In this document: positions 1 to 64,000 of the stretch, one piece after another
How positions within the stretch are numbered: position 1 is the stretch's first letter
Layout: every line of letters starts with the position of its first letter
DNA from: Hirsutella rhossiliensis
Lineage: Eukaryota; Ascomycota; Sordariomycetes; Hypocreales; Ophiocordycipitaceae
NCBI RefSeq assembly: GCF_020360975.1
Contig: NW_025408689.1
Coordinates: 434,001 to 498,000, forward strand
DNA: 64,000 nt
Reading direction: 5' to 3'
Notes under the pieces: generated by a model
Databases searched by the model: none
The model's input: the letters and a program-made list of their open reading frames with translations, nothing else
Told to the model about the DNA's origin: nothing
Program-made: the position numbers and the translations under genes

Positions 1-3000
1 GACGAAGAAGCTACTAGAGTACAACAGCAAGCAGTCTTATTCCTTCGAGGCCAGCACTCGACCTAGACGGTTCGACCTACAGCCCCTATTGCTACGGCTC
101 CCGCTGCTGCTGCTGCTGCGGCTGTTGCTCCTTCGGCTCCTCCTCCCTCGAGAGCATTAACACCGTTATCAACGGCTGCCCTAGGCCCGGCCCCGGCTCC
201 GCCTCTTGCTCCGGGCCCGGCCCCGGTCCCGTCAGTCAGACCGGCCCGACTAGTCCCCCAATGGACCTTTCAGTCCGTTAGTCGAAAAATCAGGGAACTA
301 GTCGAAATCGAACCTCTTCGTTAAAATCAGCAATAAGGGGTAAAAAGGGGGGGTTTTCAAGCAGACCTTCCGGATCGGGACGAGGATTCCTCGAAGAAAC
401 AGAAGACTAGACGACGAAACGGCTGCCTAGCCTACAAATCCCTAGGCTATCGATTATCACAATACTAGCAGGTCTTTAAGGAAAACCGACCTAAAGGATT
501 TAACCCTTTAAAGAGGCTATAAGAAACGATATAACAGTCTCTTAAGGAGGACCCCTCGTTGCAGAAGAAGATAGACGAGATTCGGGTTGCTAAGAAATAG
601 CAACTAACGCCGCTGCCCCTATTCGAGCCGCAAATTCGAGGAAAAATCGTTGGTATAGTAAATCCGGCCTTTGTCTTCCCTATAGATTAATAAGGCTAAG
701 ACCAACCGTTAGAGCCCTCCGATTATCCCCTACGAAAATCAGCTATCCTTAACTCTAGTACTTCCCTCGACATCTACAATACACTCTTACGATTCCGGTC
801 CTTTAAGAAGGCACGAAAGGAATATCTTATTGCCGGGGAATTAACCGTACGGATAAAAGGATACGGAAGGGTGAATTTTACGATAAAATTACCTAATAGA
901 TCTATACGAATTCTTCGAAGAAAAAGGGTAGCTTTTTGCCCTCGATTTTTAACGAGCCTGATTTCCTTCCGCCTACTTCGAGAGGAAGGAATCTTCTAGG
1001 ATATAACGTCTAAGCCTATGAGGCTAGTCTAGAAGAATTAGACTATTAGGCTTATCGAGGAAAAATTCGGTTAATTTGTTCTCGAATTCCGACCTATCCT
1101 TAGGAAGGAATCTCTCGAGAAGTTAGCTTTCCCTGCTCGAAGGAGGGTAGGTTTAAAGGACCCTCTTCCGGCAGCCTAAGGAGACGGTCTTCTTTGGCAC
1201 GCACGACTTAGTCACCCGGGCCCCCTAGCTTTATATAAGCTAGGACAATAATAGGGCGTACGAATAAGGGGCCTAAAGACCGTCGAATGCGAACACTGCG
1301 GCCAAGGAAAGACTAGGAGACGAATTTCTAGACGAACGCCTTTACGGCCGGACCAGCCGTGTAAGGAAATTTAGGTCGATTAGACCGACGTCTCTAGGGA
1401 TCAGGAAAGCTTCGTTAGGGTAATGTTTTTCATAGACGTTTTTTTAGGGATAGTTTTCCCCTATTTCTTACGGACCTACCTAAGCAAGCATAACTGGTCT
1501 GCCCTCTAGGACTTCGTTAACTAGATAAAATCCTACTTTAGCTACGAGGTAAAGAAGATACGGTCTAACGGAGAGCTATTTACGAAAGATATCTTAAAGT
1601 AGCTTCGAAAAAGGGGCATTTTACCCCTCCCGTTAGCACCGAATACCTAGGCCTAGAACGGAGGGGCAGAAAGATTAGGGGGTGCTATAATAGAAAGGGC
1701 CCGTACGATAAGACTTGCTGTAAGGCTTCTACACGACCTTTAGAGGGAAGTCGTTAAGACCGCCTATTACCTACGAAACCGGACCCTAAGGGACCTAAAG
1801 GACCCTAGGGGACTAAACTAAGGAATAGACTAGAAATCCCCCCTCGAGCTCTTTACGAAGAAGAGGGCCTCGCTAGCCCACCTTCGTGCCTATGGCTATA
1901 AGGCATACGCAATAACTGCCGATATATAGCTAAAAAGGAAGAAGAAAAGAAAGCTTAATCCTAGAGCCTTTATTAGTTACCTCGTTAGTTATAATTCTAC
2001 GAATATCTTCTAGATCTAGATTCCTCTTTTACGGAAGGTTATTTCGACTAGGGATATGATTTTCGACGAATTTAGCTTCTTTAACGGAAAGAGGGATTAA
2101 TAGCCCCTCTTACTCTCTTAACGTTAGCTAATTTAGAAGATTTAAATCCCCCCTTCCTAATAGTCCTAAGAAGAGGTCCTAGACGAGGAAACAGAAGAAG
2201 AAACCGACGTCGAAGTAGTAAAGGATAACGCCGACTTCGAGGAAGAAGAAGAAGAGGAAGCTGCTAGATTAGATAATCTAGACGAAGAAGGAGGCTATAG
2301 GAAAGCGGTAGAGCTAGAATACGCCTGCCTCCCTACGCCTCCTCTTATAGAACTAGAAGAAGATCTAGAAGCAGCTTTCTCTATTAGTCTTCCCGTCTCG
2401 ACCCCTAAGGGGGTGTGAAAGGCACCTCTCTCGAAGGATTACCCGGCTGCCTTTTTATCCCTGCTTCGAGAAGCAAAGGAAGGTATAGGGCCCGATACGA
2501 AAGAAGACTAGTTTCTCCCCTATTTCGATCGTTTTTCCGACTTCTACCTAACGCTAATAGAAGACGGTTCCCACGGAGCGTTTATAGCAGGCCGGCTTTT
2601 CAAGCTAATATTAGCAAGGAAGGTATATAAAAGAGACCTCCTAGACCTACTAGCAAACCAGAAGCAGCTAGAAGGACACCCCTTTAGAGACCAGTTTTTC
2701 TAGGCCTAGAAAGACCACCTAGCCTTACACGAAGAGATAGGGTCTTTCGAAGAGGTCCTAAAGGAAAAAGCAAGAGGAAAATAGGTCCTTAGCTATAAGT
2801 GGGTCTTTATCTATAAGACTAATAAACACGGCTTCCTTTAAAAGTGCAAAGCCCGGCTAGTTATCTACGGGAACTAGTAGGAAAAAGGGGATCTTCCTAC
2901 TAGGGCGACTACCCTAGCAGGGATGTCATTTCGGACCCTTATAGCTATAGCAGCAGAATTCGACCTCGAGCTCGATTAGATAGATATAGTCAACGCCTTT

Positions 3001-4269
3001 ATTAACTGCCTACTCGAGGAAGAAGAAGTTATCTATATACGCCTTCTACTAGGCTTCTAATAGCTAGGAAAGGTTCTACGGCTTAGGAAAGCTCTATACG
3101 GATTACGAAGATCACCCCTTCTTTAGCAATAGCATTTAATAGGTTCCCTCGAAGCCCTAGGCTTTAAGAAAGTCCCTTAGGAACCGTGTATAATATAGAA
3201 GGGTAAAATCACGGTCTTCTTCTACGTCGATAATATTATCTAGGCATACCCGAAAGAGGAAGAAGCTACTATAAGGGAGGCTATACGTGGCCTGCAATAA
3301 AGGTATAAGATAACCCGGCTAGGGGAGCTAAAGTGGTTCCTAGGGATACGAATCCTTCGGAATAGGTCCTAACGGACTATCTAGCTTACCTAAGACGCCT
3401 ATATCGATAAGGTCGCGTATAAATTCCTCCTTAATTCCCTCGATAAGAAGCTTCCCTCTACGCCTATATTAGACGAAGAGCTTTTACCTAATCCGTCCTT
3501 TAAGCTAGGAGTAAGAGAAACACTAATATTAATAGAAGGTAGGCTCCTGCTTTTTCAGCTATTTCTACTAAACCGGATATCTTTTACGGTCTCCCGGCTA
3601 GCTAGGCATAACTAGAATCCTAGCCCTAGGCATTAAGAAGCAGCAGACAGAGCTATCCTTTATCTCTATTCAACGAGATTATATAGTCTGCGCCTAGGAG
3701 GGCAGGGAAGGAAACAAGCTGCCGAAATCTTCCTTTATTCGAGCGATTCGTCCTTTACGGATAATTCCTTAGATAGAAAGAGCTTATAAGGGTATATTAT
3801 ATCCCTTTTTAGAGGAACTATTACTTAGAGAGCTTCGAAGCAGGCCACCGTTACGACTTCTAGTACGGAGGCAGAGCTACTAGCTCTTTTAGAAGCGTTA
3901 AAAGAAGCGATTTTCCTTAGCCGGCTATTAATATCTCTACGACTGTAAATTCCGACCCTATTAGCTATAGAATGCGATAACACGTAGACTATACGAATTC
4001 TTACGGAAAATAGTAAGCTGTCGACCCGGCTACGGCATATCGATATCTACTAGCATTGGTTACGCTAAGAGGTCTAAAGGGGACTTATTTCCGTCCGTTA
4101 GGTTCTAACGGCATCAATAAAAGCCGACGGTCTTACGAAGCCCCTGCCGAAGCAAAAGCTAGCTGTCTTTTTATAGCAAATAGGGCTAGAAGACGTTCGA
4201 GAGAAGCTGTCCTTAGAGGCCCGCCTTAAGAGTCTACGAGAGGAGCTAATAGCACGTACGAGAAGGTAA
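1..4269 (+). pseudogene. Copia A gag-pol polyprotein, RIP-degraded
   Basis: Decayed Ty1/copia polyprotein. In order: an Ala/Pro-rich gag linker (about 60-240); a zinc knuckle at about 419-465 reading CLAY..GYRLSQY, where Cys and His have become Tyr; integrase core from about 1420 (FFIDVFLG) to 1690 (NGGAERLG, the glutamate motif) with its C-terminal part to about 2050; an acidic Glu/Asp-rich linker (2160-2400); reverse transcriptase about 2780-3500 with LIAIAAEFDLEL and the catalytic YVDD decayed to YVDN (about 3225); RNase H about 3740-4130 with SSTEAELLALLEALKEA and LTASIKADGLTKPL. The likely original stop is TAA at 4267-4269. Nearly all internal stops are TAG/TAA at expected Gln or Trp positions. 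Some frame changes may be real. It cannot make a functional protein. Confidence 0.9.
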
Positions 4270-4550
4270 CGTCTATAGCCGAAGAAAAGGAAGAGGTTTT
4301 TCCCTTTAGAGGGCCCCCTATTTTAATTAGGTTTTTCCCTTCTAAGAAGGCCCCCTTCTTATAGGACTTTCCCCTCTTTAGGCCCCTTTTCCTTAAGTAG
4401 GTCTAAAAGAGCCTAGGGACCCGAAAGGGCCCCTGCTTTCCTCGAGTAAAGGGAGAAGTGCAGAGCTAAGAACCTCCTCTATACGCTCACTAGCCCGAAG
4501 CCGTATTAGCTATGCCCTTACTATAAGGGCAGGCCATAGCTAAGGGGGTG
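4270..4550 (+). other. Copia A 3' untranslated region with polypurine tract
   Basis: Noncoding stretch between the pol stop and the 3' LTR, with short repeated motifs (agggccccct, tttttcccttt) also present in N, F and E. It ends in the purine run taagggggtg (4541-4550) directly before the LTR start. Such a tract primes plus-strand DNA synthesis in LTR elements. The same tract precedes the 3' LTR of E, N, F and B. Confidence 0.8.
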
Positions 4551-5037
4551 TGTCGCGAAGCGTGGCCTGATTTCGCAGTTCTCGGAGATATCCCTTAGCA
4601 AGAGGGACCAAGGAAGCTGAAAAACACCCGGTGTAGAAGAAGGAAGAAGGAGCTGAAAAGAGGTGCAGAAAGGAGGGTGGGGGCATAAGGGGAAGCAGAA
4701 GTGGCGATGGCTTCCTATAGAGGTAGCGAGAGATAAGACGGATGTGCCGGTAACGGCTAGAAAGGAGGGGAAAAACCGGCAAAAAGCTCGGTAGTCGAAA
4801 GGACATTAGTGGCTTCTTTAAGCAGGATCTTCTTTGTTAATTAAGATGCTAGAAGGGTATAAAGAGGGGCGTTGGATAGAGGAAAGAAGGACAATTAAGG
4901 CAATAAAACAATCACTCCCCTGCCGCAATTGCTGCTCCCGTAAGATTCAAATATCTCTGCCCTGCCTGTCCGACCCCTTACTTTTACTTTTACCTTCGTG
5001 TATTTTATATGCACTTCTCGCATCTCTCTACGCGAGA
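4551..5037 (+). repeat. Copia family 1 LTR, 3' copy of element A
   Basis: Long terminal repeat of 487 bp starting TGTCGCGAAG and ending CGCGAGA. It matches the LTRs at 7198, 9718, 19177, 27282, 30286, 33450, 41473 and 47336. The short open frames on either strand here (4540-4806 minus, 4834-5052 plus) recur in other LTR copies and are not genes. Confidence 0.93.
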
Positions 5038-7052
5038 AGTCTAGCTATATAACGGTTCGTTTAGAAATTCGTCTCTTAGTCTTCCCTTAGCTATAGTATT
5101 TATATTTAACGGTCTTTAGGCCCTTTATTTATATACCTTATTATTAGCCTATCTTATATAAAGCCAGGGGGCCTAGGTAACTAAGTTATACGTACTAAAG
5201 AAGATAGTCTTTATAAGCTACTAAAAGAGGGTCTTTTAAACCTACCTTCCTTTAAGTAAAGAAAGCTAACTTCTTAAGTAGTTCCTTCTTATAACTAGGT
5301 TAGAATTTAAGAATAAATTAACTAAATCTTTCCTCGATAAGCTTAATCGTTTAATTCTTTTAGACTAGCCTTATAAGCTTAGACGTTATATCTTAAAAGA
5401 TTCCTTTCTTATAAAGAAGGTAAAAGGAAATTAAGCTTATTAAAAATTAAGGGTAAAAAGCGACCCTTTTTCGTCGAAGAATTTATATAGACCTATTAAG
5501 TAATTATATTATAAATTTACCCTTCTATATCCCTCTATTTATATAGTTAATTTCCTAGTAATAAAGTATGCCCTTTATACTTTCTTAAAGGACTAAAAGT
5601 ATAAAAGTATATAATAGATATTAAGGGATATATTAAAGTTAAGGATAGCTAATTTTTATAGGAGATAGTTAGAGGGCTTTAATAGTTAGTCTTACTAATT
5701 TATAAGGAAGATAAGGGCTAGATTTACGATACTAACGATTTTTCCTTAAATTTATAGTTTAAATAAAAGCATCGGCGTTATTAGTTACTATTTCTTAGTA
5801 ACTTAAATCTTATCTATCTTCTTTTATAATAACGGGTCCTCTTTAAGAGACTATTATACTATTTCTTATAGCCTCTTTAAAGGGTTAACTCCTTTAAGTC
5901 GGTTTTCCTTAAAGACCTACTAGTATTATAATAACTAATAGCCTAGGGATTTATATACTAAGCAGCTATTTAATTTAATCTTTTATTTCTTTAAGGAATC
6001 CCTATCTTAATTTAAAAGGTTTACTTAAAAACCCCTTCTTTTTACCCCTTATTACTAATTTTAATAAAGAGGTTTAATTTTAATTAGTTCCTTAATTTTT
6101 CGACTAATAAACTAAAAGGTCTATTAAGAGACTAGTTAAGCTAGTTTAACTAACGGGACCGGGGCCGGGCCTAGAGTAAGAGGCGGAGCTAGGGCTAGGG
6201 CTATAGCTATAGTTAAAGATAGCGTTAAGGCTCTTAAGGGAGGAGGAGCTAGAAGGGTAGTAGCTATAGCTATAGTAGTAAGGGCTATAGTAATAAGGGC
6301 TATAGTAGCTATAGGGGTAGTAGGTTAAACCGTCTAAGTTAGGTGCTAGCTATAAAGGAATAAGACTACTTACTATTATACTATAATAGCCTCTTTATTT
6401 AGTTCTTAGTTAGCTTCTTAAAAGATAGTTAAGTAACTATTATTAATAGGCTTTATTAGTAGAGATATATCTTATAGCTACTAGCTAGAAAGAGCTTTTA
6501 TTAAGAAGTATTAGTTAGCTTCCTTTAGGATTTCTTCTTACTTAGCTAGCTATAAAGAAGTTAGTAGGTTCTTAGTAGAAAAGGCTCTTAGATAGGCTAT
6601 ATAAGACTTCTTAATATAGTTAGTTATATAGCCCTTTAAGGGAGCTATTAAGGTCTCGAGCTTTAAAAGCTACTACTTAAGAGTCTCTTTTTCTTAAAGA
6701 GTAATTAGTTTTATAGTATTAATAGATTCTATTATTACTATATAAGTAGTAGTTCGTAGCTTTATCTTATAAAGGCATTCCTTATAGTAACTCTTATAGT
6801 TACCTAAGGTAGTAGAAAAAGCTCTTTACTATATTAAGGTTAGCTTAGAAAAGAGGGAAGCTCCCTTTATAAATTTTATTACCCTAAGATAAAGAGGGGG
6901 CTTAAGAGGGTCCTATTTATTATAAAAGACTAAATTATAGATAGTTTTATTTAAATAAGCCTATAGTTCCTTTATCTACTTATCTTAATCTTAGGGCTTT
7001 ATAAGAATCGTCTTATAGATTATAAGGGTAGTAGAGTAGTTATTTTTTAATA
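5038..7052 (-). pseudogene. Copia C gag to integrase N-terminal part, RIP-degraded
   Basis: Remnant of a family-1 gag-pol frame on the minus strand. The start corresponds to the ATG of copy B; here it reads ATA (7050-7052), a TG-to-TA change. Gag, the Ala/Pro-rich linker (about 6150-6310, now dominated by agctat repeats) and the region leading to integrase can be followed by alignment with copy B. The frame is full of TAA and TAG. The apparent simple repeat agctatagctatag in the linker is best explained as a GCT/GCA alanine-codon run converted by RIP. Confidence 0.8.
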
Positions 7053-7197
7053 TTATTATAAGAGAGGGGGTAGAAAGGTTAATTAAAAATTAGCTTTTTT
7101 AGTAAGAGGGGTAAAAGGAAGTAATAAAGGATATAAGAAAGGTGCCTTTTATAGTAGCTAAAAGGTATAAGAATACTATTCCTCCTAGGCTTATAAT

Positions 7198-7655
7198 TCT
7201 TATAAAGAAAGATATAAAAAGTATATATAAAATATATAAAGGTAAAAAAAAAAGTAAAGGGTAAGATAGGTAAGGTAGAGATATTTAATTCTTTTAAAAG
7301 TAGTAATTATAATAAGGGAGTTATTTTTTTTCCCTTTTATTTAATACCCCTCTTTATACCTATTAAGTATCTTAATTAATAAAGAAGATCCTACTTAAAG
7401 AAGCTACTAATATCCTTTTAACTACTAAGCTTTTTACTAGTTTTCCCCCTCCTTTTAAGCTATTACTAGTATATCTATCTTATCTCTTACTACCTTTATA
7501 AGAAGCTATCGCTACTTTTACTTCCCCTTTTACCCTTACCTTTCTTTTTATACCTCTTTTTAGCTCTTTCTTTAAAACTAATTTTTTAGCTTCCTTAGTT
7601 CCCTTTATTAAGGGATATCTCTAAGAACTATAAAATTAAGCTATACTTTGCGATA
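7198..7655 (-). repeat. Copia family 1 LTR, 5' copy of element C
   Basis: LTR of about 458 bp on the minus strand, strongly AT-enriched. Its ends read tcttataaag on the left and ctttgcgata on the right, the RIP versions of the family ends. The tRNA-like primer site lies just to its left (about 7180-7197). Confidence 0.88.
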
Positions 7656-9480
7656 TAAGTAAGCACTTTAATTAGCCTTTAAATATTTAATACTACTTTT
7701 TCTAAATAGAAATAAGACTTATATAAGGGTTATTTATTAACTATATTTATTACTTTAGCTCTAATAGAAATTTCATACTATATTATTTTATTTTTCCTTT
7801 TTAAAGATATTTTTATATCCTTATTATATCTTTTTAATATCTCTAAAAAAGCCCTATTATTTATATACTTTAATCCTAAGTACTAAGTATAAAAATCTAT
7901 ATCCTTTAATTTTAGAGATATAATAAGGATCGATTAGCTTTTTAATAAAGGTTTTATAGGAATATAATATAATATATTTCTAAGAAAGCCTTTAGGAAGG
8001 ACCTTATCCTTATTATATAATAAAAGGACTTTATTCCCTCTTATTAAAGTATATATATTATTAAAATAAGATTAAGATAGTATATTTACCCTTAATTTAG
8101 GTATATAAAAGTAGCCTTAAAGATATACCTTTTTCTACTATATAGGAACTTAAATACTAAGTCCCCTTTTCCTTTTACTAATATTAAAAAAGCTTTTCCC
8201 TAGTAAACTTTAAACTTAATTTCTTTATAGTTAATAAGGAAACTCTTATTTAATACTATATACCTAGAAGCTTTAGTATTATAAATAAAATTAAAGATCT
8301 TTTTATTTTTATAACTAGGAAATCCTCCTTTTCTTACCTTTAAGACTAATTCCTTTATTCTAAGAATTAAGGCTTTTAAAGGTCCTAAAAGAGAGTCTTT
8401 ATTAGCTTCTATTATAAGGGTATTTATAAAGGTTAAAATTACCTTTAAATTCTTAGACGTATATATAGGGGTCGGATCCTTAAATAGGTTTATAAGGTCG
8501 ATATCTAGGTCTATATTTTCTTCTTATAAAGCTATATTTAAGACCTTATTACTATTATTTAAATTAGACTTTAGCTTAGTAATTTAAGCCTTCCTTCTTT
8601 TATTAGTAGTAGAAATAGTACTAAAAAGGGATTTCTTCTTAAAAGAAAAAAAAGAAAAAGAAGAAAAAGATTTTCTCTTTTAGAAATTTAAGTCTTATAA
8701 TCCTTTTTTTCCTTTATTTAAAACCTAATAAGTAGCAGCTTTATTTAGGTATAATTTATAGTAATTTACTATAAGATACCTTAGTCTTTTAGATTCCTTA
8801 TAATAAGGAGTATCTATAGAATATCTATAGGATTTCTAAGGCTTCCTTTATATTAAGAAGGCTTTCTTTAAAGATTTATCTATATCCTTTATTCTTTAAG
8901 CTTTATTTAAAAGACTAGCTATAAGGGATTTAAAGATAAACGCTATAGAATTATACTTAACGCTCTATATAATATTTATAATATAGCTTTTAAATTCCTT
9001 ATTAAAGTAATTAAGAATCTATACTATAAGGATAACTTCTAGAATTTTTATATTATAGGATTTTAAATCCGTATAGATTTTCTTTACTTTATAAAGGTAT
9101 TTCTTTAAATTAAAGTTTAAGGGACTAAGATTAAAGAGCTACTTTATAAGTAAATAGTTTAATAAGCTTATCTTAAGTAGCTTTAGTATTTATTAAATAC
9201 TTAATCTATATTAAAGGGCTATCTTTAACTTAAAGAAAAATCTAAGATAAAGCTTCTATAGTCTTTATATAATTTTCTTACTTTAAGGTAGCGATAAGCT
9301 TTTCCTTAGTAAGGATAGCTCTTATCCTTATAGTTTAAAAAGTATAACTTAAATTTCCCTTAAGTCTAAAGAATTTAATTCTTTTATACTTATTTTATAT
9401 AAATTTAGTATTATTTTATTTATAGGGATCGAGAAGTCTAAATATAAGTTAAAGAGTATAGGAAGGTAAAAGAAGTTATT
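7656..9480 (-). pseudogene. Copia K gag-protease remnant, RIP-degraded
   Basis: Minus-strand frame with stops almost only at presumptive Gln codons. Around 9060-8900 it reads like a copia-type gag of the UBN2/gag_pre family, with LYKVKKIYTDLKSYN followed by a LIASLLNKA-like segment. Around 8830-8700 a degenerate zinc knuckle can be guessed, with Tyr at expected Cys/His positions. A Lys/Ser/Phe-rich linker follows (about 8700-8630), then a stretch near 8330-8080 that reads like the protease to GAG-pre-integrase region, including GDLVFKFLYSRKRYI. Family assignment is by motif reading only, and frame joins are approximate. Confidence 0.6.
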
Positions 9481-9571
9481 AAGGGGAGTTTCGAAAGGAA
9501 TTTTATTAAGATATTTTAATAAGTAATTTTAAAGGTATAAGTAGTTAATTTCCTAGCTTAAAAGGAGTAAG

Positions 9572-9585
9572 CTAAGCTTATAATC
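9572..9585 (-). promoter_or_regulatory. Primer-binding site of element K
   Basis: Sense sequence gattataagcttag immediately after the K 5' LTR. It shares ttataagc with the family-1 copia site, read here as a RIP form of TTATGAGC, complementary to the anticodon loop of initiator Met-tRNA (see the site at 47320). The tRNA match is inferred from general knowledge of copia priming. Confidence 0.5.
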
Positions 9586-9717
9586 TTTTAAGGTATATAG
9601 GTAAAAGCGGAATTTTAGGAAATTAAGAGATTATATAAGACTATATAATAAAAAGGAAGAAGGAGTATAAGTAGGACTTTTAACGAAATTTATTAGTAGT
9701 ATATTAATATATAGAAG
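9586..9717 (-). repeat. Copia K 5' LTR, first piece (sense 3' end)
   Basis: This 132-bp piece matches 21417-21548 of the solo LTR. Copia E was inserted right after agaag (9713-9717), and agaag recurs at 27759-27763 on the other side of E, so the two pieces were once one LTR of about 566 bp. Confidence 0.85.
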
Positions 9718-10194
9718 TATCGCGAAGTATAGCTTAATTTCGTAGTTCTTAGAGATATCCCTTAGTATAAGGGACCTAGGAAGCTAAAAAATAGGTTTTA
9801 AGGAAGGAGCTAAAAGGAGGTATAGAGAGGAGGGTAGGGGTAAGAAGGGAAGTAAAAGTAGCGATAGCTTCCTATAGAGGTAGCGAAAGATAAGACGGAT
9901 ATACCGGTAACGGCTAGAAAGGAAGGGAGAAACTAGTAAAAAGCTTAGTAGTTAAGAGGATATTAATAGCTTCTTTAAGTAGGATCTTCTTTATTAATTA
10001 AGATATTAGATAGGTATAAAGAGGGGCGTTAGATAAAGGAAAGAAGGATAATTAAAGTAATATAATAATTACTCCCTTACCTTAATTACTACTCTTATAA
10101 GATTTAAATATCTCTACCTAGCCTATCTATCCCCTTACTTTTACTTTTACCTTAATATATTTTATATATACTTCTTATATCTCTCTTTATAAGA
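9718..10194 (+). repeat. Copia family 1 LTR, 5' copy of element E
   Basis: 477-bp LTR starting tatcgcgaag and ending ctttataaga, followed directly by the primer site gttataagcctaag. Same length as its partner at 27282-27758. Confidence 0.92.
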
Positions 10195-10339
10195 GTTATA
10201 AGCCTAAGAGGAATAGAATTCCTATACCTTCTAGCTACTATAAAAAGCACCTTTCTTATATCCCTCGTAGCTCCCTTTTACCCTTCTTACTAGAAAAGCC
10301 GATTTTTAACTAACTTTTCTACCCCCTTCTTTTATAAGG

Positions 10340-10801
10340 ATATCGAAAAACGATTCCTCTACCGCCCCTATAGTCTATAAGACGATTCTTATAAAGCCCT
10401 AAGATTAAGATAAGTAGGTAAAGGAGCTAAAGGCTCTATAAATAAAACTATTTATAATTTAGTCTTCTTTAATAAGTAGGACCCTCTTAAGCCCCCTCTT
10501 TATCTTAAGGCAACGGAATTTATAAAAGGAGCTTCCTTCTTCTCCGAGCTAACCTCTATATAATAAAGAGCTTTTTCTACTACCTTAGGTAACTATAAGG
10601 GTTATTAAAAGGAATACCTTTATAAGATAAAGCTACTAACTACTACTTATATAGTAATAACGGAATCTATTAGTACTATAAAGCTAATCTCTTTTTAAGA
10701 GGAAGACACTCTTAGGTAGTAGCTTTTAAAGCTTAAGACCTTAATAGCTCCCTTAAAGGGCTATATAACTAACCGTATTAAGAAGACCTATATAGTATAC
10801 T
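10340..10801 (+). pseudogene. Copia E gag, N-terminal segment
   Basis: Start of the E gag-pol frame. The initiator corresponds to ATG in copy B and reads ATA here (10340-10342). The segment encodes the N-terminal half of gag and is interrupted by gypsy G1 after atact (10797-10801). The frame resumes at 18610, where atacc is the other copy of the target site. RIP stops at Gln/Trp positions. Confidence 0.85.
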
Positions 10802-11058
10802 TATAAGAGCGCTACTAAGAGGTATAGGCTAATAAAGTACTTAGATATATAGTACTAATATATTAGTAGGGTATTAGTAGGGAATTATACCTACCCTACT
10901 TATATATTATAGACCTCTTACTACTCTAACTAAAAAGGAAAAATCCCTCTTCCTATAAGCTTTAGTTTTATAATAAGGAGAATATAATATATATAGCGTA
11001 GTACCTTTAGCTATCTCTACTACCTAACTAATTATACCGTAATATATATTCCCTTATA
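10802..11058 (+). repeat. G-family gypsy LTR, 5' copy of G1
   Basis: 257-bp LTR, identical in length to the partners at 18353-18609 and 58085-58341. Confidence 0.93.
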
Positions 11059-11094
11059 ATTTTTAAAGCTTCCTTTTTTAGTTACCTAGTAAAG

Positions 11095-12240
11095 ATAGCT
11101 ACTTAGAGAAGACTACGTAACGCTCCTATAGCGCGACGTAGTAGTTAACTAGTTAAGGCCTCTTCGTTATATATATTAGGTATCTACTTAGAAGACGAAA
11201 AACTAAAAGATATATCCTTAGAATAGACCCTTATTACGGATAATATTTTAACTATATTAAAGATATCGCTACCTATAAGTATAAGACTATCGACTCGTAA
11301 AGAAAAGCTTATAGCCCTATAAGCGCGTATTAAGGAGCTAGAGGAGACGAAACGCCTATAAGACTATATTATATAATTAAAGGAGGAAATTACTAAACGT
11401 GCTAGCGCTATCGCTATCTATTTAAGAAAGCGTCGACGGTCTTACTCCCTTAAATTAGATAGTAGTCGCGGTAGCGAGGTTAAGATTAAAAATATCGCTT
11501 AATTATCTTAACCTACTAATATATAGAAACGTTTAAACTAGACTTACGATCTAAAGGATGCCTTTAGGGCAGCGCTTAAACGCTTTTATCGCGACGAAAT
11601 AAAGATCCTCTATATAGTAGATTATATATATAGCGACTATAAAGCGAGATAGCGCCAATACCTTAAAGAATAAACGCCGATTAACCGAACTAAATATAGT
11701 ATAGATTAAGTATACTTTAAAAAATAGATACTTATCTTAATTAAGGATACTATAAATAAGGAGATACTATTAGCGACGTAATTAAAGGAGGCTCGCTAAC
11801 GAGAAGGCTAGTCCCCCTTAGAGTTTAACTTATACCTTAACTCCTTAGAGAGGTATTTTAAACGCTTATTAAAAAAGGTATATACTCTTATGTTTTTTGC
11901 TAAGCTAGAGCTATAACTTTAAGACTAAATTAACCTTTATTCGATACCTATTTATACCTATTAACGGGAAGAGCTTATATAAGTCGCCTAACGATATTAG
12001 GATACTACTACTAATAAGAGGCGACGTACTAATACTACTTTTACTTTTAGAGGAACTAGGAATAGAAGTAGTGCTATACCCTAAGGCGGTATATATAGGG
12101 GAAGAAATTAAAGAGGCCGATAAGCTAGGCCGAATCGTTAAGGAAATACTATTAATTTAACGGATAACTAATAAGCTAGCGATATACCTACTAAGGGCTA
12201 AATAAAGGGACATTATTAAGGAAGACGATCTTTTACTTAA
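11095..12240 (+). pseudogene. G1 gag, RIP-degraded
   Basis: Gag-like frame starting at a former ATG (ATA, 11095). It has a basic N-terminus followed by a Lys/Glu-rich segment likely to form a coiled coil (about 11300-11420). A region around 11530-11970 reads like a retrotransposon gag core, with TYDLKDAFRAALKRFYRDE and LEFNLYLNSLERYFKRLL. A basic Arg/Gly/Thr-rich tail (about 12000-12130) precedes pol. Stops are TAG/TAA only. Its boundary with pol is not certain. Confidence 0.7.
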
Positions 12241-15200
12241 TTAAGAATTATATATTTCTAATATAATAAGCTAGGACACCTATCTATAAAATATACTAAT
12301 TCTTTAAAGGTAGAAACCCTAGTAAAGACTCTTAAACTTAATACCGTAAAATAAGGAAAAGGTAAGATATTAAGGTAAACGCCTTTCCCTTAGTAAACTT
12401 AATACTTATAGGATAGTTACTTAAAACTCTTATAACGATATTAAGGCGAAACCCTACTAAAGTCCCTATATACTTAGATACTTATAGTACCGTTAACCTT
12501 ATAAATATATACTTTACTTAATAGTAAGGATTACTATAAGTAGCGCTATTATACCCTAAGTTATTAAGGCTTAGTAATAGTAGGGTAAGGGAGTATAAAG
12601 TATAGTTAGTACCGCTCTAAATAATAGATATAAGAGGCACCGAAAAGATAATTACTTATTTCTATATTAGTACTAATAAGTTAACGCTAAATAATTAGGT
12701 ATTAATCTTTTTATTAGTTACTAGCTTAGAGGATAAACGTATTTATATTATCCTATAGAAACGATAGTAGTAGTTTAAGTATTAACTAAGTAGCGAAACC
12801 CTATAGAATCCCTATAGATTCCTTTAAAATATAGGAACGAGGTAAGGGTATATATAATAGTACTTAATCTTAAGCTAATCCCGCTACTAGATAAAGATAA
12901 AGATAAAGGGATTTTATAGGAAGAATAGGCCGAAATCCTACTAACTCTCTACTAGTTTAAAGATACTTTCTTAGCTAATAAATCTAACTTATTACTAGCT
13001 AGAAAGGGAATAGATTACTTAATTAATTAAATTCTTAATATAGAACCCCCTTATAGACCGATTTACCCTTTATCGTAAAAAGAACTCTAAGTATTACGCG
13101 ACTAGATCTAAGACGCGATAAGAAGGAAAATAATCTAAGAGTTAAAGAGCCTAGCTAAGGCGCTTATCCTTTTCGTTCTAAAAAAGGATAGTACCTTATA
13201 GCTATATATAGACTACTAAGGACTTAACTAGGTTATATAAAAGAATTAGTACCCTTTACCCCTTATTTCGGAGATTATTAACCGCTATTAAGGAGCTAAG
13301 TATTTTTCTAAGATTAATATATAGAATATATATTAACGTATTTAAATTTAAGAAGGAGATAAATAAAAGACCGCTTTCCGAATATATTATAGATATTTCG
13401 AATACCTAGTAATACCCTTTAGACTTACTAACGTACTAGCTACGTTTTAAAGCTATATCTATTAAGCGCTTAAGGGGCTTATAGATATAATCTATATAGT
13501 CTACCTTAACGATATCCTTATATACTCTAAAATAAGAGAAGAATATACTAAATACTTAGGATAAGTAATAGAAAGGCTAAGGGCTATAAAGCTCTATATA
13601 AAACTATTAAAGTATATCTTCTATTAATAGTTAGTTAAGTTCCTTAGGTTCATATTATCTATTAATAAGGTATTAATAGACCTTTAATAGGTAGAGGTAA
13701 TAGCTTAATAGCCTAAACCTATAACCTATTATAATATTTAGGTTTTCCTTAGGTTCTATAATTTTTACTAATAATTTATATATAGGTACTTAGGAGTTAT
13801 AGCGCCCCTAACTATATTACTAAAAAGAAGTAAGAATAGGAAGAAGCTAGGGAGTATAGAGCTAAACCTTACCGAAAGGGCAGCGTTTTAGGCTCTTAAG
13901 GATGCTTTTTAAGGAGCCTTACTCCTCCGATATTACGATCTAGAAAGACGTATTTATATTAAAATAGATATATTATAATTCGCGATAGTAGGGATTATCT
14001 CTTAACCTAATAATAAAGGGCGTTACTATCCGATCGTATTTTAGTTAAGGAAGTTTACTAGAGCCGAACTAAATTATAGTATTCTAGACTAAGAACTCTT
14101 CGCTATTATTAAGTTATTTAAATACTAGCGATATTACGTTAAAGGGGTAGCGTATAAAGTAAAGGTATTATCGTACTACTATAACCTTTAGACGTTTATA
14201 TACTAGACCTTCTTAAATAGGAGGTAAGTAAGATAGTATATATATTTAGTACTATTCGACTTTACGATTAAGTATTATATAGGAAAATCTAACCTAGTAA
14301 ACGCGCTATTAAGAATGCCTAGATATAAAGACGAGAAGCCCCTATTTATAAAACTATTACCGGAGCTATAAGTAAAACTAGCTACTATTAACACCGTATC
14401 TATATAAAGAAATAATAAGGCGTTTTTATAGGTAAAGAGACGCTTAACCTTAAGTTAATATAAGCGTAGTAAAGTGCCTTTATATAAGGAAAATATATAA
14501 GCTTATCTATAGTAAAACTATAATAATTTAAGTATAAAACTTAAACGATTAGCTAATTAAGCTAAAGAGAGAGCTAGTTATAAATAGTTACTCTTAAGAA
14601 AGACCGCTAAAGAAGCGGCTTACTATATAAAGGTTTATATAGTAAAAGTTCTAGAACCGTTACTAGAGTTACTAAAATATACTTAGTTAGTTAACGTAGT
14701 AATTAGTAGGCTAAAGGAGACTAAAGACTTCTTAAAAGGGAAGGGTTTCTAGTTAGTACGCTTAGATAGACTACTACTATATAAGGGTCGTATTATAGTA
14801 CCTCTAAAAGCAGCCTTATAGTAAGAGCTAATATAGCTCTTCTATAATAATCCGTTAGTAAGATACTTTAGCTCCTAGTATACTAGCGAACTACTAGCGA
14901 GGAACTTCTACTAAGATAGAATAATAAAAGATATAAATAAATATATCTAGTTATACCTAGTATATTAAGGTATAGTATCTAAGAGGCATCGCCCTTATAG
15001 TACTATATAATTATTACTATATCCTATATAACTATAGAAAGAATTATTAATAGACTTTACTATAGGTCTACTTAAAGTATAGTATAATAGACGAGACGTT
15101 AATACGATCTTAGTAATCGTAGACCGATATACTAAGTATTACCTCTTCTTTCTTATCTTTAAGATAATAATAGCTTTAGAGCTAATATAATTATTCTATT

Positions 15201-16340
15201 ACTAAGTTAAATTAGTATATAGACCTTTAAAAGCTATTATCTTAGATAGAGGGTCCTTATTTATAAGTAAGTTCTAGTTAGATCTTTATTTTATCTTATA
15301 AGTAAAATATAGGCTATCGACGGTATTTTACTTATAAACTAATAGGTAAATAGAACGAATAAACTAAGCTATATAGTACTACTTAAGATACTTTACTAAC
15401 TTAGAATAAACTAACTAAGCGTTACTCCTATATATTACTTAATTTATATATAATAATATAAAGAATGTAATAACTAAGTTATTACCTAACGAAGCGTTAA
15501 TAAGTTACTAACTAAACTTCTATATTAATACTAAGGACGATATTATTTAAAAGGGGGTACCTAAAGTAAGAATAAGAGTTACTAGGCTATAAGAGCTATA
15601 AAAGAGGCTTAAGGAATACTAGGGAAAGGCTATTAAATCGTAAGCGAAATACTATAATTTAAGGTATTAACCGCTTATATTAAAAGTAAGAGACCTTATA
15701 GTATTATTAATAAAGAACTTATACTTTAAGGACGAAAAAGAAAAACTCTTACCTAAGTATATTAGACCGTTTTAGGTCCTATAAGCTATTAGAAAGTAAG
15801 TATATTATCTTATACTTCCTAAGAAGTACTTATACCTTTATAACGTTTTCTATATTAGTCTCTTAAAGCTATAGAAAGAGCGTAAAGGCACCTATAAAGA
15901 TAGCGAAACCCTACCGATACTAGACTTAAAGGATAATAAAGGTAAATAAGAAGTCTAAGAGATTAAAGACTAAAAGAGATCTAAGGGCGATACTTTTTTC
16001 CTTATTAAATAGAAAGGATAGCTAGCTAAGTATAACTAATAGGTCGATACTAAAGATATAGCAAATAGCTAAGACCTTATTAAAGAATATACTACTTGCC
16101 TAACCGGGAAAAAGAGGCGTAAGACTAAGTAAGGTAGGGAAACCTATAAGCGTAGGGAGACGCTACTAAATCGGTAACGAATCCCTACTAAATCGCTACT
16201 AACTTATTAATATATTAGTACGCTTAAACGTCTTATAACTATATATAAAATAGTAAAATAGGAGAATAAAAGAAAACTATTTATACTACTTATTAAATAT
16301 TATTAAGGAAAATAAAACTAAACTATAATACTATTAAGGC
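12240..16340 (+). pseudogene. G1 pol with C-terminal chromodomain, RIP-degraded
   Basis: Gypsy-type pol. Protease lies around 12400-12560. Reverse transcriptase shows DY.GLN at about 13210 and the catalytic motif as VYLNDILIYS at 13499-13528, so the first Asp of YLDD has become Asn. RNase H is at about 13850-14300. Integrase has its core from about 15050 (DFTIGLLK) through DRGSLF (about 15245). A chromodomain at about 15940-16090 reads EIKD.KRSKGDTFFLIK.KG followed by a Trp/Tyr-containing segment, with the canonical Trp codons now TAG. A basic tail continues to about 16340. A chromodomain places G1 among chromoviruses, which direct integration to marked chromatin. Confidence 0.85.
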
Positions 16341-16399
16341 CCTAGTAATAAAGGAGAGAAGGATAGTTATAGCTAAATAAAAGAAAGATAAAACCTATC

Positions 16400-17971
16400 T
16401 ATTACTTCTAACTACCCCTCTTCTTCTCCGGTATAGTAGGAACTAATTAAGGCGCCCCGTCCGCTATACTAAATACCTCTAGAAACACCGGAACTACCCT
16501 ATCCTCCGCTCCTTCCTTATCTTCTATATTAAGACCTATCTTTATTAGCATAGTACTTACCTTAGCCTTAGTAAATAGTAAGGCGTATTACTACGAAGTA
16601 TAGCCTATATTGCCGTTAATAAAGCGGAGTTTTAACTAGGATTCCTAGGCCTAGTACTTCGGGCTTATATAAGCGATATTAAATAAGAGCGCGGGGTTAA
16701 GGCAAATAATAAGCTCGCGGCGCTTATTAATTAGCGTATAATAGTTAGTATACTCGACTTAGTATATCGTTAAGCAGTCGCTAATAAAAAGGTTAGATAA
16801 AACTTATAATAGTAGACTTCTATATACCTATAGTCTTAAAGGACTTATAATAGGCTATCTTAGCGGCGTCGAAAGCCTTAGCTAAATACTATACCGTAAT
16901 AGCGAGATAGCGCTAATTAGCCTCCTTAAAAATAAGTACGCCCGCGTCTAAGCTATTATTCTCGGTATCCTTATTACCGGTCTTTAGCTTATTAAGCTTA
17001 CGTAGGTGCTTAATAATAGCGACTATATTAGCCCGGTTACTAGATATAAGAGTAGCGGCCTTAAGAAGGATTAGCTTATTAATCGTAATATTTAAAGTTA
17101 AAGGGAAACTTACTTAGTTATAGGTCGCGGTACGTTTATAGTACTACTTATAGCGCGTTAAGGAAACCCCTAAGAAAATATAGCTAATCGAGAGCATCTT
17201 AATAAGCTTAAGCTTAGTCGTACTATACTCCTTAACGACCGTCCTAAAATAATATATATACTAGAGCTTATAAGGGATAACCTTATAGGCCCTAACTAGG
17301 CGGGCTTTAGCCTTAGATTAGGTACGCTTTTTCGTAAGAGCGCGACCGCCTTATACCGCCGCCTAGGTGCCCTCGTTTTTAGCGCCGCCGTTCTTAGGTT
17401 CGTCGGTAGGAGAAGTCAGATCGCGGCTATCTCTATTATTACTATTATCGTTATCTTAGCCCTCGTTTAGCTAAGTATCGGGATAGTCTTAGCCCTCGTT
17501 CGGCTAGGCCTTGTCGTTAATATTAGCCTACTTATTTTAAGGAGCGGCCTAAGTAACGATCTCCTATTAGCTAGAGCCGCCCTATTAAGACAAAGTAGCT
17601 AGGTTATTAGCACTTACCTAGGAGCGCCTAAGTATAATCTCCTTACTAGTATTAGTATCGCTAATAAGGGTAATAGACTTATAAGTTTCCTAGCCTATAA
17701 AGGTAGGCTTATTAATAGCTAGAGCTAGGGTATTTAGCGGGGTAATAGGGGCACGACCCTCGCTAACGTTAGGTCCTAGACTAGAAGTCTCCTAAGACTA
17801 GGATTCCCTTATACCTTTCTTAGCTTTCTTTACTAAAGGGGAACTAATATTATTATAAGACTTTTAGGCCGATTACTTACGCTTTAAGGGCGAACCCGCC
17901 GCTACCTACTCCTATATATAACGTAGGAAATCGGCGTTATAGTTCTTTATCTTCTTTACCGTAAAAAGCAT
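16400..17971 (-). pseudogene. Antisense ORF of unknown function inside G1, RIP-degraded
   Basis: On the minus strand an ATG at 17969-17971 (MLFTVKKIKNYNADFLRYI) opens a frame of about 520 codons ending near 16400, interrupted only by TAA/TAG at apparent Gln/Trp positions, plus one apparent frame change near 16780-16860. The N-terminal third is polar with Gly/Asn/Asp-rich low complexity; the middle contains KAKARLVRAYKVIPYKL and ISYIFLGVSLTRYK; the C-terminal part contains NKRRELIICLNPALLFNIAY and VVPVFLEVFSIADGAP. It is more GC-rich than the pol region and keeps reading-frame character over its length. I recognise no domain. It lies between pol and the 3' LTR and points opposite to pol, like the accessory antisense frames known in some plant gypsy elements. 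The homologous part of G2 is missing, so conservation cannot be tested here. Confidence 0.6.
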
Positions 17972-18352
17972 TATTATTAATAAATCGTTAATAAAAAGTA
18001 ATATAAAAAGGTATAAGGGATTAATAAAAAAGGGTATAAAACTCTATAGTAATCGTAAGTAGAAGAGTTAAAGAAGAAAAGAAAATAGAAAAAGTAGGAG
18101 ATATATATATATACTCTTTATATTATAGTTACGCGGCTAATATATAAGCGATACTATAATAGTTACTTAGCGGGAACCGCTAGTATAATAACTATTAACG
18201 TTATAGAGCGTAGACTAACGTATACTTATATAGGCGTATACGCGCGATATATAACTAAAACTACCTCTCTTTTTAACTAAATATATATAGTATAGTAAAA
18301 GCAATATATATTAAAGATATAGCCGAGACGTTTATATAAGAGGGGAGATAAT
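17972..18352. other. Noncoding region between antisense ORF start and G1 3' LTR
   Basis: About 380 bp without recognisable coding. It contains a purine-rich stretch (18056-18100), an alternating tatatatata run near 18100, and the polypurine tract aggggagataat just before the LTR. It would hold both the 5' leader or promoter of the antisense frame and the polypurine tract of G1. The promoter role is inference. Confidence 0.5.
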
Positions 18353-18609
18353 TATAAGAGCGCTATTAAGAGGTATAGGCTAATAAAGTACTTAGATATA
18401 TAGTACTAATATATTAGTAGCGTATTAGTAGGGAATCGTGCTTACCCCGCTTATATATTATAGACCTCTCGCTACTCTAACTAAAGAGGAAAAATCCCTC
18501 TTCCTATAAGCTTTAGTCTTATAATAAGGAGAATATAATATATATAGCGTAGTACCTTTAGCTATTACTACTACCTAACTAATCGTACTATAATATATAT
18601 TCCCTTATA
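18353..18609 (+). repeat. G-family gypsy LTR, 3' copy of G1
   Basis: 257-bp LTR preceded by the purine tract gaggggagataat and followed by atacc, the target-site copy in copia E gag. Confidence 0.93.
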
Positions 18610-19176
18610 ATACCTAGGAGCGTTTTCTACTAAGAACTTACTAGCTTCTTTATAGCTAGCTAAGTAAGAAGAAATCCTTAAGGAAGCTAACTAATACTTC
18701 CTTATAAAAGCTCTTTCTAGCTAGTAGCTATAGGATATATCTCTATTAATAAAGCCTATTAGTAACGGTTACTTAACTATCTTTTAAGAGGCTAGCTAGG
18801 AACTAAATAAAGAGGCTACTAGAGTATAATTATAAGTAGTCTTATTCCTTTATAGCTAGCACTTAACTTAAATAGCTCGACCTACTGCTCCTATAGCTGC
18901 TATAGCCCTTATTACTACGGCTCCTACTACTACTACTATAGCTATTGCCCTTTTAGCTCCTCCTCCCTTAAGAGCATTAATACTATCTTTAATAGCTGCC
19001 CTAGGCCCGGCCCTAGCTCCGCCTCTTACTCTAGGTCCGGCCCCGGTCCCGTTAGTTAAACCGGCCTGACTAGTCCCTTAATAGACCTTTTAGTCCGTTA
19101 GTCGAAAAATTAAGGAACTAGTCGAAATCGAACCTTATTAAAATTAGTAATAAAGGGTAAAAAGGGGGGGTTTTTA
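18610..19176 (+). pseudogene. Copia E gag, middle segment
   Basis: Continuation of E gag between G1 and F: the gag C-terminal region and the Ala/Pro-rich linker (about 18880-19070). It ends in the run aaaaaggggggg and ttttta. F is inserted after tttta (19172-19176), and the frame resumes at 23081 in the segment before the zinc knuckle. Confidence 0.85.
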
Positions 19177-19659
19177 TCTCGTAAAGAGAGATATAAGAAG
19201 TATATAAAAATGTACGAAGGTAAAATTAAAAGTAAGGGGTCTAATAAGTAGGGTAGAGAGATTTAATTCTTATAAGAGCAGTAATAAAGGTAGGGGAGTA
19301 ATTATTATATTACCTTAATTCTCCTTCTTTCTTCTATCTAACGCCCCTCTTTATACCCGTTTAGTATCTTAATTAATAAAGAAGATCCTACTTAAAAAAG
19401 CTACTAATATCCTTTTAACTACCGAGCTTTTTACCGGTTTTTCCCCTCCTTTCTAGCCGTTGCCGGTATATCCGTCTTATCTCTCGCTACCTCTATAAGA
19501 AGCTATCGCTACTTCTACTTCCCCTTATACCCCTACCCTCCTTTCTATACCTCTTTTTAGCTCCTTTCTTTCTTCTATACTAAGTGTTTTTAGCTTCCTT
19601 AGTCTATCTTACTAAGGGATATCTCTAAGAACTACGAAATTAAGCTACGCTTCGCGATA
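19177..19659 (-). repeat. Copia family 1 LTR, 3' copy of element F
   Basis: 483-bp LTR on the minus strand, from tctcgtaaag to ttcgcgata, followed by the polypurine tract complement taccccctta. Confidence 0.92.
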
Positions 19660-19939
19660 TACCCCCTTAGCTATAGCCTGCCCTTATAGTAAGGGCATAG
19701 CTAATATAGCTTTAGGCTAGTAAGCGTATAGAGGAGGTTCTTAGCTCTATACTTCTCCCTTTACTTAAGGAAAGTAGGGGCCCTTTTAGGTTCCTAGGCT
19801 CTTTTAGGCCTACTTAAGGAAATATAGGCCTAAAGAGGGGAAGGTCTTATAAGAAAGGGGGCCTTCTTTAAAGGGAAAAACCTAATTAAAATAGGGGGCC
19901 CTTTAAAGGGAAAAACCTCTTCCTTTTCTTTAGCTATAG

Positions 19940-22900
19940 ATATTACCTTCTCGTATATACTATTAGCTCCTCTTATAGACTCTTTAAGGCGGGCTTTTAA
20001 GGATAGCTTTTCTCGAAAGTCTTCTAGCCTAATTTACTATAAAAAGACAGCTAGCTTCTACTTTAGTAGGGGCTTCGTAAGACTATTAGCCTTTATCGAT
20101 GCCGTTAGAACCTAACGGACGGAAATAAGTCCCCTTTAAACCTCTTAGTATAGCTAATACTAATAGATATTAATATACTATAGCTAGGTCGATAGCTTAC
20201 TATTTTCCTTCATAAGAATCTATATAGTCTATATATTATTATATTCTATAGCTAACGGGGACGGAATTTATAGTCGTAAAGAAATAAGTAGCCGTTTAAG
20301 GAAAATCGCTTCCTTTAACGCTTTTAAAAGAGCTAGTAGCTCTACCTCTATGCTTAATATAGTAACGGTAGCTTACTTTAAAGCTCTCTAAGTAATAGTT
20401 CCTTTAAAAAGGGATATAATATACCCTTATAAGATCTTTCTATCTAAGGAATTATCTATAAAGGACGAATCGCTTAAATAAAGGAAGATTTCGGTAGCTA
20501 ATTTCTTCCTTTCTTACCCTCCTAAGTATAGACTATATAATCTTATTAAATAAAGATAAAGGATAGCTTAGTCTACTACTTCTTAGTGCCTAGGGCTAGG
20601 ATTCTAGTTATACCTAGCTAGCTAGGAGACCGTAAAAGAGATATCCGGTCTAGTAGAAATAGCTAAAAAAAGCAGGGAGCCTACCTTCTATTAATATTAG
20701 TATTTCTCTTACTCCCTAGCTTAAAAGGACGGATTAATTAAAAGGTCTTTATTTAATATAGGCATAGAGGGAAGCTTCTTATCGAGGGAATTAAGGAGGA
20801 ATTTATAAGCGACCTTATCGATATAGGCGTCCTAGGTAAGCTAGATAGTCCGTTAGGACCTATTTTAAAGGATTCGTATCCCTAGGAACTACTTTAGCTC
20901 CCCTAGCCTAGTTATCTTATACCTTTATTATAGGCCTTATATAGCCTCCCTAGTAATAGCCTCTTCCTCTTTTTAGTAGGCCTAGATAATATCGTTAACG
21001 TAGAAGAAGACCGTGATTTTACCCTTCTTTATTATATACGGTTCCTAAGGGACTTTCTTAAAGCCTAGGGCTTCGAGGGAACTAGTTAAATACTATTACT
21101 AAAGAAGGGGTAATCTTCGTAGTCTATATAGAACTTTCCTAAGCTATAGAACCTTTCCTAGCTATTAGAAGCTTAGTAGAAGGCGTATATAAATAACTTC
21201 TTCTTCTTTAAGTAGGCAGTTAATAAAGGCGTTAACTATATCTATCTAATTAAGCTCGAGGTCGAATTCTACTACTATAGCTATAAGGGTCCGAAAAGAC
21301 ATCCCTACTAAGGTAGTTGCCTTAGTAGGATGATCCCCTTTTTCCTACTAGTTCCTATAAATACCTAGCCGGGCCTTATACTTTTAAAGGAAGCTATATT
21401 TATTAGTCTTATAGATTCTTAAGGTATATAAGTAAAAGCGGAATCTTAGGAAATTAAGGAATTACGTAAGACTACGTAATAGAAGGGAAGAAGGAGTATA
21501 AGGTAGGATTTTCAATGGAATTTATTAGTAGTATATTAGTATATAGAAGAGGTGTTAAAGTTAATAATTCTCTATCTATCTACTAGCGGACATACTATCT
21601 TATATAGACAATTATAGCTAAACGGAAGAACCTTTCGGGACTAGATTTAGGCTGCCGTATAGCCCTAAGACTAGGGAATTCCGTGATATCTCGAGTGAAT
21701 CTAGAAGTGTCTTAGTTCCACTAATATTCGTGTTTAGAGGAGGTTGGTCGTGCCGGTATTCTTAAGAGGTCTTAGCTAGTATTCTAAGCTAGCTCTGTTC
21801 CTTCGATTCCCGATTATACGATAACCGGCAACCCGTTTAATGCATAATAACATGCTAAATAACGAGCGATTCTTGCTCTATAGGATGAAATTTTATCTAT
21901 AATTAATATACTACTTATTAGCTTATATAATCGGGAGAGTATATTATAGCTACTTTATCTATAGTAGGAACACCGTTCCTTATATAGATAAAGACCTATT
22001 TATAGCTAAGGACCTATTTTCCTCTTACCTTTTCCTTAAGGACCTCTTTAAAAGACCCTATCTCCTTATATAAGGCTAAGTAGTCTATCTAGGCCTAGAA
22101 AAACTAGTCTTTAAAGGGGTGTTTTTCTAGCTACTTCTAGTTCACTAGTAGGTCTAGGAGGTCTCTTTTATATACCTTCCTTGCTAATAGCTATAGCTTA
22201 AATAGCCGGCCTACTATAAATGCTCTATAGGAACCGTCTTCTATAAGCGTTAGATAGAAGTTAGAAAAACGATTAAAATAAAGGAGAAATTAGTATTCTT
22301 TTATATCGGGCCCTATACCTTCCTTTACTTCTTAAAGTAGCGATAAAAGGGCAGCTAGGTAATCCTTTAAGAGAGGTACCTTTCCTACCCCCTTAGGGGT
22401 TAAGATAGGAAGACTAACTAAAAAAGCTGCTTTTAGATCTTCTTCTTATTTTATAAGTGGAGGCGTAGGAGGGTAGGCGTATTCTAGCTCTACCGCTTTC
22501 CTATAGTCTCCTTCTTTATCTAGATTATCTAATCTAGCAGCTTCCTCTTCTCCTTTAAAGTCGGCGTTATCCTCGACTACTTTAACGTCGGTTTCTTCTT
22601 CTATTTCCTTATCTAGGACCTCTTCTTAAGACTATTAGGAAGGGGGGATTTAGATCTTTTAAATTAGCTAACGTTATAAGAGTTAGAGGGGTTATTTATT
22701 ACTCTTTCCGTCGAAGAAGCTAGATTCGTCGAAATTTATATCCCTAGTTATAATAACCTTCTATAAAAAAGGAATCTAGATCCGGAAGATATTTATAGAA
22801 TTATAACTAACGAGGTAACTAATAAAGGCTCTAGGATTAAGCTTTCTTTTCTTCTTCCTTTTTAGCTATATATCGGTAGTTATTATATATGCCTTATAGC

Positions 22901-22967
22901 TATAGGTACGAAGGTAGGCTAGTAAGGCCCTCTTTTTTATAAAGAGCTTAAGGGGGGATTTCTAGTC
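19940..22967 (-). pseudogene. Copia F pol remnant (integrase tail, RT, RNase H)
   Basis: Minus-strand remains of integrase C-terminus, the acidic linker, reverse transcriptase and RNase H, aligning with 42225-44700 of copy B. It is interrupted by the solo LTR at 21417-21984, which splits the region just upstream of reverse transcriptase. RIP stops throughout. It lacks gag, protease and the integrase catalytic core because of the internal deletion. Confidence 0.82.
21417..21984 (-). repeat. Solo LTR of copia family 2 (K type) inside F
   Basis: 568-bp sequence matching the split 5' LTR of K (9586-9717 plus 27764-28197). It interrupts copia F between cttatagat and aaagacc, with the target copies tagat at 21412-21416 and 21985-21989 (the match can be extended to tatagat). 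No K internal sequence is present, so this is a solo LTR left by recombination between the two LTRs of a K element. It keeps more CA/TG dinucleotides than F around it, so it was inserted late or mutated less. Confidence 0.85.
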
Positions 22968-23075
22968 TATTTTTAGCTCCTTTCTTTCTTTTATACTAAG
23001 TGTTTTTAGCTTTCTTAGTCTATCTTACTAAGGGATATCTCTAAGAACTATAAAATTAAGCTACGCTTCGTAATA
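22968..23075 (-). repeat. Truncated copia family 1 5' LTR of element F
   Basis: About 108 bp of LTR end (tttttagctcc to cttcgtaata) fused to integrase sequence. The junction shows a few shared T residues, compatible with a deletion through short homology. Confidence 0.8.
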
Positions 23076-23080
23076 TTTTA

Positions 23081-26000
23081 AGTAGACCTTTTAAATTAAG
23101 ATAAGGATTCTTCGAAGAAATAAAAGACTAAACGAAATAGCTACCTTATATATAAATCCCTAGGCTATCGGTTATTATAATACTAATAGGTCTTTAAGGA
23201 AAACCGACCTAAAGGATTTAACCCTTTAAAGAGGCTATAAGAAATAATATAATAGTCTCTTAAGGAGGACCCCTTATTATAAAAGAAGATAGATAAGATT
23301 TAGGTTACTAAGAAATAGTAACTAACGCTACTACCCTTATTTAAGCCGTAAATTTAAGGAAGAATTATTAGTATAGTAAATCTAGTATTTATCTTCCCTA
23401 TAGATTAATAAGACTACCTATTAAGACCCTTTAATTATTACCTATAAAAATAAGCTATACTTAACTTTAGTAATTCCCTTAATATCTATAATATACTCTT
23501 ACGATTTTAGTCCTTTAAAAGGTATAGAGGGAATACCTTATTACTAGGGAATTAACTATATAGATAAAGGGATATAGAAGGGTAAATTTTACGATAGAAT
23601 TACCTAATAGGACTATATAAATTCTTCGACGAAAAGGGGTAGCTTTTTACCCTTAATTTTTAACGAGCTTAATTTCCTTCCGCTTTCTTTAAGAGGAAGG
23701 AATCTTCTAGGATATAACGTTTAAGCCTATAAGGCTAGTTTAGAAGAATAAGACTATTAGGCTTATTAAGGAAAAATTCAGTTAATTTATTCTTTAATTC
23801 CGAGCTATCCTTAGGAAGGAATTACTTAAGAAGTTAGCTTTCCTTACTAGGAGGAATAGGTCTACTATAAAGGACCTTCTTTTAATAGCCTAAGGAGATA
23901 GTCTTCTTTAATACGTATAACTTAGTTACCTAGGCCCTATAGCTTTATATAAGCTAGGCTAATAATAAGGCGTATAAATAAGGGGCTTAAAGACCATCGA
24001 ATATAAATACTATAGCTAAGGAAAGACTAAGAGACGAATTTCTAGACGAACCCCTTTATAGCTAAACTAGCTATATAAGGAAATTTAGGTCGACTAAACT
24101 AACGTCTCTAAGGATTAAGAAAGCTTTATTAAGGTAATATTTTTTATAGACGCTTTTTTAGGGATAGTTTTCCCTTATTTCTTATAGACCTACCTAAGTA
24201 AGTATAACTAGTCTACCCTCTAAGACTTTATTAACTAGATAAAATCCTACTTTAGCTATAAGCTAAAGAAGATATAGTTTAATAGAGAGCTATTTATAAA
24301 GGATATCTTAAATTAGCTTTAAAAGAGGGGCATTTTACCCCTCCTATTAGCACTAAATACCTAGGCCTAGAACGGAGGGGTAGAAAGATTAGGGGGTACT
24401 ATAATAGAAAGGGCCTATATAATAAGACTTATTATAAAGCTTCCCTATAACCTTTAAAGGGAAGTCGTTAAGACCGCTTATTACTTTTAGAACCGGACCC
24501 TTAAGGACCTTAAGGACCCTAGGAAACCAAACTAAGAAATAGACTAAAAATCTCCCCTTAAGCTCTTTATAAAAAGGAGGGCCTTACTAGCCTACCTTTA
24601 TACTTATAGCTATAAGATATATACTATAACTATTATTATATAGCTAAAAAGGAAAAAGAAAAGAAAGATTAATCCTAGAGCCTTTATTAATTACCTTATT
24701 AGTTATAATTCTATAAATATCTTTTAGATCTAGATGCCTTTTCTATAAAAGGTTATTTCGATTAAGGATATAATTTTTAATAAATCTAGCTTCTTTAATA
24801 GAAAGAGGGATTAATAGCCCCTCTTACTCTTATAACGTTAGCTAATTTAGATAGTCTAAATCCCCCCTTCCTAATAGTCTTAAGAAGAGGTCCTAGATAA
24901 GGAAACGGAAGAAGAAACTAACGTTAAAGTAGTCGAGGATAACGCTAACTTTAAAGAAGAGGAAGCTACTAGATTAGATAATCTAGATAAAGAAGGAGAC
25001 TATAGGAAAGCGGTAGAGCTAGAATACGCCTACCTTCCTATACCTCCTCTTATATAAGAAGAAGATCTAAAAGCAGTTTTTTTAGTTAGTCTTTCTATCT
25101 TAACCCCTAAGAGGGTAGGAAAGGCACCTCTCTTAAAGGATTACCTAGCTACCTTTTTATCCTTACTTTAAGAAGTAAAGGAAGGTATAGGGCCCGATAT
25201 AAAAGAAGACTAATTTCTCCCTTATTTCGATTATTTTTCCGACTTCTATCTAACGCTAATAGAAGACGCTTCCTATAAAGCGTTTATAGTAAGCTGGTAT
25301 TTTAAGCTAATATTAGTAAGTAAGGTATATAAAAGAGACCTCCTAAACCTACTAGTAAACTAAAAGCAGCTAGAAAAACACCTTTTTAAAGACTAGTTTT
25401 TCTAGGCCTAGAAAGACTACCTAGTATTATATAAGGAGATAGGGTCTTTCGAAGAGGTCTATAAGGAAAAAGTAAGAAGAAAATAGGTCCTTAGCTATAA
25501 GTAGGTCTTTATCTATAAGACTAATAAATATAGCTTCCTTTAAAAGTATAAGGCCTAGCTAGTTATTTATAGGAACTAATAGGAAAAAAGGGATCTTCCT
25601 ACTAAGGCAACTACCTTAGTAAGGATATCTTTTTAGACCCTTATAGCTATAGTAGTAGAATTCGACCTTAAGCTCGATTAAATAAATATAGTTAACGCTT
25701 TTATTAACTGCCCTTTTAAAGAAGAAGAAGTTATCTATATATAACTTCCTCTTAGTTTCTAATAGCTAGGAAAGGTTCTATAGCTTAGGAAAGCTCTATA
25801 TAGACTATAAAGATTACCCCTTTTATAGTAATAGTATTTAACCGGTTCCCTTAAAGCCCTAGGCTTTAAGAAAGTCCCTTAGGAACCGTATATAATATAA
25901 AAGGGTAAAATTATAGTCTTCTTTTACGTTAATAATATTATCTAAGCTTACTTAAAAGTAAAAGAAGTAACTACTAAGGAGGCTATAAAAGGCTTATAAA

Positions 26001-26970
26001 AAAGGTATAAGATAACTAAGTTAAGGGAGCTAAAGTAGTTCTTAGGGATATAAATCCTTTAAAATATATCCTAATAAACTATCTAGCTTACTTAAGACGC
26101 CTATATCGATAAGGTCGCTTATAAATTCCTTCTTAATTCCCTTAATAAGAAGCTTCCCTCTATACCTATATTAAATAAAGAGCATTTACTTAATCCGTCC
26201 TTTTAAGCTAAGGAGTAAGAGAAATACTAATATTAATAAAAGGTAGGCTCCTTACCTTTTTTAGCTATTTTTACTAGACCGGATATCTTTTTTACGGTCT
26301 CCTAGCTAGCTAAGTATAACTAGAATCCTAGCCCTAAGTACTATAAAGTAATAGACTAAGTAATCCTTTATCTTAATTTAACGAGATTATATACTCTACG
26401 CCTAAGAGGGTATAAAAGGAAACTAGCTACTAAAATCTTTATTTATTTAAGCGAACTATCCTTTATAGATAATTTATTAAATAGGAAGAGCTTATAAGGG
26501 TATATTATATCCCTTCTTAAAGGAACTATTTCTTAGAGAGCTTCGAAATAAGCTACTATTATAACTTTAAGTATAAAGGTAGAGCTATTAGCTCTTTTAA
26601 AAGTATTAAAAGAAGCGATTTTCCTTAGCTAGCTATTAATATCTCTATAACTATAAATCCTAACTTTATTAACTATAAAATATAATAATATATAAACTAT
26701 ATAAATTTTTATAGAAAACATAAAGCTATTAACCTAGCTATAGTATATCGATATCTATTAGTATTAGTTACGCTAAGAGGTTTAAAGGGGACTTATTTCC
26801 GGCTATTAGGTTTTAATAGTATTATTAAAAGCTAACGGTCTTATAAAGCCCTTACTAAAGTAAAAGCTAGCTATCTTTTTATAGTAAATTAAGCTAGAAG
26901 ACGTTTAAGAGAAGCTATCCTTAAAAGCCCTCCTTAAGAGTCTATAAAAGAAGCTAATAGTATATAAGAG
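23081..26970 (+). pseudogene. Copia E gag end and pol, RIP-degraded
   Basis: Rest of the E polyprotein: zinc-knuckle region (about 23130-23190), protease, integrase (about 24130-24760, with NGGAER-like motif near 24370), acidic linker (24880-25000), reverse transcriptase (about 25480-26200, catalytic motif at about 25930 reading YVNN instead of YVDD) and RNase H (about 26440-26850). It aligns with A and N along its length with many more C-to-T and G-to-A changes. Confidence 0.85.
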
Positions 26971-27281
26971 GAAGGGGATATTTATAGCTAAAGAAAGGAA
27001 TTAGGACTTATCTTAAAGGAGGGCCCCTAGTTTAATTAGGACTTATTCTTCTTAAAGGCCCCCTTTTTAAGGACTTATCTTTAAAGAAGCCCCCCTTTTT
27101 TATAAGACTTAATTTCCTTCTTAGGCCCCTTTTTCCTAAATTAAGTTTAAAAGAGCCTAGGGCTAAAACCCGGATTTCTTAAGTAAGGGATAAGTATAGA
27201 CTAAGACCTCCTCTATACGCTTACCGGCCTAGGTATTTAGCTTTACCGTTTCTATAAGGGTAGGCTATAGCTAAGGGGGTA
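26971..27281 (+). other. Copia E 3' untranslated region and polypurine tract
   Basis: Noncoding region corresponding to 4270-4550 of A, with repeated aggactta/cccccttttt blocks. It ends in the purine tract gctaagggggta before the LTR. Confidence 0.75.
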
Positions 27282-27758
27282 TATCGCGAAGCGTAGCCTA
27301 ATTTTATAGTTCTTAGAGATATCCCTTAGTATAAAGGACCTAGGAAGCTAAAAAACAGGTTTTAAGGAAGGAGCTAAAAAGAGGTATAAAGAAATAGGTA
27401 GGGGTAAAAGGGGAAGTAAAAGTAGCGATAGCTTCTTATAGAGGTAGTAAAAGATAAGATAGATATACTAGTAACGGCTAGAAAGGAAGGGAGAAACTAG
27501 TAAAAAGCTTAGTAGTTAAGAGGATATTAATAGCTTCTTTAAGTAGGATCTTCTTTATTAATTAAGATACTAAATAGGTATAAAAAGAAGCGTTAGATAA
27601 AAGAAAGAAGGATAATTAAGGTAATATAATAATTACTCCCCTACCTTAATTACTACCCTTATAAGATTTAAATATCTCTGCTTTACTTATCTATACCCTT
27701 ACTTTTACCTTTACCTTTATATATTTTATATATACTTCTTATATCTCTCTTTATAAAA
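27282..27758 (+). repeat. Copia family 1 LTR, 3' copy of element E
   Basis: 477-bp LTR ending ctttataaaa and followed by the target copy agaag (27759-27763). Confidence 0.92.
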
Positions 27759-27763
27759 AGAAG

Positions 27764-28197
27764 AGGTATTAAGGTTAATTATTTTATCTTTATTTACTAG
27801 CGGATATACTGCCTTATATAGATAATTATAGCTAGATAAAGAACCTTTTAAGACTAAATTTAGGCTACTATATAGCCCTAAGACTAAGGAATTTAGTAAT
27901 GCCTTAAGTATAGCTAGAAGTATCTTAGTTCTACTAATATTTATATTTAAAAGAGGTTAGTTATACTAGTATTCTTAAAAGGTCTTAGCTAGTATTCTAA
28001 GCTAGCTTTATTCCTTTAATTCTTAATTATATAATAACTAGTAACCCGTTTAATATATAATAATATATAAAATAATAAGCAGTTCTTCTTTTATAGGATA
28101 GGAATTTATCTATAATTAATATACTACTTATTAGCTTATATAATTAAGAGAGTATATTATAGCTACTTTATTAATAGTAGTAATACCGTTCTTTATA
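27764..28197 (-). repeat. Copia K 5' LTR, second piece (sense 5' end)
   Basis: 434-bp continuation of the K LTR after E, matching 21549-21984 of the solo copy. Its right end ctttata is the sense start tataaag, a RIP form of a TG-type LTR end. Gypsy L begins at 28198. Confidence 0.85.
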
Positions 28198-28204
28198 TTA
28201 ATAT

Positions 28205-29330
28205 AATGCTAGAATATAATAAGCGCTTTTAAGAGGCTAAAGGGCGTTATAAGCTACTTAAATAAGCTATAGCGTATATAAAACGCTATCTTTTATTTAT
28301 TACCCTTTAAGATCTATACCTTATAAAACGCTTATTTTATATCTAGCTTTATAAACTACTTTACCTTTAAAAGGTTATAGAGCGTATTTAATATTAGGTA
28401 TAAAAGGTAGCGGTCTAGCCTTATAAATATATTTAAAGCCTTATAGTTATAATAATACTATATCTTCTTTCCTAGCTTATATATAAATAGGACTAGTGCT
28501 CTTACTTTAAAGCTACTTACTTAAATAAAGCCTATATTTAAGAGGTCCCTTAGCGTCTTCTTTATTACTTATAGCTCTATATATAATATACTATATAGCA
28601 GCTTATTATATAAGTAGCTCCTACCCTTTCTTATTAATATAAAGATAACCTTATAGTCTACCCTTAGCTTATATAGGTTAGGTTTATTTACTTCCTAAGA
28701 CTTAAATAATAGTAAAAGATTATAAAAGCGTATTAGTATTTACTACTATAACTTAAAGGGCGACTTTAGCTTCTTAATTTAAAGGTCCTTATTAATATCT
28801 ACTATACTAACTATATAGACCGCTATATTAGCTACTATATAACGTTCCTCTTACTTTAATTATTATATAGTTTAAATAAAGATAAAGGTAAGGACTTTTA
28901 ATATTAAGCGTATAGCTTATATACTTAGTCCTATACTTATAAAACTATTATTATAGCGGACTAACTATTATATAAGCCTAAGCTATAGCTTCTTTTAGTA
29001 TAGTATTAAATATAAATTTATAGGGACCCTTTTAGTCTTTATTAGCTACTTATAAAGAACGGTCTAGTTAGCTTCTAAGGACTATTAAAAAGGCCTCTAG
29101 GCTACTAAGGCGGCTAAAGGCCCTAGAGCTAAGGGCCTAGGTAAGTACTATATATCTATTTAAAAGACCCCTTACTTAGCCCTTAGCCTAGAAAAGGACC
29201 TTATAGGAAGGCTTAGGCTAACCCTCTTAGCCTTTTACTAGCTCCTCCTTAAGGCTAGCTTTTTATTTTCCTTCTTAAAAAGGACTAATAAGGTAGACCG
29301 AGATAACTATTACTATAGCTAAGGAAGGTA
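28205..29330 (-). pseudogene. L pol fragment (protease to RT N-terminal region), RIP-degraded
   Basis: The minus-strand frame shows a gypsy reverse transcriptase N-terminal half: RALVLFIYKLGKK (for R.APVLFVKK.G) near 28490, a YNYKALN-like motif (for DYRALN) near 28450, LDRYLLYLI (for KDRYPLPLI) near 28410, and FKGKVVYKARYKI (for L.GAK.FTKLDI) near 28360. Upstream in sense (29330-28900) a frame with KEELVKG and EAFLIVLRS may cover the protease region. It is cut by K before the RT catalytic site. Assignment rests on the RT motifs. Confidence 0.65.
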
Positions 29331-29385
29331 TATAGCTAAGTACCTTACCTTAAGGTGCCCGAACTATAAGAGGGAAAGAGAGGTC

Positions 29386-29737
29386 CTTTACTAAACCTTT
29401 AAGAGATAAAAGGGGGCCCTTAGCCTACCTATTCTCTATAGCTCTAAGGAAGGAAGGGAAGCCCTTTTAACTTTCTTAGCTAAAATAGAGATAAGGATAG
29501 CTAAGTAGCTTAAAAAGGAGTAACCTAGGGGCCCTAAGGCCCTTAGGTAGAAAGATTACTTTATAGGAGGAACTAAACTAACCTTTCTTTTATTATTACT
29601 TTTATAGCTACCCTTTCTTTAATTAATTATAAGCCCCTAGGCTTTATAGCTAGCTAGGACTATTAATAGGGGCCTAGGCTCTTACTAGCCTTACTATAGC
29701 CTTAGAGGCTATATATAAGTAATAAAAAAAAGTATAA
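29386..29737. repeat. Tandem duplication in L, copy 1
   Basis: Unit of about 350 bp beginning ctttactaaacc and containing ggataaaagg-like, ggggcccta and atatataagtaataa blocks in the same order as the next unit. Both copies are diverged and RIP-mutated. Confidence 0.75.
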
Positions 29738-30090
29738 CTTTACTAAGCTACTAAGGGATAAAAGGAGGCCCTTAGCTTACCTTTTCTTTATAGCTTTAAA
29801 GAAGAAAGGGAAGACCTTTTAACCTTTTTAGTAAAAATAAATATAGGAATAGCTATATAGCTTAAAAGGGAGTAACCTAAGGGCCCTAGGGCCCTTAAGG
29901 GTAAAAGATATAATTAAGAAGAACTAAACTAACCTTTTCTTTATCTTTACCTTTATAACTACCTTTTTCTTAATTAGTTATAAGCCTCTAAGCTCTATAG
30001 CTAATAAGGAATAATAATAATAGTCTAGGCTTTTATTATCCTTACTATAGCTTTAAAAGTTATATATAAGTAATAATATAAAAAGAAAAA
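29738..30090. repeat. Tandem duplication in L, copy 2
   Basis: Second unit of about 350 bp beginning ctttactaagct, colinear with copy 1 with scattered substitutions and small gaps. In the sense of L it lies upstream of pol, so it would be in the 5' leader or gag region. Confidence 0.75.
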
Positions 30091-30285
30091 AGAAAGAGAA
30101 CTATTATTATAGTAGACCTACTATTATATAGGCCTAAGCTTTAATTTCCTTTTATATATAATTAAACTTCCCTCTATATATAATAACTAAGGTTTCCTTA
30201 AGATAAAAGGAAACTTTAGTTAAGGGATTATATAAGCTATAATTAGGTTTTAATAAATATTAATCTTTATAGCTAGCTATATAAT
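30091..30285. other. AT-rich sequence between L tandem repeat and lone LTR
   Basis: About 195 bp with an imperfect inverted pattern around ggtttccttaagataaaaggaaac (arms ggtttcctt and aaggaaact near 30190-30215). No coding seen. Confidence 0.4.
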
Positions 30286-30764
30286 TATCGCGAAGTATAG
30301 CTTAATTTTATAGTTCTTAAAGATCTCCCTTAGTATAAGGGACCTAAGAAGCTAGAAAAAACCGGTTTAAAAGAAGGAGCTAATAAGAGGTATAAAAAGA
30401 AGGGTAAGGGTATAAAGGGAAGTAAAAGTAGCGATAGCTTCCTATAAAGGTAGTAAGAGATAAGACGGATATACTAGTAACGGCTAGAAAAGAAGGGAAA
30501 AACTAGTAAAAAGCTCGGTAGTTAAAAGGATATTAGTAGCTTCTTTAAGTAGGATCTTCTTTATTAATTAAGATACTAAATAGGTATAAAAAGGGGCGTT
30601 AAATAAAGGAAAGAAGGATAATAAAAGCAATATAATAATTACTCCCTTATTATAATTACTGCCCCTATAAGAATTAAATATCTTTACCTTACTTATTTAA
30701 CCCCTTACTTTTACTTTTATATTTATATATTTTATATATACTTCTTATATCTCTTTTAATAAGA
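30286..30764 (+). repeat. Lone copia family 1 LTR (M)
   Basis: About 479-bp family-1 LTR without copia internal sequence on either side: no polypurine tract to the left and no primer site to the right. The flanking five bases, ataat (30281-30285) and agttt (30765-30769), do not match, so it is not a simple solo LTR, or its right end is rearranged. The right terminus is the least certain part. Confidence 0.82.
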
Positions 30765-32178
30765 AGTTTAAAGACTAAAAGTAAACTAATAAAATAGTTT
30801 ATAATATAAAAAAACTTTTAGGCTATAAAGGGATTCTAGAAATCTAATAATAAGTTAACTTAAAAATATATAAAAAAGAAAATAAAGTAAGACTTACTCT
30901 TTTTATTACTCTTAAAGAACGCTTTTTACTACCTAAACTACTAAGGTTAAGTATACTTTAAGTACTTATAGCTTAGAAAATATTAATTAAATAGCTATAC
31001 TAAAGTATCTTTAAAAGTATTAAAATACTAATACTTCTTAGTTTTATAATAGTTAGTATATAAGAGTAGTTAAGGTTAAGAAGATTAAAATACCTTTTAG
31101 TCTTACTTAAGTACTTTTTTAATTCCTTAAAAAGGTTACTTATTATTAAACTAACCGCTAAACTTAAGCGACTTATTACTTTTATTAATATAAAATATAA
31201 TCTTACTAATTTATTAAGCTTTATTCTCTATCTTAGTATTAATATCCTTTTAATTAATATCCTTTTTAGTAAGAGTATCCTTATTAAGGATTATATCGCC
31301 CTATAATACTAATAGGTAAAGTATTTTTTTTAACTTAGTTTAATTATTAACTAAGTAGAAAACCAGATTATTTTTAATTAATATAAAGATTAATTTATCT
31401 CCTATAGTTACTACTTAATACTTACTACTTACTTTTAATTTTATAAGTGTCTTTAGTAATTATAGTAGCCTTTTCTTCTTTACTTATATTTATCTAGGCT
31501 ATAAAGGACTAGACTTTCTTTCTTAATCGTATAATAGCTTAATATATTATATTCTTAGCTATTTTAAAGATCTTTTTATTATTAGTTATCTTAGTAACGC
31601 AATCGTATACTTTCTTTATATTTTTATTTATTAATAGGGTATCTTCTACCTTTTATTTTTTTTAAAGGTAAACTAAATAAATAGCCTATTATAGATTAGT
31701 ATAAAGATTAGTATAAAGTAAATAAGAGTATTTTAGAACTCTTACTATATTACTATCGCTCTTAATTATTTATAGAGAAGAGAGTAAAGAAATATAAAAA
31801 TATCTAAAATTTTTAGCTAGAATATTATATAAAATAAAAAGATATATAACTTACCGTTTAATATATAGTATTAATATAGGTATTAAAAGTAAAATAAAAA
31901 TTCCTAATACTAAATAAAGACTAAATCTTTACTTTATACTAACCTACTTTTTACTAGAAATTAATTAGGTTAATAGATCTTCGTAACTAAATAACTATAT
32001 TTTAATTAGCTAAGAAGCTTATTACTACTAGCTTATTTTATCTTAACTTTTTTTTTCCTTCTTTAATAAATATATACTTACTTATAGCCGCTAAGTCTTT
32101 AAGGTTAGTATACTATCTATATATAAATAGCCTTATATTAATATACTAATTATTTATAGTAATCTCGCTTTTAGTTTT
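30765..32178 (-). other. AT-rich degraded region, possible minus-strand coding, unassigned
   Basis: About 1.4 kb of very AT-rich sequence. On the minus strand, runs without TGA and with stops only at putative Gln codons can be followed, for example FKIAKNIIY near 31560, then VVTIGDKLIFILIKNNLVFYL near 31380 and further Lys/Asn-rich sequence to about 30800. This hints at a decayed transposase or other protein, but in sequence this AT-rich such runs are weak evidence and I can name no family. No LTR or terminal inverted repeat recognised. Confidence 0.3.
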
Positions 32179-33449
32179 ATAGTATACGGCTGGTTTTTTA
32201 GCTAGCTAACTAGCGGAAAGACTCTCCTTAGCTAGAATATAAATACTAGCGGGAAAACTAAGGATAAAGGTAAAAGGAAATTAGTTAAGCTAGTAAGTAT
32301 TTTTAAGCGTAAATAAAGATTTAAGCTAAGTAGTAAGTCTTTATTTATCTTTTCTTACTTAAACGTAATAAGACTTAAGTATATTTCTTTCTTAGATTAT
32401 CTACTAATTTTAATATTAGCTATTACTTTACGCGAAATTTAAAAGTTCTAGTAAATTCCTAACTTACTTATCCCTTATACCTTATTCGCCTACTTTATTT
32501 AAGAGGTTATATAAGATATTACTCCTAGCCTTTATATCTAAAAGGTAGTATTAGTTACTTACTAAGAGTTAGTAAAGAGTATACTAGCTATTATATTTTA
32601 AGGTATTATAGGCTACGCCTATAAAAAGCTAAGGTTATACTATAGCGACTATATTAAAGTTAGGCTAAAGTAGACCTATATATAGGCAGAGCTTAACCCG
32701 AACTTAGGCTAAATAGTACCTAAATATAGGTCGAGCTAAGGACTAAGGAAGATAAATAACTATCGCGACTAAGATAGAGTTTTCCTCCTTTCTCCTTAGC
32801 TTTAGATAAATAATTATTCGGCCCTATACTACTATATAAAGTATACGCTAGCCCTTAATATATTTAAAGCTCTATTTAGATAAGGCTATAAAGCCTAGAA
32901 AGAGATTAAACTAAAAGGATATAATATAGATATCCCGACGACCTAAAGGAGGGAGAATAGGCCTAAGGATAGTAAGGAGTAGTAATAGGAGGGCTAGACG
33001 CCCGGCTAATAATAAAGTAAGTAATACTCTCGCTATAGGTAGGAGAGGTAGAGATAAGGTATTAGGTAATATAGAGCTAACTATAGATATAAGAACTAAT
33101 TAGCTAGATTAAAAGGATATACTAAAGGATAGATAAACCGATATAAATAGGTATATAAGAGGGGGCTAAGGGTAGGGTAGGTGGTTTAATACCGCCCTTA
33201 AGGGTAATAGGGGGGGCAGCGACGCCTATAATTAAAGGGGAGGTAGTAAGGAAGAATAGCTATAAGAAGCCTCTCCTAAACCTAGGAAAATTTAATAGAT
33301 AACAATAGCACTATACCCTATAAGCATAATATATATAGGAGAAGTATAAGATCGATAAAGAATTCTTCTTAAGCTTAAGGGAAATCTTCTACCTTATCTA
33401 TAACTACTTAGACGCTAGGCTATAATAAACGGTCGCTATATACTATAGA
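32179..33449 (+). pseudogene. Histone H3/CENP-A-like protein with long C-terminal extension, RIP-degraded and truncated
   Basis: Plus-strand frame whose stops are all TAA/TAG at probable Gln/Trp codons. Codons 32419-32670 (84) align with the histone fold of H3: TLREI (H3 ALREI), KFQ (RYQ), LLI, then F, EVI-Q-D (REIAQD), L-I-Q (LRFQ), Y-Q-E (LQE), L-F (YLVGLF), and a final YSDYIKVR (PKDIQLAR). The first about 66 residues need no gap; loop 2 looks two residues shorter than H3. Loop 1 has H3 length. Upstream is a Lys/Ser-rich tail of about 80 codons without the ARTKQTARKS start; the initiator may be ATA at 32179. Downstream about 260 codons stay in frame and are rich in Gln, Arg, Gly and Tyr, up to copia N at 33450. 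Whether it was a host gene or a transposon-borne gene is unknown. The frame beyond about 33010 is less certain. Confidence 0.65.
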
Positions 33450-33937
33450 TATCGCGAAGCGTGGCCTGATTTTATAGTTCTCGGAGATATCCCTTAGTAA
33501 GAGGGACCAAGGAAGCTAAAAAACACCCGGTATAGAAAAAGGAAGAAGGAGCTAAAAAGAGGTATAGAAAGGAGGGTAGGGGTATAAGGGGAAGCAGAAG
33601 TAGCGATAGCTTTATATAAAGGTAGCGAGAGATAAGATAGATATACCGGTAACGGCTAGAAAGGAGGGGAAAAAACCAGTAAAAAGCTCGGTAGTTAAAA
33701 GGATATTAGTAGCTTCTTTAAGTAGGATCTTCTTTATTAATTAAGATTCTAGACGGGTATAAAGAGGGGCGTTAGATAAAGGAAAGAAGAAAAATTAAGG
33801 CAATATAATAATTACCCCCTTACCGTAATTGCTACTTTAGTAAGAATTAAATCTCTCTGCCCTACCTATCCGACCCCTTACTCTTAATTTTACCTTTATA
33901 TATTTTTTATATACTTCTTATATCTCTCTTTACGAGA
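33450..33937 (+). repeat. Copia family 1 LTR, 5' copy of element N
   Basis: 488-bp LTR from tatcgcgaag to tacgaga, followed by the primer site gttataaacctaggag. Confidence 0.92.
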
Positions 33938-34079
33938 GTTATAAACCTAGGAGGAATAAAATTCCTATACCTTCCGGCTACTATAAAAGGCACCTTTCTT
34001 ATATCCCTCGTAGCTTCCTTTTACCCCTCTTACTAGAAAAGCCGATTTTTAACCGACTTTTCTACCCTTCCCTATAATA

Positions 34080-37000
34080 ATAACGAAAACCGACTCCTCT
34101 ACCGTCCCTATAGTCTATAGGACGATTCTTATAGAGCCCTAAGATTAGGATAAGTAGGTAAAGGAGCTACGGGCTCGTATAGATAGAACTATCTATAATT
34201 TAGTCTTCTTTAATAAGTAGGACCTTCTCGAGCCCCCTCTTTGTCCTAGAGCAACGGAATTTATAGAGGGAGCGTCCCTCTTCCCCGAGCTAACCTCTAT
34301 ATAATAAAGAGCTTTTTCTACTACCTTAGGTAACTATAAGAGTCACCGTAAGGCATACCTTTATAAGACGAAGCTACTAACTACTGCACGTATAGCGATA
34401 ACGGAATCCGTTAGTACTATAAAGCTAATTACTCTTTAAGAGGAAGAGACTCCTAGGTAGTAGCTTTTAAAGCTCGAGACCTCGATAGCTCCCTCGAAGG
34501 GCTATATAACTAACCGTATTAGGAAGACCTATACGGTATACCTAGGAGCCTTTTCTACTAGGAACCTACTAGCTTCTTCGTAGCTAGCTAAGTAGGAAGA
34601 GATCCTCGAGGAAGCTAACTAATACTTCCTTATAGAAGCTCTTTCCGGCTAGTAGCTATAGGATATATCTCTATTAATAAAGCCTATTAGTAACGGTTAC
34701 TCGACTATCTTTCGAGAAGCTAGCCGGGAACTAAACGAAGAGGCTACTAGAGTATAATAGTAAGTAGTCTTATTCCTTCGTAGCTAGCACTCGACCTAGA
34801 CGGCTCGACCTATAGCTGCTATAGCCCCTATTACTACGGCCCCCGCTACTGCTATTGCGGCTATTGCTCCTTTAGCTCCTCCTCCCTTAAGAGCATTAAT
34901 ACTATCTTTAACGGCTGCCGTAGGCCCGGCCCCGGCTCCGCCTCTTGCTCCGGGCCCGGCCCCGGTCCCGTTAGTTAGACCGGCCTAACTAGTCCCCTAA
35001 TAGACCTTTTAGTCCGTTAGTCGAAAAATCAGGGAACTAGTCGAAATCGAACCTCTTCGTTAAAATCAGCAATAAGGGGTAAAAAGGGGGGGTTTTTAAG
35101 CAGACCTTCTAGACTAGGACGAGGATTCCTCGAAGAAACGAACGAGGAGGAATCGACCTACCTACTAAGTATATAAAAAGCCCTATCGGCTAGAGGACTA
35201 CTAGTAGGTCTTCGAGGAAAACCGACCTAAAGGAGTTAACCCTTTAAAGAGACTACGAGAAATAGTATAATAGTCTCTTAAGGAGGACCCCTCGTTATAG
35301 AAGAAGATAGACGAGATTCGAGTTACTAGGAAATAGTAACTAACGCTGCTACTATAAATTCAAGGAAAAATCGTTAGTATAGTAAATCCGGCATTCGTCT
35401 TCCCTACGGATTAGTAAGACTAACCGTTAGGACCCTCTAACTATCCCCTACGAAAATCAGCTATCCTTAACTCTAGTACTTCCCTCGATATCTATAATAT
35501 ACTCTTACGATTCCGGTCCTTTAAGAAAGCATAGAAGGAATATCTTATTGCCGGGGAATTAACTATATAGATAGAGGGATATAGAAGGGTGAATTTTACG
35601 ATAAAATTACCTAACGGATCTATGCGAATTCTTTAAAGGAAAAGGGTAGCTTTTTGCCCTCGATTTTTAACGAGCTTAATTTCCTTCCGCCTTCTTCGAG
35701 AAGAAGGAATCTTCTAGGATATAACGTCTAAGCCTACGAGGCTAGTCTAGAAGAATTAGACTATCGGGCTTATCGAGGAGAAATTCGGTTAATTTATTCT
35801 CGAATTCTAACCTATTTATAGGAAGGAACTACTTAAGAAGTTAGCTTTCCCTACTAAGAGGAATAGGTCTACTATAAAGGACCCTCTTCCGGCAGCCTAA
35901 GGAGACGGTCTTCTTTAGTACGTAAGACTTAGTTACCTAGGCCCCCTAGCTTTATATAAGCTAGGCTAATAATAAGGCGTACGAATAAGGGGCCTAAAGA
36001 CCGTTAAATGCGAATACTACGGCTAAGGAAAGACTAGGAGACGAATTTCTAGACGAACGCTTTTACGGCCGGACTAGCCGTATAAGGAAATTTAGGTCGA
36101 CTAGACTAACGTCTCTAAGGATTAGGAAAGCTTCGTTAGGGTAATGTTTTTTATAGACGCTTTTTTAGGGATAGTTTTCCCCTATTTCTTATAGACCTAC
36201 TTAAGTAAGTATAACTAGTCTGCCCTCCTAGACTTTATTAACTAGATAAAATCCTACTTTAGCTACGAGGTAAAGAAGATACGGTCTAACGAAGAGCTAT
36301 TTACGAAGGATATCTTAAATTAGCTTTAAAAAAGGGGCATTTTACCCCTCCCGTTAGTACCGAATACCTAGGCCTAGAACGGAGGGGTAGAAAGATTAGG
36401 GGGTGCTATAATAGAAAGGGCCCGTACAATAAGACTTACTATAAGGCTTCCCTACGACCTTTAGAGGGAAGTCGTTAAGACCGCCTATTACCTATAGAAC
36501 CGGACCCCTAGAGGGACTACCTAAGGAATAGACTAGAAATCCCCCCTCGAGCTCTTTATAAAGAAGAGGGCCTCGCTAGCCTACCTTCGTGACTACGGCT
36601 ATAAGGTATACGCAATAACTACCGATATATAGCTAAAAAGGAAGAAGAAAAGAAAGCTTAATCCTAGAGCCTTTATTAGTTACCTCGTTAGTTATAATTC
36701 TACGAATATCTTCCGGATCTAGATTCCTCTTCTATAGAAGGTTATTTCGACTAGGGATATAATTTTCGACGAATCTAGCTTCTTCGATAGAAAGAGGGAT
36801 TAATAGCCCCTCTTACTCTTATAACGTTAGCTAATTTAGAAGATCTAAATTCCCCCGTCCTAACAGTCTTAAGAAGAGGCCCTAGACGAGGAAATAAAAG
36901 AAGAAACCGACGTTAAAGTAGTCGAGGATACCGCCGACTTCGAAGAAGAAGAGGAAGCTGCTAGATTAGATAATCTAGACGAAGAAGGAGACTATAGGAA

Positions 37001-38974
37001 AGCGGTAGAGCTAGAATACGCCTGCCTCTTAATGCCTCCTCTTACGGAATAAGAAGAAGATCTAGAAGTAGCTTTCTCTATTAGTCTTCCCGTCTCGACC
37101 CTTAAGGGGGTAGGAAAGGCATCTCTCTTAAAGGATTACCCGGCTGCTTTTTTATCCCTACTTTAAGAAGAAAAGGAAGGTATAGGGCCCGATATAAAAG
37201 AAGACTAGTTCTCCCTTATTTCGACCGATTTTCCGACTTCTACCTAACGCTAATAGAAGACGGTTCCTATAGAGCGTTTATAGTAGGCCGGCTATTTAAG
37301 CTAATATTAGTAAGGAAGGTATACAAAAGAGACCTCCCGGACCTACTAGTAAACTAAAAGTAGCTAGAAAGACACCCCTGTAGAGACTAGTTTTTCTAGG
37401 CCTAGAAAGACTACCTAGCCTTATACGAAGAGATAGGGTCTTTCGAAGAGGTCCTTAAGGAAAAAGTAAGAGGAAAATAGGTCCTTAGCTATAAGTAGGT
37501 CTTTATCTATAAGACTAATAAACATAGCTTCCTATAAAAGTATAAAGCCTAGCTAGTTATTTATAGGAACTAGTAGGAAAAAGGGGATTTACCTACTAGG
37601 GCAACTACCTTAGTAAGGATATCTTTTTAGACCCTTATAGCTATAGTAGTAGAATTCGACCTCGAGCTCGATTAGATAGATATAGTTAACGCTTTTATTA
37701 ACTACCTACTTAAGGAAGAAAAAGTTATCTATATATGCCTTCTACTAGGCTTTTAATAGCTAGGAAAGGTTCTACGGCTTAGGAAAGCTCTATATAGACT
37801 ATAAAGATCACCCCTTCTTTAGCAATAGCAGCATTTAATAGGTTCCCTCGAAGCCTTAGGCTTTACGAAAGTCCCTTAGGAACTATATATAATATAGAAG
37901 GGTAAAATCACGGTCTTCTTTTACGTCGATAATATTATCTAGGCTTACTTAAAAGAGGAAGAAGCTATTACTAGGGAGGCTATACGAGGCCTATAATAAA
38001 GGTATAAGATAACTAGGCTAGGGGAGCTAAAGTAGTTCCTAGGGATACGAATCCTTCGGAATAGGTCCTAATAGACTATCTAGCTTACCTAGGACGCCTA
38101 TATCGATAAGGTCGCTTATAAATTCCTCCCTAATTCCCTCGATAAGAAGCTTCCCTCTACGCCTATATTAGATAAAGAGCTTTTACTTAATCCGTCCTTT
38201 TAAGCTAGGGAGTAAGAGAAACACTAATATTAATAGAAGGTAAGCTCCTTACTTTTTTTAGCTATTTCTACTAGACCGGATATCTCTTTTATAGTCTCCC
38301 GGCTAGCTAGGCATAACTAGAATCCTAGCCCTAGGCATTAAGAAGTAGTAGATAAAGCTATCCTTTATCTCTATTTAACGAGATTATATAGTCTGCGCCT
38401 AGGAGGGCAGGGAAGGAAATAAGCTGCCGAAATCTTCCTTTATTCGAGCGATTCGTCCTTTACAGACAATTCTTTAGATAGAAAGAGCTTATAAGGGTAT
38501 ATTATATCCCTTTTTAGAGGAACTATTGCTTAGAGAGCTTCGAAGTAAGCTACTATTACGACTTCTAATATAGAGGTAGAGCTACTAGCTCTTTTAAAAG
38601 CGTTAAAAGAAGCGATTTTCCTTAGCCGGCTACTAATATCTCTATAACTATAAATTCCGACCCTATTAGCTATAGAATACGATAATATATAGACTATACG
38701 AATTCTTATAGAAAATAGTAAGTTATCGACCTAGCTATAGTATATCGATATTTACTAGTATTAGTTACGCTAAGAGGTCTAAAGGGGACTTATTTCCGTC
38801 TATTAGGTTCTAATAGTATTAATAAAAGCCGACGGTCTTACGAAGCCCCTACTAAAGTAGAAGCTAGCTGTCTTTTTATAGTAAATAAGGCTAGAAGACG
38901 TTCGAGAGAAGCTATCCTTAGAGGCCCGCCTTAAGAGTCTACGAGAGGAGCTAATAGCCCGTACGAGAAGGTAA
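34080..38974 (+). pseudogene. Copia N gag-pol, RIP-degraded
   Basis: Full-length family-1 polyprotein remnant. Start ATG has become ATA (34080). Gag runs to about 35100, including an Ala/Pro-rich linker at 34810-34980. Integrase lies about 36140-36740 (NGGAERLG near 36375). The acidic linker follows (36880-36990). Reverse transcriptase lies about 37480-38210, with the catalytic motif YVDN near 37925. RNase H runs about 38430-38850, and the likely stop is TAA at 38972-38974. Compared with A, a gag segment around 35140-35230 is rearranged: it reads LSARGLLVGLRGKPT-like in place of the zinc knuckle, so this copy appears to lack the CCHC box. Confidence 0.85.
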
Positions 38975-39257
38975 CGTCTATAGCTAAAGAAGAAGGAAGA
39001 GGTTTTTCCCTTTAGAGGGCCCCCTATTTTAATTAGGTTTTTCCCTTTAAAGAAGGCCCCCTTTCTTATAGGACTTTCCCCTCTTTAGGCCCCTTTTCCT
39101 TAAGTAGGTCTAAAAGAGCCTAGGGACCCGAAAGGGCCCCTGATTTCCTCGAGTAAAAGGAGAAGTATAGAGCTAAGAACCTCCTTTATACGCTTACTAG
39201 CCCGAAGCTATATTAGCTATGCCCTTACTATAAGGGCAGGCTATAGCTAAGGGGGTA
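38975..39257 (+). other. Copia N 3' untranslated region and polypurine tract
   Basis: Same organisation as 4270-4550 of A, ending in gctaagggggta (39246-39257) where the LTR should begin. Confidence 0.8.
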
Positions 39258-39612
39258 TATCGAAAATATATATAAAATGCATAAGTTAATTACGAGTAGA
39301 ACGGATACCCTATTGCCTATTTTAGCCTAGCGGTTCTAAAGATATCCGCGATACGAGAATAGGTAGAGCATAGAATATTCTAGTTAAATCCACTACTTAT
39401 ACTAGAACCTATAGTCTTACGTTAACTATCACGCTATAGTCAGACCACCTACTAAGTTAGGAAGATATACTATAGATAGAGCTTTTTAAGCACTATAGAA
39501 TATACTAGAAAGCTAACTAATTAATCTACTAGTAGGCGAGCAATAGTCTGTAAAAAACAAAGGATTTCCCTAGGAGTAGTAGATAGAATAAGTAAGTTTA
39601 TAAGTATCTTTT
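39258..39612. other. Lightly RIP-mutated island, left part
   Basis: About 355 bp unlike any other sequence in the window and containing many CA and TG dinucleotides (gcataag, ccactactt, cagaccacc, gagcaatagtc, aacaaagg). No convincing coding frame or RNA gene seen. It continues at 53812 on the far side of H1. It lies between the truncated end of N and the truncated start of I. Confidence 0.6.
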
Positions 39613-40061
39613 TATAACGACCGGTATTATTCCTAAGGGATAAACCTATTAAGGGGTTTATATTAGTAGATATAATAGGGCGTGGTCTAAGTAATAATAA
39701 GTATATTACGTTAGTAATAAGTCGGAGGTCGTAGACTATAGACTATAACTAGGTAATTAAAATTAGAGATAAATCGTAATAAAGATCTATATTAAAAGCT
39801 AGAGAGCTATCTATCTAAAAAAGTAAAAGTAGGTAGCTATATATACCTATAGAGACTTTCCTTAGATTATAGGCCTAGCTATAATCCCTAACGTTAGATC
39901 GTATAGAGCGTAGTAATCTCGTTAATCCTAGATTACTTAGATCTCTACGATCCCCTCGATCCTATATTTATTAGATAGTCGTGCCGACTATTTATCCGTT
40001 AGACCGTATTACGTACTTAACGCGGTCGACCGTTAGCGGCCTAGTAGCCGTGGTCGTAATA
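39613..40061 (-). repeat. H-family gypsy LTR, 3' copy of H1
   Basis: 449-bp LTR; sense start tattacgac and end gtcgttata, an inverted pair. Same length as 53358-53806 and 61304-61752. Confidence 0.93.
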
Positions 40062-40800
40062 CGATATCTCCCCTCCTTTTAGTCTTATCCGTAAGACCTA
40101 CTATAGCTACCTTAGCCGCCGTATATAAATATACCCTTATCGCGTCGTGCGTAAGTATATCGTTCCTTATCTCTTTATCCTTTCGGGATATACTACTAAT
40201 AGTATATCTAGTCGTATACTAAAAAATCGTTCCTAAAAAGCCTCTAAGCGCGCTACTCTTACTAAATATATCGACTTAAGTAGAGATCCTACCGATATAC
40301 CGTGCACTCGATGCTTTAAGGCGAAGAAAATAAATTATCGGATAGCCGAAAATTCTTCGCGCTATAATAATTATATTGCTAGTAGTCATCCCTATTATAA
40401 TAGTATTTTAGTAGCCTCTTCTTATAAGTATCTTCTAATTCTTTCTATACGTAGTAGCTAATATATTTCTTTTAGTAACTAAATTATTAGCGGAGCAGCA
40501 TAGGCTATATTCTAAAGAGGAGGAAGCTAGGGAAGCCTTATTAGAGCTTTAGGTATAGCTTATAAATCTTTAGTCGTAAATATCTATCGCCGTTAATCGT
40601 TTAGCTTATATCTAGAAGATTTAGAATTATATAAAGGAAAAGAGTTCCGAGTTATTTCGTCGTAGTATCTAAGAAGTAGATGCCGAGGATAGCGTTTTGC
40701 CTACGCTTAATATACATAAGTATTAGGTAGTAAATAACTTATAATCGTTAGGCGTTCCTAACGAGGCGAATTAGTCCTTATTCGGTATTAGTAAGGAGTT
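40062..40800 (-). pseudogene. H1 reading frame downstream of the chromodomain, unknown
   Basis: After the chromodomain a minus-strand frame remains open apart from TAA/TAG for about 240 codons, nearly to the polypurine tract. Readable segments include NSLLIPNKD, SSLEYSLCCSANNLVTKRN, YTISSISRKDKEIRND and AAKVAIVGLTDKTKRRGD. It may be a C-terminal extension of pol or a separate frame. No domain recognised. Composition is less mutated than the neighbouring pol. Confidence 0.45.
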
Positions 40801-41467
40801 TACGGATCTTAGTCCTTTAATCCCTCTTAAACCTTCTAGTAAAATTATCGAAGTAAAGAGCTATAGTAGGTTAAGTGCTTAAGTAGTTCCTAGGTATTTT
40901 CCTCTAGTCTATATCCCTTCTACTTAATAAGGTATTCTTATTACTAACCTTATTTTCTTATATCTAGTATTTATTCTACTTTATATTCTTAATCGTCGTT
41001 AACTTCGATTTTTTCCTATAGTTTAGCGTTTTATAGCGCTAGTTCTAATAATAAGATATAAAATATTAGGTATATCCGTATTATTATTAGTAGCGAAAGT
41101 TCGTAGTTAACTTTTAAAATAGTTTCCTTAACCTTAAACGGTCTAAGTTTCTTAAAATCTAATTTATTACTTAGTCGTTTTATTTTAATATTTCGTCGTA
41201 TAAGGTAGACTATATCTCCCTCTCGAAAGATTAGTCCCTATAATCTTTTCCGATTATAGTAAGTAGACATTCGTTCTCTAATAAATTAAAGTTCTTATTA
41301 TATTTCTTTATATAATTTTTATAGCTAATCTACTTATAATATCGCTCGTTCCGCTTATAGTCTTTATTAAGTAACCTTAAATACTTCTAGGTTATATCTA
41401 TAATTAGCGTATACTAGTAAGAGCTTAGTTATTTCTATAACTAAGCTATTATAAGCTAGTTACGTTA
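40801..41467 (-). pseudogene. H1 integrase C-terminus and chromodomain, RIP-degraded
   Basis: Continuation of H1 pol on the far side of copia B. It shows an integrase C-terminal segment (IVYLIRRNIKIKRLSNKLDF then PFKVKE, about 41230-41100). A chromodomain at about 40850-40990 reads EYKVE.ILDIRK, EYLIK.KGY and EENT.EPLKHL, with the aromatic-cage Trp codons changed to TAG. Chromodomains of this family bind modified histones and steer integration into heterochromatin; this copy is inactive. Confidence 0.82.
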
Positions 41468-41472
41468 TTAGT

Positions 41473-41947
41473 TCTCGCGAAGAGAGATGCGAGAAGTGCA
41501 TGAAAATGCACGAAGGTGAAATTAGAAGTAAGGGGTCAGATAGGCAGGGCAGAGAGATTTGATTCTTACGGGAGCAGCAATTGCGGCAGGGGAGTGATTA
41601 TTATATTGCCTTAATTCTCCTTCTTTCCTCTATCCAACGCCCTTCTTTATACCCGTCTAGCATCTTAATTAATATAGAAGATCCTGCTTAAAGAAGCTAC
41701 TAATGTCCTTTCGACTACCGAGCTTTTGCCGGTTTTTCCCCTCTTTTCTAGCCGTTGCCGGCACATCCGTCTTATCTCTCGCCACCTCTATAGGAAGCTA
41801 TCGCCACTTCTGCTTCCCCTCTTGCCCCTACCCTCCTCTCTACACCTCCTTTTAGCTCCTTCCTTAAAACCTGTTTTTCAGCTTCCTAGGTCCCTCGTAC
41901 TAAGGGATATCTCCGAGAACTGCGAAATCAGGCTACGCTTCGCGATA
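41473..41947 (-). repeat. Copia family 1 LTR, 3' copy of element B
   Basis: 475-bp LTR. The 83-codon frame at 41726-41977 on the plus strand, and its relatives in other LTRs, is antisense to the LTR and not a gene. Confidence 0.94.
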
Positions 41948-42224
41948 CACCCCCTTAGCTATAGCCTGCCCTTATAGAAAGGGTAAAGCTAAATACCTAG
42001 GCCGGTGAGCGTATAGAGGAGGTCTTAGTCTATACTTATCCCCTACTCGAGAAATCCGGGTTTTGGCCCCGGGCTCTTTTAGACCTACTTTAGGAAAAGG
42101 GGCCTTAAGGAGGAAATTAAGTCCTGCAAGAAAGGGGGGCTTCTCTAAGGACAAGTCCCTAAAAAGGGGGCCTTTAAGAAGAACAAGTCCTAATTAAGCT
42201 AGGGGCCCTCCTCTAGGACAAGTC

Positions 42225-45200
42225 CTAATTCCTCTCTTCGGCTACAGACGTCTCCTTCCTCCTACGTGCTATTAGCTCCTCTCGTAGACTCTTAAGGCGG
42301 GCTTCTAAGGACAGCTTCTCTCGAACGTCTTCTAGCCTAATTTGTTGTAAAAAGACAGCTAGCTTCTGCTTTAGCAGGGGCTTCGTAAGACCGTCGGCTT
42401 TCATCGATGCCGTTAGAACCTAACGGACGGAAATAAGTCCCCTTTAGACCTCTTAGCGTAACCAATGCTAGTGGATATCGATATGCCGTAGCCGGGTCGA
42501 TAGCTTACTGTTTTCCTCCGTAAGAATTCGTATAGTCTGCGTGTTATCGCATTCTATAGCTAACGGGGACGGAATTTGCAGTCGTAACGATATTAGTAGC
42601 CGGCTAAGGAAAATCGCTTCTTTTAACGCTTCTAAAAGAGCTAGTAGCTCTGCCTCCGTACTTAATGTAGTGACGGTAGCTTATTTCGAAGCTCTCTAAG
42701 CAATGGTTCCTCTAAAAAGGGACATAATATACCCCTGTGAGCTCTTTCTGTCTAAGGAATTGTCCGCAAAGGACGAATCGCTCGAATAAAGGAAGATTTC
42801 GGCAGCTTGTTTCCTTCCCTACCCTCCTAGGCGCAGACCATATGATCTCGTTAAATAGAGATAAAGGATAGCTCTGTCTACTGCTTCTTAATGCCTAGGG
42901 CTAGGATTCTAGTTATGCCTAGCTAGCCGGGAGACCGTAAAAGAGATATCCGGTCTAGTAGAAATAGCTAAAAAAAGCAGGGAGCCTACCTTCTATTAAT
43001 ATTAGTGTTTCTCTTGCTCCCTAGCTTAAAAGGACAGATTAGGCAAAAGCTCTTCGTCTAATATAGGCGTAGAGGGAAGCTTCTTATCGAGGGAATTAAG
43101 GAGGAATTTATAAGCGACCTTATCGATATAGGCGTCCTAGGTAAGCTAGATAGTCCGTTAGGACCTATTCCGAAGGATTCGTATCCCTAGGAACCACTTT
43201 AGCTCCCCTAGCCTAGTTATCTTATACCTTTATTATAGGCCTCGTATAGCCTCCCTAGCAGCAGCTTCTTCCTCTTTCGGGTAGGCCTAGATAATATCGT
43301 CGACGTAGAAGAAGACCGTGATTTTACCCTTTTATATTATATACGGTTCCTAAGGGACTTTCGTAAAGCCTAGGGCTTCGAGGGAACCTATTAAATGCTA
43401 TTGCTAAAGAAGGGGTGATCTTTATAGTCCGTATAGAGCTTTCCTAAGCCGTAGAACCTTTCCTAGCTGTTGGAAACTAGGAGGAAGTCGTATATAGATA
43501 ACTTCTTCTTCCTCGAGTAGGCAGTTAATAAAGGCGTTAACTGCATCTATCTAATCGAGCTCGAGGTCGAATTCTGCTGCTATAGCTATAAGGGTCCGAA
43601 AAGACATCCTAGCTAGGGTGGTTGCCCTAGTAGGTAAATCCCCTTTTTCCTATTAATTCCTATAGATAACTAGCCGGGCCTTGCACTTTTAAAGGAAGCC
43701 GTGTTTATTAGTCTTATAGATAAAGACCTACTTATAGCTAAGGACCTGTTTTCCTCTTGCTTTTTCCTTAAGGACCTCTTCGAAACACCCTATCTCTTCG
43801 TGTAAGGCTAGGTGGTCTTTCTAGGCCTGGAAAAACTGGTCTCTAAAAGGGTGTTTTTCTAGCTGCTTCTGGTTTGCTGGTGGGTCCGGGAGGTCTCTTT
43901 TATGTACCTTCCTTGCTGATACTGGCTTGAAAAGCCGGCCTGCTATGAACGCTCCGTGGGAACCGTCTTCTATTGGCGTTAGGTAGAAGTTAGAAAAAGG
44001 ATCGAAATAGGGGAGAGGTTAGTCTTCTTTAGTATCTATATCGGGCCCTATACCTTCCTTTGCTTCTCGAAGCAGGGATAAAAAGGCAGCCGGGTAATCC
44101 TTCGAGAGAGGTGCCTTTCCTACCCCCTTAGGGGCCGAGACGGGAAGACTAACTAAAAAGGCTGCTTCTAGATCTTCTTCTTACGTAGGAGGAGGCGTAG
44201 GTAGGTAGGCGTATTCTAGCTCTACCGCTTTCCTATAGTCTCCTTCTTCGTCTAGATCATCTAATCTAATAGCTTCCTCTTCGAAGTCGGCGTTATCCTC
44301 GACTGCTTCGACGTTGGTTTCTTCTTCCGTTTCCTCGTCTAGGAATTCTTCTTAAGACTGTTAGGAAGGGGGGATTTAAATCTTCTAAATTAGCTAACGT
44401 TAAGAGAGTAAGAGGGGCTATTGATCCCTCTTTCCGTCGAAGAAGCTAGATTCGTCGAAAATTATATCCCTAGTCGAAATAACCTTCCGTAAAAGAGGAA
44501 TCTAGATCCGGAAGATATTCGTAGAATTATAACTAACGAGGTAACTAATAAAGGCTCTCGGATTAAGCTTTCTTTTCTTCTTCCTTTTTAGCTGTGCATC
44601 GGCAGTTATTGCGTATGCCTTGCAGCCGTAGGCACGAAGGTAGGCTAGCGAGGCCCTCTTCTTCGTGAAGAGCTCGAGGGGGGATTTCCAGTCTGTTCCT
44701 TGGTTCTTAAAAAGGGTCTCTAGGTCCCTATAGTCCCTTAGTCCCCTAGGGTCCCTTAGGGTCCGGTTCCGAAGGTAACAGGCGGTCTTAACGACTTCCC
44801 TCCAAAGGTCGTGTGGAAGCCTTGCAGCAAGTCTTATCGTACGGGCCCTTTCTATCACAGCACCCCCTGATCTTTCTGCCCCTCCGTTCTAGGCCTAGGT
44901 ATTCGGTGCTAACGGGAGGGGTAAAATGCCCCTTTTTCGAAGCCAATTTAAGATATCCTTCGTAAATAGCTCTCCGTTAGACCGTATCTTCTTTACCTCG
45001 TAGCCGAAGTAGGATTTTATCTAGTTAACGAAGTCCCGGAGGGCAGACTAGTTATGCTTACTTAGGTAGGTCCGTAAGAAATAGGGGAAAACCATCCCTA
45101 AAAAAGCGTCTATGAAAAACATTACCCTGACGAAGCTTTCCTGATCCCTAGAGACGTCGGTCTAATCGACCTAAATTTCCTCACACGGCTGGTCCGGCCG

Positions 45201-47202
45201 TAAAGGCGTTCGTCTAGAAATTCATCTCCTAGTCTTTCCTTAGCCGCAGTGTTCGCATTCGACGGTCTTTGGGCCCCTTATTCGTACGCCTTATTGTTGG
45301 CCTAGCTTATGCAAAGCTAGGGGGCCCGGGTGACCAAGTCGTGCGTGCTAAAGAATGCCGTCTCCTTGGGCTGCTAGAAGAGGGTCCTTTGTGGTAGACC
45401 TATTCCTCCTAGCAGGGAAAGCTGACTTCTCGAGAGGTTCCTTCCTAGGGATAGGTCGGAATTCGAGAATAAATTGACCGAATTTTTCCTCGATAAGCCC
45501 GATGGTCTGATTCTTCTGGACTAGCCTCGTAGGCTTAGACGTCGTATCCTAGAAGATTCCTTCCTTTCGAAGAAGGCGGAAGGAAATCAGGCTCGTTGAA
45601 AATCGAGGGCAAAAAGCTACCCTTTTTCGTCGAAGAATTCGTATAGATCCGTTAGGTAATTTTATCGTGAAATTTACCCTTCCGTACCCCTCTATCCGTA
45701 CGGTTAATTCCCCGGCAATAAGGTATTCCCTCCGTGCCTTCTTAAAGGACCGGAATCGTGAGAGTATATTGCAGATGTCGAGGGAAGCACCGGAGTTAAG
45801 GATAGCTGATTTTCGTAGGGGATAATCGGAGGGTCCTAACGGTTGGTCTTGCTGATCCGTAGGGAAGACGAATGCCGGATTTGCTATACTAACGATTTTT
45901 CCTCGAATTTACGGCTCGAATAAGGGCAGCGGCGTTAGTTGCTATTTCTTAGCAACCCGAATCTCGTCTATCTTCTTCTATAACGAGGGGTCCTCCTTAA
46001 GAGACTGTTGTATCGTTTCTTATAGCCTCTTTAAAGGGTTGAATCCTTTAGGTCGGTTTTCCTCGAAGACCTGCTAGCATTGTGATAATCGATGGCCTAG
46101 GGATTTGCATGCTAGGCAGCCGTTTCGTCGTCTGGTCTTCTGTTTCTTCGAGGAATCCTCGTCCCGATCCGGAAGGTCTGCTTAAAAACCTCCCCTTTTT
46201 ACCCCTTATTGCTGATTTTGACGAAGAGGTTCGATTTCGACTAGTTCCCTGATTTTTCGACTAACGGACTAAAAGGTCTATTAGGGGACTAGTCGGGCCG
46301 GTCTAACTAACGGGACCGGGGCCGGGCCCGGAGCAAGAGGCGGAGCCGGGGCCGGGCCTAGGGCAGCCGTTGATAACGGTGTTAATGCTCTCGAGGGAGG
46401 AGGAGCCGAAGGAGCAACAGCCGCAGCAGCAGCAGCGGGAGCCGCAGCAACAGGGGCTGCAGCAGCTGCAGGGGCAGCAGGTCGAGCCGTCTAGGTCGAG
46501 TGCTAGCCACGAAGGAACAAGACTGCTTGCTGTTGTACTCTGGCAGCCTCTTCGTCTAGTTCCCGCTAGCCTCTCGAAAGATAGTCGAGTAACCGTTACT
46601 AATAGGCTTTATTAGCAGAGATATATCCGTAGCCACTGGCCGAAAGAGCTTCTATAAGGAAGTATTGGTTAGCTTCCTCGAGGATTTCTTCCTACTTAGC
46701 TAGCCACGAAGAAGCTAGCAGGTTCCTAGCAGAAAAGGCTCCTAGGTAGGCCGTATGGGTCTTCCTAATACAGTTATTATATAGCCCCTCGAGGAGCTAT
46801 CGAGGTCTCGAGCTTTAAAAGCCACTGCCTAGGAGTCTCTTCTTCTCGAAGAGTAATTAGCTTTGCGGCACTAACGGATTCCGTTATCGCCGTGCGTACA
46901 GCAGTTAGCAACTTCGTCTCGTAAAGGTATTCCTTACGGTAACTCTCGTAGTTACCTAAGGCAGCAGAAAAAGCTCTCTATTATGCAGAGGTTAGCTCGG
47001 AGAAGAGGGAAGCTCCCTCTGTAAATTCCGTTGCCCTAGGACGAAGAGGGGGCTCGAGAGGGTCCTGCTTGTCAGAGAAGACCAAATTGTGGATAGTTCT
47101 ATCTACACGAGCCCGTAGCTCCTTTACCCACTTATCCTAATCTTAGGGCTCTGCAAGAATCGTCCTACGGACCGTAGGGGTAGCAGAGTCGTTTTTCGAC
47201 AT
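42225..47202 (-). pseudogene. Copia B gag-pol polyprotein, lightly RIP-mutated
   Basis: Ty1/copia polyprotein of about 1,650 codons on the minus strand. It starts at ATG 47200-47202 (MSKNDSATPTVRRTILAEP) and probably ends at TAG 42225-42227. Gag fills about 47202-46150, with an Ala/Pro-rich linker at 46500-46300 and a zinc-knuckle region near 46120. Integrase lies about 45130-44510; its C-terminal part is uninterrupted at 44858-44502 (MIERARTIRLAARLPHDLW to NSTNIFRI), including an extra block against A that contains FKNQGTDWKS. An acidic linker (about 44340-44180), reverse transcriptase (about 43760-43050; catalytic region near 43290 reads YVDDII) and RNase H (about 42800-42380) follow. Remaining stops are mainly TAG/TAA at Gln/Trp codons, so it is still a pseudogene. 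The catalytic aspartates appear intact, unlike in A, E and N. Confidence 0.88.
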
Positions 47203-47319
47203 CGTTGCGGAAGAGGGGGGGCAGAAAAGTCGGTTAAAAATCGGCTTTTCTAGTAAGAGGGGTAAAAGGATATAAGAAGGTGCCTTTTGCAGCAGCCGGA
47301 AGGTATAGGAATTCTATTC

Positions 47320-47335
47320 CTCCCGGGCTTATAAC
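47320..47335 (-). promoter_or_regulatory. Primer-binding site of copia family 1
   Basis: Sense sequence gttataagcccgggag directly after the B 5' LTR; the same site follows the LTRs of E, N and C. If the A of TTATAAGC is a RIP change, the site was GTTATGAGCCCGGGAG. Its complement contains CUCAUAAC, the anticodon region of initiator Met-tRNA. Several copia-type elements prime from a tRNA-iMet fragment cut in the anticodon loop. The identity is inferred, not tested. Confidence 0.55.
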
Positions 47336-47811
47336 TCTCGCGAAGAGAAATGCGAGAAGTGCATAAAAATGCACGAAGGTGAAATTAGAAGTAAGGGGTT
47401 AGACAGGCAGGGCAGAGAGATTTGATTCTTGCGGGAGCAGCAATTGCGGCAGGGGAGTGATCATTATATTGCCTTAATTCTCCTTCTTTCCTCTATCTAA
47501 CGCCCTTCTTTATACCCGTCTAGCATATCAATTAATATAGAAGATCCTGCTTAAAGAAGCCACTAATGTCCTTTCGACTACCGAGCTTTTTGCCGGTTTT
47601 TCCCCTCTTTTCTAGCCGTTGCCGGCACATCCGTCTTATCTCTCGCCACCTCTATAGGAAGCTATCGCGACTTCTACTTCCCCTCTTGCCCCCACCCTCC
47701 TCTCTGCACCTCCTTTTAGCTCCTTCCTTAAAACCTGTTTTTCAGCTTCCTAGGTCCCTCGTGCTAAGGGATATCTCCGAGAACTGCGAAATCAGGCCAC
47801 GCTTCGCGACA
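47336..47811 (-). repeat. Copia family 1 LTR, 5' copy of element B
   Basis: 476-bp LTR, nearly identical to 41473-41947. Confidence 0.94.
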
Positions 47812-47816
47812 TTAGT

Positions 47817-50800
47817 AGCTATTTAACTTAATCGTTTTATTTATAGCTAATATAGTATCGTAAATATTATTTAAGCGTTTAGTTAAGTCGTTCTATTTAT
47901 CTATCTATTTATAGGTAATAAGCTATACTAAGCTTATATTTTCGTCCTTAATTATACTATAAGAGCTTACTAAAACTTAGCTATAAATATACTTCCTCTA
48001 TTAGAGATAATCTTATTTAGTAGTCTATAATTACTAATAATTATTCGTAGGAATATATATACTAGCTCTTTTATATTACTTACTTCTTTATATAGTAAAA
48101 AGTATCTATACTTCGTTAATCTATCGGTAATAACGAATATACTATCGTACTTAACGTTAGTTATAGGTTCTTTTAACGGTAGTAGCTTTATAATATAGTC
48201 GAAAGCTATTAAATCCTATAGTTTCTCTAGTACTAGTAGCGGTTATAATTCTCTATATAGTTGATATCGTTTAGCTTTACTTTATACGTAAAGTTCGTAT
48301 TCTTTAATAACTTATCGTACTACTTCCTTAAGCTATAGGAAGTTATATTATCGTTTAATCCCTTCTATTATTCTTTAGATTCCTTAGTATCTATATATTA
48401 AATATTCGTATATATCTTATATAACTTTATCTTATAATTTTAGTAGTATCTAGATTTTATTTTTATATATTAAAACTTCTAAATATCCTATATCGTATCC
48501 GTTTAGTGCTTCGTATTCTTTTATCTATTTTAGGATCTTTTAGTATATTAAGTTATCGGGTTATACTTTAAATATTATATTTAGCTATCGTTGCTAGTAG
48601 TTCCCGTTTTTATTAATTTCTAGGAGCTATCCTTTCGCTATAGGTGCTCTTATATCGTAGTTACTTCGTCGACTAAGGGCATTAGCTCGACCGTTTTCTA
48701 TTCCTTTTCTATAGATTATTTTATAGTCGAATTCCGATAAATATTCGGCCTATTAGATCTATCGTCCGTTTAACTATTACGTCGTTATAAAATATAAGAT
48801 ATTCTTATAATCTATATAGACCTTAACTTTATATTTACTTCTAAGAAGGTAGTATCGAAATTCCTTAAAAGCTTAAATAATTACGAGGAATTCTTTATTA
48901 TAGATAGGGTAATTAAGTTCTACGCTATATAGCTTTTTCGAGTAGAATATAATTAGTTATAGTCTTCCTTTATTATCTTTTTATCCGATTTATACTCCTA
49001 AAGTAAAGTCTAATATATTAGTTTTAAGTTCGATTTATCGTTTTAGATTAAAGGTAGTTAAGACTAGTTCTTACGTAATCGTAGTTTTAATATATTTAAA
49101 AGCTTCGTTAGCTTTATCGTCCTATATAAATTCTTTTTCCTTCTTCGTTAAGTTATATAGTAGTACTATAATTTTTCCGAAATCTTTAATAAATCGTTAG
49201 TAGTAATTTATAAATCCTAGGAAACTTTATACGTCCTTAACGTTCTTTAGCGTTAGCTATTCTTTAACTAAGTTAATCTTATCTTATTATATACGTATCT
49301 CTCTTAGTAAGATCGTATATCTAAGGAAGTCTACTTCCTATATATAAAACTTACTTTTCTTTAGTTTAACTAGTAACTTTATATTCTAAAGTACGTAGAG
49401 TACCTTATAGACGTATTCCTTATATTCTTCTAGGGTATCTAAGAAGATTAGGATATTATCTAGGTATACTACTATAAAGATATCTAAGTATTTGCATAGG
49501 ATATTATTAATTATCCGTTAGAAGGTAGCTAGTATATTTATAAGTCTAAATAGTATTACTAGATATTCGAATAGTCCGAATTTCGTTTTAAAGGCTATTA
49601 TCTATTTATATCCCTTTTTTATACGTATTAAGTTATAGGCGCCTTTAAGGTCGAGGGCTATAAACTATTTTTTGCTATATAGTCGATCTTATAGTTCCGA
49701 TATAAGCGGTAATAGTATTCGGTCCTTTATTATAATATCGTTTAGGCGTTTATAGTCGATAACTAGTTATAGCTTACTATTTTTCTTTAAAATAAATATA
49801 ACTAGATAGCCTACTTTAGATATTAATATTTATATATATCCTTTTTATAGATTCTTATCGAGGTAGTCGCGTAGCGTTTATAGTTGCTTTTCGTTTAGGT
49901 TATAGATCTTATAGAACGTTAGCGTTATTCTATCCTTAAGATAAATTTCGTGGTCCTATTAGCTATATTTAGGTAACCCTATCTTAAGTTCTTCTTTAAA
50001 GAGTTTATTATATTTCCGGTATTCCTAGGGGATGTTCTTTATTTTATCTTATAGGGTTTATTCTTTCTCTTAAGAGCTAGTTTCTCTTAACTCGAGCTCT
50101 TTATTAATTTATTTAAGGTCTTTCCTTAGAGTAGTAATAACTCTTTAGATCTTTATATTATATCCTTTATTCTATTTATATCGGGTGCTAGGTTATATAG
50201 CTATATTAGTTAGTATATAGGTCTTATTAGTCGATTTTATTATATCCGCCGGTTCGGTTACTATTTTCGTCTATATTACTAAAGCCCGTAATAATTTACT
50301 TAAACGGTTATCCCTTTTATCCTATTTAGTAGCTAAATTATTATAAAATTTTACTTTCTTCTAAATCTACTAGTCCTAGAAACTTATATCTTCGTTCTAA
50401 TATAGCTAGCTAGTTTTCTAGTTAATTAGTAGGTTGCTCTCCTATAGCTATAGAAGTCTTAATATAAGGTTATATTCTTTAATATCTATAATATCGAAGT
50501 TAACTTATTTATCGTAGCCCTAGATATTAATATCGAGGTAATTAATCTCTATATTAATAATTCCGTTATTATAGTTAAAGGCCTCTCCTTCGATATTCGT
50601 AAGTTTATATAGATCTATCTTATATCTCTATATAAGTCGGTAACGATTAACGACTCTAGGTAAAACGTAATTACCTATCGCGCTATAGTCTAAAAGTATA
50701 TATACGTAATATCCCGCGATTTAGATATCTAATACTATTTAGTCGCTATAGCTTACCGTTACTATATATAGGGTCCTTAGATCTTATCGTATCGTGCTAG

Positions 50801-51000
50801 TCTATAGCCCTTTTATAGATAGCGTACCTCGTTTTTTACTTAGTTTTTATTCGTTTTATTTAGGTATTCTTCTTTAATTTATTATTAATATCGTTTCTTT
50901 ATATTTTCGTCGCGTAGTATTATATCGGGGCTTAAGAGACTAATTTCTTATAGCTAATTAAAGATTTCTTATTTCTTAACGCTATATTATTTATATTATA
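47817..51000 (-). pseudogene. H1 pol: protease, RT, RNase H, integrase N-terminal part
   Basis: Minus-strand gypsy pol. Protease lies around 50740-50400 with LLDYSAIGNYVLPR, from a D-S/T-G/A type motif. Reverse transcriptase has FIALDLKGAYNLIR (ALDL..AYN) at about 49665-49620 and the catalytic motif as VYLDNILIFLDT at about 49480-49445, so the second Asp is Asn. RNase H follows (about 49100-48700) and the integrase zinc-binding region and core start run to 47817, where B interrupts it. The frame resumes at 41467. Stops are mainly TAG/TAA. Confidence 0.82.
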
Positions 51001-53296
51001 CTACTTTATAGTTAATTATATACTATACTTTATAATTTTATTCGTTTTCGTACTAAAGGTTAAGTTTTCGTTTAGCATCTTTTTATTTTTTACGTAGTGT
51101 TTTTATATTAATTCTTCCTTAGTCGAATATAGCCTATAGCCTTTATATATATTACTAATAATCTTTTAGTATACTATTATATCGTTTATACTATACTTAT
51201 ACTTTTTCGTATTTATAAACTCTATAGTTTAGGTATATATATTCGTTATAATCTTCTTTATTATATTTAATTCGTTATATAAGTCTTTAAAAGATTAATA
51301 GTTCGGATACCTTAAAGCAAGTAGCGCTATACTATTCTTTTATTTTAGCGTGTTTATAGATTTTATATATCTCTAAAAGATATCTCGTTAATAAGCTATA
51401 ATTATCGCGGTATTTAAGTAGCGTACTATAATTAGGTTCTAATAATATAACTTAGTCGTTTAGGTAGCGTTAATCGATTTTCTAGTAGTCTAGTTCTATA
51501 CTTAAGTAGGGTTTTAAAAGTACTTATCCTTTAAATTTAACTAAGAAGGTATTATATCGTACCTTTATCTAAAAGTATATTATATAATCTAGGTAGATAT
51601 ATAATATCTATAAAATATACTTATAGTGCTTATAAGTAAGTAGTATTTATAGATTATTTCTAAATTCTCCTTATAGTTACTATTCTCGTTATAAAGCTAT
51701 AAAGGTATCGACTATAGTAATAGCTATAGCGTAGTCTCTTTTATATAGTACCGGTTAATACCGAATTAATATAGCTTATTAGTTTTCTATAAGAATTTAA
51801 GGTATTTATTAGGTTCTAATTTTAAGTATTTCTTTAAATTCTTTAAAGTATAGAGCGTATTCTCTAATTATAGCGTTTTCCCTTAGTAGCGAGGGTAGTA
51901 GTATAAGTTCGTTCTTATCTTCCGTTTCTCTAAGTATTTCTTATTCTTTAAAGCTTATATCGTCGATACTTCGTTATTCCTCTTTAAGTAGTTATCTAAG
52001 TTTTATAAGTATAAGGGCTATATCTATATCTTCTTTATTATATTACTTATAGACTACCCGTTATTATTATCGATCTTTATTTTATATATCCTCCTAGAAT
52101 TATTTACCGTTTTTCTTAATCTAGTCTTAAGAGACTCCTTTAAGATAAGGGTATTCTAGTTCTATAAATTTAACTTATTTCTATATTTTAGGATCCCTTT
52201 ATTATACTATTATAAGGGTCTTCTTTAAGGGCTTTAAGAACTATCTAGTACCGTTCTTATCGCTTAAGTATACCGTATACTTATCGTCGTAGTATATAGT
52301 CTAACTAAGGAGTTTATACTTTAGTTCCTATCTATTAGTAGCATTTAGGTATTTCTTACCTTTTAAGGCTAGTGCCTAGTAGGTTTTCTTCTCCTTATAA
52401 GGTTATCTATATTCTTTAAAGTAATATCTAAGTTTCCTATAGTTAAAATACTTTCCTTTACTTTTCTATATTATATTTAGATTTATCCTACCTAGGTTAG
52501 TTATATAGGCGTAGGTAATAGGAGTTTCGCGCTTCTTTTTATAGTTAGCGCGTCGGTTAAAGTTATTCCTATAAAAAGGGTTCTAGTTTCCTCTTCCTTA
52601 TTTCTTTTCTTAGCGTCGCGCGTACTATCTATCGTCGATTTATACTACTATAGTAATATAGTCTAAGAGGTTATTAGGTCGATTTTCCTTATAAAGCTCG
52701 TCCTTAACTTCTTCTTTAAGCCTATCGTAGAATCGTAATATAAGAGGTTCGTCGTCTTAATTAAGCTTTAAGGTAACTTATTAGAACTTTATAGTATAAT
52801 CCGATACTAAGATCTTTTATTAAAGTTCTTAAAGTTTCTATTTAGCTTCTTATTCCTCGTTAGTTATTCCGAATACCTTTATAATAGCTTCCTTAAATCC
52901 TTAGAAACTAGCAAAGACTTTATCTATCTTATTATCTTATCGCGCTAGTTAGTTATCGAGAAAGTCCCTTATAATAGGTCTAAACTAAGCGAGTGCCGTT
53001 CTAGATAAATAATTTCCTACGTAGAGTACCTTTTCGACTAGGTCTAAGAGTTTAGTAGGATAAAACTAGTAGTAGGCTTTAAGTTAGGTAAGAAAGTCTT
53101 AAAGCGTGCCGTAAGTACTATCGAATAGTCCTAGCTATTTTAGTTTAACTGCTTCTCCAAGGTCCTTAACTTATCCGTTGCCTCCTCTATTCCTAAGTAA
53201 CTATACCTTATATTAAAGGGCGATAATTTCGCGTATTATATCCTAAGGCAATATAGTAGCTCTAGAGTTAGTTAATCTAGTTTACTATATAGGCAT
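51001..53296 (-). pseudogene. H1 gag with zinc knuckle and long downstream segment
   Basis: Gag starts at ATG 53294-53296 (MPI then RIP stops). It carries a retrotransposon-gag core around 53160-52780 (LGLFDSTYGTL, FYPTKLLDLVEKVLYVGNYL, FGITNEE) and RLKEEVKDELYKENRPNNLL near 52700. A basic region (RRANYKKKRETPI, about 52560) precedes a CCHC knuckle reading YFNYRKLRYYFKEYR (about 52460-52410), in which Cys and His are Tyr. After it, some 300 codons (52000-51050; EYALYFKEFKEILKIRT, YKHYKYILQILYIYLDYI) precede the protease; I do not recognise them. The same order is seen in H2. Confidence 0.75.
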
Positions 53297-53357
53297 ATTA
53301 ATAGTTACGATATTGCTTAAAGTAACGCGGTATTATACTAAATAAGAGCTTTTAACG

Positions 53358-53806
53358 TATAACGACCGGTATTATTCTTAAGGGATAAACCTATTAAGGG
53401 GTTTATATTAGTAGATATAATAGGGCGTGGTCTAAGTAATAATAAGTATATTACGTTAGTAATAAGTCGGAGGTCGTAGACTATAGACTATAACTAGGTA
53501 ATTAGAATTAGAGATAAATCGTAATAAAGATCTATATTAAAAGCTAAAGAGCTATCTATCTAAAGAAGTAAAAGTAGGTAGCTATATATACCTATAGAGA
53601 CTATCCTTAGATTATAGGCCTAGCTATAATCCCTAATATTAGATCGTATAGAGTATAGTAATCTCGTTAATCCTAGATTACTTAGATCTCTACGATCCCC
53701 TCGATCCTATATCTATTAGATAGTCGTGCCGACTATTTATCTATTAGACCGTGTTACGTGCTTAACGCGGTCGACCGTTAGCGGCCTAGTAGCTATAGTC
53801 GTAATA
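53358..53806 (-). repeat. H-family gypsy LTR, 5' copy of H1
   Basis: 449-bp LTR followed by target copy ctttt (53807-53811). The plus-strand open frame at 53726-53974 crosses the LTR edge and is not a gene. Confidence 0.93.
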
Positions 53807-53811
53807 CTTTT

Positions 53812-53960
53812 ACAACGCTATTCTTTTAATATATTATTTAGCCCCTTATATACTCGTTATAAATTCCGGACGAAACCCTACCCTATACTCCTTCGACCGA
53901 TATCTCCGCTTACGTTATCGATTACCCGATTCTATGCTTATTGCTTATACCTTCTTATAG
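53812..53960. other. Lightly RIP-mutated island, right part
   Basis: About 150 bp continuing 39258-39612 once H1 and one target copy are removed. It retains CA/TG-containing words (tacaacgc, tatgcttattgctt) and is GC-richer than the flanks. No gene seen. It ends near 53960, where the gag reading of element I becomes recognisable. Confidence 0.5.
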
Positions 53961-53964
53961 TATT

Positions 53965-54120
53965 AACGCCTTAGATAGATAAAGGGAGGGGTAAAGCTAG
54001 CTAAAGAATTAGATATACTTTAACTATAGAGTTAAAGGATATATCGCGCTTTATTATAAGAAGAGGAGATAGGAACCTTAGAGGGCGGGCGTAATAAAGG
54101 AAGAGAGGGACGCTAAGGAT
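53965..54120 (+). pseudogene. Element I gag C-terminus with zinc knuckle
   Basis: The reading LDR.REG.S.LKN.IYFNYRVKGYIALYYKK corresponds to a gag end with a CX2CX4HX4C knuckle in which Cys and His are Tyr (about 54020-54060). A basic tail follows. The protease begins in a shifted frame, as expected for gag/pol frameshifting or as a result of decay. Confidence 0.65.
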
Positions 54121-54239
54121 AATAATAACTTAGAAAAAAAGGAACCTTAGTATAAAGTTAAGCGCTAAAAGTAAAAGAGAAATAGTAAGAAGCTTAAAAG
54201 TTAATAAGGGACTACCTTACGCTAAGCCTAGTAATACTA

Positions 54240-57200
54240 AGGGTAAGTATTAATAAGAAGAAGGGACTTAATACGCTTATAGATACTAGCTATAATTACT
54301 ATACTATAGTAAGCGAGAAGGTAGTAAAGAAGCTATAAATACCTTTTACTATTAAAAAGAAAAGATAACTAAGGCCGTTCTTAAAAGATACTCTAGCCCT
54401 ATAAATAGAAGGAATTATAGTATTTAATATAGATATTAAAGGGTATATAAAGTAAACCTTTATATATATAGTCCCTAAGCTAAGCTATAATATATTCCTA
54501 GGGAGGCTATAGATAAAAGAGAACTAAGTAATATATAATATAGTAAGGGATTAGATTTAATATAGTAAGGCTAAGATCTAGATAGGCTTATAAAGATTAA
54601 AAGTAATAAGGAAGGTAGAATAGATCTAAGGGGTAAGGATCGTTAGCGCGGTAGTATTTATAGCGGAATATTAAAGGGAGAGGGCGGTAAGGGATAATAA
54701 AGGAAGGCGGAGGATAGTCGATATCTAAGCGATTATAATAAAGGATATAAAGAGAGTACTTTAGCTAAAGATAGCGGTAGACCTAGTAGACTATATCCTA
54801 AAGTAAGCGCTAGATATATACCTAGACCTCTTTATACCTAAGAAGGCTTAAAAGATACCCTTATATAAGCTAAGAGTAGACTATAAGATTAACCTAATAC
54901 TAAATAAAAATAAGGTAGAGCCCCCCTTACTATAAGGACCCTTTTATAATATATTAAGGGAGGAACTCTTAGTACTAAGGAAGACCTTAAGTAAGCTAAT
55001 AAAGGTAAACTTAATCCGCCTAAGTAGCTTCTTAGCCGCGGCCTTAATACTCTTTACTTAAAAGTTAAATAGTCGCTTACGATTTTACTATAACTACTAG
55101 GCCTTAAACGCGTTTATAAAGAAAGATAGGTACGCGCTACCCTTAATTATAAAAATACTATAGATACTCGCGAAGGTAAAGTAGTTTATAAAGCTCGATA
55201 TTATAGCAGCGTTTTATAAGATCTAGATAGTAAAGGGCTATAAGTTTAAGATAGCCTTTTAAATAAAGTTTAGATTATTTAAGTAGTAGGTATACTTATT
55301 TAGCTTAATAAAAATACTAGCTACCTTCTAATAATATATTAATAAGGTACTAAGGGAATACTTATATAAGTTTATTATAGCGTATATAGATAACGTCTTA
55401 ATTTACTTATTAAGGTCTCTTTAAAACTAGTAAGAGAAGGTAGTAAGAGTACTTTAAAAGCTATAAAACGCGGGCCTAATACTAGACTTAAGGAAGTATA
55501 ATTTTATAATAAAGGAGGTTAAATACCTAGGCTTTATCGTATAAGTAAGGGGTAAGGTTTAATATAATCTAAAAGAAATCTAGGTAATATAGACGTAGCG
55601 GGTACCTTAGAATATAAAAGGAGTCTAGAGCTTCCTTAGCTTTACGAACTACTACTAAGCCTTTATACTACTTTATATAGAGGTATTAGTATACCTAGAT
55701 AGCCTTTATAAGAAAGGCGTAATCTTTAAGTAAATAGATAAGTACTAAGTAGCGTTTAAGACTATTTAGAACGCCTTTTATAACGCCTTAGTACTATAAC
55801 TCTATAACCTAAAGAGAGAAATATACCTAGAGGTAGACTATTTTAAATACGTAATAAGGGAGGCGCTAATATAAGTAGGGCTAGATAGTATATAATACTT
55901 AGTAGGATTCTTTTTAAAGAGACTAAACTTAGCGGAGTATAACTACTTAATCTACTATAAGGAGATACTTATAATTATATAGTACTTAGACTTTTAGGGA
56001 GTAGAACTCTAGAATATACCTACCTTTATAGTACTAACTAACTATAATAACCTAAGGTACTTTATAATAAAGAAGAAGTTAAATAAGAGATAAAGCTAAT
56101 AATTAATAAAGCTTATATCCTATAACTTTATACTAGAGTTTTAGCTAAGAAGGCTAGCGGGGGTGCCTAGCGCGCTATCCTACTATAAGTAGGATTAGCC
56201 GGCGGGTAAAATAAATAAAAGGGAGATAGGGCGGGTACTCTAGATAGTTCTAGAGATTATATACTTATAGGGCCGCCTAGTCCCTACTAAGGGCTAATAC
56301 GCCGACTTACTAGGACGCTTAACTTAAGATAGGGCGGTAGTAGCGGCGCTATAAGTAGGTAAAGAAAGGGTAGGCGCGATAGTATACGTTAGTAAAGTAA
56401 GGGGGCCCGTTAAACGACCTAAGAAGGAGGTAAAAAATAGCGATAACTAACTAGAACTTAACTTAAACTTAGGCCGAAATATACCTTAAGAATAAGCTAA
56501 CCCTATACTAGTATTTAACGACTAAGAGCTATAAAAGAAATAGATAAAGGCGCTAGGGAAAGATAAGGAATACTAAGCGGTATTTTAAGTAATATATAAA
56601 AAGGAGAGATTGCTAGTACCGAAATAGTAACTAAAGGTATAGCTAAGCGAATATATAATCGATATTAAGAGATAGTTATACTTTTAAAAGAGGCTATAAG
56701 TACTAGGGAAACTAAAGTATAATAAAGGAGAGGGGGCTAAGGAATAAGATATACTTTAGGTATAGATAGCCTAGCGGACGTATAACTTAATAGCGGTAAT
56801 ATACCTAAGGAGAAAAGGGACCCTAGTAATACTAGCCTAAGAATTCTTTTAACCCTAAAACCCTAAAACCCTTAGCTAGTAATAGTAAGGCGGCTCGTCG
56901 CTAACTATAGACTATATAAAAGGGGGTAAAAAGTAACTTTAAAAGGGACTTTTAAAGCCCTTACTACCGCTATCTTAACTATTTATATACCTATTAATAA
57001 ACTTTATAGTTAAACTACTACTAACTAAGATAAAAGGCGTAAAGTACCTTTAAGTAATTATAAATTAGCTAATAAAAGCGGTAACGCTTAAAGTAATACT
57101 AATAATAAGGGTAGTAGTATATATAATAAGGTTCCTTTAAGCTTACTTTTGCTTTTATAAGATACTAAGGTCGATTATATTAAATAAAGGGACGAACTAA

Positions 57201-58065
57201 ATAGGAAGCTTTTAAAAGGAGTTTTATAGATAAATAAGAGTATAAAAGAAGTTAAGTTTAGTATACTACTTATAAATAGATAGGTCGACTAAGCGCGCGA
57301 ACTAAAAAGTATAGGCGTACCTTTAAGTATACGTTTACTATAGCTAGGCTAATTAAGGAGCGTAGCTACTATATATATAAGCTATATTAAATAACTATAT
57401 AGCGTTAATAATAAGTATAAGCTTATTCTTCGCGATATATAGATATAATATTAAGCTAGTTTAAATAGTAAGGGCGGAGGGGCCGCTAGCGCTAGAAGTA
57501 AAGGGGGCGAGGGAGCTTACTTAAAGGATAAGAGAGGTAAATAACTTCCTATAAACCGCTATTATCGCGGTATAAGTAAGATAAGAGGAAACGGTAAGCT
57601 AAAAGAAAGCCTTAATAAAGAGGTTTAAAGTAAGTAATAAAGTATAGGTAGATATAGCTAAATATATAACTAACTAGCTATATAGGAAGCTTAACTAGCT
57701 ATACTAAAAGTATACTATAATATAAGTAGTAAGCTTATATATAGTTAAGCTTAATATACTAAGGAGGGTATATAAAAAGCTTTATATAGAATTTCTCTAC
57801 TAAGCGGTAAAGAACCTACTACTTAGATAGGTAGTCGATAACTACTAACCGCTCCTAGTAATTAAAGAGGATAATAAGCCTAAGTATATCGTCGAAGAGA
57901 TTTAGCGAGCGCAGTAAAAGTAAAGAGGGAGGGGTAGATAGTAATAGGTACTTATAAAATAGTAAGGGTATATAAACCTATCTTAGTACCTACTAAATAA
58001 CTTCTAGGAGATAGAAGCCTTAAAGGGATTTAAGAGATAGTAAGGAAATATAAGAGAGAATAATA
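54240..58065 (+). pseudogene. Element I pol with chromodomain, RIP-degraded
   Basis: Long plus-strand pol. Protease with LIDTSYNYYTIVS (D-T-G to D-T-S) at about 54275. Reverse transcriptase shows KVNLIRLSSFLAAALILFT (GFIRPS.SPA.APVLFV) at about 55010, then YALPLI, and FIKLDIIAAFYKI at about 55190; the catalytic motif is AYIDNVLIY at about 55380, so the second Asp is Asn. RNase H at about 55850-56150. Integrase zinc-binding region about 56760-56880 and core about 56960-57400 (INFIVKLLLTKIKGVKYL). A chromodomain at about 57880-58060 reads KYIVEEI, RGRGR, VLIK and LLNNF.EIEALKGFK. Stops are TAG/TAA at Gln/Trp codons. Confidence 0.82.
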
Positions 58066-58084
58066 AAAAAAGGGCGAGAGAAAG

Positions 58085-58341
58085 TATAAAAGCGCTACTA
58101 AGAGGTATAGGCTAATAAAGCACTTAGGTATATAGTATTAATATATCGGTAGGGTATTAGTAGGGAATTATACCTACCCTACTTATATATTATAAACTAC
58201 CTACTATTTTAATAAAAGATAAAAAATCCCTCTTCTTATAAGCTTTAGTCTTATAATAAGGAGAATATAATATATATAGCGTAGTACCTTTAGCTATCTC
58301 TACTACCTAACTAATTATACTATAATATATATTCCTTTATA
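58085..58341 (+). repeat. G-family gypsy LTR, 5' copy of G2
   Basis: 257-bp LTR, tataaaagcg to attcctttata, colinear with both LTRs of G1. Confidence 0.93.
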
Positions 58342-58377
58342 ATTTCTAAAGCTTCCCTTTTTAGTTACCTAGTAAAG

Positions 58378-61303
58378 ATAGCTACTTAAAGAAGACTATA
58401 TAACGCTCCTATGGTATAACGTAGTAGTTAACTAGTTAAGGCCTCTTTATTATATATATTAAGTATCTACTTAAGAGATAAAGAATAAGAAGATATATCC
58501 TTAAAATAGACCCTTACTATAGATAGCGTTATAACTATATCGAAGATATTACTACTTATAGGCGTAAGATAACCGTCTTATAAGGAAAAGCTTATAGCTT
58601 TATAAGTATAGGTTAAGGAGCTAGAAGAGATAAAACGCTTATAAGATTATATTATATAATTAAAGGAGGAAATTACTAAACGCGCTAGTGCTATTACTAT
58701 CTATTTAAGGAAGCGTTAATAGTCTTACTCCCTTAAATTAGACGATAGTTATATAGGCGAGGTTAAGATTAAAAATTTCGCTTAATTATCTTAACCTACT
58801 AATATATAAAAACATTTAAACTAAACTTACGATTTAAAGGATGCCTTTAAGGTAGCGCCTAAACGTTTTTATTATAATAAAATAAAGATCCTCTATATAA
58901 TAGATTATAAATATAGCGACTATAAAGCGAGATAGCGCTAATACCTTAAAGAATAAACGCCGATCGACTAAACTAAATATAGTATAGATTAAGTATACTT
59001 TAAAGAATAAATACTTATCTTAATTAAAGATATTATAAATAAGGAGATACTATTAGCGATATAATTAAAGGAGGCTCGCTAATAAGAAGGCTAGTCCTTC
59101 CTAGAGTTTAGCTTATACCTTAACTCCTTAAAGAGGTATTTTAAACGCTTATTAGAAAAAGTACGTGCTCTTACGTTTTTTACTAAGCTAGAGCTATAAC
59201 TTTAAGGCTAAATTAACCTCTACTTAATACTTATTTATACCTACTAATAGGAAGAGCTTATATAAGTCGCCTAACGATATTAGGATATTACTACTAATAA
59301 GAAGCGATATATTAATACTACTTTTACCCTTAAAGGAACCGGGAATAGAAATAGTACTATACCTTAAGGTAGTATATATAAGGGAAGGAATTAAAGAGGC
59401 TAATAAGCTAGGCTAAATCCTTAAGGAAATACTATTAATTCGACTAATAACTAGTAAGCTAGCAATATACTTACTAAGGGCCGAACTAAGGGACGTTATC
59501 GAGGAAGAGGATCTTTTACTTAATTAGGAATTATATATTTCTAATATAATAAGCTAGGATACCTATCTATAGAATATACTAATTCTTTAAAGGTAGAAAC
59601 CTTAGTAAAGACTCTTAGACTTAATACTATAAAATAAGGAAAAGGTAAGATATTAAGGTAAACGCTTCTCCCTTAATAAACTTAATACCTATAAGATAGT
59701 TACTTAAAACTCCTATAATAATATTAAGGCGAAACCCTACTAAATTCCTTATATACTTAGATACTTATAGTACTATTAACCTTATAGATATATACTTTAC
59801 TTAATAGTAAAGATTACTATAAGTAGCGCTATTATACCTTAAGTTATTAAGGCTTAATAATAGTAAGGTAAGGGAGTATAAAGTATAGTTAGTATTACTT
59901 TAAATAATAAATATAAGAGGCACTAAAAAGATAATTACTTATTTCTATATTAGTACTAATAAGTTAACGCTAAACAATTAAGTATTAATCTTTTTATTAG
60001 TTACTACCTTAGAGGATAAATATATCTATATTATCTTATAAAAATAATAGTAGTAGTTTAAGTATTAACTAGGTAGCGAAACCCTATAGAACCCTTATAG
60101 ATTCCTTTAAGAATATAAGAATAAAGTAAGGGTATATATAATAGCGCTTAATCCTAAGCTAATCCCGCTACTAGATAAAGATAAAGATAAAGGGATTTTA
60201 TAAGAAGAATAGGCCGAAATCCTACTAACTCTCTATTAGTTTAAAGATACTTTCTTAGCTAATAAATCCGATTTATTACTAGCTAAAAAGGGAACGGATT
60301 ACTTAATTAATTTAATCCTTAATATAAAACCCCCTTATAGACTAATTTACCCTCTATTATAAAGGGAACTCTAAGTATTACGTAACTAGATCTAAGACGC
60401 GATAAGAAGGAAAATAATCTAAGAGTTAAAGAGCCTAGCTAGGGCGCTTATCCTTTTTATTTTAAAAAAGGATAGTACCTTACGGCTATATATAGACTAC
60501 TAAGGACTTAACTAGGTTATATAAAAGAATTAGTACCCTTTACCCTTTATTTTAGAGATTATTAGCCGCTATTAAGGAGCTAAGTATTTTTCTAAGATTA
60601 ATATATAGAATATATATTAATATATTTAAATTTAAGAAGGAGATAAATAAAAGACTGCTTTTTAAACGCGTTATAGATATTTCGAATACCTAGTAATACC
60701 CTTTAAACTTACTAACGTACTAGCTATATTTTAAAGCTATATTTATTAGGCGCTTAAAGGGCTTATAAATATAATTTATATAGTTTACCTTAATAATATC
60801 TTTATATACTCTAAGATAAGAGAAGAATATACTAAATACTTAGGATAAGTAATAGAAAAGCTAAGGGCTATAAAGCTTTATATAAAACTATTAAAGTATA
60901 TCTTTTATTAATAATTAGTTAAGTTCCTTAGGTTTATTTTATCTATTAATAGGGTATTAATAGACCCTTAATAAGTAAAGGTAATAGCCTAATAGCCTAA
61001 ACCTATAACTTACTATAATATCTAGGTTTTCCTTAGGTTCTATAATTTTTACTAACGATTTATATATAGGTATTTTAGAGATATAGCGCCCTTAACTATA
61101 TTACTAAAAGGGAGTAAGAATAAAAAGAAGCTAAGGAGTATAGAGCTAAACCTTACTAAATAGGTAGCGTTTTAAGATCTTAAGGATACTTTTTAAAGAG
61201 CTTTACTCCTTTAATATTATAATCTAGAAAGACGTATTTATATCGAAATAAATATATTATAATTCGTAATAGTAAGAATTATCTCTTAACTTAATAATAA
61301 AGG
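58378..61303 (+). pseudogene. G2 gag and pol to RNase H start, RIP-degraded
   Basis: Colinear with G1 gag-pol. Start ATA at 58378 corresponds to the G1 start at 11095. The RT catalytic motif near 60785 reads VYLNNIF, so both aspartates are Asn here against one in G1, showing stronger decay. The frame ends at the H2 insertion, after aaagg. Confidence 0.85.
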
Positions 61304-61752
61304 TATTACGACTATAGCTACTAGGCCGCTAACGGTCGACCGCGTTAAGTATATAACACGGTCTAACGGATAAATAGTTAGCATAACTATCTAATAGATA
61401 TAGGATTAAGGGGATCGTAGAGATCTAAGTAATCTAGGATTAATAGGATTACTACGCTCTATATAATCTAATATTAGGGATTATAGCTAGGCCTATAATC
61501 TAAGGATAGTCTCTATAGGTATATATAGCTACCTACTTTTACTTCTTTAGATAGATAGCTCTTTAGCTTTTAATATAGATCTTTATTACGATTTATCTCT
61601 AATTCTAATTACCTAGTTATAGTCTATAGTCTACGACCTCCGACTTATTACTAACGTAATATACTTATTATTACTTAGACCACGCCCTATTATATCTATT
61701 AATATAAACCCCTCGATAGGTTTATCCTTTAAGAATAATACCGGTCGTTATA
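61304..61752 (+). repeat. H-family gypsy LTR, 5' copy of H2
   Basis: 449-bp LTR, tattacgac to gtcgttata, the reverse complement of the H1 LTRs with few differences. Confidence 0.93.
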
Positions 61753-61813
61753 TATTAAAAGCTCTTTTTTAGTATAATACCGCGTTACTCTAAGTAATAT
61801 CGTAACTATTAAT

Positions 61814-64000
61814 ATACTTATATAGTAAGCTAGATTAATTAACTCTAGAGCTACTATATCGCCTTAGGATATAATATATAAGATTATTACCCTTTAATAT
61901 AAGGTATAGTTACTTAGGAATAAAGGAGGTAATAAATAAGTTAAGGACCTTAGAGAAGTAGTTAAACTAAAATAGCTAGGACTATTCGATAGTACTTATA
62001 GCACGCTTCGAGACTTTCTTACCTAACTTAAGGCTTACTATTAGTTTTACCCTATTAAACTCTTAGACCTAGTTAAAAAGGTACTCTACGTAGGAAATTA
62101 TTTATCTAAAACGGTACTCGCTTAGTTTAGACCTATTATAAGGGATTTTCTCGATAACTAACTAGCGCGATAAGATAATAAGATAGATAAAGTCTTTATT
62201 AGTTTTTAAGGATTTAAAGAAGCTATTATAAAGGTATTTAGAATAACTAATAAGGAATAAGAAGCTAAATAGAAACTTTAAGAACTTTAATAAAGGATCT
62301 TAGTATTAGATTATACTACGAAGTTCCGTTAAGTTACCTTTAAACTTAATTAAGATAACGAACCTCTTATATTATAATTCTATAACGGGCTTAAAGAAGA
62401 AGTTAAGGACGAGCTCTATAAGGAAAATCGACCTAATAACCTCTTAGACTATATTACTATAGTAGTATAAATCGACGATAGATAGTATACGCGACGCTAA
62501 GAAAAGAAATAAGGAAGAGGAAACTAAAACCCTTCTTATAAGAATAACTTTAACTAACGCGCTAACTATAAAAAGAAGCGCGAAACTCCTATTACCTATA
62601 CTTATATAACTAACCTAAGTAGGATAGATCTAAATATAATATAGAAAAGTAAAGGAAAGTATTTTAACTATAGGAAACTTAGATATTACTCTAAGGAATA
62701 TAGATAAACCTATAAGGAAAAGAAAACTTACTAGGTACTAGCCCTAAAAGGTAAGAAATACTTAAACGCTACTAATAGATAAGAACTAAAGTATAAACTC
62801 CTTAGTTAGACTATATACTATAATAATAAATATATAGTATACTTAAGTAATATAAACGGTATTAGATAGTTCCTAAAGCTATTAAAGAAGACCTTTATAA
62901 TAATATAATAAAGGGATCTTAAAATATAGAAATAAGCTAAATTCGTAGAACTAGAATACCCTTATCCTAAAAGAGTCTCTTAAAACTAGATTAAAAAAAA
63001 CGGTAAATAATTCTAGGAAGATATATAAAATAAAAATTAATAATAACGATAGGTAGTTTACTAATAATATAGTAAAGAAGATATAAATATAGCCCTTATA
63101 CTTATAAAACTTAGATAATAACTTAAGGAGAAATAATAAAGTATTAATAATATAAGCTCTAAAGAATAAGAAATACTTAGAGAAACGGAAGATAAGAATA
63201 AACTTATACTACTACCCTTACTATTAAGGGAAAACGCTATAATTAAAGAATACGCTTTATACTTTAAAGAATTTAAAGAAATACTTAAAATTAGAACCTA
63301 ATAAATACCTTAAATTCTTATAGAAAACTAATAAGCTATATTAATTCGATATTAACTAGCACTATATAAAGGAGACTATACTATAGCTATCGCTATAGTC
63401 GATACCTTTATAGCTCTATAACGAGAATAGTAACTATAAGAAGAATTTAAAGACGATCTATAAATACTACTTACTTATAAGTACTATAAGTATATTTTAT
63501 AGATATTATACGTTTACCTAGATTATATAATATACTTTTAGATAAAGGTATAATATAACGCCTTCCTAGTTAAGTTTAAAAGATAAGTACTTTTAAAACC
63601 CTACCTAAGTATAAAACTAAACTACTAGAAAATTAATTAATGCTACCTAAACGACTAAGTTATATTATTAGAACCTAATTATAGCACGCTACTTAAATAC
63701 TATAATAATTACGGTTTATTAACGAGATATCTTTTAGAGATATATAAAATCTATAAATACGCTAAAATAATAAAATAGTATAACGCTACTCGCTTTAAGG
63801 TATCTAAACCCTTAATCTTTTAAAGACTTATATAATAAGTTAAATATAATAAAGAAGATTATAATAAATATATATACCTAAACTATAGAATTTATAAATA
63901 TAAAAAAGCATAAGTATAGTATAAATAATATAATAGTATATAAAAGATTATTAATAATACGTATAAAGGCTATAAGCTATATTCGACTAAGGAAGAATTA
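61814..64000 (+). pseudogene. H2 gag, RIP-degraded, partial
   Basis: Same order as H1 gag: start ATA (61814, from ATG), gag core about 61950-62300, basic region about 62540, zinc knuckle reading YFNYRKLRYYSKEYR about 62660-62705, then the unassigned segment (EYALYFKEFKEILK near 63250) to the window end. Confidence 0.78.

Follow-up and report, generated by a model that had tools for sequence, protein, structure and literature searches.

The reading frame at positions 32179-33449 raises the question of whether this fungal genome once encoded a single, unusually long histone at this place, or whether sequences of separate origin have come to share one frame. The first-pass annotation had proposed a decayed histone H3/CENP-A-like protein with a C-terminal extension of about 260 codons. 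Our analysis leads, with high confidence, to another answer, namely that a hAT-type DNA transposon of 8.1-8.3 kb bore an additional, H3-like gene (H3L), of which this is a dead copy, and that an LTR element was later inserted into it. The window, meaning the whole stretch of 64,000 nucleotides that was analysed (C23:434001-498000), lies within an 81.8 Mb genome and is mostly of 20-40% GC. No ORF of at least 120 codons was found in the window, and Rfam and tRNA scans of it were empty. It was also noted that GC islands of 42-51% at 1-5000 and 42001-48000 lack any ORF of this length, and that three copies of a repeat unit of about 480 bp are present (27281-27753, 30280-30757 and 33444-33930).

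The histone signal and the sequence inserted behind it

The window frame was defined as frame 1 of 32179-33449 with TAA and TAG read as Gln. In a search of PDB, its residues 82-142/143 matched chains of H3 (best E 9.4e-4), with 147 distinct sequences at E<=1; of the alignments listed, 60 in number, none extended beyond residue 143. Compared with the host's own H3, the same frame scored 35.0 bits over H3 residues 50-106, as against at most 29.3 bits in 30 dinucleotide-Markov randomisations of the window. These two scores, together with the PDB match to H3, indicate that the histone signal exceeds chance, and the histone fold that had been proposed for the window was thereby upheld. The proposed profile check likewise came out in its favour, with Pfam Histone weak in the window copy (E 0.9) but exceeding the curated threshold in a sister copy, L050 (E 7.7e-7). 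The E value of 0.9 speaks for a chance histone resemblance in AT-rich read-through sequence. However, no randomised window (0/30) reached the observed score, and the match improved to E 1.8e-23 against yeast H3 when sister copy L052 was used with the predicted introns removed and its stops read as Gln, so that the chance reading is refuted and retains a vanishingly small probability.

The H3 fold had originally been traced over 32419-32670. This holds up to about 32605, where the histone match in the window ends, and fails beyond it, where a separate high-copy repeat takes over from 32604. Both the DIQLAR motif that had been read as the end of alpha-3 and the position of a loop 2 about two residues shorter than in H3 fall in this inserted repeat and are put down to chance; alpha-3 would really end in exon 3, outside the window. 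The repeat and its surroundings comprise the following features:

32599..32603, plus strand: 5-bp target duplication TAAGG, with its second copy at C23:509580-509584
32604..32860, plus strand: 5' LTR of about 257 bp, its left end common to 23 copies listed whose left flanks are unrelated
32861..33449, plus strand: internal region of the retrotransposon, interrupted at about 33449 by another repeat
C23:466604-509579: insert of about 43 kb that parts the window's transposon copy into two halves and extends from within the window to beyond its end

A search with 32150-33500 yielded 1771 candidates, the best 40 of which, window included, were scored and matched 32604-33449 over nearly its whole length. 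Among the 39 copies besides the window, 35 start at query positions 443-455 and the rest at 420, 430, 436 and 462, which corresponds to about window position 32604. Of the 23 copies listed for the left end, three are out of register there by a few bases, and all run on past about 33449 with a common sequence that is absent from the window. As a separate observation, 33452-34800 is itself a high-copy repeat with 2503 candidates genome-wide.

The far side of the insert was found outside the window, where the window's element resumes on the same strand at C23:509587-510543. Over 129 bases, positions 4-132 of L093 are 91% identical to the inserted repeat at its positions 131-259 and form the 3' LTR; next come TAAGG and then TAAGTTAATA, what remains of the intron 2 donor and of the intron. 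Because the LTR match is accompanied by TAAGG on both sides, we conclude that an LTR retrotransposon with LTRs of about 257 bp was inserted here, the insertion point (32603/32604) splitting the initial GT of the H3L intron 2 donor. Later nested insertions would account for the insert having grown to about 43 kb.

This bears directly on the supposed fusion of a histone fold with a long Gln/Arg/Gly-rich C-terminus (32419-33449). One frame can indeed be read through 32179-33449 with stops taken as Gln, as a single fusion protein would require. However, 32604-33449 is a high-copy repeat in its own right, whose copies begin sharply on the left next to unrelated sequence, TAAGG flanks the insert on both sides, and homologues with the same extension were absent among the sister copies, 15 of which go on past exon 2 with the intron 2 donor GTAAGT instead. 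The fusion reading is refuted and can be given hardly any credence. By sequence comparison, the extension of about 260 codons is the 5' LTR and leader of the inserted retrotransposon, and it was excluded as a protein.

The H3L gene model

The gene was reconstructed from 17 aligned rows of the H3L region, in which counts per column refer to the rows with letters there. We read the model on sister copy L052, which is free of the retrotransposon insert. This copy (L039/L052), on the same contig as the window, is 87% identical to it up to 32605 and then continues differently; past exon 2, its sequence reads as an intron followed by the missing end of H3. The parts of the model are as follows:

32179..32332, plus strand: H3L exon 1, the N-tail, with presumed start ATA, ending inside the T45 codon in phase 1 (from aligned copies)
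32333..32419, plus strand: H3L intron 1, 87 bp, GTAAGT...TAG, predicted from aligned copies
32420..32602, plus strand: H3L exon 2, from alpha-N (ALREI) to the end of alpha-2 (E105 equivalent), from PDB and host H3 matches
C23:509635-509727, plus strand: H3L exon 3 of the window copy, a weak match (E 0.19) outside the window

Exon 1 of the window copy was matched in the genome at C23:466182-466343. In L052, intron 2 measures 55 bp and splits the codon of residue 106, and exon 3 then runs to the end of alpha-3. The predicted splice sites are well conserved among the copies, with the intron 1 donor GTAAGT in 14/15 rows and its acceptor TAG in 16/16, and the intron 2 donor GTAAGT in 15/15 complete rows and its acceptor in 15/15. 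All 12 rows that cover the presumed start codon carry ATA, presumably the RIP form of ATG. The N-tail as first described had taken in the in-frame 87-bp intron and was revised accordingly.

The spliced L052 sequence was aligned with yeast H3 over 107 residues (27-133 on yeast 21-127) without a gap across either junction. Loop 1 has the length of that of H3, as had been claimed, and the alignments show no loop-1 insertion of the CENP-A kind. Since the match to yeast H3 is gapless and loop 1 is of H3 length, H3L is to be classed, on its sequence, as H3-type rather than CENP-A-type. The CENP-A affinity suggested earlier was therefore dropped, and CENP-A identity was ruled out by the missing loop-1 insertion. 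The observation that stops replace Gln residues of H3 was confirmed: codons 62, 83, 92 and 100 of H3L map to H3 Q55, Q76, Q85 and Q93, and are stops in 16, 16, 16 and 14 of 16 rows, respectively.

We also assessed the modifiable lysines of the N-tail. With the tail start aligned by eye, with a gap, from an inferred start, the K4 place holds CGG in eight, TGG in three and TAG in two of 13 rows, and the K9 place holds CTA in all 13; the K27 place is AAA in 14/14 rows. On this by-eye alignment, H3L would have carried Arg at the K4 place and Leu at the K9 place, codons which RIP cannot yield from those for Lys.

In L049 (3212-4175) and sister copies, the H3L frame was seen to extend beyond codon 144 by some 180 codons, into a Lys/Glu-rich stretch. 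H3L may thus have been a longer protein with a different tail, reached through an intron-like GTATAT...TACTAAC...TTTAG. The stretch is in the same frame, has a protein-like composition and splice-like sites (donor in 14/15 rows, acceptor in 13/15), and its genome matches fall, as far as compared, only at places of the H3L element family. Against this, codons 144, 146 and 151 are stops in 15/15 rows, codon 144 being about where H3 ends, and majority-stop columns number 18, 19 and 28 of 168-169 in the three frames, so that stop density does not set this frame apart. The stretch had no PDB match, and a search for homologues of H3L with this downstream sequence gave 21 proteins, the 12 compared of which share just the H3 part. 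We regard the longer protein as a minority possibility.

An amplified, RIP-damaged transposon with an H3-like gene inside

The part of the window to the left of the LTR insertion belongs to the carrier element:

30765..32605, plus strand: hAT-type transposon fragment, element coordinates 5487-7332 of 8296, the sole match in the window of the complete element (L072+L049)

Searching the genome with 30900-32603 returned 25 matches, pieces and the window itself included. Two complete copies of the element, 8296 and 8071 bp long, were recovered, with H3L on the plus strand towards the right end. For the window's own transposon copy, the left 5.5 kb was looked for and not located. The right end ...CTTTTAAAGTCTA is common to 15 copies among the matches listed, one of them with a single base change (CTTTTGAAGTCTA), and the left end reads TAGACTT in 17 of the 18 fetched and GACTT in the other, with TAGACTT also in L072 and L073. 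Read inward from the ends, these form short terminal inverted repeats of TAG type, TAGACTTAAAAATACCC on the left and TAGACTTTAAAAGTGGG on the right. TAG-type starts are usual for hAT elements. Left and right ends of nine copies were paired by contig and strand, and all nine pairs are flanked by 8-bp target duplications, six exact (GTCGCTAG, GGAGCGGC, GTTGTGTC, ACGCCTAT, CCCGGCAC and CTATACTT), two with one mismatch and one with two.

The transposase was sought on the left side of the element. A hAT dimerisation domain (PF05699) was matched on the minus strand in the left part of L092 at E 0.012 and 15.9 bits, under the curated cut-off of 21.4. No such domain was found in L073, the other left part scanned with Pfam, and the minus-strand L092 frame found no match in PDB. 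Comparison with an intact hAT protein of the same genome (L094) gave no significant match, and the long frames of L095 are not hAT-like. On the right side, Pfam scans of two copies gave only Histone among the matches worth noting. The termini and duplications thus fit a hAT element, with the weak domain match pointing tentatively to its transposase.

A protein search of the genome returned 52 matches, which grouped by position into 16 H3L loci, the window's included; the same search also found the host H3 on C1 and the host CENP-A on C10. Four of the 16 copies are split by insertions. In-frame TAA or TAG occurs at all 16 loci, none of which has an intact coding sequence, and no stops occur in those exons of the host H3 and CENP-A genes that were matched. 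Across the 17 aligned rows of the H3L region, and with L052, itself among the least damaged copies, as the reference, C>T changes were counted in 216/294 cells at CpA (73%), 278/702 at CpG (40%), 157/1475 at CpT (11%) and 29/657 at CpC (4%). This pattern is that of RIP, with a clear share at CpG. Because the RIP-type change hits CpG as well as CpA, CG often stands as TA in the damaged copies. The earlier proposals that RIP had struck a once multicopy gene, and that a histone-fold gene was carried by a mobile element, were thus both borne out, the first by 16 copies with C>T changes strongest in CpA and the second by H3L lying inside an element with termini and 8-bp duplications.

Elsewhere in the genome, 473 candidates for hAT dimerisation domains were found, and 144 of the 150 scored (the best-scoring) lack an internal stop. 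Many other hAT genes appear untouched by RIP, compared with heavy RIP in the H3L element family.

We further weighed whether the locus could have arisen by duplication and decay of the host gene for H3 or CENP-A, with no link to a transposon. H3L is H3-like, and 36/84 core residues of host H3 (43%) equal those of L052, with an ESVES motif common to both. However, the H3L copies occupy the same place in one repeat family that has its own termini and target duplications, and the predicted introns are unlike those of the host genes. Host H3 has one intron in the K23-A25 region and one between L70 and V71, and host CENP-A has a single intron at the L70/V71 place; the H3L introns fall at different positions from all of these. 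A host duplicate is accordingly very improbable, and the plain host pseudogene was rejected in favour of a transposon-borne H3L. Compared with canonical H3, H3L is likewise gapless over the fold with a loop 1 of H3 length, and differs in its introns, in the predicted Arg at the K4 place and Leu at the K9 place, and in an N-tail that is six residues longer by the yeast H3 alignment, if the start is right. CENP-A shares a related histone fold, with 31/85 core residues of host CENP-A equal to L052 and five gap columns.

Relatives of H3L and what the element may mean

We sought relatives of H3L among fungal and metagenomic proteins. A family of H3-like proteins was picked by eye, from 14 new proteins of 24 in the L052 search and 17 of 279 in the P0037 search, 120 of which were listed. 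It includes P0034 from Rutstroemia (Leotiomycetes), P0042 from Tricladium, P0044 from Xylogone, and the metagenome proteins P0037, P0041, P0046, P0047 and P0085. Judged from the peptides, these five metagenome proteins contain apparent unspliced introns at T45 and E105/D106, the same two positions as those predicted for the H3L introns. H3L and P0037 have DLLIPRASFARL in common, and core identity to L052 is 41/85 for P0037 as against 36/84 for host H3. The family differs from H3L in having one to four extra loop-1 residues (the loop is truncated in P0034) and, in most members, a longer C-terminus of LxGYS or TGYSFPG type; P0041 and P0046 keep ARTK at the N-terminus. In a tree of 23 H3-type sequences, the H3L branch has about two changes per column and 13/20 inner branches are open, so that the tree decides nothing. 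Because loop 1 and ESVES resemble host H3 and the tree does not settle the placement, the tie of H3L to this family is a lead from sequence likeness rather than a result.

Comparable elements have been described twice in the literature searched (PMC3538342 and PMC6710886), and the available parts of PMC4994206 and PMC8616336 contain nothing further on hAT-borne H3. In the accessible text of Manning et al. 2013 (PMC3538342), Pyrenophora tritici-repentis is reported to have an H3L gene in a hAT element of about 5.6 kb, with a 2.3 kb form, in 26 nearly identical and mostly intact copies with ESTs, matching neither H3 nor CenH3 completely. Compared by description, that element resembles the present one in a hAT dimerisation domain, only weakly matched here, a further ORF and an N-tail altered here by prediction, and differs in that its H3L copies are mostly intact, whereas all copies found here are RIP-damaged. 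Dhillon et al. 2019 (PMC6710886), as far as the text was accessible, report hAT elements with H3-like sequence, inactivated by RIP, in Pseudocercospora fijiensis and five related species. In P. fijiensis, as here, the element is of hAT type with 8-bp duplications and an H3-like gene inside, its copies are inactivated by RIP and the host H3 is intact. However, the P. fijiensis element is 9.5-9.9 kb long and was counted as 471 elements that contain H3 in one copy or two, compared with 8.1-8.3 kb and 16 H3L copies here, and its H3 is reported as intronless, a captured transcript, in contrast to the one H3L with two predicted introns. In P. fijiensis, the second H3 copy is reported to have a 16-residue insertion, which may represent an intron left unspliced, as the one of 16 residues in P0037 appears to be.

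The element in the window has an H3-like gene between hAT-type termini and is amplified (16 loci, with termini and duplications in nine copies). Judged against the accessible parts of both reports, it joins the known kind of hAT element with H3, differing in size, copy number and intron structure. The two predicted introns at positions absent from host H3 and CENP-A, and the Arg and Leu predicted at the K4 and K9 places, would be new details.

The history of the locus can be outlined conditionally. A hAT transposase encoded on the opposite strand, as the weak domain match suggests, would have moved the element by cut and paste, taking H3L along. While intact, H3L would have been spliced and translated into a variant H3 able to pair with H4 and without K4 and K9. 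RIP would then have silenced the copies of the element, and the LTR element would have arrived once H3L was already part of the transposon. The simplest account is that of a passenger gene that RIP destroyed along with its carrier. H3L might have had an anti-silencing role. In a more speculative version, which we consider doubtful, H3L would stem not from a recent capture of host H3 but from an old ascomycete H3-like lineage that has an altered tail and two introns of its own and that hAT elements have spread and maintained; Leu at the K9 place would be unmethylatable and would weaken heterochromatic silencing, and the captures in Pyrenophora and Pseudocercospora would represent one lineage rather than independent events.

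This locus indicates that nested insertions and RIP can together mimic a fusion protein. If the predicted introns are real, the H3L found here did not arise from a transcript of the host's H3. If the H3L genes of several fungal classes form one lineage, a histone of their own would long have travelled with transposons, and whether they use histones against chromatin silencing would become a testable question.
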